Shown here: positions 1 through 47,406 of the stretch, one piece after another
Layout of the letters: every line of letters starts with the position of its first letter
How positions within the stretch are numbered: position 1 is the first letter of the stretch
Assembly: GCA_012838865.1 (NCBI GenBank)
Contig: DUOK01000175.1
Span: 1 to 47,406 of the forward strand
Length of the DNA stretch: 47,406 nucleotides
Direction of reading: 5' to 3'
Source of the DNA: Bacteroidales bacterium
GTDB taxonomy: Bacteria; Bacteroidota; Bacteroidia; Bacteroidales; Marinilabiliaceae
Translations under genes and position numbers: made by a program
Notes under the pieces: model-generated
Seen by the model: the letters and a program-made list of their open reading frames with translations, nothing else
Databases searched by the model: none
Told to the model about the DNA's origin: nothing

Positions 1-1
1 A

Positions 2-118
2 TTGGGCGTGAATCCCTTTGACCAGCCCGGTGTAGAAGCCTACAAAAAGAACATGTTTGCCCTCCTGGGTAAACCCGGCTTCGAAAAAGAAACGGAAGCC
101 CTGCGCAAACGCATCTAA
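2..118 (+). CDS. pgi: Glucose-6-phosphate isomerase, C-terminal fragment (gene runs off the window)
   Basis: In-frame translation [38 protein letters not shown] matches the GPI C-terminal signature ([12 protein letters not shown]). Confidence 0.88.
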
Positions 119-140
119 GCAGCGCTTTTACAAGCAACAA

Positions 141-169
141 AAAATCCGGCCACAGGGCCGGATTTTTTT
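141..169 (+). terminator. Intrinsic terminator after pgi
   Basis: AAAATCCGGCC / GGCCGGATTTT, 11-bp perfect stem, loop ACAG, followed by T-tract. Confidence 0.85.
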
Positions 170-257
170 GTTTATACCTTTCCCCGGTCGCGCTTCCTAA
201 AAATTCACTAAATTTGTGACCCGCACCATATAAAATATTCCCACAGAAGGCAAAAAG

Positions 258-2240
258 ATGATAGACCCAGGTACTGTTGACCGGATAATGGAAGCTGCAC
301 AAAGCCAAATCACCGAGGTGATATCGGAATTTGTGAACCTCAAGCGCCGGGGCATCAACTACATTGGCAACTGTCCCTTTCACAACGAAAAAACCCCCTC
401 CTTCATCGTATCGCCCCACAAAGGCATATTCAAATGCTTTGGCTGCGGCAAGGGCGGCAACGCCGTCAACTTTTTAATGGAGCACGAACAACTCAGCTTT
501 GTCGACGCCCTCAAAGTACTCGGTCGCAAATTCCACATCCCCATCGAAGAAAAGGAGCCAACGCCCCAGGAGCTTCAACAGCAAAACGAGCGGGAAAGCA
601 TGCTGGTGGTCACCGAATACGCCGCCAGGTATTTCAGTCAAATGCTCTACGAAAGCGATGAGGGGCAGTCGGTGGGACTGGCTTACTTTCGGCAGCGGGG
701 CTTTCGCGACGACATCATCAAAAAATTTCAACTGGGCTACTCCCCCGAGCAGCGCGATGCCCTCACTAAGCAAGCCCAACAGCAGGGCTACAAGCTGCCC
801 TACCTCGAGAAAACAGGCCTCAGCATCGTGCGCGACGATTACAAGGCCGACCGTTTCCGGGGACGCGTCATCTTCCCCATTCACAGTCTCTCCGGCCGCA
901 TCATCGCCTTTGGCGGACGCGTACTGCGCACCGATGCCAAAACCGCCAAATACCTGAACTCCCCCGAGTCGGAGATCTACCACAAAAGTCGCATCCTTTA
1001 CGGCATCTATCAGGCACGGCAGGAAATGGTGCGGCAAGACCGAACCTACCTCGTAGAAGGCTACACCGATGTGCTCTCCTTTCACCAGGCCGGCATTACC
1101 AACGTCGTAGCCTCCAGCGGAACCGCGCTGACGGTCGACCAAATCCGGCTGATGGCCCGCTTTTCGCCCAACATCACCATCATATACGACGGCGACGCCG
1201 CCGGCATAAAGGCCTCCTTGCGGGGAATCGACCTGGTGCTGGAAGAAGGCATGAATGTAAAAGTACTGTTGCTGCCCGAAGGAGAGGACCCCGACTCCTT
1301 TGCCAAAAAACTGGGTGGCGAAAAACTGCTCGAATACATCAAGGAACACGAAACCGACTTCATCCGCTTCAAGACCTCCATCCTTTTGAAGGACACCGAA
1401 GGCGACCCCATTAAAAAAGCCCAGCTCATTCAGGACATCGTCCGCAGCATTGCCGTGATTCCCGACCCCATCGTCCGCTCGGTCTACGTAAAAGAATGCA
1501 GCCGCATGATGGAAGTGGACGAGCCCGTGCTCTACACCGAAATCGGCAAAATCAAGAAGAAACAACAAGAGAAAGCACGACCACGCCCCACCGGCAGCTA
1601 TGGGGGAGGACCCACCGCCCCGGCCGCCTCCCCGGCAAGCACAGCGGTGCCGGCCGACTCGGCCAGGCCCCTGCCGGAGCTGACCGACAATCCCCTCGAA
1701 AACGAGGAAAGGGAAGTGCTGCGCTTCCTCTTGAAATACGGCGAGCAGCCCCTGGGCGCGGTAGAGGCAGAAGGCGAGACCCGAGAAATGACCGTGGGCC
1801 AGTACATCGTGCATGCCCTGCGCGAAGACGAGCTCGAAAGCCGCAACCCCCTGCACAACGAGATGCTCGAAGCCTATGAAAGTCAACACCAGAAAGCCGG
1901 CTTCCAGGCACAACGCTTCTTCGTGTCGCACAGCAATCCCGCCATCAGCAGTCTGGCCAGCGACCTCATTGCCCGCGAGTACCACCTGAGTCGCATCCAC
2001 AACAAATACGGGCAGGTGAACAAAGACGAGGACGTACTGCCGGCCCTGGTGCCCCGCGTAGTCACCGAACTCAAGTGGAAAATGGTAAAAATACGCATGG
2101 AGGAAGTCCGACAAGCCCTCAAAGAAGCCCAGGACCAGGGCCGTGAAAGCGACCTGTTGGAACTCATGCAGCAGCTGGCCCTGCTGCAACAAGCCTTTAA
2201 AATCATTTCGCAACAACACGGCGAACGCACCGTCATATAA
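258..2240 (+). CDS. dnaG: DNA primase
   Basis: CPFHNEKTPSFIVSPHKGIFKCFGCGKGGNAV zinc-binding domain; Toprim EGYTDVLSFHQAGITNVVASSGTALT and IIYDGDAAG motifs. Confidence 0.97.
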   Translation: MIDPGTVDRIMEAAQSQITEVISEFVNLKRRGINYIGNCPFHNEKTPSFIVSPHKGIFKCFGCGKGGNAVNFLMEHEQLSFVDALKVLGRKFHIPIEEKEPTPQELQQQNERESMLVVTEYAARYFSQMLYESDEGQSVGLAYFRQRGFRDDIIKKFQLGYSPEQRDALTKQAQQQGYKLPYLEKTGLSIVRDDYKADRFRGRVIFPIHSLSGRIIAFGGRVLRTDAKTAKYLNSPESEIYHKSRILYGIYQARQEMVRQDRTYLVEGYTDVLSFHQAGITNVVASSGTALTVDQIRLMARFSPNITIIYDGDAAGIKASLRGIDLVLEEGMNVKVLLLPEGEDPDSFAKKLGGEKLLEYIKEHETDFIRFKTSILLKDTEGDPIKKAQLIQDIVRSIAVIPDPIVRSVYVKECSRMMEVDEPVLYTEIGKIKKKQQEKARPRPTGSYGGGPTAPAASPASTAVPADSARPLPELTDNPLENEEREVLRFLLKYGEQPLGAVEAEGETREMTVGQYIVHALREDELESRNPLHNEMLEAYESQHQKAGFQAQRFFVSHSNPAISSLASDLIAREYHLSRIHNKYGQVNKDEDVLPALVPRVVTELKWKMVKIRMEEVRQALKEAQDQGRESDLLELMQQLALLQQAFKIISQQHGERTVI

Positions 2241-2255
2241 CAAGTTAAGTAAAGC

Positions 2256-2741
2256 ATGAAGACCGTAAGTCATACCGACCAGGCCACCATTGAAGCCATC
2301 ATTCGCAAATGCGACATCTGTTTTATAGGGGTCGTCACCCCCGAAAACCAGCCCTACGTGCTGCCCATGAATTTTGGTTATGAAGAAGGCCTAATCTATT
2401 TGCACAGCGCCCCCGAAGGGCGCGTGATACGGGCCCTGGAACAAAAGGCCGACATCTGCATTACCTTCAGTACCGACCACGCCCTGGCCTTTCAGCATCC
2501 CGAAGTAGCCTGCAGCTACCGCATGAAATCGAAGAGTGTTGTCGCCTTTGGCCGGGTGGCCTTTGTGGACGACATGGACGAAAAACGCAAAGCCCTGGAC
2601 ATCATCATGCGCCAATACAGCGACAAGACCTTCAGCTACAGCGACCCGGCCGTACGCAACGTAAAAATTTGGAAAGTAGCCGTGGACGACATCTCTTGCA
2701 AAGAGTTTGGCGCCCCCCACGAAAGATATAAGCCCCAATAA
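2256..2741 (+). CDS. Pyridoxamine 5'-phosphate oxidase family (NimA-like flavin-binding) protein
   Basis: Split-barrel sequence: CFIGVVTPENQPYVLPMNFGYEEGLIYLHSAPEGRVIRAL. Confidence 0.75.
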   Translation: MKTVSHTDQATIEAIIRKCDICFIGVVTPENQPYVLPMNFGYEEGLIYLHSAPEGRVIRALEQKADICITFSTDHALAFQHPEVACSYRMKSKSVVAFGRVAFVDDMDEKRKALDIIMRQYSDKTFSYSDPAVRNVKIWKVAVDDISCKEFGAPHERYKPQ

Positions 2742-2768
2742 GGGTGGACCGACAAAAACCACTGTCTC

Positions 2769-4001
2769 ATGGTACTCAACTACATCTGGATCGCCTTTTT
2801 TCTCATCGCCTTTGTGGTAGCCCTCCTGCGCCTGCTCTTTTTGCAGGATTTGGAGATCTTTCCGAATTTGGTCAACGCCACCTTCGACTACGCCCGCACC
2901 GGCTTTGAAATTTCGCTCGGCCTTACCGGTGTACTCACCCTTTGGCTGGGTTTCATGAAAATAGCCGAAAAAGGCGGCATGATTCAATTGATGACCCGCG
3001 CCATAGGCCCCTTTTTCAACCGGCTGTTTCCCGATTTGCCCAAGAACCATCCGGCCTACGGCTCCATGATGATGAACCTGGCCGCCAACATGCTGGGGCT
3101 CGACAATGCCGCCACCCCCATGGGTTTAAAGGCCATGAAAGAAATGCAGACCGTAAATCCCCATAAGGAGTCGGCCTCCAATCCCCAAATCATGTTTCTG
3201 GTGCTCAACACCTCGGGACTCACCATCATCCCCATCTCCATTATGGTGTACCGTGCCCAGTTTGGAGCCGCCAACCCCGCCGACATCTTCCTGCCCATCC
3301 TCCTGGCCACCTTCTTCTCCACCCTGGCCGGCGTGCTCACCGTATCCCTGGTGCAGGGCATCAAACTGTACGACAAAGTGATTCTGAGTTACCTGGGGGG
3401 CTTGACAGCGGCAGTCGGCGCCCTCATTTGGGGCCTCTCCCAACTCGAGCGCGATCAGCTGCAGGTGGTCTCCCTGCTCATAGCCAACCTCACCCTCTTC
3501 GGCTTCATCACCCTGTTTATCGTACGGGCCATGCTGAAAAAAGTGAATGTTTACGAAGCCTTTGTCGAAGGCGGCAAAGAAGGTTTTGGCATCGCCATCA
3601 AAATCATCCCCTACCTCATCGCCATTCTGGTGGCCATTGGCGTATTCCGGGCCTCCGGAGCCATGGACTACCTCATCGACGGAGTGGCCTGGTTGTTTGC
3701 CCATCTGGGCGTCGATACCCGCTTTGTAGATGCCCTGCCCACCGCCCTGATGAAACCCCTGAGCGGCAGCGGAGCACGCGGCATGATGATCGATGCCCTG
3801 GAGACCTTTGGGGTCGACTCCTTTGCGGGCCGTCTCGCCTCCATCGTACAGGGTGCTACCGACACCACCTTCTACATCATCGCCGTCTATTTTGGTTCGG
3901 TGGGCATCCGCAGGACCCGGTATGCGGTGGGGTGTGGACTCATAGCCGATTTTACAGGCATTGTAGCCGCCATCTTACTGGGCTACCTCTTCTTCGCCTA
4001 A
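2769..4001 (+). CDS. Nucleoside recognition (Gate) domain protein, SpmA-SpmB-like fusion membrane protein
   Basis: N half (NLAANMLGLDNAATPMGLKAMKEMQ) resembles SpmA; C half (LPTALMKPLSGSGARGMMIDALETFGVDSFAGRLASIVQGATDTTFYIIAVYFGSVGI) resembles SpmB. Confidence 0.85.
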   Translation: MVLNYIWIAFFLIAFVVALLRLLFLQDLEIFPNLVNATFDYARTGFEISLGLTGVLTLWLGFMKIAEKGGMIQLMTRAIGPFFNRLFPDLPKNHPAYGSMMMNLAANMLGLDNAATPMGLKAMKEMQTVNPHKESASNPQIMFLVLNTSGLTIIPISIMVYRAQFGAANPADIFLPILLATFFSTLAGVLTVSLVQGIKLYDKVILSYLGGLTAAVGALIWGLSQLERDQLQVVSLLIANLTLFGFITLFIVRAMLKKVNVYEAFVEGGKEGFGIAIKIIPYLIAILVAIGVFRASGAMDYLIDGVAWLFAHLGVDTRFVDALPTALMKPLSGSGARGMMIDALETFGVDSFAGRLASIVQGATDTTFYIIAVYFGSVGIRRTRYAVGCGLIADFTGIVAAILLGYLFFA

Positions 4002-4079
4002 GGGCGCTTCCTTGCGCAAAGACTTTACATTCTGCGCGTCTTTGCTTAACTTTAAAGGACCATCCTAAAAAAGAAGACC

Positions 4080-4322
4080 ATGACCAGCGAAGAAAAAAAG
4101 CAGAGCGATAAAAAAGCAAGCACCATCTGGAAACTGGGATGGGGCTGGTACCTGGCGGCGCCCCTGCTGGGGCTCCTTGCACTGGCCGCCGGCAAGGGCG
4201 TCAACGACACCCTGGCCGCACCACCCCGATCGGCCCTCGACATATTAAAAGAGCGCTATGCCAAAGGCGAAATCGACCGTTCCGAATTTGAAGAAAAGAA
4301 AAACGACCTGCTTTCGATTTAA
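4080..4322 (+). CDS. Small membrane protein with C-terminal SHOCT-like domain
   Basis: One TM segment followed by ALDILKERYAKGEIDRSEFEEKKNDL, typical SHOCT motif. Confidence 0.75.
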   Translation: MTSEEKKQSDKKASTIWKLGWGWYLAAPLLGLLALAAGKGVNDTLAAPPRSALDILKERYAKGEIDRSEFEEKKNDLLSI

Positions 4323-4328
4323 TGTCGT

Positions 4329-5231
4329 CTAAAACACATTTTTTGTCCCGTTAAAGTTCATGCGAAACTCGCTGGGCGTGCACTTTTGCTTCTTCTTAAA
4401 AGTGCGGTTAAAATTGGAAATATTGTTGAACCCACATTCGTAACAAATTTCCGAAACCGTCTTATTGCTTTCAATCAACAGCCGCGTGGCATAACCCAGG
4501 CGCATCTCATTCACAAATTCGATAAAAGATTTGCCCGTTCGCTGCTTAATGAGGCGACTGAAAGAGACCACCGACATATTCAGCAAACCAGCCGCCTCTT
4601 CCAGCAAAATTTTTTTACTGAAATTGGCCCGCACATAGTTGTAAATCTTCTCGATGCGCTCACTGTTGTGAAAATCGTTGCTGTGCTGGAACGATAAATT
4701 CGTGAGCAAACGCTGACCGCGCGAAGTAGCCAGGTCGTACAACAGCGACTGAAACTCAATAAAGGAGTCAAAGCCCCGTTTCTGACTCAGCGAAGTCAAA
4801 CGCCCCTCTATTTGCCGGGCCGTTTCCTTAGAGAACGAAAGGCCGCGCTGGGCATTATTCAACAAATCCCTGATGGGTTTCAGCATATTTTTAGCAATCA
4901 GCGACTCCCCAAAAATATCTCGCGGAAATTGAATGGTAATTTCATGCAGCAAAACCTTACCCGTATTTCTGAAGTTTTCCCAACCGTGGTAAAGGTTGGG
5001 GCCCACCATCACCAACTCATAATCATCAATCTCCTCAATCGAGTCGCCCACCACCCGGCGCGCCCCCCGCGCATTGGCAATAAAATTAATTTCGTACTCG
5101 GGGTGAAAATGAATGGGATAAGTAAAAAGGGAGCGTTGACGATCAAAGACCAAAAAACAATCGTCCTCATTCAGCGGGGTAATCTCCCGGTGAATCGAAT
5201 CCCGAACCGGCGTCATCACAACATCTTGCAT
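4329..5231 (-). CDS. AraC-family transcriptional regulator (N-terminal cupin, C-terminal double HTH)
   Basis: FHPEYEINFI cupin; C-term KKILLEEAAGLLNMSVVSFSRLIKQRTGKSFIEFVNEMRLGYATRLL...CGFNNISNFNRTFKKKQKCTPSEFR. Start moved to the internal ATG at 5231 (ORF extends to 5300). Confidence 0.9.
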   Translation of the reverse strand: MQDVVMTPVRDSIHREITPLNEDDCFLVFDRQRSLFTYPIHFHPEYEINFIANARGARRVVGDSIEEIDDYELVMVGPNLYHGWENFRNTGKVLLHEITIQFPRDIFGESLIAKNMLKPIRDLLNNAQRGLSFSKETARQIEGRLTSLSQKRGFDSFIEFQSLLYDLATSRGQRLLTNLSFQHSNDFHNSERIEKIYNYVRANFSKKILLEEAAGLLNMSVVSFSRLIKQRTGKSFIEFVNEMRLGYATRLLIESNKTVSEICYECGFNNISNFNRTFKKKQKCTPSEFRMNFNGTKNVF

Positions 5232-5479
5232 AGCACAACAGATTAAAAGGCAACAAATTTTAACAAAAATACATAAAATCAGATACAATAATACTACCAC
5301 CCCTTAAAAAAAATCATCCAAACAAATCGCAATAAATCGCACAGAACAGCAAACTCAGACCACAACTACAATAATAAACACACATTAATCCTCCAAAACA
5401 GCCTTAATAAAAGTGAAAAACGACATTATTCTACCATCGTGTACAAACGGCCCCACCAACAACATTTTCACTAAAAGCT

Positions 5480-5509
5480 TTTGCAGTAGTGAAAAAGCAG
5501 CTATCTTTG
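5480..5509 (+). promoter_or_regulatory. Bacteroidota-type promoter for rpsP (TTTG N18 TATCTTTG)
   Basis: TTTG at 5480-5483 and TAnnTTTG (TATCTTTG) at 5502-5509, about 45 nt upstream of the start codon. Confidence 0.7.
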
Positions 5510-5553
5510 CAGTCGCTAAAAAAGTAGGTTGTATTAATTGAAATTTATTTAAC

Positions 5554-6111
5554 ATGCCCGTAAAAATTAGATTAACAAGACACGGACGCAAAAGGTATGC
5601 TTACTACCACATTGTGGTAGCTGACAGCAGGGCGCCACGAGATGGCAGGTACATTGAAAGGATTGGTTCTTACAATCCCAACACGAATCCTGCTACCATT
5701 GACCTTAATGTTGATAAAGCCTTAACATGGCTTGGCCAGGGCGCCCAACCTACCGACACTGCCCGTGCAATTTTGAGCTACAAAGGTGTTATGATGAAGA
5801 AGCACCTGCTCGAAGGCGTAAAAAAAGGAGCTTTTGACGAAGCCGAAGCAGAGCGTCGTTTCAACAAGTGGATGGAGGAAAAAGAAGCCAAGATCCAGGA
5901 GAAGAAAGACCAGCTGGCGGGACAAAAAGCAATGAGCAAAAAAGAGCGTTTGGAACAAGAAGCAAAAATCAACGCCGAAAGAGCCGAGAAAATTGCCAAG
6001 AAAAACGCTGAGCTGGCTGCCGAAGCCGAAGCTGCCAATGCTGAAGCCACTGAAGAGGCTCCAGAAGAAGCCGCTGAAGAAGGTGCAGCAGAAGAACCGC
6101 AGGCTGAATAG
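5554..6111 (+). CDS. rpsP: 30S ribosomal protein S16 with Ala/Glu/Lys-rich C-terminal extension
   Basis: [42 protein letters not shown]; low-complexity acidic/basic tail. Confidence 0.96.
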
Positions 6112-6140
6112 CAAGGCCCAGTCATTCTTCATAAAATTTA

Positions 6141-6172
6141 AAAACCCGTCTGGCCAACAGACGGGTTTTTTT
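6141..6172 (+). terminator. Intrinsic terminator between rpsP and rimM
   Basis: AAAACCCGTCTG / CAGACGGGTTTT, 12-bp perfect stem, loop GCCAA, T-tract. Confidence 0.85.
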
Positions 6173-6188
6173 ATACATTTATGCCGTT

Positions 6189-6722
6189 ATGATCGACAAA
6201 GACCAACAAATACATTTGGGCCAGGTGGCCAAACCACACGGCGTGGACGGAGAAGTGCTCATACGCATGCTTGCCCAATGGGAGAACTATGAACCCGCTC
6301 CTGATTTTATTTTTCTGGAGCTTCTTGGGGGACTGGTCCCCTTTGAAGTAAAAGCCTTGCGCTACCGACACAGCCACGACCTACTGGTGCAGCTCGACCG
6401 CATCAGCGATCAGGAACAAGCCAGGCAGCTGCAAGGCACTGCGGTTTATATCGCAGCGGAAGATTTGGGCGAAGCACCTCAGGAAGAAAAACGCTCCCTG
6501 AATCTCCTCACCGGCTTTCAGGTAAGCGAGCAGCGCCGCGGCAGTCTGGGTAAAATTCAAGCCGTGATCGAGATTCAAAACAATCCCCTGATAGAGCTGC
6601 TCATCAACGAAAAAGAGGTACTCATTCCCCTGCAGGAAGACTTCATTGTCCACATCGACTGGAAAAAACGCGAACTCACCATGCAGCTGCCTGAGGGACT
6701 CATAGAGCTGTACCTGGAATAA
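6189..6722 (+). CDS. rimM: Ribosome maturation factor RimM
   Basis: IHLGQVAKPHGVDGEVLI N-terminus, PRC-barrel C-terminus, adjacent to rpsP. Confidence 0.92.
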   Translation: MIDKDQQIHLGQVAKPHGVDGEVLIRMLAQWENYEPAPDFIFLELLGGLVPFEVKALRYRHSHDLLVQLDRISDQEQARQLQGTAVYIAAEDLGEAPQEEKRSLNLLTGFQVSEQRRGSLGKIQAVIEIQNNPLIELLINEKEVLIPLQEDFIVHIDWKKRELTMQLPEGLIELYLE

Positions 6723-7143
6723 GTCGCCCCTTCTCCATACGATCAAAAGCCCTGCGCCAGTCGTCCGGAATAAGCATCCCCGACTGGCTGGCCTGGTCGT
6801 AGCCCGCCATCACCGAATCACAGGTCGCCGTGGGTTCCGCATCCCCCTCCTTCACCAGCCACTGGAGCATGCGCAGACTCTTCCCGCCCAGGTGATACAC
6901 TCGCGTGAGCACCCGCACCTGATCATCGGGCAGGGTTTGCTTAAAAAAATCGGTTTTAATGGAAACGATCAGCACCACCTTATCGTTCTTCCACAGCTCC
7001 CCGCCAAAAGCCTCCCGCAGGTAGTGCACCCGGCCAATATCAAAATACTCCTGAATAATGGTATTGTTCACGTGCCCAAAACCATCCACATCGTTAAAGC
7101 GAATTTGAATGGGCGTAGCGTGATAGAACTCTTCCAGAGCCAT
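6700..7143 (-). CDS. Acyl-CoA thioesterase, hotdog fold (4-hydroxybenzoyl-CoA thioesterase-like)
   Basis: IQIRFNDVDGFGHVNNTIIQEYFDIGRVHYL motif. Confidence 0.85.
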   Translation of the reverse strand: MALEEFYHATPIQIRFNDVDGFGHVNNTIIQEYFDIGRVHYLREAFGGELWKNDKVVLIVSIKTDFFKQTLPDDQVRVLTRVYHLGGKSLRMLQWLVKEGDAEPTATCDSVMAGYDQASQSGMLIPDDWRRAFDRMEKGRLIPGTAL

Positions 7144-7153
7144 AAGTAAAAAA

Positions 7154-7960
7154 TTATACCGCTACACCAAAATCGCGCAGCGCGTCGTTCAACGAAGTTT
7201 TTAAATCGGTAGAAGCCTTCCGCTGTCCTATTATCAGCGCCGCAGGCACCTGGTAAGCACCAGCCGGAAACTGCTTGGTATAACTGCCCGGAATCACCAC
7301 CGAACGTGGCGGCACAAAACCTTTGTACTCCACAGGCTCGCTCCCGCTCACATCAATGATCTTGGTGGAACCGGTAAGCACCACATTGGCACCCAAAACG
7401 GCCTCCTTACCAATGCGGCAACCCTCTACCACAATGCAACGCGACCCAATAAAAGCCCCGTCCTCCACAATGACCGGTGCCGCCTGCAGGGGTTCCAGCA
7501 CCCCACCCAGTCCAACACCACCACTCAGGTGTACGTGCTTGCCCACCTGAGCACAACTGCCTACCGTGGCCCAGGTATCCACCATGGTGCCCTCATCCAC
7601 ATAGGCGCCAATGTTCAAATAAGAGGGCATCATCACCTCTCCGCGAGCCACATAGGCACCATAACGTGCCACAGCATGAGGCACCACGCGTACGCCCAAT
7701 TCCTTATAATTCCGTTTCAAGGCCATTTTATCGTGAAACTCAAAGGGACCCAATTCAATCGTTTCCATTTTTTGCATGGGAAAATACAAGATCACCGCCT
7801 TCTTTACCCACTCGTTGACCTGCCACTGGTCGCCCACCGGCTCAGCCACCCTCAAAACGCCCCGGTCCAGTTCATCAATGACCTTACGAATGGCCTCCCG
7901 GGTTTCCTCCTTGTCCAATAGGGAGCGGTCGTCCCATGCTGCTTCAATTACTTTTTGCAT
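7154..7960 (-). CDS. dapD: 2,3,4,5-tetrahydropyridine-2,6-dicarboxylate N-succinyltransferase
   Basis: Left-handed beta-helix: MMPSYLNIGAYVDEGTMVDTWATVGSCAQVGKHVHLSGGVGLGGVLEPLQAAPVIVEDGAFIGSRCIVVEG. Confidence 0.96.
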   Translation of the reverse strand: MQKVIEAAWDDRSLLDKEETREAIRKVIDELDRGVLRVAEPVGDQWQVNEWVKKAVILYFPMQKMETIELGPFEFHDKMALKRNYKELGVRVVPHAVARYGAYVARGEVMMPSYLNIGAYVDEGTMVDTWATVGSCAQVGKHVHLSGGVGLGGVLEPLQAAPVIVEDGAFIGSRCIVVEGCRIGKEAVLGANVVLTGSTKIIDVSGSEPVEYKGFVPPRSVVIPGSYTKQFPAGAYQVPAALIIGQRKASTDLKTSLNDALRDFGVAV

Positions 7961-8103
7961 AAAATTTAAAGGTTTGGTTCAACACTTAGATTTAGAAAAA
8001 ACAGGTTTGGTTCCTGTAAAAATAAGGGAAGCGGGTGGGAATTACCGGAAAAAAAACAACAGTTGTTGGAATTTTTATAATTTTAACAGCCAAGAACCCG
8101 AAC

Positions 8104-11100
8104 ATGTACCACTACAGAACCTTTATTGCCCTTATACTAATCGGACTCTTTGTGCCTGTGAGCGCTTGGGCGCAGACGCACCTTTTTCATCCGGTAGAAC
8201 AGCCTCTGTCGAACAGTTATGTACGCTGTATATATAAAGACAGTAAGGGTTACCTCTGGGCAGGCACCTTTAACGGACTCAATCGCTACGATGGAGCCGG
8301 CATACAGACCTATCATCACGAAGCCGGCAAAACCAACACCCTCAGTCACAACATGGTCAATGCCTTGCTCGAGGACCATCAGCAAACCCTGTGGGTAGGG
8401 ACTTCCGAAGGACTGAATTACTACGACCGGGAAAAGGATGCCTTCCACTACATCATACATCGGCCCGACCTGGAAAACCGACACAACAACAGCTGCATTA
8501 CCGCCCTTTGTCAACCCGACACCACGACCCTTTGGATGGGAACCCGCGGCGGCGGGGTGAACATTTACCGCTACGCCGAAAAACGCTTTGACTTCCTCTT
8601 CCTAACGGCCTCCAAGTTGCTGGACGAAGCCAGCAACCACATCACCTGTCTGCAACAACACCACAACACCATATGGGCAGGAACAGCGGGGGGACTGTTC
8701 CGGATCAACCGGGAGACCCTGGTGGTGAGTCCTGTTCAACACCCCCTACTCGCCCGGACCAATATCAACGCCCTGGCCCTCCGGGGAGACAGTCTGTGGG
8801 TCGCCACTCCCGAAGCACTCTATCTGGCCGTTCTTAGTGAAAACACCCCCGCAGTCTTTGCTCCGGTAAAGCAAGTGCCGCAACAAAACATCAGCGTATT
8901 GCATCCCCATCAAAATGGAGCAGAATTGTGGTTGGGCTATGAAAATGGGGGACTGGGCTGTTACCGCCCCGCAGACCAAACCTTCAGCCACTACCACCAC
9001 CAGCCGGGCCTACGCAACGGTCTGCCCGACAACACCATTTGGAGTCTGCACAGCGACGAGGCCGGACGCCTGTGGGTGGGGACCTACAAGCAGGGTTTGC
9101 ACCTGCACGATCCTTATTACGACAAGTTCCTGAATTTTGAACACAATCCCTACGACCCCCTCTCGCTGAGTCACAATAACGTGCGAGCTTTTGCCGAAGA
9201 TCCGGAAGGTCGCCTCTACGTAGCGACCGACGGAGGCGGTCTCTCCCTCTTTGTACCCCATGCGCAGGAGGCATACAGCGGGCAAGCCCTGCCCGACCAC
9301 CTCCAAAATCTGCCCACACAAGCCCTAACCACCCTATTGTACAGCAAGCAGCACCAACTTTGGGCAGGCACCTGGGGAAGTGGCCTTGTACAAATCGATC
9401 TCGACAAAAAGACAAGAAAAATCCATCCTCTTTCCCCAACGAACTCAGCAGCGAACAGACTCTTCAGTCTCTATGAAGACAGGGCGGAAAACATCTGGGC
9501 GGGAACGGCCGGTGAGGGCTTGTACGTAAAAAAGAAGAACAGCCCCCATTTTCAAAAAGCCGGGAAAAGTTTCGAGGGACTCGAACTGCCCGAAGACGCC
9601 TTCATCACCTTCATCTTTGAGGACCAGGGCAAGGACTTGTGGATAGGCTCCCTCTATGGACTGTTTCGCTTCCACCGGCAAAACGGAAGCATCATCCAAA
9701 AATCGGTCTATTACAAAGAACTCTCCGGCAAAGGACTGGAAAGCAACTCTTTTCAGTGTGTACACCAGGATGCCCGGGGACGCATCTGGCTGGGAACCTT
9801 CGACCGGGGCGTGGCCCGCTACCATCCCGAAACCGATCGCTTCACCCACATCCATACCGAGCATGGTCTCGCCGGCAATATGATTCAGGCTATCTTGTCG
9901 GACCAGGACGGGCAGCTCTGGATAAGCAGTGAGCAGGGACTCAGCTGCTGGGATCCCGAAAGGTCGACTTGCATCAACTACAGCGAAGCCGATGGCCTTT
10001 TAACCAAAAACTTTCAAGGCAACGCCGCACTGAGCTTAAATAAGGGCTCACTTCTTTTCGGAACCACGGAGGGTTTTCACCTGATTGATCCAAAACGTCT
10101 GCCCAAAAACCCCCACAGCGGAGCTCCCCAAATCACCGCCCTCCACCTCCTTACCCGCAGCGCCGAAGCAGACAGCAGCTCAAGCTGGTCACCCCTTCAT
10201 AACAAGCAGACCCTTAAGCTGTCTCACCAACAAAACAGTTTCACCCTGACCTTTACCGCACTCAACTACACCCGTCCCGAAAACAATCGCTACCGCTATA
10301 AAATGGATGGCTGGGACCCGCAATGGAACGAAAGCAAAAACCCGGAAGTGAACTACCACAACCTCTCCCCCGGCCGCTATACCTTTCTGCTGCAAGCAGC
10401 CAACAACGACGGCATCTGGAGCGAAAACACCGCCCAGGTAAACCTGAGCATTCAACCGCCCCTTTGGCGCAGCTGGGCCCTTCTGCCCCTCTACCTCCTG
10501 CTGGCCGGATCCATTGTTTATCTCTTGATTGTACTCCGCTTACGCCGCCTGCAACTTCTCCACAATTATCAAAACAATAAGGCCCATTTACAAGTCTACG
10601 AAAAATGGTCCCATGAGCTGCGCACCGCTTTAAGCCTCATTGCGGCACCCTCCGAAAAATTACTGGACCAGCCCGCCCTTTCGCCTGAAATCCGGGCCGA
10701 ATTGCAGCGCCTGCGCAAAAACACCCTACAGCTCAGCAACTTGTCGCAAAAACTCTTGCTGCAGAAAGCCGACATCTCCCAAAACCCTGCGCCCGAAGCA
10801 AGCCCTCCCAGGCCAGACACCCTCCAGGCTCAGGACGAGCACCCCATAGAAAACGAAGCGCGCCACGAGATTTTGTTGATCGAAGACAACGAAGAATTAC
10901 TTGATTTTCTGGACCGTGAACTCCGCCGCCAATACACCATTTACAAAGCAGTAAATGGCGAAGAAGGCTTGCAAATGGCCCTGGAGAAATTGCCCGACCT
11001 GGTCGTCAGCGATGTGATGATGCCCGGCATGTCGGGGACCACCCTTTGCGCTCAGTTGAAAAAGGACCTGAGCACCTGTCACATCCCCATTTTGTTGCTC

Positions 11101-11625
11101 ACCGCCAAAGCCAGCGACCAGGACCAGGCAGAAGGCTTGCTCACAGGCGCCGACGCCTACATCACCAAGCCCTTTAGTATGAAAGTATTGCTGGCGCAAA
11201 TACAGCAACTTATTCAAAACCGTCAGCAACTCTACCACACCTTCCGCCAAAGCGGCTATTTGCTTCCCAGTCGCAACAAAAGCCAAAAAAGCGACGAAAA
11301 CTTCCTAAGCCAAATCGTTGCGCTCATTCGGGGGGACCTGTCCAACACCAACCTCAATGTAGAAGCCCTGGCCGAAAAGACCGAACTCTCGCGCACCCAG
11401 CTGTACAAAAAAATTAAAGCCCTAACAGGCTTGTCCGCAGTAGAATTTATCCGGGAAGTCCGACTGAAAGAAGCCGTGCTGCTCATGGAAGAAGGCGATC
11501 TCAGTCTCACAGAAGTCGCCTACCAAAGCGGTTTCAACTCTCCATCCTACTTCTCCAGAAGTTTTAAAGAGTATTATGGCTTCAGCCCCTCAGAACTGAC
11601 GCATAAAAAGATGCGAAAAGAGTAG
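8104..11625 (+). CDS. HTCS-type regulator: signal peptide, Reg_prop beta-propeller, Y_Y_Y, TM, degenerate HisKA, receiver, AraC HTH; no HATPase domain
   Basis: Repeated LWVGT / WAGT propeller motifs; ENNRYRYKMDGWDPQW..SPGRYTFLLQAANNDG Y_Y_Y; SHELRTALSLI H-box; VVSDVMMPG and ITKPF receiver; AraC C-terminus. Start placed at MYHYRTFIALILIGLFVPVSAWAQ (ORF opens at 8035). Confidence 0.93.
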   Translation: MYHYRTFIALILIGLFVPVSAWAQTHLFHPVEQPLSNSYVRCIYKDSKGYLWAGTFNGLNRYDGAGIQTYHHEAGKTNTLSHNMVNALLEDHQQTLWVGTSEGLNYYDREKDAFHYIIHRPDLENRHNNSCITALCQPDTTTLWMGTRGGGVNIYRYAEKRFDFLFLTASKLLDEASNHITCLQQHHNTIWAGTAGGLFRINRETLVVSPVQHPLLARTNINALALRGDSLWVATPEALYLAVLSENTPAVFAPVKQVPQQNISVLHPHQNGAELWLGYENGGLGCYRPADQTFSHYHHQPGLRNGLPDNTIWSLHSDEAGRLWVGTYKQGLHLHDPYYDKFLNFEHNPYDPLSLSHNNVRAFAEDPEGRLYVATDGGGLSLFVPHAQEAYSGQALPDHLQNLPTQALTTLLYSKQHQLWAGTWGSGLVQIDLDKKTRKIHPLSPTNSAANRLFSLYEDRAENIWAGTAGEGLYVKKKNSPHFQKAGKSFEGLELPEDAFITFIFEDQGKDLWIGSLYGLFRFHRQNGSIIQKSVYYKELSGKGLESNSFQCVHQDARGRIWLGTFDRGVARYHPETDRFTHIHTEHGLAGNMIQAILSDQDGQLWISSEQGLSCWDPERSTCINYSEADGLLTKNFQGNAALSLNKGSLLFGTTEGFHLIDPKRLPKNPHSGAPQITALHLLTRSAEADSSSSWSPLHNKQTLKLSHQQNSFTLTFTALNYTRPENNRYRYKMDGWDPQWNESKNPEVNYHNLSPGRYTFLLQAANNDGIWSENTAQVNLSIQPPLWRSWALLPLYLLLAGSIVYLLIVLRLRRLQLLHNYQNNKAHLQVYEKWSHELRTALSLIAAPSEKLLDQPALSPEIRAELQRLRKNTLQLSNLSQKLLLQKADISQNPAPEASPPRPDTLQAQDEHPIENEARHEILLIEDNEELLDFLDRELRRQYTIYKAVNGEEGLQMALEKLPDLVVSDVMMPGMSGTTLCAQLKKDLSTCHIPILLLTAKASDQDQAEGLLTGADAYITKPFSMKVLLAQIQQLIQNRQQLYHTFRQSGYLLPSRNKSQKSDENFLSQIVALIRGDLSNTNLNVEALAEKTELSRTQLYKKIKALTGLSAVEFIREVRLKEAVLLMEEGDLSLTEVAYQSGFNSPSYFSRSFKEYYGFSPSELTHKKMRKE

Positions 11626-11788
11626 ACAAATCTGTCCACCCCCATACGCATCTATCACATTATCAACAGCTTTCTCAAAAGTTAAAACGACCGGCACATA
11701 TGTGCAAAGGCCTTGCCGCAGGCTGCCTTATCTTGCTTATATCAAACAAAAAGAACCCTACACTCGATTCTTCTCTATATTTCAGTCT

Positions 11789-11822
11789 AAAAGGGCTCCT
11801 GTAACGACAGGAGCCCTTTTTG
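11789..11822. terminator. Bidirectional terminator between convergent HTCS and GH28 genes
   Basis: AAAAGGGCTCCTGT / ACAGGAGCCCTTTT, 14-bp perfect stem with AACG tetraloop. Confidence 0.88.
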
Positions 11823-11839
11823 TTTCTACCCTGCGAATA

Positions 11840-13381
11840 CTATTTTTCCACAAGGTTCTTCACCTGAGCAAAGAGAAAAGCCTCTCCCTCCTGGGGAAAA
11901 ACCCGAACATTCTTCATCTGCAGACCATCCACCTCCATAAACTCGGCGCCATAGCGGGCAGAAATCGTCACATTCTCCAAATTGATGTTTGAGATGGGCA
12001 TCTCGGGCAAACCATGAAAATACATCGCCCTGCGCGCATTGACCGAAGTCACATTTTTAAAGGAGAGGTTCCTGAACATCGGCGTTTCCTCAGTAACAGG
12101 CAACAAATCTCTTTCAGCAACTGCACCATCTTCCCCTGCAGCCAGGGCTTCACTGGCCGACTTTCCACCATAGTAAAGATTAAAGCGAAAAGAGTCGGTG
12201 GAAATATCGTGCATACTTACATTCTCCACAAAGATGTTTTCGACAACGCCACCTCGTCCTCGGCGACTCTTGAAGCGTAAACCCACATCGGTGCCCAAAA
12301 AAGAACAAGAGCGTACCAAAATATTACGTACCCCGCCAGACATTTCACTGCCCACCACAAAGCCTCCGTGCCCGCGATAAACCACACAATTCTCCACAAT
12401 TACATTTTCTGTGACACGTGCCCTGCGCCGCCCATCCTCGTCCTTTCCTGATTTGATGCAAATGCCGTCGTCGCCCACATCAAAGGAGCTGTTTACCACC
12501 AGGGCGTTGCGACAAGATTCCAAATCCAAACCGTCGCCGTTCTGTGCGTAAGAGGGATTGCGTACCTGAATGCCGTCAATAATAACATTCTCACACATCA
12601 AGGGATGCAAATTCCACGAAGGCGAATTACTAAAAATCACCCCCTGCAAAAAAACATTCTTACATGCTATAAAACTGACCATGACCGGCCGTAAAAAATC
12701 TTTTACCGCCAGCCATTCTTCCTCAGTAGTCAGATGCTGCGGCACATTCATATTGCTGATGGTATCGCCGTGAAGCGCCCCGGCGGAAGGAAACCAATAG
12801 TTGTCGCGCTTAAAAACTCCTCCACGGGACACAAAGCTGCGCCACTGACTTTCGGTCACCTTATCCCGCTTAACCGGTCGCCACTCGTCCCCTGCCCCAT
12901 CAATGGCGCCATGACCCACAATGGCAATATTCTCCAACTGTCTTCCAGAAATGGGCGACTGACAGCGCCGGGTGTCGAGTCCCTCAAAAACAGTTTCCAC
13001 CAGAGGGTACAGGGACTTGTCGCGACTGAATAGAATCACTGCACCCTTTTCGAGGTACAAGCGGATATTGCTCCGAAACACAATGGGTCCGGTATGCCAC
13101 ACGCCGGCAGGCACATAAAGCGTTCCGCCGCCCTGCCCGGCCAACTCTTGCATAGCGCGTTCAAAAGCCTGGGTATTTAAAAACTGTCCATCCCCCTTTC
13201 CACCTGCATCTCTCAAATCCACCTGCCGATCGGGAAAAGTCGGCGGCACCAAAACCTCCATCTCAAAAGGCAAATCCTCAAAATAAACCGCATAAGGCGA
13301 ACGCTCCTCCCCGCCACAAGCAACCAACAACAGCGACAGCGTCGCACCAACAAAAATCATCCTAAGGCTCATATTCCCCAT
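11840..13381 (-). CDS. Glycoside hydrolase family 28-like (polygalacturonase-type) lipoprotein
   Basis: Lipobox LLLVACG; beta-helix; GH28-like motifs NGDGLDLES, VGDDGICIKSG, GHGGFVVGSE, LRFKSRRG. Confidence 0.9.
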   Translation of the reverse strand: MGNMSLRMIFVGATLSLLLVACGGEERSPYAVYFEDLPFEMEVLVPPTFPDRQVDLRDAGGKGDGQFLNTQAFERAMQELAGQGGGTLYVPAGVWHTGPIVFRSNIRLYLEKGAVILFSRDKSLYPLVETVFEGLDTRRCQSPISGRQLENIAIVGHGAIDGAGDEWRPVKRDKVTESQWRSFVSRGGVFKRDNYWFPSAGALHGDTISNMNVPQHLTTEEEWLAVKDFLRPVMVSFIACKNVFLQGVIFSNSPSWNLHPLMCENVIIDGIQVRNPSYAQNGDGLDLESCRNALVVNSSFDVGDDGICIKSGKDEDGRRRARVTENVIVENCVVYRGHGGFVVGSEMSGGVRNILVRSCSFLGTDVGLRFKSRRGRGGVVENIFVENVSMHDISTDSFRFNLYYGGKSASEALAAGEDGAVAERDLLPVTEETPMFRNLSFKNVTSVNARRAMYFHGLPEMPISNINLENVTISARYGAEFMEVDGLQMKNVRVFPQEGEAFLFAQVKNLVEK

Positions 13382-13456
13382 TTTAGCAATTAATTATTTC
13401 CCCAACTCCAGACAGCCCATAATAAATGGACCGTTGGCCTCGGCAACCACCAAAAC

Positions 13457-16400
13457 CTATTGCACCAGAGTAAGTCCAAGCAATCCAATAAGCACTTCAT
13501 TAGCCACGGCCTCCAGTTCCAGCGCCTCCAGTTCACGTGAGGCGTCAAGAGGGAGATCCAGGATAAGGCCCGCCCCGCCATCAATGCTGCGACCATAAAC
13601 CTCATCCGGGTCAATAGCCATCAGAGCCTCCATATTACGTGACACCTCCCCGGTTTTTAAAGCAACCCGGTAAGGGCGGGGGAAGGGACTGTAAAAGGCA
13701 TGCTCGTCCAGGAAAAGGTCCTGCTCAATGGGCAACCAGTTGTTGGGATTGATCAATTCCAGCACTTCCTCCCCGCCATCCTTGTACTTCACGCGTATGC
13801 GACCGTTTACCAAATGGCTCTGCATATGATTGGTAGAGCCCGCCATCAGCAAATAAACATGCTGTGCATGACCTTCCAAAGGGATTTGTGCGCGCTCAGG
13901 ATAATTGTCCCATTGCGAAACAAACAACACATTGGGTGCCACACTATCCCCCGCTACAGAAAAGGCCAGCCCCATAGGCGTTTCAAAAACACCCTCTTTT
14001 ACAGCAGAACGAAGACCGCTGTCGTCAATATCTGCGCTCAGTTTTGGGTGACACCATTCCCCAATACCCTGAACAGGAATTTGCAGGGTGGTAAATGGCG
14101 ACCGGGGGGAAAGGTATTGCTCATCAAAAATGGAGGACAGCGAGGCATTCACCCCATCCTTGATAGACACCAGTCGCTGTTCACGTTGGGGAGCCTCCAA
14201 ATTCCATAAAGACAAATCCTCTTGAAACAGTGCTTCATCGCCGACACGCAACTCGATGCGGTTACTGCCCAAAAAAACTTTTTCTTTGGGCACTTGCAGA
14301 GACTGCGACCAGCTGTCGGGAGCCAGTTCCAATCTGGTCGACCAGGCATAAGGACCGGGATTCACGACAACTTCCATGTCGACTGCGCTGCGCCCCTGAT
14401 TCTTTATGCGAAAACTCAGCTGTTCGGCTTCCACCTCTGTTTCCAGGGCAAAGGGGTGCATCAACTCCAGGTGCAGGGGTTGCCACCACAGCGCACTGCC
14501 CTCGCGCAATTGAACAAACAGGGTTTTTGCACCAACCGGCCCCTGCGTCCGGCCTGTCAACACCCCATCCTCGAAACGCACATGGCTCAGCGCACCTTGC
14601 GGGTCCTTCACAGCCTTAATTTCTGCCGCTAAGTCGACCTGCAGTTCCTCACCCGAAACCATCGCCAACTCTTTTACATCCAACTGATTTCCCCACAACT
14701 TGTCCCACGCCACAACAAGCTCAAGCTCCTCTTCCATAGGCAGCTCCAGAACAAGATAGGCCTGTCCAAGCCCTTCCTCCATCTGCCAGGAGTGGGAGCG
14801 CCCATTTACCCTGACGGAACGTACCCCGGGACCCAGCGCCCTTAATTTTAACTCCAGGGTGTCGGCTGCATCCATACGACAATGAAAAGTATAAAGACTC
14901 CGAAGCCCCTCCTGACGGTAACTGAAATCCAGATACGACGCGGAAAAAGACGCGTGTTCCCAAGCTGCAGGAAAGCCGGGACGGATGACCAGTCGACGGT
15001 TCAACAAGTCCGGTTGGATGCCATAAAGCCCCTCAACCAGGGCCCTGGAATACATCCCAACAGGATCACCAAAATCGCGGTAACACTCCCCTCTGGCCGC
15101 ATCGTAAAAACTGATTTGACCGATGTTGCCGGGACTGCTGCCCAGGTACATACCATCCAGCAAAATACTCTTGAACAACTTTGCAGCCACATCGCTTCGC
15201 CCGCTTTGCCAATAAGCCAGCGCAGTATGTGCCACCTCGGCAAAAGCTACATTGTTGACCGACCAGGAATAGGGAAACCAGTTGGTGGTAGAAAGCGTGT
15301 AATAACCCTCATCAGGCAAACCCTTGGCCCTTATCGGAATATGTGGAATCTGTGTATCGATGTAACGCGTAGCCTGATAAGCCTGAAAAGGCGTATGGAC
15401 CTCCGAGTCTATGGCATGATAAATGGTCCACAAGCCCGGCTTATCGTGCACCAGGCCCAAGCCCATATAGTCCTGAAACTCGGCCCAATGGCCCTCTCCC
15501 TCCAACCACAGCCGCTGGTTAAGCGCTTCCAGAATACGTTCCGCCTCCTTTTGATAGGGGCCGGGATCTTCTCCAATTTTTTGAGCCACCAGGGCCACCA
15601 AACGATTGGCCCTATAGTTATAGGCCGAGGTGTAGGTCACCGCTCCACTGTTGTAATACAAAGCATCACTCGCCCAAATGGCCGCACAGGCATCGTAAAG
15701 ACCATCGTTGTCGGGATCATAATTGCGCTTCTCCCATTCGAGATGCGCCTTTAATACCGGCCATACTTCCCGTGCATAAGACAAATCTCCCGTCCAGTTT
15801 AAATGCCACAAAAGCGCATCGATGTACACCAGATTCATATTGTAATGGTGCATTTGGTTGGGATTTTCGGGATTGCGTGCAATGTAGCCATTGGAGTACA
15901 TTTGTGTACCCCATTGTTTGAGTGGACGCGCCAAATTCAGGGCAGAATCGGGGGTGGCATGCGGCAAAACCGGCTCAAGCGCTGTGACCTGCGAAGCGGC
16001 ATAACGACTGAAATGTCGTCGGTTTCGCTCACTCCATCCAATAAAATCACCCGTGTAAGCGGCCCGCCAGCCATTAAGCGGCATACGCCACCCAATGGCC
16101 CCGTGCAACCACACATCTTCCCAAAGCCCATCAGCAGCTGCAGTCAAGGCCCCACCCAGGGTGTTAAAATAAGGATCGGGGGTTTCCACCTTTAAAGCAC
16201 TGCCCAGCAGCTTACTCCGCTCCAAAGCCTGGGCAAAGACCTCATCCAAATCCTTGTCCGCCAAAGCACTTGCCCCTTCCACATTCTGCAAGGCAAAAAA
16301 GTGCGTAAAGTCGCCCGACACCTGCCACTGTGCACCTAAAACAGGCTTCGCCTCCTCGACCTGAGAAGCCCAAAATTCAGCAGGACTGCCTAAGTCATAA

Positions 16401-17083
16401 GGCGAAAGCAAGCGTAGGGTGGCGGGGGGACTAAAACGGCCTTCGACCCGGGTCGGATTGCGGGTCTCCTGACCGTAATCCAAAATAAAACCGCCTTTCG
16501 TCAGACTGTAATCGTTGTTGCGACAGGCCTCAGCATCCAAATCAAAAGCATTGACCTCATCCACGCCCAAATCGGCATTTCGGTAAAAACGCTTACTGTC
16601 TGCGCCCCCATACATCGTCAACAAACGAGACCCTGCAGGCAAATCCGCTCCGCTCAATTTAACCACAACACCACGGCCTTCAGCCATGGCCAGAACCTCC
16701 AGCTCCAAACGTCCACCCGCTAGAAGTGGATCCTCCACCCGATAGGTCCTGATACCTGCCCGCGATTCCGCACGCACCCAGGAGGCATCTGCCAGCCAAA
16801 GGCTGCCCCTGGAGGTTTCAATCCCCCATTGCAAATGGCCACCCCGATAAGGCATATACAAACCCAGCACAGGCACATCACTGGTCTCCACCCGAAAGGA
16901 AGACCCCGAGGCATACAAAGCCTTATTGTACCTCAACTTTCCGTTTTCAATAACAAAGGATTCCCCCTCAGGCCGGTAGCGCAGTTCACGCTCTGTTCCC
17001 TGCCAAACACCATAAGCACTTTGTGCAAACAGCTCTGTTCCCAGACCAAAAAAAAATCCGACAAAAACAAGTATTTTCAACAT
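13457..17083 (-). CDS. Large secreted (alpha/alpha)6-barrel glycoside hydrolase-like protein with DUF4450-like N-terminal region
   Basis: Signal peptide (MLKILVFVGFFFGLGTELFAQ); central DGLWEDVWLHGAIGWRMPLNGWRAAYTGDFIGWSERNRRHF and YDPDNDGLYDACAAIWASDALYYNSGAVTYTSAYNYRANRLVA resemble (alpha/alpha)6 glycosidases. Confidence 0.75.
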   Translation of the reverse strand: MLKILVFVGFFFGLGTELFAQSAYGVWQGTERELRYRPEGESFVIENGKLRYNKALYASGSSFRVETSDVPVLGLYMPYRGGHLQWGIETSRGSLWLADASWVRAESRAGIRTYRVEDPLLAGGRLELEVLAMAEGRGVVVKLSGADLPAGSRLLTMYGGADSKRFYRNADLGVDEVNAFDLDAEACRNNDYSLTKGGFILDYGQETRNPTRVEGRFSPPATLRLLSPYDLGSPAEFWASQVEEAKPVLGAQWQVSGDFTHFFALQNVEGASALADKDLDEVFAQALERSKLLGSALKVETPDPYFNTLGGALTAAADGLWEDVWLHGAIGWRMPLNGWRAAYTGDFIGWSERNRRHFSRYAASQVTALEPVLPHATPDSALNLARPLKQWGTQMYSNGYIARNPENPNQMHHYNMNLVYIDALLWHLNWTGDLSYAREVWPVLKAHLEWEKRNYDPDNDGLYDACAAIWASDALYYNSGAVTYTSAYNYRANRLVALVAQKIGEDPGPYQKEAERILEALNQRLWLEGEGHWAEFQDYMGLGLVHDKPGLWTIYHAIDSEVHTPFQAYQATRYIDTQIPHIPIRAKGLPDEGYYTLSTTNWFPYSWSVNNVAFAEVAHTALAYWQSGRSDVAAKLFKSILLDGMYLGSSPGNIGQISFYDAARGECYRDFGDPVGMYSRALVEGLYGIQPDLLNRRLVIRPGFPAAWEHASFSASYLDFSYRQEGLRSLYTFHCRMDAADTLELKLRALGPGVRSVRVNGRSHSWQMEEGLGQAYLVLELPMEEELELVVAWDKLWGNQLDVKELAMVSGEELQVDLAAEIKAVKDPQGALSHVRFEDGVLTGRTQGPVGAKTLFVQLREGSALWWQPLHLELMHPFALETEVEAEQLSFRIKNQGRSAVDMEVVVNPGPYAWSTRLELAPDSWSQSLQVPKEKVFLGSNRIELRVGDEALFQEDLSLWNLEAPQREQRLVSIKDGVNASLSSIFDEQYLSPRSPFTTLQIPVQGIGEWCHPKLSADIDDSGLRSAVKEGVFETPMGLAFSVAGDSVAPNVLFVSQWDNYPERAQIPLEGHAQHVYLLMAGSTNHMQSHLVNGRIRVKYKDGGEEVLELINPNNWLPIEQDLFLDEHAFYSPFPRPYRVALKTGEVSRNMEALMAIDPDEVYGRSIDGGAGLILDLPLDASRELEALELEAVANEVLIGLLGLTLVQ

Positions 17084-17104
17084 AAGCTACACATCAACCC
17101 TTCT

Positions 17105-19216
17105 CTAAGGCATTACCATTAAATCTTCCCAAACCACCTTCCAACTCCCGTCATCCGGAAAGCCAGGTGTGGGCAGCTCGTTACCGTCCCAGCCCGCACA
17201 CATCATAGCCACAGCAGTGAGCAAACCCCCATTGCCCGGCAAATAAACCCTTAAGCGCGCATCCTGATAATTGTGCCCGTTAATAAGATAAGTATTGGTA
17301 CGCTTATCCATAAGCAGGGCACCCACCGCCTTCTCACGATCACCCAGGCGGGCCGCATTCATCGCCGTCATAGGATAATCCCACCCCCAGGTCTTACCCC
17401 AATTCCAGTTGTCCCATATCCAGTCGAGGGTGTTCTGCATATAATCGGTACGAATCAAATTATTTTGAGGCAACATACCCATTGCACCGAGCACAGCAGG
17501 GTGGTCTGAAGTAAAACGAATGTCCTTGTAGGTATCCACAGCATCCTCCGAAGCCAGATACAAGCCATCCAACTCCGCCAAAGGCGGCAACTTATCAATA
17601 ATCTCATCCCATTGCACACGACGCGACTTTCCAGCGCGCTCGCGCCATTTCTGAGCCACCGAGAGCCCGTAGTGCCAGTACGACAATTCAAAGGGGGGAT
17701 TGATGGTCTCCACCGCACGCAAAGTTTCCTGGGCAGGAATCACCCCTTGCAAAATATAGCGCCCCTCCATCATATCATAATCTGCAAAAGAAGCCATAAA
17801 TGCCGCCGTTTCCTCCACCAAAAAGCCATACTTTTCAAGCACTTCGGGGGTAGGGGAACTGCGGTAAAGCAGTTCGGCCATATAAATAAAATGCGGCTGC
17901 TGCCAAATCAGGAAGGAGCCCACTCCCGATGGGGCTTCCGTAGCAGAAGGATCCGTCATTTTCATCCATCGACAACCCTTAAAGCCCTGCCGCTCGGCAA
18001 TTTCTTTGGCCATCGGATAGGCCGCTGCGTACCAGTCCATACTCCGCTCCAGCAACTCAGGTCGCCCCCATAGCGCAAAATGCACACCATGCCACCAGTG
18101 CATCTCCAGATGAAACTTACCGTACCAACTGTTGTAGGTCAAACCGGTTTCCTGCGGCGGATACATGCCGGCCGACTGTATGGCCATCAAATACTGCGAC
18201 AACACCACCCGGCGTTCCAGCTCTTTAGCGCCCGCTGCCGTGCTTCCGGAAAAATCAACCGCGCCACCATTCTTCCAAAACTGCTGCCAGTAATCCGAAG
18301 CGTCCGACAAAACCATTTCCACCTCCAGATCCTCCTTAACCGGCTCCTCCACAAATGCACAACTAAAAGAGAAATCTTTCTGTGCAGGCTCCAAAACAAA
18401 ATAATGGGCCTCCTTTTCGCGCAGGGAGGCCTTTCCCTCCCAACTGATCCGCACATAATACACCGCTTCGTCCAGCGTCCGCTTCAACAGCGCACTTTGC
18501 GCATCCTGCTCCACCAGGGTCGTCAGATGCTTCTCAGGAACACTCCAATCAGTAGCATCATCGGCATGCTGCCCACTTGGATAAGGAAAACGAAAAGAAA
18601 TCCCCAGTTCTCCCCGCTCCAGCAAGGGCGAACTCAGCGCAGCCGCCAGCACATCCCGATTGGGATCCACTGCAGTTTTAACCGCCACCGAATCACCATT
18701 CAACACAAAGCGACTGCGAATGGTGCCGTTCCACAAATCCAATTCCTGATGCGGGTCCTGAATGTCCGAAGGCCGCAGGCCCTCAGCCTCAAAACCTACA
18801 TAACCCAAATGCAAGCGATGCGGATTCACCCGAAACCAATTGGCTGCATCCTTTGAGCGTCCGGGTTCACCAAACTGCACAGAATAAGGCTCCGGCTTCC
18901 CCCTGAAATCATAGTCCTTTAAGGTCTCCTCAAAACGAAAGTTCTCCGGATTCGGAAAGCTGTGCCAGCCCCATTGCGACTGCGTACCCAGCGGCATGCC
19001 TTTGGCATAAAAATCCGGAAAAGTCTGCAAACCCGTTGCATCTACGGTCACCGCAAAATTCCCATTGCCTACCGACAAGGCCGACAATTCTTCTACTTCA
19101 GTTACCAGGGGGCTGTTGCGCTTAACCAGTGCATAGCGGTCTATTTTTCCGACCTCCTCTTCCTTACATCCAAAGAATACACCAATCAACAAAACAATTA
19201 AAAACCAGTACTTCAT
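17105..19216 (-). CDS. Lipoprotein, GH65/GH95-like (alpha/alpha)6-barrel glycosidase
   Basis: Lipobox GVFFGC after the internal start MKYWFLIVLLIG (19216; ORF extends to 19336); SVGNGNFAVTVDATGLQTFPDFY, NSWYGKFHLEMHWWHGVHFALWGRPELLERSMDWY, MTAMNAARLGDREKAVGALL. Confidence 0.75.
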   Translation of the reverse strand: MKYWFLIVLLIGVFFGCKEEEVGKIDRYALVKRNSPLVTEVEELSALSVGNGNFAVTVDATGLQTFPDFYAKGMPLGTQSQWGWHSFPNPENFRFEETLKDYDFRGKPEPYSVQFGEPGRSKDAANWFRVNPHRLHLGYVGFEAEGLRPSDIQDPHQELDLWNGTIRSRFVLNGDSVAVKTAVDPNRDVLAAALSSPLLERGELGISFRFPYPSGQHADDATDWSVPEKHLTTLVEQDAQSALLKRTLDEAVYYVRISWEGKASLREKEAHYFVLEPAQKDFSFSCAFVEEPVKEDLEVEMVLSDASDYWQQFWKNGGAVDFSGSTAAGAKELERRVVLSQYLMAIQSAGMYPPQETGLTYNSWYGKFHLEMHWWHGVHFALWGRPELLERSMDWYAAAYPMAKEIAERQGFKGCRWMKMTDPSATEAPSGVGSFLIWQQPHFIYMAELLYRSSPTPEVLEKYGFLVEETAAFMASFADYDMMEGRYILQGVIPAQETLRAVETINPPFELSYWHYGLSVAQKWRERAGKSRRVQWDEIIDKLPPLAELDGLYLASEDAVDTYKDIRFTSDHPAVLGAMGMLPQNNLIRTDYMQNTLDWIWDNWNWGKTWGWDYPMTAMNAARLGDREKAVGALLMDKRTNTYLINGHNYQDARLRVYLPGNGGLLTAVAMMCAGWDGNELPTPGFPDDGSWKVVWEDLMVMP

Positions 19217-19273
19217 AGCTGAAAATTTTTCATTATAACACAAAAGCAATCTTCCTTCACTGCCCCCTTTCAA

Positions 19274-19281
19274 CAAAATTA
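19274..19281 (-). promoter_or_regulatory. Candidate -7 element for the glycosidase operon
   Basis: Reverse-strand TAATTTTG (TAnnTTTG), about 58 nt upstream of the start at 19216; no well-spaced -33 element seen. Confidence 0.4.
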
Positions 19282-19413
19282 ACAATTCTTGCACACAATC
19301 CCTCCAATAGGCAAAATTTGAATATTTATACGCCATATTGGAATTTTCGACAGCAAAACTGCGGATTTAATAAAAAAATGACAGCAAAGCGTATTTTTTT
19401 TTACGATTATGGC

Positions 19414-19442
19414 TTTGATTAATGACAAAATTCATACATTTG
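19414..19442 (+). promoter_or_regulatory. Candidate promoter of the ilv attenuator transcript (TTTG N17 TACATTTG)
   Basis: TTTG 19414-19417 and TAnnTTTG (TACATTTG) 19435-19442, with the leader ATG 25 nt downstream. Confidence 0.7.
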
Positions 19443-19466
19443 CATAGTCAACAACAAAATCAGGAC

Positions 19467-19526
19467 ATGAAACTTTTTGCATCTCTCCTTCTCGTAGTCA
19501 TTATTGTTCTCGTGGTGAACCATTAG
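19467..19526 (+). CDS. Branched-chain amino-acid leader (attenuator) peptide MKLFASLLLVVIIVLVVNH
   Basis: ATG AAA CTT TTT GCA TCT CTC CTT CTC GTA GTC ATT ATT GTT CTC GTG GTG AAC CAT TAG; 12 of 19 residues are Leu/Val/Ile; upstream of ilvD and followed by a terminator. Confidence 0.88.
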   Translation: MKLFASLLLVVIIVLVVNH

Positions 19527-19527
19527 A

Positions 19528-19586
19528 GAAGTGAGACAGGTATGTAAAAAGTTAAGCGACATAAAACTTAAGACCCCTCTCACTTC
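19528..19586 (+). promoter_or_regulatory. Candidate antiterminator pairing (segments 2:3)
   Basis: GAAGTGAGA (19528-19536) is the exact reverse complement of TCTCACTTC (19578-19586), which overlaps the terminator 5' arm. Confidence 0.8.
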
Positions 19587-19606
19587 AACGGTGAGAGGGG
19601 TTTTTG
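19573..19606 (+). terminator. Attenuator terminator (segments 3:4)
   Basis: CCCCTCTCAC (19574-19583) / GTGAGAGGGG (19591-19600), 10-bp perfect stem, loop TTCAACG, TTTTT tract. Confidence 0.9.
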
Positions 19607-19647
19607 CTTAAACAGGTTTTGCAACACTAATTACTATATAAAGAGTC

Positions 19648-21489
19648 ATGAAGATTCCATTGCGCAGCAACACCACCACCCAGGGCCGAAGAATGGCCGG
19701 CGCCCGCAGCTTATGGCGGGCCAACGGAATGAAGGACGAACAAATGGGCCGCCCCCTGATTGCGGTGGTCAATTCCTTCACCCAGTTTGTACCCGGTCAC
19801 GCCCACCTGCACCAAATCGGTCAGGACGTTAAAAAACTGATCGAAAAGCAGGGCTGCTTTGCTGCGGAATTCAACACCATCGCCATCGACGACGGCATCG
19901 CTATGGGACACGACGGCATGCTCTACTCCCTGCCCTCGCGGGATTTGATCGCCGACAGCGTAGAATACATGGTCAATGCCCACAAGGCCGACGCCATGAT
20001 ATGCATCAGCAACTGCGACAAAATCACGCCCGGTATGCTTATGGCCGCCATGCGCCTGAACATCCCCGTGGTTTTTGTATCGGGTGGACCTATGGAAGCG
20101 GGCAAGCACGACGGCAAGGCCCTGGATTTGGTCGACTCTATGGTGATGGCCGCCGACGACAGCGTCAGCGACGCCGACGTACTGGCCGTGGAACAGAATG
20201 CCTGTCCCACCTGCGGCTCCTGCTCGGGCATGTTTACCGCCAACTCCATGAACTGCCTCAACGAGGCTTTGGGACTGGCCCTGCCGGGCAACGGCTCCGT
20301 TGTAGCCACCCACGTGAACCGTCGACAACTCTTCGAAGACGCCGCCAACCAGATTGTAAAACTGGCCTACCGCTATTACCAGGACGGCGATGTTTCTGTA
20401 TTGCCCCGCAACATCGCCACCAAGGCGGCCTTTATGAACGCCATGACCCTCGACATTGCCATGGGCGGAAGCACCAATACCGTGCTGCACCTCCTGGCCA
20501 TTGCCCACGAAGCGCAGGTCGATTTTAGCATGGACGACATCGACCAGCTTTCCCGCAAGACGCCGGTTTTGTGCAAAGTGGCCCCCAACAGCAACTACCA
20601 CATGGAGGACGTCAACCGGGCCGGAGGCATCCTGGGCATATTGGCAGAATTGGAGCGGGGACAACTCATCGACAGCAGTGTGGGCCGCATCGATTATCCC
20701 AGTCTGGCCGAAGCCATCCGCCATTACGACGTAATGAGTAAGGACTGCCTGCCCCGCGCCAAAGACCTTTATCAAAGTGCCGCCGGTGGTTTCGTCAACC
20801 TGAAACTGGCCAGTCAGAAAGCCGCCTACAGCAGCCTGGATCTCGACCGCGAAAAAGGCTGCATCCGCAGCGTGGAGCACGCCTATTTTAAGGACGGGGG
20901 ACTGGCCGTACTCTTCGGCAACATTGCCCAGCAAGGCTGCATCGTTAAAACAGCAGGCGTAGATCCCTCCATCTTTAAGTTCAAAGGGACGGCCCGTGTG
21001 TACGAATCGCAGGACGACGCCAGCGAAGGCATCCTTTCCGGAGAAGTAAAGGCCGGAGAAGTCGTCTTCATCCGCTACGAAGGACCCAAAGGAGGACCGG
21101 GTATGCAAGAAATGCTTTACCCGACCTCCTACCTGAAGTCGCGCCAGCTGGGTGCCCTCTGTGCCCTGGTCACCGACGGCCGCTTTTCGGGCGGCACCTC
21201 CGGTCTTTCGATCGGTCACGTCTCGCCCGAGGCAGCAGCAGGCGGCAACATTGCCCTGATTCAAAACGGCGACCCGGTAGAAATCGACATCCCCGCCCGC
21301 AGCATCAACATCATGGTAGATGAATCCACGCTGACGGCCCGTCGCGAAAAAGAAAAGGCCAAAGGAGCCGCCGCCTTTAAACCAAAACAACGCGAGCGTG
21401 TTGTTTCTAAAGCCTTAAGAGCTTATGCCAGTATGGTGACCTCGGCCGACCGGGGCGCCGTCCGGATTTTACCCGGTGAAACAATGTAA
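19648..21489 (+). CDS. ilvD: Dihydroxy-acid dehydratase
   Basis: [77 protein letters not shown]. Confidence 0.98.
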
Positions 21490-21524
21490 TAAAACGAATA
21501 ACAATCCCCTTTAAGCAAACGATT

Positions 21525-23258
21525 ATGGAAACACAAACCCAAGCAAAAAGCCAGGAAAAGCCCGCCGGAGCCATCCGGATGACCGGCGCCGAGGCGGTAG
21601 TGCGATCGCTTCTGAATGAAGGGACCGAAATACTCTTCGGTTATCCCGGAGGAGCCATCATGCCCGTTTACGATGCGCTGTACTCCTTCCAGAAAGAACT
21701 GCACCATGTGTTGGCCCGACACGAGCAAGGCGCTGTGCATGCTGCCCAGGGTTACGCACGCGTCACTGGTCGGGTAGGTGTGGCCATAGTCACCTCCGGT
21801 CCCGGTGCAACCAATGCCGTTACCGGCATTGCCGATGCCATGATGGACTCTACCCCGCTGGTGGTCATCAGCGGACAGGTGGGTTCGGCCCTGCTGGGCT
21901 CCGATGCCTTCCAGGAGACCGATGTGGTAGGCGTTACCCAGCCCATCACCAAGTGGAATTTTCAGGTAAAAAAGGCCGAAGACATTCCCTATGCCATTGC
22001 CCGTGCCTTTTACATTGCCCGCAGCGGACGTCCCGGACCGGTACTCATCGACATCACCAAAGACGCCCAGTTTGCGAGCTTCGACTACCACTATGAGCCC
22101 GTACGCTTCATCCGCAGCTACAGGCCCACACCAAAAGTGGAGCCCGAACAGATTAAGGCGGCGGCGCGACTGATCAACTTTGCCAGGAAACCCCTGGCCT
22201 TGGTGGGCCAGGGCGTTATTCTGGGTAACGCCGAGCAGGAATTGCTCGACTTTCTCAAAAAGTCCGGCGTACCCGCCGCATGGACCCTCTTGGGCCTTTC
22301 GGCCATGCCCAGCGACCATCCGCAAAACGTAGGCATGCTGGGTATGCACGGCAACTACGGTCCCAACATCAAGACCAACGAAGCCGACCTGATCATAGCC
22401 ATCGGTATGCGCTTCGACGACCGGGTAACGGGCGATTTAAAAAACTACGCCACCAACGCCAAGGTGGTACATTTAGAAATTGACGAAGCCGAAATCAATA
22501 AAAACGTACACGCCGATGTTCCGGTACTGGGCGACGTGAAACAAACCCTGCCCCTGCTTACCGAGACCATCAGCCAGGGCGACCACAGTGCCTGGATGGA
22601 AGAGTTCAGGGCCTGCGACCGGATTGAGCACGAGCGCATCATTCGCGAAGAACTGGCCCCCTCCAAAAAAGGGATGACCATGGGCGAAGTCATTCACAAA
22701 GCCTCCAAGGCATTTAACGACGACGCCATTATGGTGACCGACGTAGGCCAGCACCAAATGATGGCCAGTCGCTATTTCCGCTTTAAGCAGACCCGCAGCG
22801 TGGTCACCTCAGGCGGTCTGGGCACCATGGGCTTTGGACTGCCCGCAGCCATGGGCGCCAAGCTGGGTGCGCCCCAGCGTCAGGTCTGTCTCTTTGTAGG
22901 CGACGGCGGTTTTCAAATGACCATTCAGGAACTGGGCACCATCTTCCAGTCCAAAATACCCGTTAAGATCGTACTGCTCAACAACAACTTTCTGGGCATG
23001 GTACGGCAGTGGCAGGAACTGTTTTTCGACAGTCGCTACGCCTCTACCGAACTGATCAACCCCGATTTCCAGACCGTCGCCAAGGGCTACCACATCGAAA
23101 CGGTAAAGGTGACCGAGCGCGAGGAGCTCGACCAGGCCATTGCCAAAATGGTGGCCCATGAGGGTGCCTACCTGCTCGAAGTCGTGGTAGAGAAAGAAGG
23201 CAACGTATTTCCGATGGTGCCGGCAGGCGCCTCGGTATCCGATATCCGCTTAGAGTAG
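21525..23258 (+). CDS. ilvB: Acetolactate synthase, large subunit
   Basis: EILFGYPGGAIMPVYDAL; ThDP motif GDGGFQMTIQELGTIFQSKIPVKIVLLNN. Confidence 0.98.
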   Translation: METQTQAKSQEKPAGAIRMTGAEAVVRSLLNEGTEILFGYPGGAIMPVYDALYSFQKELHHVLARHEQGAVHAAQGYARVTGRVGVAIVTSGPGATNAVTGIADAMMDSTPLVVISGQVGSALLGSDAFQETDVVGVTQPITKWNFQVKKAEDIPYAIARAFYIARSGRPGPVLIDITKDAQFASFDYHYEPVRFIRSYRPTPKVEPEQIKAAARLINFARKPLALVGQGVILGNAEQELLDFLKKSGVPAAWTLLGLSAMPSDHPQNVGMLGMHGNYGPNIKTNEADLIIAIGMRFDDRVTGDLKNYATNAKVVHLEIDEAEINKNVHADVPVLGDVKQTLPLLTETISQGDHSAWMEEFRACDRIEHERIIREELAPSKKGMTMGEVIHKASKAFNDDAIMVTDVGQHQMMASRYFRFKQTRSVVTSGGLGTMGFGLPAAMGAKLGAPQRQVCLFVGDGGFQMTIQELGTIFQSKIPVKIVLLNNNFLGMVRQWQELFFDSRYASTELINPDFQTVAKGYHIETVKVTEREELDQAIAKMVAHEGAYLLEVVVEKEGNVFPMVPAGASVSDIRLE

Positions 23259-23287
23259 TACCCCAAATATTAACCTCAGAAAAAGAA

Positions 23288-23833
23288 ATGATGCAACAGG
23301 AATTCACACTCAGCATATTTTCGGAGAACCACGTGGGTCTGCTCAACCAGATCACCACCGTGTTTACCCGACGCAACCTCAACATCGAGAGTCTGGTTAC
23401 CTCCGAATCGGCCATCGCCGGCATCCACAAATTTACCATTGTGGTATTCAGCAGCCGCGAGGAAATTGAAAAGGTAGCCCGGCAAATCGAGAAGCGCATC
23501 GACGTCATCAAAGCCTTTGTGCTCACTGAAGACGAGATCATTCATCAGGAAATTGCCCTCTACAAGGTGCCCACCCGCACCCTGCTCAACGGCAACGAGA
23601 TTGAAAAACTCGTGCGCCAGTACGGCGCCCGCATTTTGGAAATCACCGAAGAATATACCGTGATTGAAAAAACCGGACACCATAAAGAGACCCAGGAGCT
23701 TTTCGATAAAATGGACCAATACGGTGTGGTGCAGTTTACCCGTTCGGGACGCATTGCCGTAACCAAGGCCAAGGCCGAGCTGCTCGACAATTACCTGCGT
23801 AAGGCCGAACTCGACAAGCAGGAACTCAACTAA
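23288..23833 (+). CDS. ilvN: Acetolactate synthase, small (ACT-domain) subunit
   Basis: FTLSIFSENHVGLLNQITTVFTRRNLNIESLVTSES ACT domain, directly downstream of ilvB. Confidence 0.95.
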   Translation: MMQQEFTLSIFSENHVGLLNQITTVFTRRNLNIESLVTSESAIAGIHKFTIVVFSSREEIEKVARQIEKRIDVIKAFVLTEDEIIHQEIALYKVPTRTLLNGNEIEKLVRQYGARILEITEEYTVIEKTGHHKETQELFDKMDQYGVVQFTRSGRIAVTKAKAELLDNYLRKAELDKQELN

Positions 23834-23907
23834 AGCCGCTTACAATTGTTTACTTTTGACATCCAAGTTATTAACAAACCATATCAATACAATTAACAAA
23901 CACTATT

Positions 23908-24957
23908 ATGGCTAGAATCAATTTCGGTGGAACCGAAGAAAATGTAGTTACCAGAGAGGAATTCCCCTTGAAAAAGGCACAGGAAGTGCTCAAAGACGAA
24001 GTGATCGCAGTAATTGGTTACGGCGTTCAGGGACCCGGTCAGGCCCTCAACCTCAAAGACAATGGCTTCAATGTAATCATTGGCCAGCGTAAAGAGTCCA
24101 AGACCTGGGACAAGGCGGTAGCCGACGGCTGGGAACCCGGCAAAACCCTGTTTCCCATCGAAGAAGCCCTCGACAAGGGAACCATCATCCAGTACCTGCT
24201 GTCCGACGCCGGTCAGATCAGCGTATGGCCTACCGTTCAGAAATACCTGAAGCCCGGTAAAGCCCTGTACTTCTCTCACGGTTTTGGTATAACCTACAAG
24301 GAGCGCACCGGCATTGTTCCGCCCAAAGACGTAGATGTTATTTTGGTGGCCCCCAAAGGTTCGGGTACCAGTCTGCGTCGCATGTTCCTCGAAGGACGCG
24401 GCCTCAACTCCAGCTACGCCATCTTCCAGGACGCCACCGGCAAAGCCAAGGATCGTGTAGTAGCCTTAGGTATTGGTGTAGGCAGCGGTTACCTTTTCGA
24501 AACCACCTTCCAGAAGGAAGTGTACAGCGACCTGACCGGAGAGCGTGGGACCCTGATGGGCGCCATCCAGGGCATCTTTGCTGCCCAGTACGAAGTATTG
24601 CGTAAGAACGGCCACAGTCCCTCCGAAGCCTTCAACGAGACCGTTGAAGAGCTGACCCAGAGCCTGATGCCATTGGTGGCTGAGAACGGTATGGACTGGA
24701 TGTACGCCAACTGTTCCACCACCGCCCAGCGTGGTGCGCTCGACTGGTGGAAGAAATTCCGCGACGCCTCTTTGCCCGTATTCAGCGAACTCTACGACGA
24801 GGTAGCCAAAGGCAACGAAGCCCAGCGTTCCATCGACTCCAACAGTCAGTCGGACTACCGGGTAAAACTGGAAGCAGAACTCAAGGAGTTGCGTGAATCG
24901 GAAATGTGGCAAGCCGGCGCCGCCGTGCGCAAGCTGCGTCCCGAAAACGACAAATAA
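23908..24957 (+). CDS. ilvC: Ketol-acid reductoisomerase
   Basis: VIAVIGYGVQGPGQALNLKDNGFNVIIGQRK; ALYFSHGFGI; AILVAPKGSGTSLR-type region; C-terminal ILVC domain. Confidence 0.97.
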   Translation: MARINFGGTEENVVTREEFPLKKAQEVLKDEVIAVIGYGVQGPGQALNLKDNGFNVIIGQRKESKTWDKAVADGWEPGKTLFPIEEALDKGTIIQYLLSDAGQISVWPTVQKYLKPGKALYFSHGFGITYKERTGIVPPKDVDVILVAPKGSGTSLRRMFLEGRGLNSSYAIFQDATGKAKDRVVALGIGVGSGYLFETTFQKEVYSDLTGERGTLMGAIQGIFAAQYEVLRKNGHSPSEAFNETVEELTQSLMPLVAENGMDWMYANCSTTAQRGALDWWKKFRDASLPVFSELYDEVAKGNEAQRSIDSNSQSDYRVKLEAELKELRESEMWQAGAAVRKLRPENDK

Positions 24958-24972
24958 ATCAAGTATTTTAAA

Positions 24973-25010
24973 CCCGGGGCAACACCAGGGGTGTTGCCCC
25001 GGGCTTTTTT
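24973..25010 (+). terminator. Strong intrinsic terminator between ilvC and leuA
   Basis: CCCGGGGCAACAC / GTGTTGCCCCGGG, 13-bp perfect stem, loop CAGGG, followed by CTTTTTT. Confidence 0.9.
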
Positions 25011-25055
25011 CCTTCCAAAGAAAAATCCGGAATCACCGGACTAAAAGAGACAAAC

Positions 25056-26552
25056 ATGAGCAACAGAGTCTATATTTTCGACACCACATTACGGGATGGC
25101 GAACAAGTCCCCGGCTGCCAGTTGAACACCATTGAAAAAATTGAAGTGGCGCGTCAACTCGAGAAACTCGGGGTGGACATTATTGAAGCCGGCTTTCCGG
25201 TCTCCAGTCCCGGCGATTTCAACTCTGTGGTGGAAATCTCAAAAGCCCTTACCAACCCCACCATTTGTGCACTGACCCGTGCCGTAAAAAAAGACATTGA
25301 AGTGGCCGCCGACGCCTTGAAATTCGCCAAAAAAGGACGCATCCACACCGGCATCGGCACCTCGCCCTACCACATCTTCAACAAACTCAACTCCAATCCC
25401 GAAGCCATTATTGAGCGGGCTGTGGAAGCCGTTAAATACGCCAAAAAGTTTGTAGAAGACGTAGAGTTCTATGCCGAAGACGCCGGCCGCTCAGACAACG
25501 AATACCTGGCCCGCGTAATAGAGGCCGTCATCAAAGCAGGCGCCACCGTGGTCAACATTCCCGACACCACCGGCTACTGCCTGCCCTCCGAGTACGGCGA
25601 AAAAATCGCCTACCTGGTCAATAAGGTACCCAACATCGACAAAGCCATCATTGCCACCCACTGTCACAACGACCTGGGTATGGCCACCGCCAACACCGTT
25701 TCGGGCATCATCAACGGCGCCCGTCAGGTAGAGGTGACCATGAACGGCATTGGCGAGCGGGCCGGCAACACCTCCCTCGAAGAAGTGGTGATGACCCTGC
25801 GCGCCCACAAGGATCTGGACTTCGACACCAACATCGACAGCAAGCAGATCATGAAGACCAGCGGACTGGTATCCACGCTTATGCGCATGCCCATCCAGCC
25901 CAACAAGGCCATTGTGGGGCGCAACGCCTTTGCCCACTCCTCGGGCATTCACCAGGACGGGGTACTCAAAAACCGCGAAAACTACGAAATCATCGATCCG
26001 GTGGAAGTCGGCGTAAAAGAATCGTCGATTGTACTCACCGCCCGCAGCGGGCGTGCTGCCTTGAAGCACCGCCTGGGCGTGCTGGGCTACGATTACGAAC
26101 CCAGCGAACTCGACAACATATACAACCGCTTTTTGGACCTGGCCGACAAGAAAAAGGACATCACCGACGAAGATCTGGAAATCCTGGTCGGCCGCGAAAA
26201 GCAAGCCGGCAAAAAGCCCATCGAACTGGTATCGCTGCAGGTCATGTGTGGCAAGTCCACCATCCCCACCGCCACCGTTCAGGTCAGCTTCCACGGCGAC
26301 ATCTTTACCGAAACCGCCTCGGGCAACGGGCCCATCGACGCCGCCTTCACCGCTGTAAAAGCGCTGGTGAAGCGCCGGGTGCGCCTCGAAGAATTTTTGA
26401 TTCAGGCCATCACCCGCGGCAGCGACGACCTGGGCAAGGTACACGTACAGGTAGAGCACAAAGACCAGATTTACTACGGCTTTGCTGCCCACACCGACAT
26501 CGTGACCGCATCCGTGGAAGCCTTCCTCGATGCCCTGGGCAAAATACAATAA
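25056..26552 (+). CDS. leuA: 2-isopropylmalate synthase
   Basis: [56 protein letters not shown]; LeuA dimer regulatory domain. Confidence 0.96.
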
Positions 26553-26601
26553 GCACAAAGAGCAAACACATTGATACAGTAACCATTAAAATTAGAATAC
26601 C

Positions 26602-28002
26602 TTGGCTGGAAAAACACTTTTCGACAAAATCTGGGAGAAACATGTTGTCAACAACGTAGAAGGAGGACCCAGTGTATTGTACATCGACCGCCATTTGATT
26701 CACGAGGTAACCAGTCCTCAGGCGTTCGCAGGCTTAAAAGCAAGAGGGATTAAGGTCGCCCGGCCCGAAAAAACCGTGGCCACCCCCGACCACAACATCC
26801 CCACCATGGAACAGCACCTGCCCATCCACGATGAGCTGAGTCGCTTCCAGGTGAACAAACTCAAAGAAAACTGTGAAGCCAACGGCATAACCATGTACGG
26901 TTTAACGCATCCTTACAACGGCATTGTGCACGTAATAGGACCGGAATTGGGTCTTACCCGTCCGGGCATGACCATTGTGTGTGGCGACAGTCACACCTCT
27001 ACCCACGGGGCCTTCGGCAGCATTGCCTTTGGTATTGGCACCAGCGAAGTAGAGATGGTGCTGGCCACCCAGTGCCTCATGCAATCGCGTCCCAAAACCA
27101 TGCGCATCAACGTAGAAGGCGAGCTGCAAAAAGGCGTGACCTCCAAAGACATCGTCCTCTACATCATTTCTCAAATCTCCACCGGAGGCGCCACCGGCTA
27201 CTTCGTGGAATTTGCCGGATCGACCATTCGTAAGCTCTCCATGGAGGCCCGCATGACCATCTGCAACATGAGTATTGAGATGGGTGCCCGCGGCGGCATG
27301 ATTGCCCCCGACGAAACCACCATTGAGTACGTTAAAGGCCGCGAATTTGCCCCCAAGGGCGCCGAGTGGGACAAGGCGGTAGCCGAATGGCGCCAGCTGC
27401 CCAGCGACCCCGATGCCGTATTCGACAAAGAGTTGACCTTTAAGGCCGAAGACATTGAGCCGATGATTACCTACGGCACCAATCCCGGTATGGGCATCGG
27501 CATCAGCGCCCACATTCCCAAGGTTGAGGACATCGAGAAAGCTTCACAAAACAGCTTTAAAAAGTCGCTCCAGTACATGGGCTACCAACCCGATGAGCCC
27601 ATGATAGGCAAAAAAGTGGACTACGTATTTGTCGGCAGCTGTACCAACGGGCGCATCGAAGACCTGCGCGCCTTCGCCGCCTTTGTAAAAGGCAAAAAGA
27701 AGGCCGACAACGTGACCGCCTGGATCGTTCCCGGCAGTAAGCAGGTCGAGAAGCAAGCCATTGAAGAAGGACTGCGCGACATCCTCGAGGAAGCAGGTTT
27801 TTACCTGCGTCAGCCCGGCTGTTCGGCCTGTCTGGCCATGAACGACGACAAAATTCCGGAAGGTCAGTACGCCGTAAGTACCTCCAACCGGAACTTCGAA
27901 GGCCGTCAGGGACCCGGTGCCCGCACCATGCTGGCCAGTCCCCTTACCGCCGCAGCCACCGCCATCAACGGCGTCATCACCGACCCGCGGACCATGCTGT
28001 AA
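26602..28002 (+). CDS. leuC: 3-isopropylmalate dehydratase large subunit (TTG start)
   Basis: [68 protein letters not shown]. Frame opens with TTG. Confidence 0.96.
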
Positions 28003-28103
28003 ATCGTTGAAAAACAAGAATCATTAACACCTGTCGTGCAGCCCCCACCGCTCCCCGAAAAGGAAGTGGTGAGGAGGCCCACCGGCACTTAAAAACAAAA
28101 ACA

Positions 28104-28697
28104 ATGCCCATAGATAAATTTGTCACCCTGGAATCGCCCGCCGTGCCGCTGCCCATCGAGAATGTGGACACCGACCAGATCATTCCGGCGCGCTTCTTAA
28201 AAGCCACCACCCGCGAAGGGTTTGGCGACAACCTGTTTTGCGACTGGCGTTACGACAAAAACGGCCAACCCAAAGCCGATTTTGTACTGAACGACCCCAC
28301 CTACAGCGGCCAGATTTTGGTAGCCGGAAAAAACTTCGGCAGCGGATCGAGCCGCGAGCACGCCGCCTGGGCCATTGGTGGCTACGGCTTTAAAGCCGTA
28401 GTGTCCAGCTTCTTTGCCGACATCTTCAAGAACAACGCCCTCAACAACGGCATCCTGCCCGTGCAGATTTCCGATGCCTTTTTGGCGCAGCTCTTCGAAG
28501 CCATCGAAAAAGACCCGAAAGTCAAAATCAAAATCGATCTCGAAAACCAAAGCATCTCGGTGCCCGCCACCGGCATTTCCGAGGACTTCGACATCAATCC
28601 CTACAAGAAAAAATGTCTGCTCAACGGATACGACGACATCGACTATCTGTTCAGCATCAAAGACGAGATCGCGGCCTGGGAAAAGGCTGCACAATAA
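28104..28697 (+). CDS. leuD: 3-isopropylmalate dehydratase small subunit
   Basis: [56 protein letters not shown]. Confidence 0.97.
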
Positions 28698-28709
28698 GCA
28701 CCTTCCAGC

Positions 28710-28751
28710 GGGGACCGCTTTTTCGGAGTCTCCTCCGAAAAAGCGGTCCCC
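28710..28751 (+). repeat. Perfect 19-bp inverted repeat (hairpin) in the leuD-leuA2 intergenic region
   Basis: GGGGACCGCTTTTTCGGAG (28710-28728) TCTC CTCCGAAAAAGCGGTCCCC (28733-28751); no T-tract follows. Confidence 0.95.
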
Positions 28752-28776
28752 TTAACCAACATCCAAAACCTTCAAA

Positions 28777-30327
28777 ATGCCAAGCATGAACCTTATCGAA
28801 GTAATGGATACCACCCTGCGCGACGGGGAACAAACCACCGGGGTATCATTCAGCGAAGCCGAAAAGCTGGCCATCGCCCGCCTCTTGCTCGACGAGCTGA
28901 AAGTCAACCGCCTCGAAGTGGCCTCGGCAAGGGTCTCGGAAGGGGAATTCAGAGCCGTTCAGCGCATCACCCAGTGGGCCGCCAAAAACAACTGTCTCGA
29001 CAAAATAGAAATCCTCGGTTTTGTCGACGGCGAGGTCTCCCTCAACTGGATAGAAGCCGCCGGTGGCAAGGTCCTGAACCTGCTGACCAAAGGCTCGCTC
29101 AAGCACGTACAAAGTCAGCTTCGAAAAACACCCGAACAGCACCTGGCCGACATCCAGGGCGTACTGGCCGAAGCCGAAAAACGCGGCATCACCGTCAACG
29201 TTTACCTCGAGGATTGGTCCAACGGCATGCTCAGCTCCCGCGACTACATCTTTTTTATGGTCGATGCCCTCAGCAAAACCAAAGTAAAACGCATCATGCT
29301 GCCCGACACCCTCGGCATTTTCAGTCCCGACCAGACCTGGGAAGCCTGTAAGGCCATGTGCGATCGTTACCCCGGGGTGCATTTCGATTTTCATGCCCAC
29401 AACGACTACGACTTTTCCGTGGCCAATGTGTACATGGCCCTCAAAGCCGGCGTACGCGGGGTACACACCACCGTCAACGGACTGGGCGAAAGAGCCGGCA
29501 ACGCCCCTTTGGCCAGTGTACTGGGCATGATGAACGACCATTTGAAAATCACCAACAGCCTCAACGAGGCCAAGCTCAACCAGGTCTCGCGCATGGTCGA
29601 ATCCTTCAGCGGCGTGCGCATCCCCGGCAACAAGCCCCTCACCGGCGAATACGTCTTTACCCAGTGCAGCGGCGTGCATGCCGACGGCGACAAAAAAGAC
29701 AACCTCTACTTCAACCAACTCATGCCCGAACGTTTCGGCCGCGTGCGGCGCTATGCTCTGGGCAAGACCTCCGGCAAGGCCAACATCCTCAAAAACCTCG
29801 AAGAACTGGGCATCGAACTGGGTCCAGAGGACATGAAAAAAGTGACTCAGCGCGTAATAGAGCTGGGCGACAAAAAAGAAAACGTATCGACCGAGGACCT
29901 GCCCTACATCATCAGCGATGTACTCAAAAACGGAGGAACCCGCGAAAACATCCGCCTGCTCAACTACAGCCTCAACCTGGTGCGTAAAATGAAACCCACC
30001 GCCAGCATCCGGCTGATGATACACAAAGACACCTATTTCGAGAGTGCCGTAGGCGACGGCCAGTACGACGCCTTTATGAAGGCCCTCTGGAAAATATACG
30101 AGCGCCTGGGCAAAGACCATCCCTTGCTGACCGACTACATGGTGAGCATTCCCCCCGGCGGTAAGACCGACGCCCTGGTGGAGACCGTCATCACCTGGGA
30201 TTTTAAAGGTCAGGAATTTAAGACACGGGGACTGGATCCCGACCAGACCGAAGCGGCCATCAAGGCCACCATTAAAATGCTCAACATCATCGAAAACGAC
30301 GACTTCAAATTCAAAGACCAGAAATAA
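28777..30327 (+). CDS. Second isopropylmalate/citramalate synthase-family enzyme (candidate (R)-citramalate synthase)
   Basis: [93 protein letters not shown]-terminal LeuA regulatory domain. Divergent from the adjacent leuA. Confidence 0.88.
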   Translation: MPSMNLIEVMDTTLRDGEQTTGVSFSEAEKLAIARLLLDELKVNRLEVASARVSEGEFRAVQRITQWAAKNNCLDKIEILGFVDGEVSLNWIEAAGGKVLNLLTKGSLKHVQSQLRKTPEQHLADIQGVLAEAEKRGITVNVYLEDWSNGMLSSRDYIFFMVDALSKTKVKRIMLPDTLGIFSPDQTWEACKAMCDRYPGVHFDFHAHNDYDFSVANVYMALKAGVRGVHTTVNGLGERAGNAPLASVLGMMNDHLKITNSLNEAKLNQVSRMVESFSGVRIPGNKPLTGEYVFTQCSGVHADGDKKDNLYFNQLMPERFGRVRRYALGKTSGKANILKNLEELGIELGPEDMKKVTQRVIELGDKKENVSTEDLPYIISDVLKNGGTRENIRLLNYSLNLVRKMKPTASIRLMIHKDTYFESAVGDGQYDAFMKALWKIYERLGKDHPLLTDYMVSIPPGGKTDALVETVITWDFKGQEFKTRGLDPDQTEAAIKATIKMLNIIENDDFKFKDQK

Positions 30328-30354
30328 AACACAATAACAAATAATTTTAGATAC

Positions 30355-31419
30355 ATGAAGCTCAACATTGCAGTGCTCGCCGGCGACGGCATAGGACCAG
30401 AAATCATAGCCCAGGCCATAAAAGTAGTCGACGCCGTATGCGCCAAAAAAGGCCACGAAGTCACTTATCAGGAAGCCCTTACCGGCGCCGCCGCCATCGA
30501 TGCCCTAGGCGATCCTTACCCCGACAGTACCCACCAGATTTGTCTCGCTGCCGACGCCGTACTCTTCGGCGCCATCGGTCACCCCAAATTCGACAACGAC
30601 CCCACCGCCAAAGTGCGGCCTGAGCAGGGACTGCTGCGCATGCGCAAGCAACTTGGTCTCTATGCCAACCTGCGTCCGGTAGAAACCTTCCCCTCGCTGC
30701 TGCACAAGTCGCCCCTGCGCAGAGACCTGGTTGAAGGCGCCGATTTTATGTGCATCCGTGAACTCACCGGCGGCATCTATTTTGGTGAAAAAGGCCGCAG
30801 CGAAGACGGCAACACCGCCTTCGACAACTGCGTGTACACCCGTCCCGAAATTGAGCGCATCCTTAAACTCGGCTTCGAGTACGCCATGAAGCGCAACAAA
30901 AAGCTCACCGTAGTCGACAAAGCCAACGTACTGGAGACCTCCCGCCTCTGGCGCCAAATTGCCCAGGAAATGGCCCCCGACTACCCCGAAGTGGACACCC
31001 AGTACATGTTCGTGGACAACGCCGCCATGCAGCTGATCCAATGGCCCAAAAACTTCGACGTAATGGTGACCGAGAACATGTTCGGCGACATCCTGACCGA
31101 CGAGGCCTCCGTCATCACCGGCTCACTGGGCCTGCTGCCCTCCGCCTCCATTGGACTGCATACCAGCGTATTTGAGCCCATCCACGGCTCCTATCCCCAG
31201 GCCGCCGGCAAAGACATCGCCAACCCCGTAGCCACCGTGCTTTCGGCCGCCCTGATGTTCGAGTACGCCTTCGACCTGAAAGAAGAAGCCGCCCTCATCC
31301 GCCAGGCCGTCAATGCCTCCCTGGAGCAGAACTTCGTAACCGAAGACATCGACAAGGCCCAGGCCAAAAAGACCTCCGAAGTGGGCGACTGGCTGGCCAA
31401 CTACATCAGCAAAGCCTGA
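30355..31419 (+). CDS. leuB: 3-isopropylmalate dehydrogenase
   Basis: [73 protein letters not shown]. Confidence 0.97.
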
Positions 31420-31445
31420 TAAAATTTTCATCCAAAACCAGCATG

Positions 31446-31484
31446 CAGCGGGACCCCTCCATGAGGCCGGTCCCGCTGTCTTTT
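31446..31484 (+). terminator. Terminator after leuB (end of ilv-leu cluster)
   Basis: CAGCGGGACC / GGTCCCGCTG stem enclosing CCTC-cat-GAGG, followed by TCTTTTAT. Confidence 0.75.
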
Positions 31485-31530
31485 ATACAAAAGCAATTTC
31501 CCGTATATTTACAGCACAAAAACAACAACT

Positions 31531-32655
31531 ATGCTGCGCTACCTAAGCATCCTTTTACTGCTCAGCCTTTGGGCCTGCAGCGACCCCACTCCTCAGGCCC
31601 CCCTCTACGGCACCTTTTGGGGCGGCGAAGGCAGTCGCCTGATCCTGCGCTCGGTGCATGGCGCCAAAGCCGTCAGCGACACCCTGCTCATCGACCACCA
31701 GGGCAATTTCCTGTGGCAACCCGACACCCTGCTTCCGGGCTTTTACCAGCTCGAAAAGCAGAGCGGCAAACAGCTTAGCTTCCTTCTTACCGGAACAGCG
31801 CCCATCCAAATAGACGCCCAATACCTTACTTTTCCGGAGCAATGTCAAACCTCAGGCCCCTCCTATTGCCGGGAACTCAAAACCATTGACGAACTCAGTG
31901 CGCACTGGCAACAGGCCCTGCTCTCCACCAGTCGGTCCCTGCGCGACTCCGCCTGGCAGCCCACGCCGGCCAACACCCATGCCCTTCAGCTTCAGCTCGA
32001 CAGCGTCACCACCCACTTTCAACAACAGGTCCTGGAAGCGGCCGACCATCCTCTGGTCCGCCTCTATGCCCTCCTGCAAAAGAGCGGACAACGCCCCCTC
32101 TTTCATCCCTGGGAGCAGCGGCAACACTATTTTGCCGTGGACAGTCAGCTGCGCGACTACCTTTACATCGAAGAAGTGGCCCTCTTTCACCAGAACACCC
32201 GCGAACTCCTGCAACGCGAACAAAAAGCCCAGACCCTGGAAGCGGGACAAACCCTGCCCGAATTGCTGTTGACCATCGACCAGGGCGACAGCCTCCTGAC
32301 CAGCCATCTGCGGGGACAGACCGCCCTGCTCCTCTTTTTCAACCGCCAGGATGCCCGCAGCCGGGCCCATTACAAGGAAAGCCACGAAATGCTGCAGGAC
32401 TTCCGCCGGAGCCCCCTGCACATCCACCTTTTTCACACCGACAGTCTGCCCCCCAACCAGCTGTACGACCTTCGTCCCCTGCCCCAGGTCCACTACCATC
32501 AACTCAGCCCCGAAAGAAGCACCCAACTGCTTCAGGAAGGCCTCCTTGTGCAGCAACCCGCCAGTCTCCTCCTCACCGCGGAGGGACGCATCGCCGCCCG
32601 CAACCTGTGGGGAGCAGATCTCCGCCTTGGCCTCGAACAATTACTCCAAAAATAA
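31531..32655 (+). CDS. Lipoprotein with thioredoxin-like C-terminal region lacking CXXC
   Basis: Lipobox LLLLSLWAC; C-term TALLLFFNRQDARSRAHYKESHEMLQDF resembles a TlpA-like fold without cysteines. Confidence 0.6.
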   Translation: MLRYLSILLLLSLWACSDPTPQAPLYGTFWGGEGSRLILRSVHGAKAVSDTLLIDHQGNFLWQPDTLLPGFYQLEKQSGKQLSFLLTGTAPIQIDAQYLTFPEQCQTSGPSYCRELKTIDELSAHWQQALLSTSRSLRDSAWQPTPANTHALQLQLDSVTTHFQQQVLEAADHPLVRLYALLQKSGQRPLFHPWEQRQHYFAVDSQLRDYLYIEEVALFHQNTRELLQREQKAQTLEAGQTLPELLLTIDQGDSLLTSHLRGQTALLLFFNRQDARSRAHYKESHEMLQDFRRSPLHIHLFHTDSLPPNQLYDLRPLPQVHYHQLSPERSTQLLQEGLLVQQPASLLLTAEGRIAARNLWGADLRLGLEQLLQK

Positions 32656-32690
32656 ACTTATCTTTACCGCGCAATAAACACGCAAGCATC

Positions 32691-33854
32691 ATGAAGTACC
32701 ACATCCTTTGGCTCCTCAGCCTCCTCTTTATCACAGCCTGCAACGGCAAAGACAGTTTCACCATCAGCGGCACCATCGACCAGGCCAATGGAGATATGCT
32801 CTATCTCTACCGTATGGATTTGAGTGGCGACGTAGTGCTGGACAGCACCCAACTCAAGGGCAAGGGCAACTTCCGCTTTAAGCAGGCCCCACTCACCGAG
32901 CCCACCTTTTTAAAACTGGCCCTTTCGCCCCGCCGTTTCATCACCCTTTTGGGCGACAGCACCGAACACATTAAAGTTGAAAGTCAGGCCGACCGCTTTG
33001 CCTCCAACTACAGCGTTCGTAATTCCATCGGTTCACAGCACGTACAACTGTTGCAGAAGAGCGCCGCTCAGCTGCGTCAGCATACCGACAGCCTCATTGC
33101 CTATTACCAGAACTTGCCCACAGAAGAGCAAGAAAAGGAACTGGAAAGAATCAGCAACGAGCTGCGCGAATTAATCGCCGACTACAAAGCACGCACCGGA
33201 AAATTCATCATGGACAATCACCTGTCCTTTGCCAGTTATTACGCCCTCTTTCTCACGCTGAGCGACGACAATCAGATACTTAATGTCATGGATCGCGACG
33301 ACCAGCTGTACTTTGCCACCCTGGCCACCAGTCTCAACCAACGCTATCCCGAATCGGCCCGCGTTCGTCAGCTCTACGACATGGTCCTGGCTGTAAAACA
33401 GGACGAACGCAGAGCACAACTGCTCGAATTCATCAACCAGTCCGAAGGTTCCGGAGCCCCCGAACTGAGCGTCCCCAATCTGCAAGGCCAGGAAATCAGT
33501 CTCGCTTCCCTTAAAGGGAAAGTGGTGCTGCTCTCCTTCTCCGCCTCCTGGGACCAGGCCTCCGTGCGGGAAAACCGTGCCCTCAAGGGCATCTATCAAC
33601 GTCATCAGAACCGTGGTTTTGAGGTCTACCAGGTGGGACTCGAGCGCAGTCGCGTTTTGTGGGAAGCCTATTTGGCTCAGGAAGAACTGCCCTGGATCAA
33701 CGTATCTGAACTCACCCATACCTCATCCTTTGCTGCCCGCACCTACAATGTGCAGCGCATCCCTGCCAACTACCTGCTCGACCGGGAAGGCAACATCATA
33801 GGCAAGGATCTCTTTGGCAGCCGCCTCGAAGAAAAGCTCAGAGAAGTGCTCTGA
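32691..33854 (+). CDS. TlpA-family thioredoxin-like lipoprotein, DUF4369-like N-terminus, no CXXC
   Basis: MKYHILWLLSLLFITAC lipobox; FTISGTIDQANGDMLYLYRMD; GKVVLLSFSASWDQASVRENRALKGIYQRHQNRGFEVYQVGLERSRVLWEAYLAQEELPWINV. Start moved from 32607 to 32691. Confidence 0.8.
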   Translation: MKYHILWLLSLLFITACNGKDSFTISGTIDQANGDMLYLYRMDLSGDVVLDSTQLKGKGNFRFKQAPLTEPTFLKLALSPRRFITLLGDSTEHIKVESQADRFASNYSVRNSIGSQHVQLLQKSAAQLRQHTDSLIAYYQNLPTEEQEKELERISNELRELIADYKARTGKFIMDNHLSFASYYALFLTLSDDNQILNVMDRDDQLYFATLATSLNQRYPESARVRQLYDMVLAVKQDERRAQLLEFINQSEGSGAPELSVPNLQGQEISLASLKGKVVLLSFSASWDQASVRENRALKGIYQRHQNRGFEVYQVGLERSRVLWEAYLAQEELPWINVSELTHTSSFAARTYNVQRIPANYLLDREGNIIGKDLFGSRLEEKLREVL

Positions 33855-33885
33855 TGCTTAAGTTTCACAAGACCGGGAAAGAAAT

Positions 33886-34635
33886 TTGAAAGTCAGTAAA
33901 AGCATATACTTTGCCTCCGACGTGCACCTGGGCGCCCCCGGCATCCGGAATCCGCGCGAACACGAACGCCGCTTTGTAAGCTGGCTCGACAGCATCCGCG
34001 ACAGCGCCGAAGAAATCTATTTACTGGGCGACATCTTCGACTTCTGGTTTGAGTACCGTAAGGCCATCCCCAAAGGCTACACCCGCTTTTTGGGCAAGCT
34101 CTGCGAGCTGACCGATGCCGGCATCCCCGTTCACTTTTTTACCGGCAACCACGACATTTGGGTTTTCGACTATTTGCCCGCAGAAACCGGCGTACAAGTC
34201 CATTACGGTCCCCTGATCAAAGACTTCAACGGCAAGCGTTTTTACCTGGCCCATGGCGACGGACTCAGTCCCCACGAAAAAGCTTACCGACGATTAAAAG
34301 CCATTTTCACCAACAAAATGGCGCAAAGACTGTTTCGTAGTATACACCCCGACCTCGGCATTGCCCTGGCCACATTCTGGTCGCGCAAAAGCCGTGAAAA
34401 AAACGAGGACCCCCACGAAGCTGCCTTCAAAGGAGAAGACAAGGAGTGGCTCATTTTGTGGGCCAAAAGCCTTTTGCAGCAGGAGCACTACGATTACTTT
34501 GTATTTGGGCACCGGCACATCGACAAACGATTACAGCTGAACCCGCAAAGTGAATTGATTTACCTGGGCGACTGGGTGAGCCGTTTCAGCTATGGAGAGT
34601 GGGACGGCAAGACCTTCCACCTCCGTTATTTTTAA
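33886..34635 (+). CDS. lpxH: UDP-2,3-diacylglucosamine diphosphatase / LpxH-like metallophosphoesterase (TTG start)
   Basis: IYFASDVHLGAP; YLLGDIFDFWFEYRKAIPKGYTRFLGKL; FTGNHDIW; FVFGHRH. Confidence 0.85.
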   Translation: MKVSKSIYFASDVHLGAPGIRNPREHERRFVSWLDSIRDSAEEIYLLGDIFDFWFEYRKAIPKGYTRFLGKLCELTDAGIPVHFFTGNHDIWVFDYLPAETGVQVHYGPLIKDFNGKRFYLAHGDGLSPHEKAYRRLKAIFTNKMAQRLFRSIHPDLGIALATFWSRKSREKNEDPHEAAFKGEDKEWLILWAKSLLQQEHYDYFVFGHRHIDKRLQLNPQSELIYLGDWVSRFSYGEWDGKTFHLRYF

Positions 34636-34664
34636 GCGCAAAACCAACCAATTTTAATAAGTAC

Positions 34665-35747
34665 ATGTTTGCACAACCATCCATTTATGCCGTCATAACC
34701 GGCTCAGGCAGTTATATCCCGCCTGTAGTAGTGAAGAACGAAGCCTTCGAAAGCAGCGTTTTCATGAACGAAGACGGCAGCAAAATTGAGACTCCGGGGC
34801 CTGAAATCACCCGGAAATTTGAACAGATTACCGACATCGTTGAACGCCGCGTAGCGCCACCGGAAGTCCAGACTTCAGATATGGCCACCTTTGCTGCCCA
34901 AACAGCCATTGCCGATGCCGGTATCGATCCCGAAACCATCGACTACATCATTGTGGCCCACAACCTGGGCGATATGAAACACGGGTCACTCTATCCCGAT
35001 ATCCTGCCCACCCTATCGTCGCGCGTGAAGAAAAAATTGGGCATCAAAAGCCACAAAGCCGTGGCCTACGACATTACCTTTGGCTGTCCCGGGTGGACCC
35101 AGGCCATGATTCAGGCCAACTACTACATCAAATCGGGCGATGCCAAAACCGTCCTGGTCATTGGAGCCGACACCATCAGTCGCTCCTCGGACCCCCACGA
35201 CCGCGACCGCATGATTTTTTCAGACGGTGCCGGAGCAGCCATCCTTCAGGCCCGCGAAAGCGACACCCCGGTGGGCATGCTTAAGCATGTGGTACGTACC
35301 GATACCGAGGACTACCTCGACCTGTTGCAGATGGGCCCTTCCTACAATCCGGAGCAGGACGGCATCTACCTGAAAATGCTGGGGCGCAAGTTGTACAACT
35401 ACGCCCTCACCTACGTGCCCCTGGTGGCCCAGGAGTGCCTCGTTAAAAACGGCCTACAGCTCAGCGATGTCAAAAAAGTACTCATCCACCAGGCCAATGC
35501 CAAAATGGACGAAGCCATCTTGAAACGCATATTCCGCCTCTATGGCGAAAAAAATGTGGACCTGCAGGTGATGCCCATGACCATACGTACCCTGGGCAAC
35601 AGCAGCGTAGCCACGGTACCCACCCTTTACGACCTACTGGTAAAAGGAAAACTGGAAGGCCACAGTGCCGCTTCGGGCGACCATCTGATGATGACTTCGG
35701 TTGGTGCCGGCATGAACATCAATGCCTTTATGTACCGCATGCCCTAA
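34665..35747 (+). CDS. fabH: 3-oxoacyl-ACP synthase III family protein
   Basis: VITGSGSYIPPVVVKN; AYDITFGCPGWTQAMIQANYYIKSGDAKTVLVIGADTISR; FSDGAGAAILQA; VLIHQANAKMDEAI. Confidence 0.85.
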   Translation: MFAQPSIYAVITGSGSYIPPVVVKNEAFESSVFMNEDGSKIETPGPEITRKFEQITDIVERRVAPPEVQTSDMATFAAQTAIADAGIDPETIDYIIVAHNLGDMKHGSLYPDILPTLSSRVKKKLGIKSHKAVAYDITFGCPGWTQAMIQANYYIKSGDAKTVLVIGADTISRSSDPHDRDRMIFSDGAGAAILQARESDTPVGMLKHVVRTDTEDYLDLLQMGPSYNPEQDGIYLKMLGRKLYNYALTYVPLVAQECLVKNGLQLSDVKKVLIHQANAKMDEAILKRIFRLYGEKNVDLQVMPMTIRTLGNSSVATVPTLYDLLVKGKLEGHSAASGDHLMMTSVGAGMNINAFMYRMP

Positions 35748-35771
35748 GCACGGCGGCACCGAATAAGCACG

Positions 35772-35801
35772 ACGACCGTCTGCCCCCGGGCAGGCGGTCG
35801 T
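35772..35801. terminator. Terminator-like hairpin between convergent fabH-like and GT2 genes
   Basis: ACGACCG-T-CTGCC-CCCG-GGCAG-G-CGGTCGT, near-perfect stem. Confidence 0.6.
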
Positions 35802-35802
35802 T

Positions 35803-36900
35803 CTATTTCCATTTGGGGGTCGACAACAAGCCCCCTAAAGCCGACAGCAACAACAAAAAGGGATGAAAAAGGGAAAACAGCACATGCCGACCCGTCGGAT
35901 AGTCCGCATCCAAAAAGCGAAAACCTTCCCGCAATAAAAGTCCGTCGACCACCGCTTTAATTCCAAAGGCCAACACCGGCCACCAGGGCGAACAGGCCCC
36001 CAAAAGTGCACCCGCCACCAGAGCCAGCAGCCACAAATTACTCAGAAACACCACCCCGGCAAGACCCAGTGAGGCCCCATCTTTGTATGCACGCGCCTTA
36101 CCGCCCCAGCGCATCCGCTGCCGCAGATAAGCAGGCAGACTCCCACCCACAGGAGTCTCCACCACGGCGGCAGCATCCTTCACAAATACAATGCGCTTGT
36201 GGGCCGACTTAAAGGCATGCAGCAAAAACACATCGTCGCCCGAAGCCCAAGCCTGTCCCCCCACACGGTCTCTAAGCTCAAAATAAGCACTGCGCCGAAA
36301 AGCCATAGAAGCCGCACTACAAAAAACCGGCATGCCCAACAAAGCCGCCCCCGCCCCGCTCAACTGCAAAGCCATATAATCAGCCGATTCAAAAGCCCCA
36401 AACAGGCCCCCTCCCGGCCGCATACGCACCAGACCGAATAAAAAATCGGCCTCCTGCGCAGTAAAAGCAGTCGCCACAGCCGCTACCCAGCCGGGCGCCG
36501 GCACACAATCGGCATCGGTCGTCAGCACCAGACTTCCCTTGCAACGATCAAAAGCGTGACGCAGCGCCTGCTTCTTCCCGCGAGCGGGCGAGCTCAGGAG
36601 AACAAAGCGCGCATCATCTGCCAGCTCCCGCCGCAGAAAAGCTGGTCCCCCATCCGAAGAACCATCGTCCACCAATAAAAATTCAAGTAAAGAATCGGGA
36701 TGGCTTTGTTCCCGTAAAGCCGCCACCAGAGCAGGCAAATGCTTTTCCTCATTGCGAAAGGGAACCACCACCGAAACCAGCGGTTCTTCCAATACGTCGG
36801 ACTGTCCCGACCCCTTTTCCCTTCTCCAACAGCGCCAGACCGCCCCAACAAAGCCCAGGTAAAGTAAAAAGGGAAGAAGGCCCCAGCACAAAACAAACAT
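35803..36900 (-). CDS. Glycosyltransferase family 2, membrane-bound
   Basis: PLVSVVVPFRNEEKHLPALVAAL; FLLVDDGSSDG; LVLTTDADCVPAPGWV; QRMRWGGKARAYKDG. Confidence 0.88.
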   Translation of the reverse strand: MFVLCWGLLPFLLYLGFVGAVWRCWRREKGSGQSDVLEEPLVSVVVPFRNEEKHLPALVAALREQSHPDSLLEFLLVDDGSSDGGPAFLRRELADDARFVLLSSPARGKKQALRHAFDRCKGSLVLTTDADCVPAPGWVAAVATAFTAQEADFLFGLVRMRPGGGLFGAFESADYMALQLSGAGAALLGMPVFCSAASMAFRRSAYFELRDRVGGQAWASGDDVFLLHAFKSAHKRIVFVKDAAAVVETPVGGSLPAYLRQRMRWGGKARAYKDGASLGLAGVVFLSNLWLLALVAGALLGACSPWWPVLAFGIKAVVDGLLLREGFRFLDADYPTGRHVLFSLFHPFLLLLSALGGLLSTPKWK

Positions 36901-36901
36901 C

Positions 36902-37888
36902 CTAGTGCAGGCGCAAGGACAGCACCCAGTTCTCCATCTGTAAATCCTGCAACAGCACCTCCTGACGCTGCAAGGCCTGGTTCACCGAAGCGTGCCATTC
37001 CAAGCTCACCAAAAAGCGTCCCTCATAAGGCAAAACAGCAGCCTGTTCAAAACCCCGGGCCACAAAACTCCGGGCCGCTGCGGCAGCACGCGCTTCCTCC
37101 GTGTAACTGCCGACAATAACATGGTGCTGACGGGAAGCCGGCACTACAGGTTTCACTTCCGCCTTGTCTTCCTCCACATCTTCCGACATGGGCGCCAGCT
37201 CCTGCTCCATCGAATCCAAAGGCGCGGCCTCCGGCAGCTCCGCTTCTTGCGCTACCGTCGTTTCCACTTCCTCCTTCACCGCTTTGTAAGCGTCCAGCAC
37301 CGGCGTAAAAAACCACAAAACGGCACCCGCCAAAAGCAGCAAAAGCAAAAGCAGAAATACAATTAGTCCGACAGGACTGCGCCGCTTCTTCGTCTCCTCC
37401 TCCTGCAAACTGCCGGCGTTCTGATCGCGCGCTTCCTGCTCCAAAGCAGGCGGAGTGGGCACTGCACTTTGCAGTGGAATACTTTCCTCCTCCACCGAAG
37501 TTTCCAAATCCAACAACTCGTTGTCGTCCAGGGGCGCAGCTACTTTCTCCTCCACCCGCTCTTCCGTTTCAGCCGGCAGGTCCTGCTCAAAACGCAAAAC
37601 CCCCTGATCGTCCTTTAAAAAACGACCAATGCCTTTGACCTCAAACATGCCCGTATCTTCCAGGGTGCTGTTCAGTCTGGCGACATAGTCTTCCACCTTT
37701 TGTGCAGCCGCAGCAGAGTCAATGCCCTCAACAGCACAAATGTGACTGATTAAAAGACCATCGTTAAAACTCAAAAAGTTATTGAAGAGAATGTTCTGGC
37801 CCTTATCGCGCGAAACAATAAAAGCCCCAAAATCAGGAATAATGATCCGGTTGTTTTCCCTAATCAGTTCGAGGAGATAATTTTCCAT
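36902..37888 (-). CDS. HU-CCDC81-like N-terminus plus TM and SPOR domain protein
   Basis: MENYLLELIRENNRIIIPDFGAFIVSRDKGQNILFNNFLSFNDGLL; TM LIVFLLLLLLLLAGAVLWFF; C-term HHVIVGSYTEEARAAAAARSFVARGFEQAAVLPYEGRFLVSL. Confidence 0.85.
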   Translation of the reverse strand: MENYLLELIRENNRIIIPDFGAFIVSRDKGQNILFNNFLSFNDGLLISHICAVEGIDSAAAAQKVEDYVARLNSTLEDTGMFEVKGIGRFLKDDQGVLRFEQDLPAETEERVEEKVAAPLDDNELLDLETSVEEESIPLQSAVPTPPALEQEARDQNAGSLQEEETKKRRSPVGLIVFLLLLLLLLAGAVLWFFTPVLDAYKAVKEEVETTVAQEAELPEAAPLDSMEQELAPMSEDVEEDKAEVKPVVPASRQHHVIVGSYTEEARAAAAARSFVARGFEQAAVLPYEGRFLVSLEWHASVNQALQRQEVLLQDLQMENWVLSLRLH

Positions 37889-38007
37889 ACAACATAACTT
37901 TTTGACAGTACAGGCTTTTGCCAACACAAAATTCACGAATTGTTAAAGATAAACAGATTTTTACCTAAAATACAAGTCTCACGCATTTTTATACAGCAAG
38001 CAACAAC

Positions 38008-38035
38008 AAAGGCTGCCTCCGTAGAAGCAGCCTTT
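38008..38035 (-). terminator. Terminator-like hairpin downstream of tkt
   Basis: AAAGGCTGC / GCAGCCTTT, 9-bp stem; weak T-tract on the minus strand. Confidence 0.55.
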
Positions 38036-38057
38036 GCCAAAAACAATATAATTGAGC

Positions 38058-40097
38058 TTACTTGTTCAATAGGGCAAGCACCTGATTGTACACCGCCTCA
38101 CCGGTAAACCCGAACTCCTTGTCCAGCACCCCGTAAGGCGCAGAGTAGCCAAAGTGATCCAAACCAGCCACCACCCCGTCGGCACCTACCAGTCCCTCCA
38201 GGTTAACCGGCAAACCGGCGGTTAAACCAAACTTGGGCGTACCCGGCAAGAGTACCTCATCCTGGTAAGCCTTAGGCTGATTGCGGAAAACACCCTCAGA
38301 AGGCACCGAAATGATCTGCACCTTCAGGCCCTTCTTCTCGCGAAGTAACTTAGCCCCTTCGACCAAAGTAGCGACTTCAGAGCCATTGGCCACCAAAACA
38401 ACATCTACCTGAGCAGCGTCCTTCTCCACAATGTAGGCACCCTTTTTAGACTGCAGGGCCTGCTGGTACGAGCTGCCGGGCAGGTTGGTGATGTTCTGAC
38501 GCGACAAAATCAAAGCAGTAGGCGTCTTCACATTCTCCACAGCCATTTGCCAGGCCACGGTAGTCTCCTCGGCATCGGCCGGACGCAGCACCAACATACT
38601 GTTCTCGCCCTTGTGGTTCTTCAGCTTTTCGAGCAGACGAATTTGGGCCTCCTGCTCCACCGGCTGGTGGGTGGGACCGTCTTCTCCAACGCGGAAAGCA
38701 TCGTGGGTCCACACATACTTCACAGGCAGCTCCATCAAGGCAGCCAAACGCACTGCAGGCTTCATGTAGTCGCTGAACACAAAGAAAGTTCCGCAAACGG
38801 GAATCACCCCACCGTGCAAAGCCATACCGTTGGCCACCGCAGCCATAGTCAACTCAGCCACACCGGCCTGTAAAAAGGAGCCGGAGAAATCACCCTTGGT
38901 AAAAGCCGTAGTCTTCTTCAAAAAGCCATCGGTCTTATCGGAGTTGGCCAGGTCGGCCGACATCACAATCATATTTTCAATTTTACCCGCAAACTCAGCC
39001 AGAACAGTAGCTGAAGAAGCTCTGGAAGCATTGTTGGCCTTTTGCTGAATGGCAGCAAAATCAAAGGCCGGCGCCTCCTTGCTAAAGAAAGCCTTGAACT
39101 TAGCGGCCAGCTCAGGCTGGGCAGCTTCCCAGGCCTTCTGCTCCTCGCGCTTACGGGCCACAAACTCCGCTTTGGCAGCCTGAGCCTTGGCATACAGTTC
39201 AGCCACTTCGGGGAAAATGGTGAAAGGCTGCTCAGGGTTACCCCCCAGATTTTTGATGGTTGCAGCAAAATCGGCACCGGCCGCACTCAGGGGCTGACCG
39301 TGGGTGCTCACCTGCTTCTCATAACTGCTGCCGTCGGTCTTAACCGCACCCTTACCCATAATGGTTTTACCAATAATCAGGGTAGGTTTCTCGGTCTCCG
39401 ATTGGGCGGCCTTCAAGGCAGCACGAATCTCGTCGTGCTTGTGCCCGTCAATGGTCACCACTTTCCAGCCCCAGGCCTCGTATTTCTTAGCCGTATCCTC
39501 AACGGTCACCGCATTGGTCTCGGTCGACAGCTGAATGTCGTTGCTGTCGTAAAACATCACCAGGTTGCTCAAACCCAGGTAACCTGCCATACGACCGGCA
39601 CCCTGAGAAATCTCTTCCTGCACGCCGCCATCTGAAATAAAGGCATAAGTTTTATGCGCCATCCACTCACCAAAGCGCTGCACCAAAAAGCGCTCAGCAA
39701 TAGCCGCGCCCACAGCCATGGTGTGGCCCTGACCCAGAGGTCCGGAAGTGTTTTCTACACCACGTGCCACATCTACTTCGGGGTGACCCGGGGTGGGACT
39801 GCCCCACTGACGAAACTGAGACAGCTCGTCCATGCTGTAAGTCCCCGTCAGCGCCAAAATGCTGTACAGCATGGGCGACATGTGACCGGGATCCAGAAAA
39901 AAGCGGTCGCGGTTTATCCAGGTGCGATCCTTGGGATCGTAGTTCAAGAATTCAGAAAAAAGAATGTGTACAAAGTCTGCACCTCCCATGGCGCCACCGG
40001 GGTGGCCCGATTTGGCCTGCTCTACCATTGCGGCCGACAAGATCCGAATGTTGTCGGCTGCCTTCATTGAAATGTCTTTACTCATGTTTAGCGGCAA
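38058..40097 (-). CDS. tkt: Transketolase
   Basis: MVEQAKSGHPGGAMGGADFVHILF; GPLGQGHTMAVGAAIAERFL; THDAFRVGEDGPTHQPVEQEAQIR. Confidence 0.97.
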   Translation of the reverse strand: MPLNMSKDISMKAADNIRILSAAMVEQAKSGHPGGAMGGADFVHILFSEFLNYDPKDRTWINRDRFFLDPGHMSPMLYSILALTGTYSMDELSQFRQWGSPTPGHPEVDVARGVENTSGPLGQGHTMAVGAAIAERFLVQRFGEWMAHKTYAFISDGGVQEEISQGAGRMAGYLGLSNLVMFYDSNDIQLSTETNAVTVEDTAKKYEAWGWKVVTIDGHKHDEIRAALKAAQSETEKPTLIIGKTIMGKGAVKTDGSSYEKQVSTHGQPLSAAGADFAATIKNLGGNPEQPFTIFPEVAELYAKAQAAKAEFVARKREEQKAWEAAQPELAAKFKAFFSKEAPAFDFAAIQQKANNASRASSATVLAEFAGKIENMIVMSADLANSDKTDGFLKKTTAFTKGDFSGSFLQAGVAELTMAAVANGMALHGGVIPVCGTFFVFSDYMKPAVRLAALMELPVKYVWTHDAFRVGEDGPTHQPVEQEAQIRLLEKLKNHKGENSMLVLRPADAEETTVAWQMAVENVKTPTALILSRQNITNLPGSSYQQALQSKKGAYIVEKDAAQVDVVLVANGSEVATLVEGAKLLREKKGLKVQIISVPSEGVFRNQPKAYQDEVLLPGTPKFGLTAGLPVNLEGLVGADGVVAGLDHFGYSAPYGVLDKEFGFTGEAVYNQVLALLNK

Positions 40098-40140
40098 TTA
40101 TTAAGGTTTGTTGTTCGTATAATTCCAATTTAACCAGGCA

Positions 40141-40148
40141 CAAAAGTA
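40141..40148 (-). promoter_or_regulatory. Candidate -7 element for tkt
   Basis: Reverse-strand TACTTTTG (TAnnTTTG) about 45 nt upstream of tkt. Confidence 0.45.
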
Positions 40149-40324
40149 GTTATTTTTTTTTACTTACTGAAAAAGACAGTCCCCCCTCCAAGCCCTCAAA
40201 CGCTTCATTCATTGATTTTTTCGCAGTCCCACACTTTTTACTAATTTTGTCTCAGCTGCTCCTGCCGCAAGAAACCTGAAACAAAAAGGTAGTTTGCACC
40301 TTTATTATTACAAAAAACATAAGC

Positions 40325-41464
40325 ATGAAAATAGTTGCCGACGATAAAATTCCCGGACTCAAAGGCGTCTTTGAGCCCTTTGCCGAAGTACTGTATCTGC
40401 CCGGAAAAGATATCGGTCCCGATGATGTGAAAGATGCCGATGCCCTGATTGTACGTACCCGCACCGCCTGCAACGCCCAGCTGCTGGAAAGCTCTTCTGT
40501 AAAAATGGTGGCCACCGCCACCATTGGCACCGACCACTTCGACATCCCCTGGCTCGAAAGTGCCGGCATCCGGTGGGTCAATGCCCCCGGCTGCAACTCC
40601 GGATCGGTCCGCCAATACATCGGCTCGGTACTGGCGCGACTGATACTTGAGGGACGCGATCCCGCCACCACCACCCTCGGCATAGTAGGCGTAGGCATGG
40701 TGGGCAGCAAAATTGCCCAGCTGGCCAACGCCCTGGGCTTTAAAGTGCTGTTGAACGACCCGCCCCGACAGCGCAGCGAGGGCAGCGCAGCCTTTTGCGA
40801 CCTGCCGCAACTCTTGCGGGAGTCGGACCTCATCAGCTTTCACACCCCCTTAAACATGAGCGGACCCGATGCCACCTGGCACCTTTTCAACAAAGACACC
40901 TTGCGGCAGACCAAAAAAGGCGCCATCGTCATCAACACCTCCCGGGGCGAAGTCACCGCCACCCAAACCCTCCTACAAGGCCTGGCCAGCGCCCACCTCA
41001 GTCGCGTAGTCCTCGATGTCTGGGAAAACGAGCCCAACATTCACTCCGATTTGCACCAGAAAGTCTGGATCGGCACTCCCCACATCGCCGGCTACTCGGT
41101 AGATGGTAAAGCCAACGGCACCACCATGACCGTTCAGGCCCTGGCCCGTCACTTTCAACTGCCGCTGAGCGATTGGCAGCCGGCCTCACTGCCCCTGCCC
41201 CCCGATCCCCTCATCCGCTTCGGCGAAGAAATACTGCAAATGACCCCCGCCCAAGTCGCCGCCACCGCCATTTTGAAGACCTTTGACGTATGCGACGACG
41301 ATGCCCGACTGCGGGCCCGGCCCACCGAGTTCGAAAAACTAAGAGGCGCATATCCGCCCCGCCGCGAGTTTCACCTCTGGCAGGTACAACTGCCCAAACA
41401 AGCCGCCGCAGAAGTCCGCACCCTGTTTAAGCAACTCGGCTTTGTATTAAAGGAAGCGCAGTAA
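40325..41464 (+). CDS. pdxB: Erythronate-4-phosphate dehydrogenase
   Basis: MKIVADDKIPGLKGVFEPFAEVLYLPGKDI; NAPGCNSGSVRQYIGSVL; LGIVGVGMVGSKIAQLANALGFKVLLNDPPRQ; GTPHIAGYSVDGKANGT. Confidence 0.95.
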   Translation: MKIVADDKIPGLKGVFEPFAEVLYLPGKDIGPDDVKDADALIVRTRTACNAQLLESSSVKMVATATIGTDHFDIPWLESAGIRWVNAPGCNSGSVRQYIGSVLARLILEGRDPATTTLGIVGVGMVGSKIAQLANALGFKVLLNDPPRQRSEGSAAFCDLPQLLRESDLISFHTPLNMSGPDATWHLFNKDTLRQTKKGAIVINTSRGEVTATQTLLQGLASAHLSRVVLDVWENEPNIHSDLHQKVWIGTPHIAGYSVDGKANGTTMTVQALARHFQLPLSDWQPASLPLPPDPLIRFGEEILQMTPAQVAATAILKTFDVCDDDARLRARPTEFEKLRGAYPPRREFHLWQVQLPKQAAAEVRTLFKQLGFVLKEAQ

Positions 41465-42055
41465 CGAAGAAAAAACAAGCAGAAAGCCCAGCGCATAGCC
41501 CGCATAGACCTGTGCGGGCGTATGCGCCCCCAAAGCCAGTCGCGCCGACCCTGTGAGTCCCCCCGCCACCACCAGCAAAGCCAGCCAGCCCGACACATCC
41601 AGTCCGTAACGCAGACCCAGAGCCGCCAGGGCACCAGCCACACCGGCAATGCCAATGGTATGGAGACTGATTTTCCAGAAAAGAGTAATGACCAGAGCAA
41701 ACAATAAAGTCGACAAAGTCGACAACATAAAAGTCGCCAGCATCCCCGACAAGCCCATCCGTTTCAGCAGCAGGTAGCCCATGTAGTAAAACAGCGCCGT
41801 AAAGAGCACCGGCCACAAACGCTCCCGGGGCGTCTCCATCTGAAAACTCTTAATGGCTCCAAACTGATACAACAAAGGCAAGAGCGACAAGGGCAAAATA
41901 CAAGTGGTGAGTCCCACCATCAAATAAACCACCCGCTTGGCCTCCAAAGGCATAAAAGCCACATGGTGGCCCGAGTTAAAAATCAGAAAGACCCCAAAAA
42001 CCGGCATCAGCATGGGATGAAAAAGTACCGAAATCACCTTGCTCAATAAACGCAT
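41447..42055 (-). CDS. PAP2-family (phosphatidic acid phosphatase-related) membrane protein
   Basis: Multi-TM; LHTIGIAGVAGALAALGLRYGLD; GSARLALGAHTPAQVYAGYALGF resembles the PAP2 motif 3. Confidence 0.8.
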   Translation of the reverse strand: MRLLSKVISVLFHPMLMPVFGVFLIFNSGHHVAFMPLEAKRVVYLMVGLTTCILPLSLLPLLYQFGAIKSFQMETPRERLWPVLFTALFYYMGYLLLKRMGLSGMLATFMLSTLSTLLFALVITLFWKISLHTIGIAGVAGALAALGLRYGLDVSGWLALLVVAGGLTGSARLALGAHTPAQVYAGYALGFLLVFSSLLRFL

Positions 42056-42087
42056 AACTTTCTTCTCCTTTTAGGGACAGTGTCCCG

Positions 42088-43548
42088 TTACAACTCCTTG
42101 CGCAAGCGTGCCACAGGAATATTCAACTGTTCCCGGTACTTGGCCACCGTACGACGGGCAATGTTGTACGACTTCTCCTTCAGAATCAGCGCCAGCTTAT
42201 CGTCGGTCAATGGTTTGCGTTTGTCCTCCGCGGCAATACACTCCTCCAGAATCTTTTTGATTTCCCGGGTCGACACCTCCTCGCCGCTATCGGTCTGCAA
42301 GCCCTCCGAAAAAAAGTACTTCAGCGGAAAAATGCCGAAGTGCGTCTGAATGTACTTGCTGTTCGACACCCGCGAAATCGTCGAAATATCCAGATTGGTT
42401 TTATCGGCAATGTCCTTCAAAATCATCGGGCGCAAACTCATTTCATCGCCCTCCACAAAATATTCCTTCTGGTAATCCAGAATGGCCTCCATCACCGTCA
42501 TCAGCGTATTTTGGCGTTGACGAATGGCATCAATGAACCACTTGGCCGAATCGAGCTTCTGCTTCACAAACATCACCGCCTCCTTTTGCTCGCGGCTCTG
42601 GTTTTTCTTATTCGACTGGTAATCGCTGAGCATCTCCGAATAAGTGGTGCTGACGCGCAGCTCGGGCAAATTGCGCGAATTCAGCGAAAGCTGAAACTGG
42701 CCGTCCTCTACCTCCAGAATAAAATCCGGAATAATGTGCTGGGCCGTTTTGCTCATCGGATTGCTGTACGAGCTGCCCGGCTTGGGATTGAGCTTCAAAA
42801 TTTCATCCACCGCATCCTTCAGCTGCTCGTCATCGAGGTGCAGGCGCTTGGCAATTTTATCGTAATGTTTGCGGGTAAACTCCTCAAAATGCAGTTTCAG
42901 AATCTGGTAAGCATGGCGGGCCGACTCTGCCTCGTTGGCCCGGCGTTCCATCTGCAACACCAGGCACTCCTGCAAATCACGGGCCCCCACCCCGGGCGGA
43001 TCAAAATCGTGAATCACCTCCAGCGCCTCCAGCGCCTCCTGCTCCTCCACCTCCACATTCTGCGAAAAGGCCAAATCGTCCACAATCTCCTCAATCTCCC
43101 GCCGCAGGTAACCATCCTCGTCAATATTGCCAATAATGTATTCGGCAATGTTGCGCTGGCGCTCAGTCATGATGCGCAAACCCAGCTGAGCCGTCAAATG
43201 TTCATGAAAGGTGGTCCCCCCCGAAAAGGGAATGTCTTCGTGCTTGTCGTCCTTCGAGTAATTGCGCGACTGCAATTTGTAGGCAGGAATATCGTCGTCG
43301 CGAATGTAGTCGTCGATCGACAGCTCATCCTTTTCCATCTCCTGCTCGGGAACCGAATCGGCCTCATCGCCGTACTCATCATTGCTCCCCTGCGAATCGC
43401 CCGCATACTCCAATACAGGGTTTACCTCCAACTCCTCCTTAATGCGCTGTTCCAGCTGGGCAGTCGGAATCTCCAACAACTTAATCACCTGAATTTGCAG
43501 GGGCGAAAGTTTCTGAAGCAGTTTTTGCTGTAAACTCTGTTTCAACAT
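42088..43548 (-). CDS. rpoN: RNA polymerase sigma-54 factor
   Basis: LKQSLQQKLLQKLSPLQIQVIKLLEIPTAQLEQRIKEELEVNPVLE; FDPPGVGARDLQECL; RpoN box ARRTVAKYREQLNIPVARLRKEL. Confidence 0.97.
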   Translation of the reverse strand: MLKQSLQQKLLQKLSPLQIQVIKLLEIPTAQLEQRIKEELEVNPVLEYAGDSQGSNDEYGDEADSVPEQEMEKDELSIDDYIRDDDIPAYKLQSRNYSKDDKHEDIPFSGGTTFHEHLTAQLGLRIMTERQRNIAEYIIGNIDEDGYLRREIEEIVDDLAFSQNVEVEEQEALEALEVIHDFDPPGVGARDLQECLVLQMERRANEAESARHAYQILKLHFEEFTRKHYDKIAKRLHLDDEQLKDAVDEILKLNPKPGSSYSNPMSKTAQHIIPDFILEVEDGQFQLSLNSRNLPELRVSTTYSEMLSDYQSNKKNQSREQKEAVMFVKQKLDSAKWFIDAIRQRQNTLMTVMEAILDYQKEYFVEGDEMSLRPMILKDIADKTNLDISTISRVSNSKYIQTHFGIFPLKYFFSEGLQTDSGEEVSTREIKKILEECIAAEDKRKPLTDDKLALILKEKSYNIARRTVAKYREQLNIPVARLRKEL

Positions 43549-43705
43549 AAATCTGAATACTTAAAAAAGGGTCTGTAAAGGCAGACCGCTCAAAAGCAAA
43601 AATAAGCTTATTTCCGCAATATTGAAACAACAACGCCCCTTCTACAAAAAAAGTGCCCCGCAGCAGTAGTCGAAACAACTGGCGGGGCCAACTTGATCCA
43701 CCCCG

Positions 43706-43770
43706 GGGGGCGGTGCTTTTGGTTGTGTGCTTTTCTAAGGATCTTCCACCACCAAAAGTACAACGCCCCC
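43706..43770. repeat. Imperfect inverted repeat in the priA-rpoN intergenic region
   Basis: GGGGGCG (43706-43712) + TTTTGGT (43717-43723) pair with ACCAAAA (43751-43757) + CGCCCCC (43764-43770). Confidence 0.7.
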
Positions 43771-43830
43771 GACCCTTAGTTCCGGTCAAAAAGTAAAAAT
43801 GCTGTGCAAAAGGTACAAAAAACACCGTTT

Positions 43831-46296
43831 TTACATAGGATCCACATCGGCCGCCACCTGCACATAGCGCCAACTTTGGGTAGCCAGCACCCGGTTGATG
43901 CAATCCTGCATCAGCTCCTTGGCCTTCACCGTAGAAGCCTGGCGCTCCAGCTTCAGCATGATTTTTTGCAAATGCACATCCTGAATACGCGCCACCGGCG
44001 GTTCCTGCGGACCCAGCACCCGATTGCCAAAAACCTCACGCAAAAAATGCGCCAGCGCCTGCGCCGCCCCCTGCGCCGTTTGCCGCTGCTTGTGTTTCAC
44101 CGTGAGATACACCAAACGGTAAAAAGGCGGGTATTTGAACTGCTCACGCTCGGCCAGCTGTTCGGCATAAAACCCGGCAAAATCGTTGTTGCGCACCCGC
44201 GCAATCACCGGATGCTCCGGATCGCTGGTCTGTAAGACCACCGTCCCCCGGCGATTTTTACGGCCGGCGCGACCGCTCACCTGCGCCATCATTTGGTAGC
44301 TGCGTTCAAAAGCCCTGAAATCGGGATTGTTGAGCATCCCGTCGGCATTCAAAATACCCACCACACTCACCCGGTCAAAATCGAGTCCCTTCGTCACCAT
44401 TTGCGTACCCACCAAAACATCGAGCTTCCCCTGCTCAAAAGCCCCTATCAAGTCCTCATAGCCCTTTTTCGACCGCGTGGTATCGTAATCCATCCGCCCC
44501 ACCCGCACCCCGGGTAAAAGCGCCTGAATCTCCTCCTCAATTTTTTGCGTGCCAAAGCCCTTCAGTTGCAGCGAGGGATTGCCGCAGGCCTGGCAGACCG
44601 TGTGCACCGGCTCGGTGTAGCCGCAGTAGTGGCACACCAACTGATGAATGCCCTTGTGGTAGGTCATGCTCACATCGCAGTGCCTGCAGCGCGAAATCCA
44701 GGCACAGACCGTGCACTCCAGGTAAGGCGCAAAGCCTCTCCTATTCTGAAACAGAATAATCTGCTCGTGCCGCTCCAGGGCATCCTGCATCAAGGCCACC
44801 AGCTGGGGCGAAAAAGGACCCGTCATCCGTTTCTTACGCTGCTCGTCGCGCGTATTCACCACCACCACCTCCGGCAGCTGCAAACCCTCGTGCCGCGTTG
44901 CCAGCTCCACCAGCCCATATTTTCCCGTCTCCGCATTGTAATAACTCTCCATCGACGGAGTAGCCGTACCCAGCAACACCTGCGCCCCAAAGTGACGTCC
45001 CAGTACCAGCGCCACATCCCGGGCATGGTAGCGCGGTGCCGGATCAAACTGCTTAAAAGAATGCTCGTGCTCCTCATCCACAATAATCAATCCCAGCGCC
45101 TTAAAGGGCAAAAACACCGCCGAGCGCACGCCCAAAATCACCTGGTAAGGCTGCTCACTCAAGAGGTTTTGCCAGACCTCCACCCGTTCGGCATCGGAAA
45201 AGCGGGAGTGGTAAATCCCCAGCTTATCGCCAAAGTGGGCCTTCAGGCGACTCGTAATCTGGGTGGTTAAGGCAATTTCGGGCAAGAGGTACAAGGCCTG
45301 GCGGCCGGAGGCCAATATCTCTTCGATCAGATGAATGTAGAGCTCGGTCTTCCCGCTGGAAGTCACCCCATGCAAAAGCACCGGCTTATCGGGCGACAGC
45401 TGTTCCCGCACCTGTTCCAGCGCCTTGGTCTGCACCTCCGAAAGCGCCTTCTTTTCCTGCAGCTCCACCCTTTCCTGCACCAGCCGTGAAACCTCCCGCT
45501 GCGCCTGCACCAGGGTCCCCTTCTTCAACAACTCCCCCAGGGCCCCGGCGCCCCCTTCCACCAAGTCGAGCAGCTCCTTGCGCCACATACCCGCACCCGC
45601 CATCACCGACTCCACCCCGCCGGCCTTCTGCACAAAAGTCATCAGTACCTGCAACTGCTTGGGGGCCCGCCCCAAAGCATCAAAGGCATCGCGCAAGCCG
45701 TTCTCACTGCGCGCCCCTTCGGCCAGCTGAATAAAAGCCTCCTCGCGGGCACGGTAAGCCGCATTCAGGCGCTCATGCACAAACACCGCATCCATATCCA
45801 TCAAAGCCTTTACCAGGCCGTAACAGTTTTTCAATCCCGTAAGCTCATTGAGTCGCCCAATGGTCGTGTGCTTCTCGCGACTCAGAAAATCCAGTACCAG
45901 CAAAGCCTTTTCAGGCAAATCGTCCTGCTGCTCAAAGTCCGCATTATAATACACCCGCGTTTCGCTCTCCAGCTTGAGGCCCGAGGGCAGCGCCGCCTTA
46001 TAAATCTCACCCAAAGTACATTGGTAATAGTCGGCCATCCACTGCCACAGTTTCAACTGCGCAGCAAGCACCACCGGTCCCCCCTCCAGCACACTCTGCA
46101 GCGGCTTGCAGGCATAGGCCTGCGGCGCCTCGTGGTGCAACCGGAAAACCACCCCAGACAGCAGCTTCTTTTTGCCAAAAGAAACCACCACACGACAGCC
46201 CGTCTCCAGTCCCCCCGCCAACTCAGGCGGCACACTGTAAGTAAACAAGCGCGGCAGCGGTACCGGCAATACAATATCGGCAAACAAATCGGGCAT
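43831..46296 (-). CDS. priA: Primosomal protein N' (PriA helicase)
   Basis: LLHGVTSSGKTELYIHLI Walker A; IVDEEHEHSFKQ; zinc-binding CTVCAWISRCRHCDVSMTYHKGIHQLVCHYCG; QVSGRAGR. Start placed at MPDLFADIVLPVPLPRLFTY. Confidence 0.96.
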   Translation of the reverse strand: MPDLFADIVLPVPLPRLFTYSVPPELAGGLETGCRVVVSFGKKKLLSGVVFRLHHEAPQAYACKPLQSVLEGGPVVLAAQLKLWQWMADYYQCTLGEIYKAALPSGLKLESETRVYYNADFEQQDDLPEKALLVLDFLSREKHTTIGRLNELTGLKNCYGLVKALMDMDAVFVHERLNAAYRAREEAFIQLAEGARSENGLRDAFDALGRAPKQLQVLMTFVQKAGGVESVMAGAGMWRKELLDLVEGGAGALGELLKKGTLVQAQREVSRLVQERVELQEKKALSEVQTKALEQVREQLSPDKPVLLHGVTSSGKTELYIHLIEEILASGRQALYLLPEIALTTQITSRLKAHFGDKLGIYHSRFSDAERVEVWQNLLSEQPYQVILGVRSAVFLPFKALGLIIVDEEHEHSFKQFDPAPRYHARDVALVLGRHFGAQVLLGTATPSMESYYNAETGKYGLVELATRHEGLQLPEVVVVNTRDEQRKKRMTGPFSPQLVALMQDALERHEQIILFQNRRGFAPYLECTVCAWISRCRHCDVSMTYHKGIHQLVCHYCGYTEPVHTVCQACGNPSLQLKGFGTQKIEEEIQALLPGVRVGRMDYDTTRSKKGYEDLIGAFEQGKLDVLVGTQMVTKGLDFDRVSVVGILNADGMLNNPDFRAFERSYQMMAQVSGRAGRKNRRGTVVLQTSDPEHPVIARVRNNDFAGFYAEQLAEREQFKYPPFYRLVYLTVKHKQRQTAQGAAQALAHFLREVFGNRVLGPQEPPVARIQDVHLQKIMLKLERQASTVKAKELMQDCINRVLATQSWRYVQVAADVDPM

Positions 46297-46518
46297 ACTC
46301 AGCGAAGTTTGAAACAAAGGCTAAAGATACAAAAAGCAAGGCGGAGGCCCTCGTCAAAAAAACAGTAAAAAACGGCCGGACCTCGTACGTGCCCCCTAGT
46401 TTCTGATTGTCATAAACTTGTAAGACAAACATAACACAGTCTTAACCTTGCATTGACAAGCTGCTTGCCCCATCTGCTTATTTTTACCCCGGAATATCAG
46501 ACCAACAAAAAGCTTCTT

Positions 46519-47205
46519 ATGCAAACAAACCGTCCCAAGGCCATGATGTACCCGGGTAACAACAACTTTATGCAGGCAGGCAAGGTCCTCCTCGAAGAAG
46601 AAATGGACAGCCAAGTCCTACAGATGTGGTCCAAAACCGACATCCGGTCCGACCGCTTTTACCAGACCGGTTTCGAGACCATCGTGTTTGATCACGAGAG
46701 CAGCTATGCGTTGGCCACCGTGTTGGCCTCCGTGTTTAACTGGGAACAGGAAATGGTTTTGATGACCCGCAGCGGACAGTATGGAGAAGATACGCTGGAC
46801 CTAAGGGGCGAGGGACGCCTTCACCATTTGCCCCTGGGCGACCTCCAGGCCCTGGAACAAATTGTTACGCAGCGCCGTTTGCTCAGCGGGATCCTCTTAC
46901 AAATCGAAAGCAGCGAAGCACTGAGCGACCAGTTGATCGACCAGCTCCTGTTGCTCACCGCCCGCCACAAGCTCACCCTCATTGTACATTGCGAAGGGCC
47001 CACCCAGGCCCTCAACGACCGCTTTCACGGCGGCATCGACTACATGGTGGGCAGTCTTTCACCCCAGCGCTCCTTTGTAGTAGCCCGCCGCAGCAAACTG
47101 GTACAGACCGAAGGGAACTCCCGCAGTTTCAACCTCGATTTGTACGCCAGCTGGCAGCGCAGCATGGCCCGCCGCAACGCCATCATTGAGCCCATGTGCG
47201 GCTGA
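46519..47205 (+). CDS. Truncated class V aminotransferase (PhnW, 2-aminoethylphosphonate transaminase)-like protein lacking the PLP lysine
   Basis: ETIVFDHESSYALATVLASVFNWEQEMVLMTRSGQYGEDTL and RSFVVARRSKLVQTEGNSRSFNLDLYASW parallel PhnW-like sequences as I recall them; catalytic Lys segment replaced by GSLSPQ. Start moved from 46453. Confidence 0.55.
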   Translation: MQTNRPKAMMYPGNNNFMQAGKVLLEEEMDSQVLQMWSKTDIRSDRFYQTGFETIVFDHESSYALATVLASVFNWEQEMVLMTRSGQYGEDTLDLRGEGRLHHLPLGDLQALEQIVTQRRLLSGILLQIESSEALSDQLIDQLLLLTARHKLTLIVHCEGPTQALNDRFHGGIDYMVGSLSPQRSFVVARRSKLVQTEGNSRSFNLDLYASWQRSMARRNAIIEPMCG

Positions 47206-47284
47206 AGCAGCGCCTTCCACATCGAATACTTCCCCATGGCCGGCGGCTTCCTGATGCCCAACCGGGGCTGAGGGCAGTCCCCCG

Positions 47285-47406
47285 CTAAATAAATACCGAA
47301 AAGAAGTAAGACGACAGAATCAGGTAGACAAACATCCCCGACAAGTCGTTAAGCGTAGTAATAAAGGGACCCGTAGCCACCGCCGGATCAATACTGAAAC
47401 GGTTCA
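47285..47406 (-). CDS. mgtE: Magnesium transporter MgtE, C-terminal fragment (runs off the window)
   Basis: Minus-strand translation NRFSIDPAVATGPFITTLNDLSGMFVYLILSSYFFSVFI* matches the MgtE C-terminal TM region. Confidence 0.85.
   Translation of the reverse strand, partial: NRFSIDPAVATGPFITTLNDLSGMFVYLILSSYFFSVFI

Follow-up and report, generated by a model that had tools for sequence, protein, structure and literature searches.

The closest described systems to the regulator considered here are Bacteroidota hybrid two-component systems (HTCS). Members such as B. thetaiotaomicron BT4124 and BT4663 combine a Reg_prop sensor, a Y_Y_Y domain, a TM helix, a receiver (REC) with an S/CHIP motif and an AraC HTH that carries Asp/Lys partners, and have carbohydrate-active genes adjacent to them; the regulator is like them in all these respects. 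In Bacteroides HTCS the contact between REC and HTH is reported to repress DNA binding until the REC is phosphorylated, kinase-REC specificity has been called promiscuous, and the survey by Gao et al. required a histidine kinase domain to define an HTCS (PMC11253607). Tethering reportedly insulates HTCS from one another, an insulation put down to the presence of kinase and receiver in one chain. Both degenerate HTCS and histidine pseudokinases are already known. The former are exemplified by BT4236, whose H-box His is Gln (PMC11253607), and the latter by the CA-frameshift form of Corynebacterium glutamicum ChrS, which still promotes output while a paralogous kinase cross-phosphorylates its response regulator (PMC9491836). 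A search of the open literature found no description of an HTCS without HATPase_c.

The regulator gene is complete and occupies bp 8035..11625 of the + strand of the window (the whole stretch of DNA analysed, a contig of 47,406 nt from a Geofilum bacterium). Its reading frame (8035-11622) is open throughout and encodes 1196 aa from GTG, and the likely start is the ATG at 8104 (Met24), which lies directly 5' of a signal-peptide-like stretch, MYHYRTFIALILIGLFVPVSAWAQ. The HTCS layout proposed in a sequence-only reading of this DNA (propeller, Y_Y_Y, TM, H-box, receiver and AraC HTH) is borne out; Pfam finds Reg_prop, Y_Y_Y, Response_reg and HTH_18, with HisKA below threshold. All parts are encoded on the + strand. 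Seven stretches of Reg_prop propeller repeats form the periplasmic sensor (8185..10239) and are followed by the Y_Y_Y domain (residues 744-806; 10264..10452) and by a TM helix, placed by inspection of an AlphaFold2 model at about residues 814-835 (10474..10539). The remnant of the DHp hairpin (10609..10761), recognized from the model and from a HisKA match of 20.2 bits that falls below the curated Pfam cut-off of 26.9, comprises a second helix and the H-box SHELRTALSLI, which begins at residue 859 (nt 10609). The H-box retains the phospho-acceptor His860 (nt 10612-10614) and has Ala865 in place of the usual Pro, as the earlier reading had it. Where HATPase_c is missing, the alignment and the model place a linker (QKADIS...NEARH; 10762..10866); the DHp-receiver gap is as short as was claimed, its exact length being 35 residues rather than about 33. 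The REC begins at residue 945 (nt 10867; Response_reg residues 946-1056, 10870..11202, 75.5 bits), and its site is intact, with the acidic pair E950/D951, Thr1023 and Tyr1042 in addition to the Asp993 and Lys1045 already picked out in the earlier reading. It carries a CHIP motif (residues 1015-1018; 11077..11088), with which the REC would take part in the inhibitory contact to the HTH that is described for HTCS. The likely partners of the motif, Asp1087 and Lys1126, were assigned by their 39-residue spacing, which equals that of BT4124 D1344/K1383. An AraC-type DNA-binding domain (HTH_18, residues 1112-1188; 11368..11598) completes the protein.

No HATPase family is found in this protein by Pfam profile search even at E<=1, and HATPase_c has zero matches anywhere on the contig. 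The distance from the H-box to TKPF is 185 aa, against a range of 337-380 aa among the HTCS measured in the window's genome and in relatives; relative to ordinary HTCS, some 150-195 residues are lacking between the H-box and the REC. Of 24 aligned HTCS cytoplasmic regions, 21 contain HATPase_c, the exceptions being the window protein, its ortholog and a protein of genome G453 (both discussed below). In the AlphaFold2 model (mean pLDDT 79.7) a single helix runs from the TM into the DHp and is followed by the second DHp helix, the linker, the REC and the HTH. No HATPase fold is seen in the model, and the linker, mostly with pLDDT <50, is predicted to be disordered; receivers and response regulators are among the matches listed by Foldseek against the PDB. 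Profile search and structure prediction thus agree with the claim that the catalytic domain has been lost. The window protein is HTCS-like but lacks one of the features that define an HTCS, HATPase_c, and this absence supports the further claim that it is unable to autophosphorylate alone. A frameshift that conceals the domain is ruled out, as had been argued earlier from the space available (about 100 nt); the other two frames are interrupted by stops across 10590-10880, and the contig holds no HATPase_c match. An assembly gap, in which some 400 bp would have been dropped, is likewise ruled out, since Geofilum rhodophaeum HF401, an isolate of another species, shares the loss. HATPase_c as a separate adjacent gene was not found among the neighbouring genes scanned.

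The G. rhodophaeum HF401 counterpart (contig NZ_MWUJ01000015.1) is a syntenic ortholog of 1152 aa, flanked as in the window by dapD on one side and a GH28 gene on the other. Profile search finds neither HATPase_c nor HisKA in it, and the alignment shows that the DHp has been deleted in its entirety, phospho-acceptor His included, and that the path from TM to REC is reduced to a short helix and a linker; REC and HTH are kept. The two species therefore share the loss but differ in its extent, as the ortholog has deleted the DHp as well. The REC catalytic residues and CHIP-DK are kept in both proteins, which are nearly identical outside one diverged block. Comparison of the two species gives dN and dS of 0.022 and 0.098 for the propeller (sensor dN/dS about 0.22), 0.064 and 0.434 for the REC (about 0.15), and 0 and 0.067 for the HTH, where there is no amino acid change in the 91 codons compared. 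With frames intact in both species and under purifying selection, the gene is, judged by these substitution rates, maintained; ratios well below 1 and the unchanged HTH suggest that selection preserves a function for which sensor, REC and HTH are all required. In the diverged block (residues 800-1074; window 10432-11240) 54 of 179 same-residue codons differ synonymously, compared with 44 of 886 elsewhere (Fisher p = 3.5e-20), and the simplest reading would be that one of the species recombined with a diverged allele here. The loss of HATPase_c probably predates this exchange, since both alleles lack the domain.

Downstream of the regulator, and convergent with it on the - strand, lie genes for a GH28 polygalacturonase-type enzyme (11840-13381), a DUF4450 protein (13457-17083) and a 743-aa protein with no Pfam match (17105-19336). 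From its adjacency, this cluster (11840..19336) is the likely target of the regulator. A gene that sits between GH28 and DUF4450 in G. rhodophaeum (L051:5211-6362) and in Geofilum genome G002 is missing from the window, where a short 3'-end stretch of it remains at 13381-13457; we take it to be of the GH105 type. At E<=1e-70 the regulator is present in 2 of 71 genomes of the family, those of the window and of G. rhodophaeum. In G002 the enzyme cluster adjoins dapD, but a 209-aa reading frame stands at the regulator's expected place. No enzyme cluster lies beside dapD in G001 and G003; ilv genes adjoin dapD in G003 and are one 265-aa frame away from it in G001. Given this patchy presence across Geofilum genomes, the regulator is part of a variable island. 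In G002 the DUF4450 gene (L105:4495-8150, contig G002:C210) is split into two overlapping frames of 598 and 624 aa in a frameshift-like manner. G003 also carries (L147:6421-10105) a second, 5'-truncated dapD together with an AraC gene and the intervening genes, at 98% DNA identity to window 4112-7802. This segment looks like a recent transfer within the genus, because in G003's own dapD region identity to the window reaches only about 72%.

Homologs with the same deletion, for which a search had been suggested, exist beyond Geofilum. The search used a consensus written for the purpose (DHp, short linker and REC) as a junction query against 393 genomes of the order; about nine candidates were scored per genome, so the prevalence it gives is a lower bound. 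Junction-spanning matches were confirmed as real in the window protein, G453 and G392. Matches in G240 and G278 were rejected, as their kinase regions are of ordinary length, and those in G271:C36, G360:C56 and G233:C3 did not pass the motif filter; in a sample of the phylum no further spanning match was found at E<=1e-33. G453, from another family of the order, encodes an HTCS without HATPase_c, and its congener G545 has a counterpart, 56% identical, that lacks the domain as well. The two are 72% identical in the DHp, 77% in the REC and 83% in the HTH, compared with 49% in the sensor and 23% in the linker, a pattern which indicates that the shortened form has been kept with its DHp under constraint. 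The G392 protein (L139:1523-3730, contig G392:C89) has a Peripla_BP_4 sensor, HisKA, REC and HTH and no HATPase_c. The REC is intact in the G453/G545 and G392 proteins in spite of the loss. Since sensors and lineages differ, HATPase_c appears to have been lost at least three times independently (Geofilum, G453/G545 and G392).

How might such a protein work? With a probability of roughly 0.5, we favor the reading that it is an HTCS derivative that still functions, now as a response regulator tethered to the membrane, which receives its phosphoryl group on the REC Asp in trans and whose output is modulated by the propeller. The periplasmic propeller and Y_Y_Y domain would bind a ligand, probably pectin-derived, and binding would set dimer geometry or accessibility. 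Phosphorylation of the REC Asp by another HTCS, a free histidine kinase or a small phospho-donor would then free the AraC HTH from the CHIP-DK lock, and the freed HTH would activate the adjacent pectin-enzyme genes, its putative target. It is the retention of this lock together with the whole REC site that favors trans phosphorylation, as a lock that is kept should need its key; the intact REC after the independent losses in G453/G545 and G392 speaks for it as well. The kept REC residues could instead reflect structure or a REC dimer interface. Phosphoryl donors should exist, given promiscuous specificity and the 43 places in the window genome with HATPase_c above the curated cut-off, many of them HTCS; the neighbouring genes that were scanned include no partner kinase. 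Insulation by tethering implies that trans phosphorylation may be slow.

The main rival to trans phosphorylation is one-component signaling that is independent of phosphorylation, in which ligand would alter dimer geometry through the membrane and a continuous helix, and hence the REC-HTH arrangement, with the REC serving only as a dimerization and locking module. We consider this possible, if somewhat doubtful. The ortholog, which dropped the DHp and now connects TM to REC by so short a path, speaks for it, as does the phosphorylation-independent mechanism that Gao et al. suggested for BT4236 (PMC11253607). BT4236, however, has a non-consensus CSIP-EK, whereas the window protein keeps CHIP-DK and all REC catalytic residues, and a linker predicted to be disordered would make rigid mechanical coupling of TM and REC less likely. 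The sequence-only reading had left three mechanisms unranked. Of these, the likelier are a partner that acts on the REC Asp and phosphorylation-independent signaling; use of His860 is unlikely as a conserved mechanism in Geofilum, because the ortholog has neither the DHp nor its His.

That same deletion bears on an arrangement we judge improbable, the pairing of this protein with a complete HTCS by way of Y_Y_Y, TM and DHp. In it, the HATPase_c of the partner would phosphorylate His860, from which the phosphoryl group would move on to the REC of the same chain. Such a heterodimer cannot be the mechanism conserved in Geofilum, and in the window protein itself HisKA is sub-threshold and the H-box Pro is Ala, even though His860 and both DHp helices are still there. 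The idea keeps its appeal for G453/G545, a lineage of independent origin in which a DHp so much better conserved than sensor and linker is as expected of a working one. CA-truncated ChrS, whose regulator is cross-phosphorylated by the paralog HrrS, is a known precedent, but the ChrS His is not needed and two-hybrid analysis detected no heterodimers with the truncated form (PMC9491836). Simple decay, in which the regulator became non-functional after HATPase_c loss and the remainder is eroding, would accord with the stepwise loss (both species lost HATPase_c, one also the DHp), with the fast-changing DHp-linker block and with the loss of the neighbouring, presumably GH105-type gene at the window locus. 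It is nevertheless very improbable: the frames are open in two species, dN/dS of sensor and REC is well below 1, the HTH has no amino acid change, and the high synonymous divergence of the block points to local recombination and not to relaxed selection alone.

A conserved kinase-less HTCS whose receiver and lock are intact offers a natural way to test whether HTCS can phosphorylate one another, and also how far the sensor alone can drive output. More broadly, and tentatively, HTCS may time and again give rise to sensor-response regulators that are tethered to the membrane, have no kinase and are fed with phosphoryl groups by other HTCS of the cell, an arrangement that would integrate two glycan signals at a single promoter; Geofilum would have gone one step further with the loss of the DHp. 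Surveys that require a histidine kinase domain may overlook HTCS of this kind.

Kinase-less, membrane-bound, carbohydrate-responsive regulators exist in the Bacteroidota as the SusR type, which consists of sensor, TM and HTH only. These have no REC, whereas the window protein keeps an intact one. From BT4124 and BT4663 it differs in the absence of HATPase_c and in its weak DHp, and its ortholog differs further in having no DHp. Like BT4236 it is an HTCS-type protein barred from standard His phosphorylation, but there the cause is a point substitution, accompanied by a non-consensus REC-HTH motif (PMC11253607), whereas the window protein lacks an entire domain and keeps the consensus motif. With the ChrS pseudokinase it shares the lack of a working catalytic domain in a histidine kinase; ChrS, in contrast, is laboratory-evolved, has kinase and regulator as separate proteins and is not an HTCS (PMC9491836). 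Considered as a histidine pseudokinase, the window protein has lost its catalytic domain, and purifying selection suggests that it has kept a function.

Follow-up and report, generated by a model that had tools for sequence, protein, structure and literature searches.

In enterobacteria, the ilvGMEDA, ilvBN and leu attenuators each comprise a short open reading frame (ORF) with Leu, Val and Ile codons, an antiterminator and an intrinsic terminator, located before the branched-chain amino acid (BCAA) genes. Classical attenuation of this type requires coupled transcription and translation. The abstract of a comparative study, Vitreschak 2004, reportedly mentions some attenuators in Bacteroidetes/Chlorobi, and this study and Lopatovskaya 2010 are said to be the likeliest sources of earlier Bacteroidetes predictions.

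BCAA-codon upstream ORFs that control ilv operons, as the element described here is predicted to do, are reported for ilvBNC of Corynebacterium (PMC10272879, PMC11857589) and as a Leu-rich attenuator in S. aureus (PMC5794164); both systems differ from the present one in belonging to unrelated phyla and in their gene order. Within the Bacteroidetes, the Bacteroid-trp RNA (RF01692; Weinberg 2010, PMC2864571) is a trp-associated cis-regulatory element, and a transcript map of Bacteroides thetaiotaomicron contains small ORFs in 5' UTRs that are reminiscent of leader peptides (PMC7366714). For Flavobacterium psychrophilum, transcript data led to the proposal of leader-peptide attenuation before amino-acid operons (PMC9723704). 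These candidates share with the present locus the phylum, transcribed and structured 5' regions before amino-acid operons, and clues to leader peptides, whereas their lineage lies outside Bacteroidales and the elements named in the part of the report considered are those of pheA and hisG, not ilvD, and none is a Bacteroidales BCAA element.

The original prediction had held that a BCAA leader in a Bacteroidota ilv-leu cluster might be new. This stands insofar as no description of a Bacteroidales BCAA leader was found in the open literature, subscription papers being mostly outside the search, but not for the phylum at large, since amino-acid leader attenuators had been proposed in Bacteroidota before (RF01692, PMC9723704).

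The window analyzed here is a 47,406-nucleotide stretch of DNA from a 3.08 Mb genome (G000) of a Bacteroidales family that includes Saccharicrinis. The features of the locus are as follows.

19414–19442, + strand: predicted Bacteroidota-type promoter, with TTTG at 19414–19417 and the TAnnTTTG box TACATTTG at 19435–19442 (sequence and near-relative alignment; putative start site)
19467–19526, + strand: leader peptide ORF MKLFASLLLVVIIVLVVNH, with ATG at 19467 and TAG at 19524–19526 (sequence reading)
19485–19517, + strand: putative control codons, 11 consecutive Leu/Val/Ile codons, CTC CTT CTC GTA GTC ATT ATT GTT CTC GTG GTG (sequence)
19507–19530, + strand: segment 1:2 local hairpin, TTCTCGTGG / CCATTAGAGAA, last control codons and stop region (folding and near-relative alignment)
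19528–19541, + strand: segment 2, antiterminator 5' arm GAAGTGAGACAGGT, starting directly after the leader stop codon (complementarity and folding)
19570–19605, + strand: intrinsic terminator, segments 3:4, GTGAGAGGGGTTTTT, with a T-tract 3' of the stem (fold and terminator scan)
19573–19586, + strand: segment 3, ACCCCTCTCACTTC, partner of segment 2 in the antiterminator or of segment 4 in the terminator
19648–21489, + strand: ilvD, dihydroxy-acid dehydratase, the first gene under the predicted control (profile match over cut-off)
21525–24957, + strand: ilvB, ilvN and ilvC (profile matches over cut-off)
25056–31419, + strand: leuA, leuC, leuD, a LeuA/CimA-like gene and leuB (profile matches)

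A 19-codon ORF loaded with Leu, Val and Ile codons had been predicted at 19467–19526, following a TAnnTTTG-like element and preceding a terminator and ilvDBNC, and the sequence agrees in each of these respects. The translation MKLFASLLLVVIIVLVVNH contains 12 Leu/Val/Ile residues among its 19, 11 of them in an unbroken row; the box TACATTTG is located 24 nt 5' of the ATG; and the terminator at 19570–19605 is followed by ilvD, which starts 121 nt 3' of the leader stop. No Shine-Dalgarno sequence was seen at the 19467 start. An alternative in-frame ATG 45 nt further 5' would give MTKFIHLHSQQQNQD..., but 19467 was taken as the leader start because near relatives conserve only this ATG, without the upstream one, and because the TAnnTTTG box overlaps the longer extension.

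The models over cut-off in the cluster were TIGR00110, TIGR00118, TIGR00119, TIGR00465, TIGR00973, TIGR00170, TIGR00171 and TIGR00169. Since the cluster consists of ilvDBNC and leu genes, the codon run of the leader matches the products of the cluster, and the 11 Leu/Val/Ile codons before ilvDBNC-leu, which are conserved, are those expected of a leader-peptide attenuator.

The RNA downstream of the run was consistent with the same assignment. The fold of the whole leader had a z-score of -5.3, and four pairing segments are present. The codon run is followed by the stop with the antiterminator arm beside it, then by the shared arm and the terminator, which is the order of a classical attenuator. 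Segments 2 and 3 are 86% complementary, and the arms of the terminator hairpin (19570–19583 and 19591–19604), which T residues follow, are 93% complementary. When 19505–19590 was folded, with arm 4 absent, segment 2 was paired with segment 3, and when 19539–19610 was folded, with most of segment 2 omitted, the terminator formed. In these models, the 2:3 antiterminator and the 3:4 terminator of the window leader are mutually exclusive. Thus, both an antiterminator whose predicted pairing excludes the terminator and an intrinsic terminator lie between the leader ORF and the first gene, as in known leader-peptide attenuators. The antiterminator was absent from the original prediction; it was found here and is conserved. 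Judging from its position, segment 2 would be masked by a ribosome that has reached the leader stop. A search of the window's genome revealed no further copy of segment 2. The full-leader fold also contained a longer 1:2 alternative, in which 19471–19482 pairs with 19542–19553.

The leader therefore resembles the enterobacterial ilv and leu attenuators in its BCAA-codon ORF, antiterminator and intrinsic terminator before BCAA genes. Conversely, the Bacteroidales leader differs from them in its start without a Shine-Dalgarno sequence, its TAnnTTTG promoter, the placement of segment 2 right at the stop, and ilvD as the first gene.

BCAA-rich micro-ORFs had been expected in orthologous ilvD leaders, and they were observed before ilvD at 63 of the 66 loci of the window's family and at 24 of 27 further Bacteroidales loci outside it. 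One family contig (G015:C240) carries the same leader and terminator as DIYS01000082.1 (Saccharicrinis sp. UBA6048). When 91 Bacteroidales regions upstream of ilvD were surveyed, 76 contained an ORF that starts with ATG and carries 8 or more BCAA codons within 10 consecutive ones, and 65 of those had an intrinsic terminator at most 140 nt from the ORF stop; at a threshold of 9/10, the corresponding numbers were 65 and 54. The combination of BCAA ORF and terminator occurred in none of three matched control sets (the opposite strand, and the region 400–900 nt upstream on both strands). The named loci included 54 Bacteroidota ilvD regions, of which 34 had a BCAA ORF, 31 with a terminator, and leaders were seen in Bacteroides, Phocaeicola, Alistipes, Odoribacter, Tannerella and Paludibacter.

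These surveys bear on the possibility that a chance ORF precedes an ordinary terminator. Short hydrophobic ORFs arise easily in AT-rich DNA, and 7/10 BCAA codons were reached in 50 of 910 shuffles; however, neither a 9/10 ORF nor an ORF with a terminator was found in any of the 910, as against the 65 real regions at 9/10. For the 500 nt upstream of the window's ilvD, an ORF reached 8/10 BCAA codons or more in 7 of 5000 dinucleotide shuffles and 10/10, the value of the window's leader, in none. Conservation across Bacteroidales refutes a chance origin, to which we assign a negligible probability.

The leader was confined to part of the loci. No recognizable leader was seen at the Bacteroidales ilvD loci L145–L147, L156, L174 and L179 or at several Prevotella-group and other named ilvD loci, and a BCAA ORF was missing from all 20 ilvD loci from outside Bacteroidota (Desulfobulbales, spirochaetes and others). 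A phylum-wide search with the window's IlvD at an E-value of 1e-120 drew no additional genome from the sample, apparently owing to a different ilvD type in most of the phylum, and order and class were searched instead; the class-level ilvD loci mostly lacked a leader of this sequence. Outside Bacteroidales, in two other lineages of the class, unrelated BCAA-rich ORFs with terminators precede a different ilvD at L193 and L202, which are genus-mates of one family, and at L201 and L203, which are genus-mates of another; this suggests that such leaders arose earlier or more than once.

For the peptide itself, the sequence drifts among family leaders (MTLFTSLLLVVIIILVVNH, MNLFLSLILVNIIILVGQPGRSENGV, MKFNLSLILNIIIILVVIIRT, MYNVRNIRVVVLLLNLIVLVVQG and others), and the run remains Leu/Ile/Val. 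The very hydrophobic product of 19 residues, encoded between a promoter box and a terminator of its own, could be read as a small functional membrane peptide, in which case the terminator would merely end its transcript. Such a peptide should tolerate Phe, Met, Ala and Gly, but the 10-residue runs of 87 leaders contain 774 Leu/Ile/Val residues and only 14 Phe/Met/Ala/Trp/Cys/Gly. In addition, the BCAA run, the antiterminator and the location ahead of ilvD are maintained in spite of drifting sequence and variable length. A membrane-peptide function is thus very unlikely. The leader pN/pS of 0.40 among 8 near relatives is supportive to a moderate degree only and is blurred by the RNA pairing constraints.

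The promoter element is conserved with the leader. Of 87 leaders, 81 have a TAnnTTTG box in the 90 nt that precede their ATG, compared with an expected 0.05 per 90 nt of upstream background, and 2 have one in the interval from the leader stop to ilvD; transcripts that reach ilvD should therefore traverse the leader. A sigma-70 scan was set aside as uninformative for Bacteroidota.

The relation among the three RNA arms is also conserved across Bacteroidales, with matched changes. Terminator regions had z-scores below -1.5 against shuffles in all 78 leaders, and antiterminator regions had a mean z of -2.8, with 61 of 78 below -1.5. For the 1:2 region, the mean z was -1.0, with 26 of 78 leaders below -1.5, and the hairpin, which is present in the window and its near relatives, is weak across the order. 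Segment 3 GCCTTTCTC is accompanied by GAGAAAGGT and GAGAAAGGC; at L160 all three arms have changed in a matched manner (AAGAATGGT / GCCATTCTT / AGAATGGC, GCCATTCTT being segment 3), as have two at L175 (GGGAAAGGT / GCCTTTCCC, the latter being segment 3). In 21 of 25 representatives, mostly of different families, a leader's own 2:3 pairing exceeded the mean cross-species pairing. Across leaders, the median position at which segment 2 starts is 2 nt before the stop codon ends. Some species have longer leader ORFs (e.g., L012–L019), in which the stop lies about 20 nt further 3', segment 2 is translated as GRSENGV and the RNA core is unchanged; the exact masking geometry therefore varies.

The conserved arms also bear on whether the leader works through translation or Rho, by coupling or reinitiation at ilvD, instead of through intrinsic termination. 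Leader ORFs may act through translation in other cases, and reinitiation, with a distance peak of 11–14 bp in Bacteroidetes, is discussed in PMC4833913. In the window's leader, however, the stop is 121 nt from ilvD; in most species a terminator lies between leader stop and ilvD, and this terminator has a conserved competing antiterminator arm. We regard a mode of action through translation or Rho as very improbable.

Leaders of the same type are present before other amino-acid genes of G000. A His-run leader, MLFIHHSNAHHHLLV, with a terminator precedes hisG (L148 / L212, G000:C90, minus strand), and a Trp-run leader, MQTIIRNNNWWWHTSVLIHGR, followed by the terminator hairpin AAGGCTTGTCGG...CCGACAAGCCTTTTTT, precedes trpE. 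The amino acid of the run changes with the pathway (his, trp, ilv) and thereby provides an internal specificity control. The hisG leader has the box TAGATTTG and the terminator AAGAAGGCTTACC-CTGT-GGTAAGCCTTTTT; the Trp-run leader is at L219 (G000:C206), about 230 nt 5' of a trpE-type match. RF01692 did not call this Trp-run leader but does so in some relatives, where its matches contain a WWW-run ORF, and Bacteroid-trp therefore resembles a leader attenuator of this type. It differs from the ilv element in its Trp codons and trp genes, and the ilv element is not matched by the RF01692 model. Comparison of the window with Rfam (leader families, T-box and RF01692) gave no match at the gathering score and chance-level matches only.

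The leader thus most probably attenuates transcription of the ilvDBNC(-leu) operon in a ribosome-mediated manner, with a probability of roughly 93% as judged from sequence. The ilv/leu leader-peptide interpretation of the original prediction gains support from the conserved BCAA ORFs, the terminator and the conserved antiterminator. From their arrangement, we infer the following course of transcription, translation, stalling and regulatory outcome. RNA polymerase would start near 19449, and a ribosome would initiate without a Shine-Dalgarno sequence at AUG 19467. Under a shortage of charged Leu-, Val- or Ile-tRNA, the ribosome would stall on the run at 19485–19517 and leave segment 2 (19528–19541) free to pair with segment 3 (19573–19586), so that segment 4 would be unable to form the terminator and polymerase would go on into ilvD. 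With Leu, Val and Ile all in ample supply, the ribosome would reach the stop codon and cover segment 2, the 3:4 terminator would form, and transcription would end near 19605.

Within the gene cluster, a very strong intrinsic terminator (14 bp stem, CTTTTTT) lies between ilvC and leuA at 24973–25003. It is identical in G021 and was not detected at the equivalent position of G022; it may separate ilv from leu or provide a further point of control. By eye, no TAnnTTTG box was seen before leuA. A long inverted repeat, GGGGACCGCTTTTTCGGAG / CTCCGAAAAAGCGGTCCCC, is located at about 28700–28770, between leuD and the LeuA/CimA-like gene. For the latter, a second LeuA-family gene at 28777–30327, the best model was the Leptospira-type citramalate synthase (653 bits, under the cut-off of 950), which suggests a possible citramalate route to isoleucine. 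Elsewhere in the genome, a second ilvD gene (L211, G000:C174:577-2190), which scores like the ilvD type of the class's non-Bacteroidales members, is either a paralogue or a contaminant; its contig is 4.6 kb long and of similar GC. No convincing BCAA leader was found before the ilvA-like gene.

Overall, the mechanism would be classical, and its Bacteroidales BCAA version is strongly supported. We lean toward regarding these leaders as a previously undescribed, order-wide Bacteroidales family of BCAA attenuators, with the three-arm core GTGAGAAnGGT / GCCTTTCTCAC / GAGAAAGGC, in a phylum that initiates largely without Shine-Dalgarno sequences. Its practical yield comprises annotations missed by gene finders and a candidate Rfam family. 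The leader offers a possible mechanism by which BCAA genes would be controlled throughout Bacteroidales, among them gut Bacteroides, Phocaeicola and Alistipes, for which little was found on regulation of these genes, and makes transcription-translation coupling testable in such a phylum. If the assignment is true, Bacteroidota ribosomes would trail RNA polymerase closely enough for classical attenuation, within a general his/trp/ilv system.

Follow-up and report, generated by a model that had tools for sequence, protein, structure and literature searches.

A candidate ribosome-mediated transcription attenuator upstream of ilvDBNC in a Marinilabiliaceae bacterium and its conservation among relatives

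The sequence analysed covers positions 1-47,406 of the forward strand of contig DUOK01000175.1 (assembly GCA_012838865.1, Bacteroidales bacterium, Marinilabiliaceae), and this whole 47,406-nucleotide stretch is referred to as the window. Its plus strand carries ilvD (19648-21489, dihydroxy-acid dehydratase, NF009103 and TIGR00110), which would be the first regulated gene, followed by ilvB (21525-23258, acetolactate synthase large subunit, TIGR00118), ilvN (23288-23833, acetolactate synthase small subunit, TIGR00119), ilvC (23908-24957, ketol-acid reductoisomerase, TIGR00465), leuA (25056-26552, 2-isopropylmalate synthase, TIGR00973), leuC (26602-28002, isopropylmalate dehydratase large subunit, TIGR00170), leuD (28104-28697, isopropylmalate dehydratase small subunit, TIGR00171), a reading frame at 28777-30327 and leuB (30355-31419, 3-isopropylmalate dehydrogenase, TIGR00169). 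Each of the eight ilv and leu genes named here matches at least one NCBIfam model above its cut-off. The reading frame at 28777-30327 had been called leuA2 in a first-pass annotation of this DNA, a name that we abandon given that its best match is the (R)-citramalate synthase model NF042433 (CimA), with 653 bits for a model cut-off of 950 bits, which is not reached, and a score about twice that of its best isopropylmalate synthase model. It is most likely cimA, whose product would supply isoleucine from pyruvate, and the isoleucine route of the operon is likely to run via citramalate. Upstream of the leader described below, the gene at 17105-19336 lies on the minus strand, divergent from ilvD; the minus-strand region 11840-19336 as a whole looks like a polysaccharide-degradation cluster (GH28-like, DUF4450/glycoside hydrolase-like) divergent to the ilv operon.

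Ahead of ilvD, a Bacteroidota-type promoter of the form TTTG-N17-TACATTTG was found by pattern match at 19414-19442 on the plus strand (-33 element TTTG at 19414-19417, -7 element TACATTTG at 19435-19442), with 0.67 such matches expected by chance within the window. It would place the start of transcription near 19447-19450. In nearly all relatives a TAnnTTTG motif is present, mostly 24-44 nt 5' of the leader ATG. The leader peptide reading frame itself (MKLFASLLLVVIIVLVVNH, 19 residues, 19467-19526, plus strand) ends at the TAG at 19524-19526, and its codons 7-17 are 11 consecutive Leu/Val/Ile codons, LLLVVIIVLVV. The leader thus holds codon runs for the very amino acids that are the products of the downstream ilvDBNC and leu genes. 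No conserved Shine-Dalgarno sequence precedes the ATG across the ilvD leaders of the relatives.

The four plus-strand segments of an RNA switch that had been proposed here are all found exactly in the sequence. Segment 1 (TCTCTCCTTC, 19482-19491) lies inside the leader reading frame, in the 5' arm of the protector helix 1:2 (19471-19493), and segment 2, whose antiterminator core GAAGTGAGA (19528-19536) begins two bases past the leader stop, belongs to the 3' arm of the protector (19526-19553). Segment 3 (TCTCACTTC, 19578-19586, in a strand extending over 19573-19586) is common to the antiterminator, with segment 2, and to the terminator, with segment 4 (GTGAGAGGGG, 19591-19600, in the 3' strand of the intrinsic terminator at 19591-19602). 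Indeed, segments 2 and 3 are perfect reverse complements of each other, as expected from the perfect 9-bp helix 2:3 first described, and GGT at 19539-19541 pairs with ACC at 19573-19575 across a 2x2 internal loop, lengthening this helix to 12 bp in total. Likewise, 19574-19583 can pair without a mismatch with 19591-19600, which bears out the perfect 10-bp helix 3:4; the terminator stem pairs 19572-19583 with 19591-19602 and its T-tract (19601-19605) is present but short, TTTTT being followed by GCTT. The terminated RNA is predicted to be ~ 155 nt long, ending at the T-tract. The pairing 1:2 was also recovered; what did not stand is its description as a short helix with one internal loop, since it forms a 23-bp helix with small bulges between 19471-19493 and 19526-19553. 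This protector overlaps the leader codons, with modest comparative support. An intrinsic terminator hence sits between the leader and ilvD, 45 nt from the latter, and it is excluded by the antiterminator since segment 3 is shared.

We compared these pairings with chance levels. When the post-leader spacer was dinucleotide-shuffled 5000 times, 19 shuffles gave an exact 2:3 match of 9 nt; the energy of the 2:3 duplex (-18.4 kcal/mol) was matched in 1 of 1000 shuffles and that of the 1:2 duplex (-24.8 kcal/mol) in none of 1000. The fold of the entire leader RNA reaches -55.9 kcal/mol (z = -5.6; no shuffle among 200 equally stable), and its dominant fold is the plus-strand terminator hairpin, in line with the terminator first proposed. 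A crude terminator scan called this hairpin on the minus strand only.

A search for IlvD in 61 related genomes gave 47 ilvD loci, and leader, antiterminator and terminator are found in the same order at 45 of the 47; L043 and L044 fit the attenuator anatomy poorly. A reading frame with at least 8 Ile/Leu/Val per 10 residues is present in 42 of the 47 relatives versus 1.6% of shuffled regions. Among the leader sequences, MTLFASLLLVVIIILVVNH is found within the genus, MNLFLSLILVNIIILVGQPGRSENGV and MKFNLSLILNIIIILVVIIRT within the family and others in the order. Between closely related leaders the gaps are multiples of three. The Leu/Val/Ile content is retained, and most codon differences between leaders affect the third position, are synonymous or swap Ile, Leu and Val for one another. 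At eight loci (L009, L011-L016 and L025) the leader reading frame crosses segment 2 and stops just past it rather than just before (e.g. ...GRSENGV*). Beyond these relatives, most of what a phylum-wide IlvD search (E <= 1e-50) brought up was an IlvD type of greater distance, whose genes showed no convincing leader. In a set of 80 named genomes that encode a close IlvD, a leader rich in Leu/Val/Ile together with a terminator turned up in 36, although some of the weaker cases may be due to chance. About 58 of the 80 are labelled Bacteroidota and hold all 36 leader carriers, and leader plus terminator was found in none of the ~ 22 non-Bacteroidota genomes (Desulfobulbaceae, Spirochaetes, Gallionellaceae etc.), bearing in mind that the labels of metagenome-assembled genomes can err. 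Carriers of the ilvD leader include Bacteroides, Phocaeicola, Alistipes, Odoribacter, Porphyromonas, Labilibaculum and Marinifilum.

Covariation was assessed on a sequence-only MAFFT alignment of the 45 loci. For the terminator helix 3:4, 89% of the cells are paired and 69 are doubly changed, compared to 20.1 in shuffles, while for the antiterminator helix 2:3 the values are 89% and 20 compared to 3.7; in both cases 0 of 500 shuffles were as high. The paired percentages lean towards the window sequence, from which the structures were derived, and more weight belongs to the doubly changed cells; these counts come from related, hence non-independent, sequences. For the protector 1:2, 62% of the cells are paired versus 36-50% in slid registers, so that the pairing is register-specific with weaker support, in part owing to an apparent shift of the helix from one lineage to another. 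Segment 3 therefore shows covariation with segment 2 as well as with segment 4, and the covariation across relatives that the first-pass annotation had suggested as a check was indeed found. A segment co-varying with two partners is the signature of alternative pairing and supports two mutually exclusive structures.

The behaviour of the switch was further modelled by folding the RNA up to 19588 under a 31-nt ribosome footprint, a size taken from general knowledge. With the A-site on Leu3 or on any of the codons Leu7 to Leu15, all 9 of the 9 core 2:3 pairs form, while with the ribosome on the stop codon the footprint lies over segment 2 and none of them does; at Val16 a stall is predicted to let 1:2 return. 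In the relatives, the antiterminator forms in 45 of 45 with the ribosome early in the Leu/Val/Ile run and in 15 of 45 with the ribosome at the stop. In 31 of the 45, the nascent RNA modelled without a ribosome folds preferentially into 2:3 on thermodynamic grounds. These models largely reproduce what is expected of the stalled and terminating states, whereas ribosome-free termination with a dominant protector is predicted clearly in some relatives only, this locus included. The notion that a ribosome at the TAG covers segment 2 and that stalling on branched-chain amino acid (BCAA) codons frees it thus agrees with the footprint folding, with exceptions among relatives. For the full-length RNA with a stalled ribosome, the minimum-energy fold keeps the terminator; since the latter is still lower in energy, antitermination would have to be kinetic, by trapping.

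According to the mechanism that we propose, transcription would begin near 19449 and a ribosome would start on the 19-residue leader peptide. With ample charged Leu-, Val- and Ile-tRNA, it would reach the TAG and cover segment 2, or alternatively leave and let the 23-bp protector form; with segment 2 either covered or held in 1:2, segment 3 would pair with segment 4 and RNA polymerase would terminate at ~ 19605. When leucine, valine or isoleucine is scarce, a stall in the LLLVVII codons would cover segment 1 and free segment 2, which would pair with segment 3 before segment 4 is made, giving read-through into ilvD, ilvB, ilvN and ilvC. The region is, with high confidence, a classic ribosome-mediated transcription attenuator strongly supported in silico, as had been proposed: the argument is carried by the leader and both helices recurring in order among the ilvD loci, by the compensatory changes and by the ribosome-position folding. 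We infer that the leader is translated, that transcripts end early in vivo and that starvation changes this outcome.

The attenuator had been put forward as controlling ilvDBNC and possibly the leu genes up to leuB. The first part holds in so far as a conserved attenuator would govern ilvDBNC. Control of leuA, leuC, leuD, the cimA-like gene and leuB is uncertain, since a terminator-like hairpin of 14 bp followed by CTTTTTT (24973-25003, plus strand) separates ilvC from leuA; an action of the ilvD attenuator on them as well is possible. This hairpin is the same in the closest relative, and in other relatives the large hairpins are others, most of them lacking a T run. Indeed, the ilvC-leuA gap (24958-25055; loci L118-L128) contains a large hairpin in every case while its sequence varies. 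Just upstream of leuA, in the window and in L118-L128, there is a small conserved CCGG-loop-CCGG hairpin followed by a AGAGACAAAC-like sequence. In some members of the order (L081, L089, L116), leuA has its own attenuator, whose leader is rich in Leu/Ile, e.g. MNQAFIHILLCGIIILLAKFSGSEYCA and MKQEMLNSLIISLNIILLWERDRK.

Leaders of the same kind are found elsewhere in the same genome. Ahead of hisG (C90, ~ 11050-11595, L110) there is a His leader, MLFIHHSNAHHHLLV (HH..HHH), with a terminator and an 11-bp antiterminator. Upstream of trpE (C206, upstream of 10862, ~ position 709, L111) lie the leader MQTIIRNNNWWWHTSVLIHGR (WWW) and a terminator, and pheA (C326:28736-28893, L079) is preceded by the Phe/Tyr-rich leader MKRGSYFYYFFYFFFWFYGQRGWVMCLPNRNEI, a GC-rich terminator and a complementary GGGGGTGGGTTAT segment. 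Across the class, the model R1 found related units before leuA, ilvE, ilvN and ilvB. R1 is informative at its top scores only, as matches below ~ 45 bits are mostly generic hairpins and E-values are rough; for this reason its tally of 83 of 149 genomes was set aside as evidence. Two R1 matches of ~ 27 bits in the genome of the window itself, near a ribosomal protein L28-like reading frame (L078) and an rpoC-like one (L080), were taken as chance, and the equally weak L079 is the Phe/Tyr leader ahead of pheA. Two BCAA leader and terminator units stand in tandem before a single gene at L115 (ilvE), L114 (ilvN-like) and L047 (ilvD). Both leaders of L114, MKNIINIAVIIIIIIIR and MKNSIQNSIIISIIIIRIT, are nearly pure Ile, which suggests Ile-specific control.

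Could another device account for the same anatomy? Metabolite-binding riboswitches and T-boxes also act through a terminator/antiterminator pair as their output, and were one of them at work here the leader reading frame would be incidental. However, no Rfam family has a match in the window at gathering score, and the relaxed threshold (E up to 5) gave chance-level matches with no T-box or amino-acid riboswitch among them; the T-box covariance model in particular had no match even there. Moreover, the leader peptide is well conserved, with its gaps in threes and its Leu/Val/Ile kept, and the hisG, trpE and pheA leaders carry their own matching amino acids, so that we consider a riboswitch or T-box very improbable.

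The leader might instead serve mainly to yield a trans-acting small RNA or small membrane peptide, the terminator merely ending the transcript, and indeed an RNA of ~ 155 nt would arise and the peptide is short and hydrophobic. Its hydrophobicity, though, is explained by its Leu/Val/Ile codons, the leaders with His, Trp or Phe/Tyr in the same genome differ in character yet fit their downstream pathways, and for a small RNA the covariation of 2:3 alongside 3:4 would be needless; such a product is, to our mind, just as improbable as a riboswitch. Least credible of all is a plain terminator of an upstream transcript with the ilvD promoter downstream of the repeats. While a strong hairpin with a T-tract does stand ahead of ilvD, the gene upstream (17105-19336) is read in the opposite direction and leaves nothing to terminate on the plus strand, the Bacteroidota-type promoter precedes the leader rather than following it and is conserved in that position, and the gap of just 45 nt separates the terminator from ilvD. 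Ribosome-mediated attenuation is the reading that we retain.

Ribosome-mediated attenuation is a textbook mechanism, known from the leader-peptide attenuators of enteric ilvGMEDA, ilvBN, leu, his and trp. The ilvD leader resembles these in its short reading frame of end-product codons, in the order of protector, antiterminator and terminator and in a first gene of the same pathway. It differs from them in having no Rfam leader-family match, a Bacteroidota-type promoter and no conserved Shine-Dalgarno sequence, as well as in an operon that has ilvD as its first gene and probably makes isoleucine via citramalate. Candidate amino-acid attenuators were reportedly predicted also in Bacteroidetes/Chlorobi by Vitreschak et al. 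2004, and Lopatovskaya et al. 2010 are said to have predicted attenuators by comparative genomics. The closest Rfam family to the ilvD leader is Bacteroid-trp RNA, RF01692 (PMC2864571, Table 1), which shares its phylum and overall architecture. It has Trp codons and trp genes, whereas this locus has Leu/Val/Ile codons and ilv genes and falls outside the family. Searching RF01692 in 41 genomes gave only Trp leaders, the matches in four relatives being WWW leaders before trpE or trpB, and no match was found in the window or in its own genome despite the WWW leader before trpE there. In other phyla, a leader peptide and alternative hairpins regulate BCAA genes with experimental support, namely in the attenuator of Corynebacterium glutamicum ilvBNC (PMC11857589) and in Staphylococcus aureus BCAA synthesis, with its leucine-rich attenuator peptide (PMC5794164); the likeness considered here is one of mechanism. 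Short open reading frames in long 5' UTRs of B. thetaiotaomicron have been called reminiscent of attenuating leader peptides, without a test (PMC7366714). In the open-access literature we found no experimental study of the ilvD leader element in Bacteroidota.

The mechanism is hence already known, and what the comparisons indicate is an element conserved among relatives that has no Rfam family. We lean, though only slightly, towards leader-peptide attenuation being the main and ancient amino-acid control across Bacteroidia, covering BCAA, His, Trp and Phe/Tyr with mostly Shine-Dalgarno-less leaders. If true, this would imply tight transcription-translation coupling, which to our knowledge is so far undemonstrated in Bacteroidota. 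Since attenuation requires a ribosome that keeps pace with RNA polymerase, ilvD-type leaders would be natural reporters of this coupling in Bacteroidota, and natural reporters for Shine-Dalgarno-free initiation as well.
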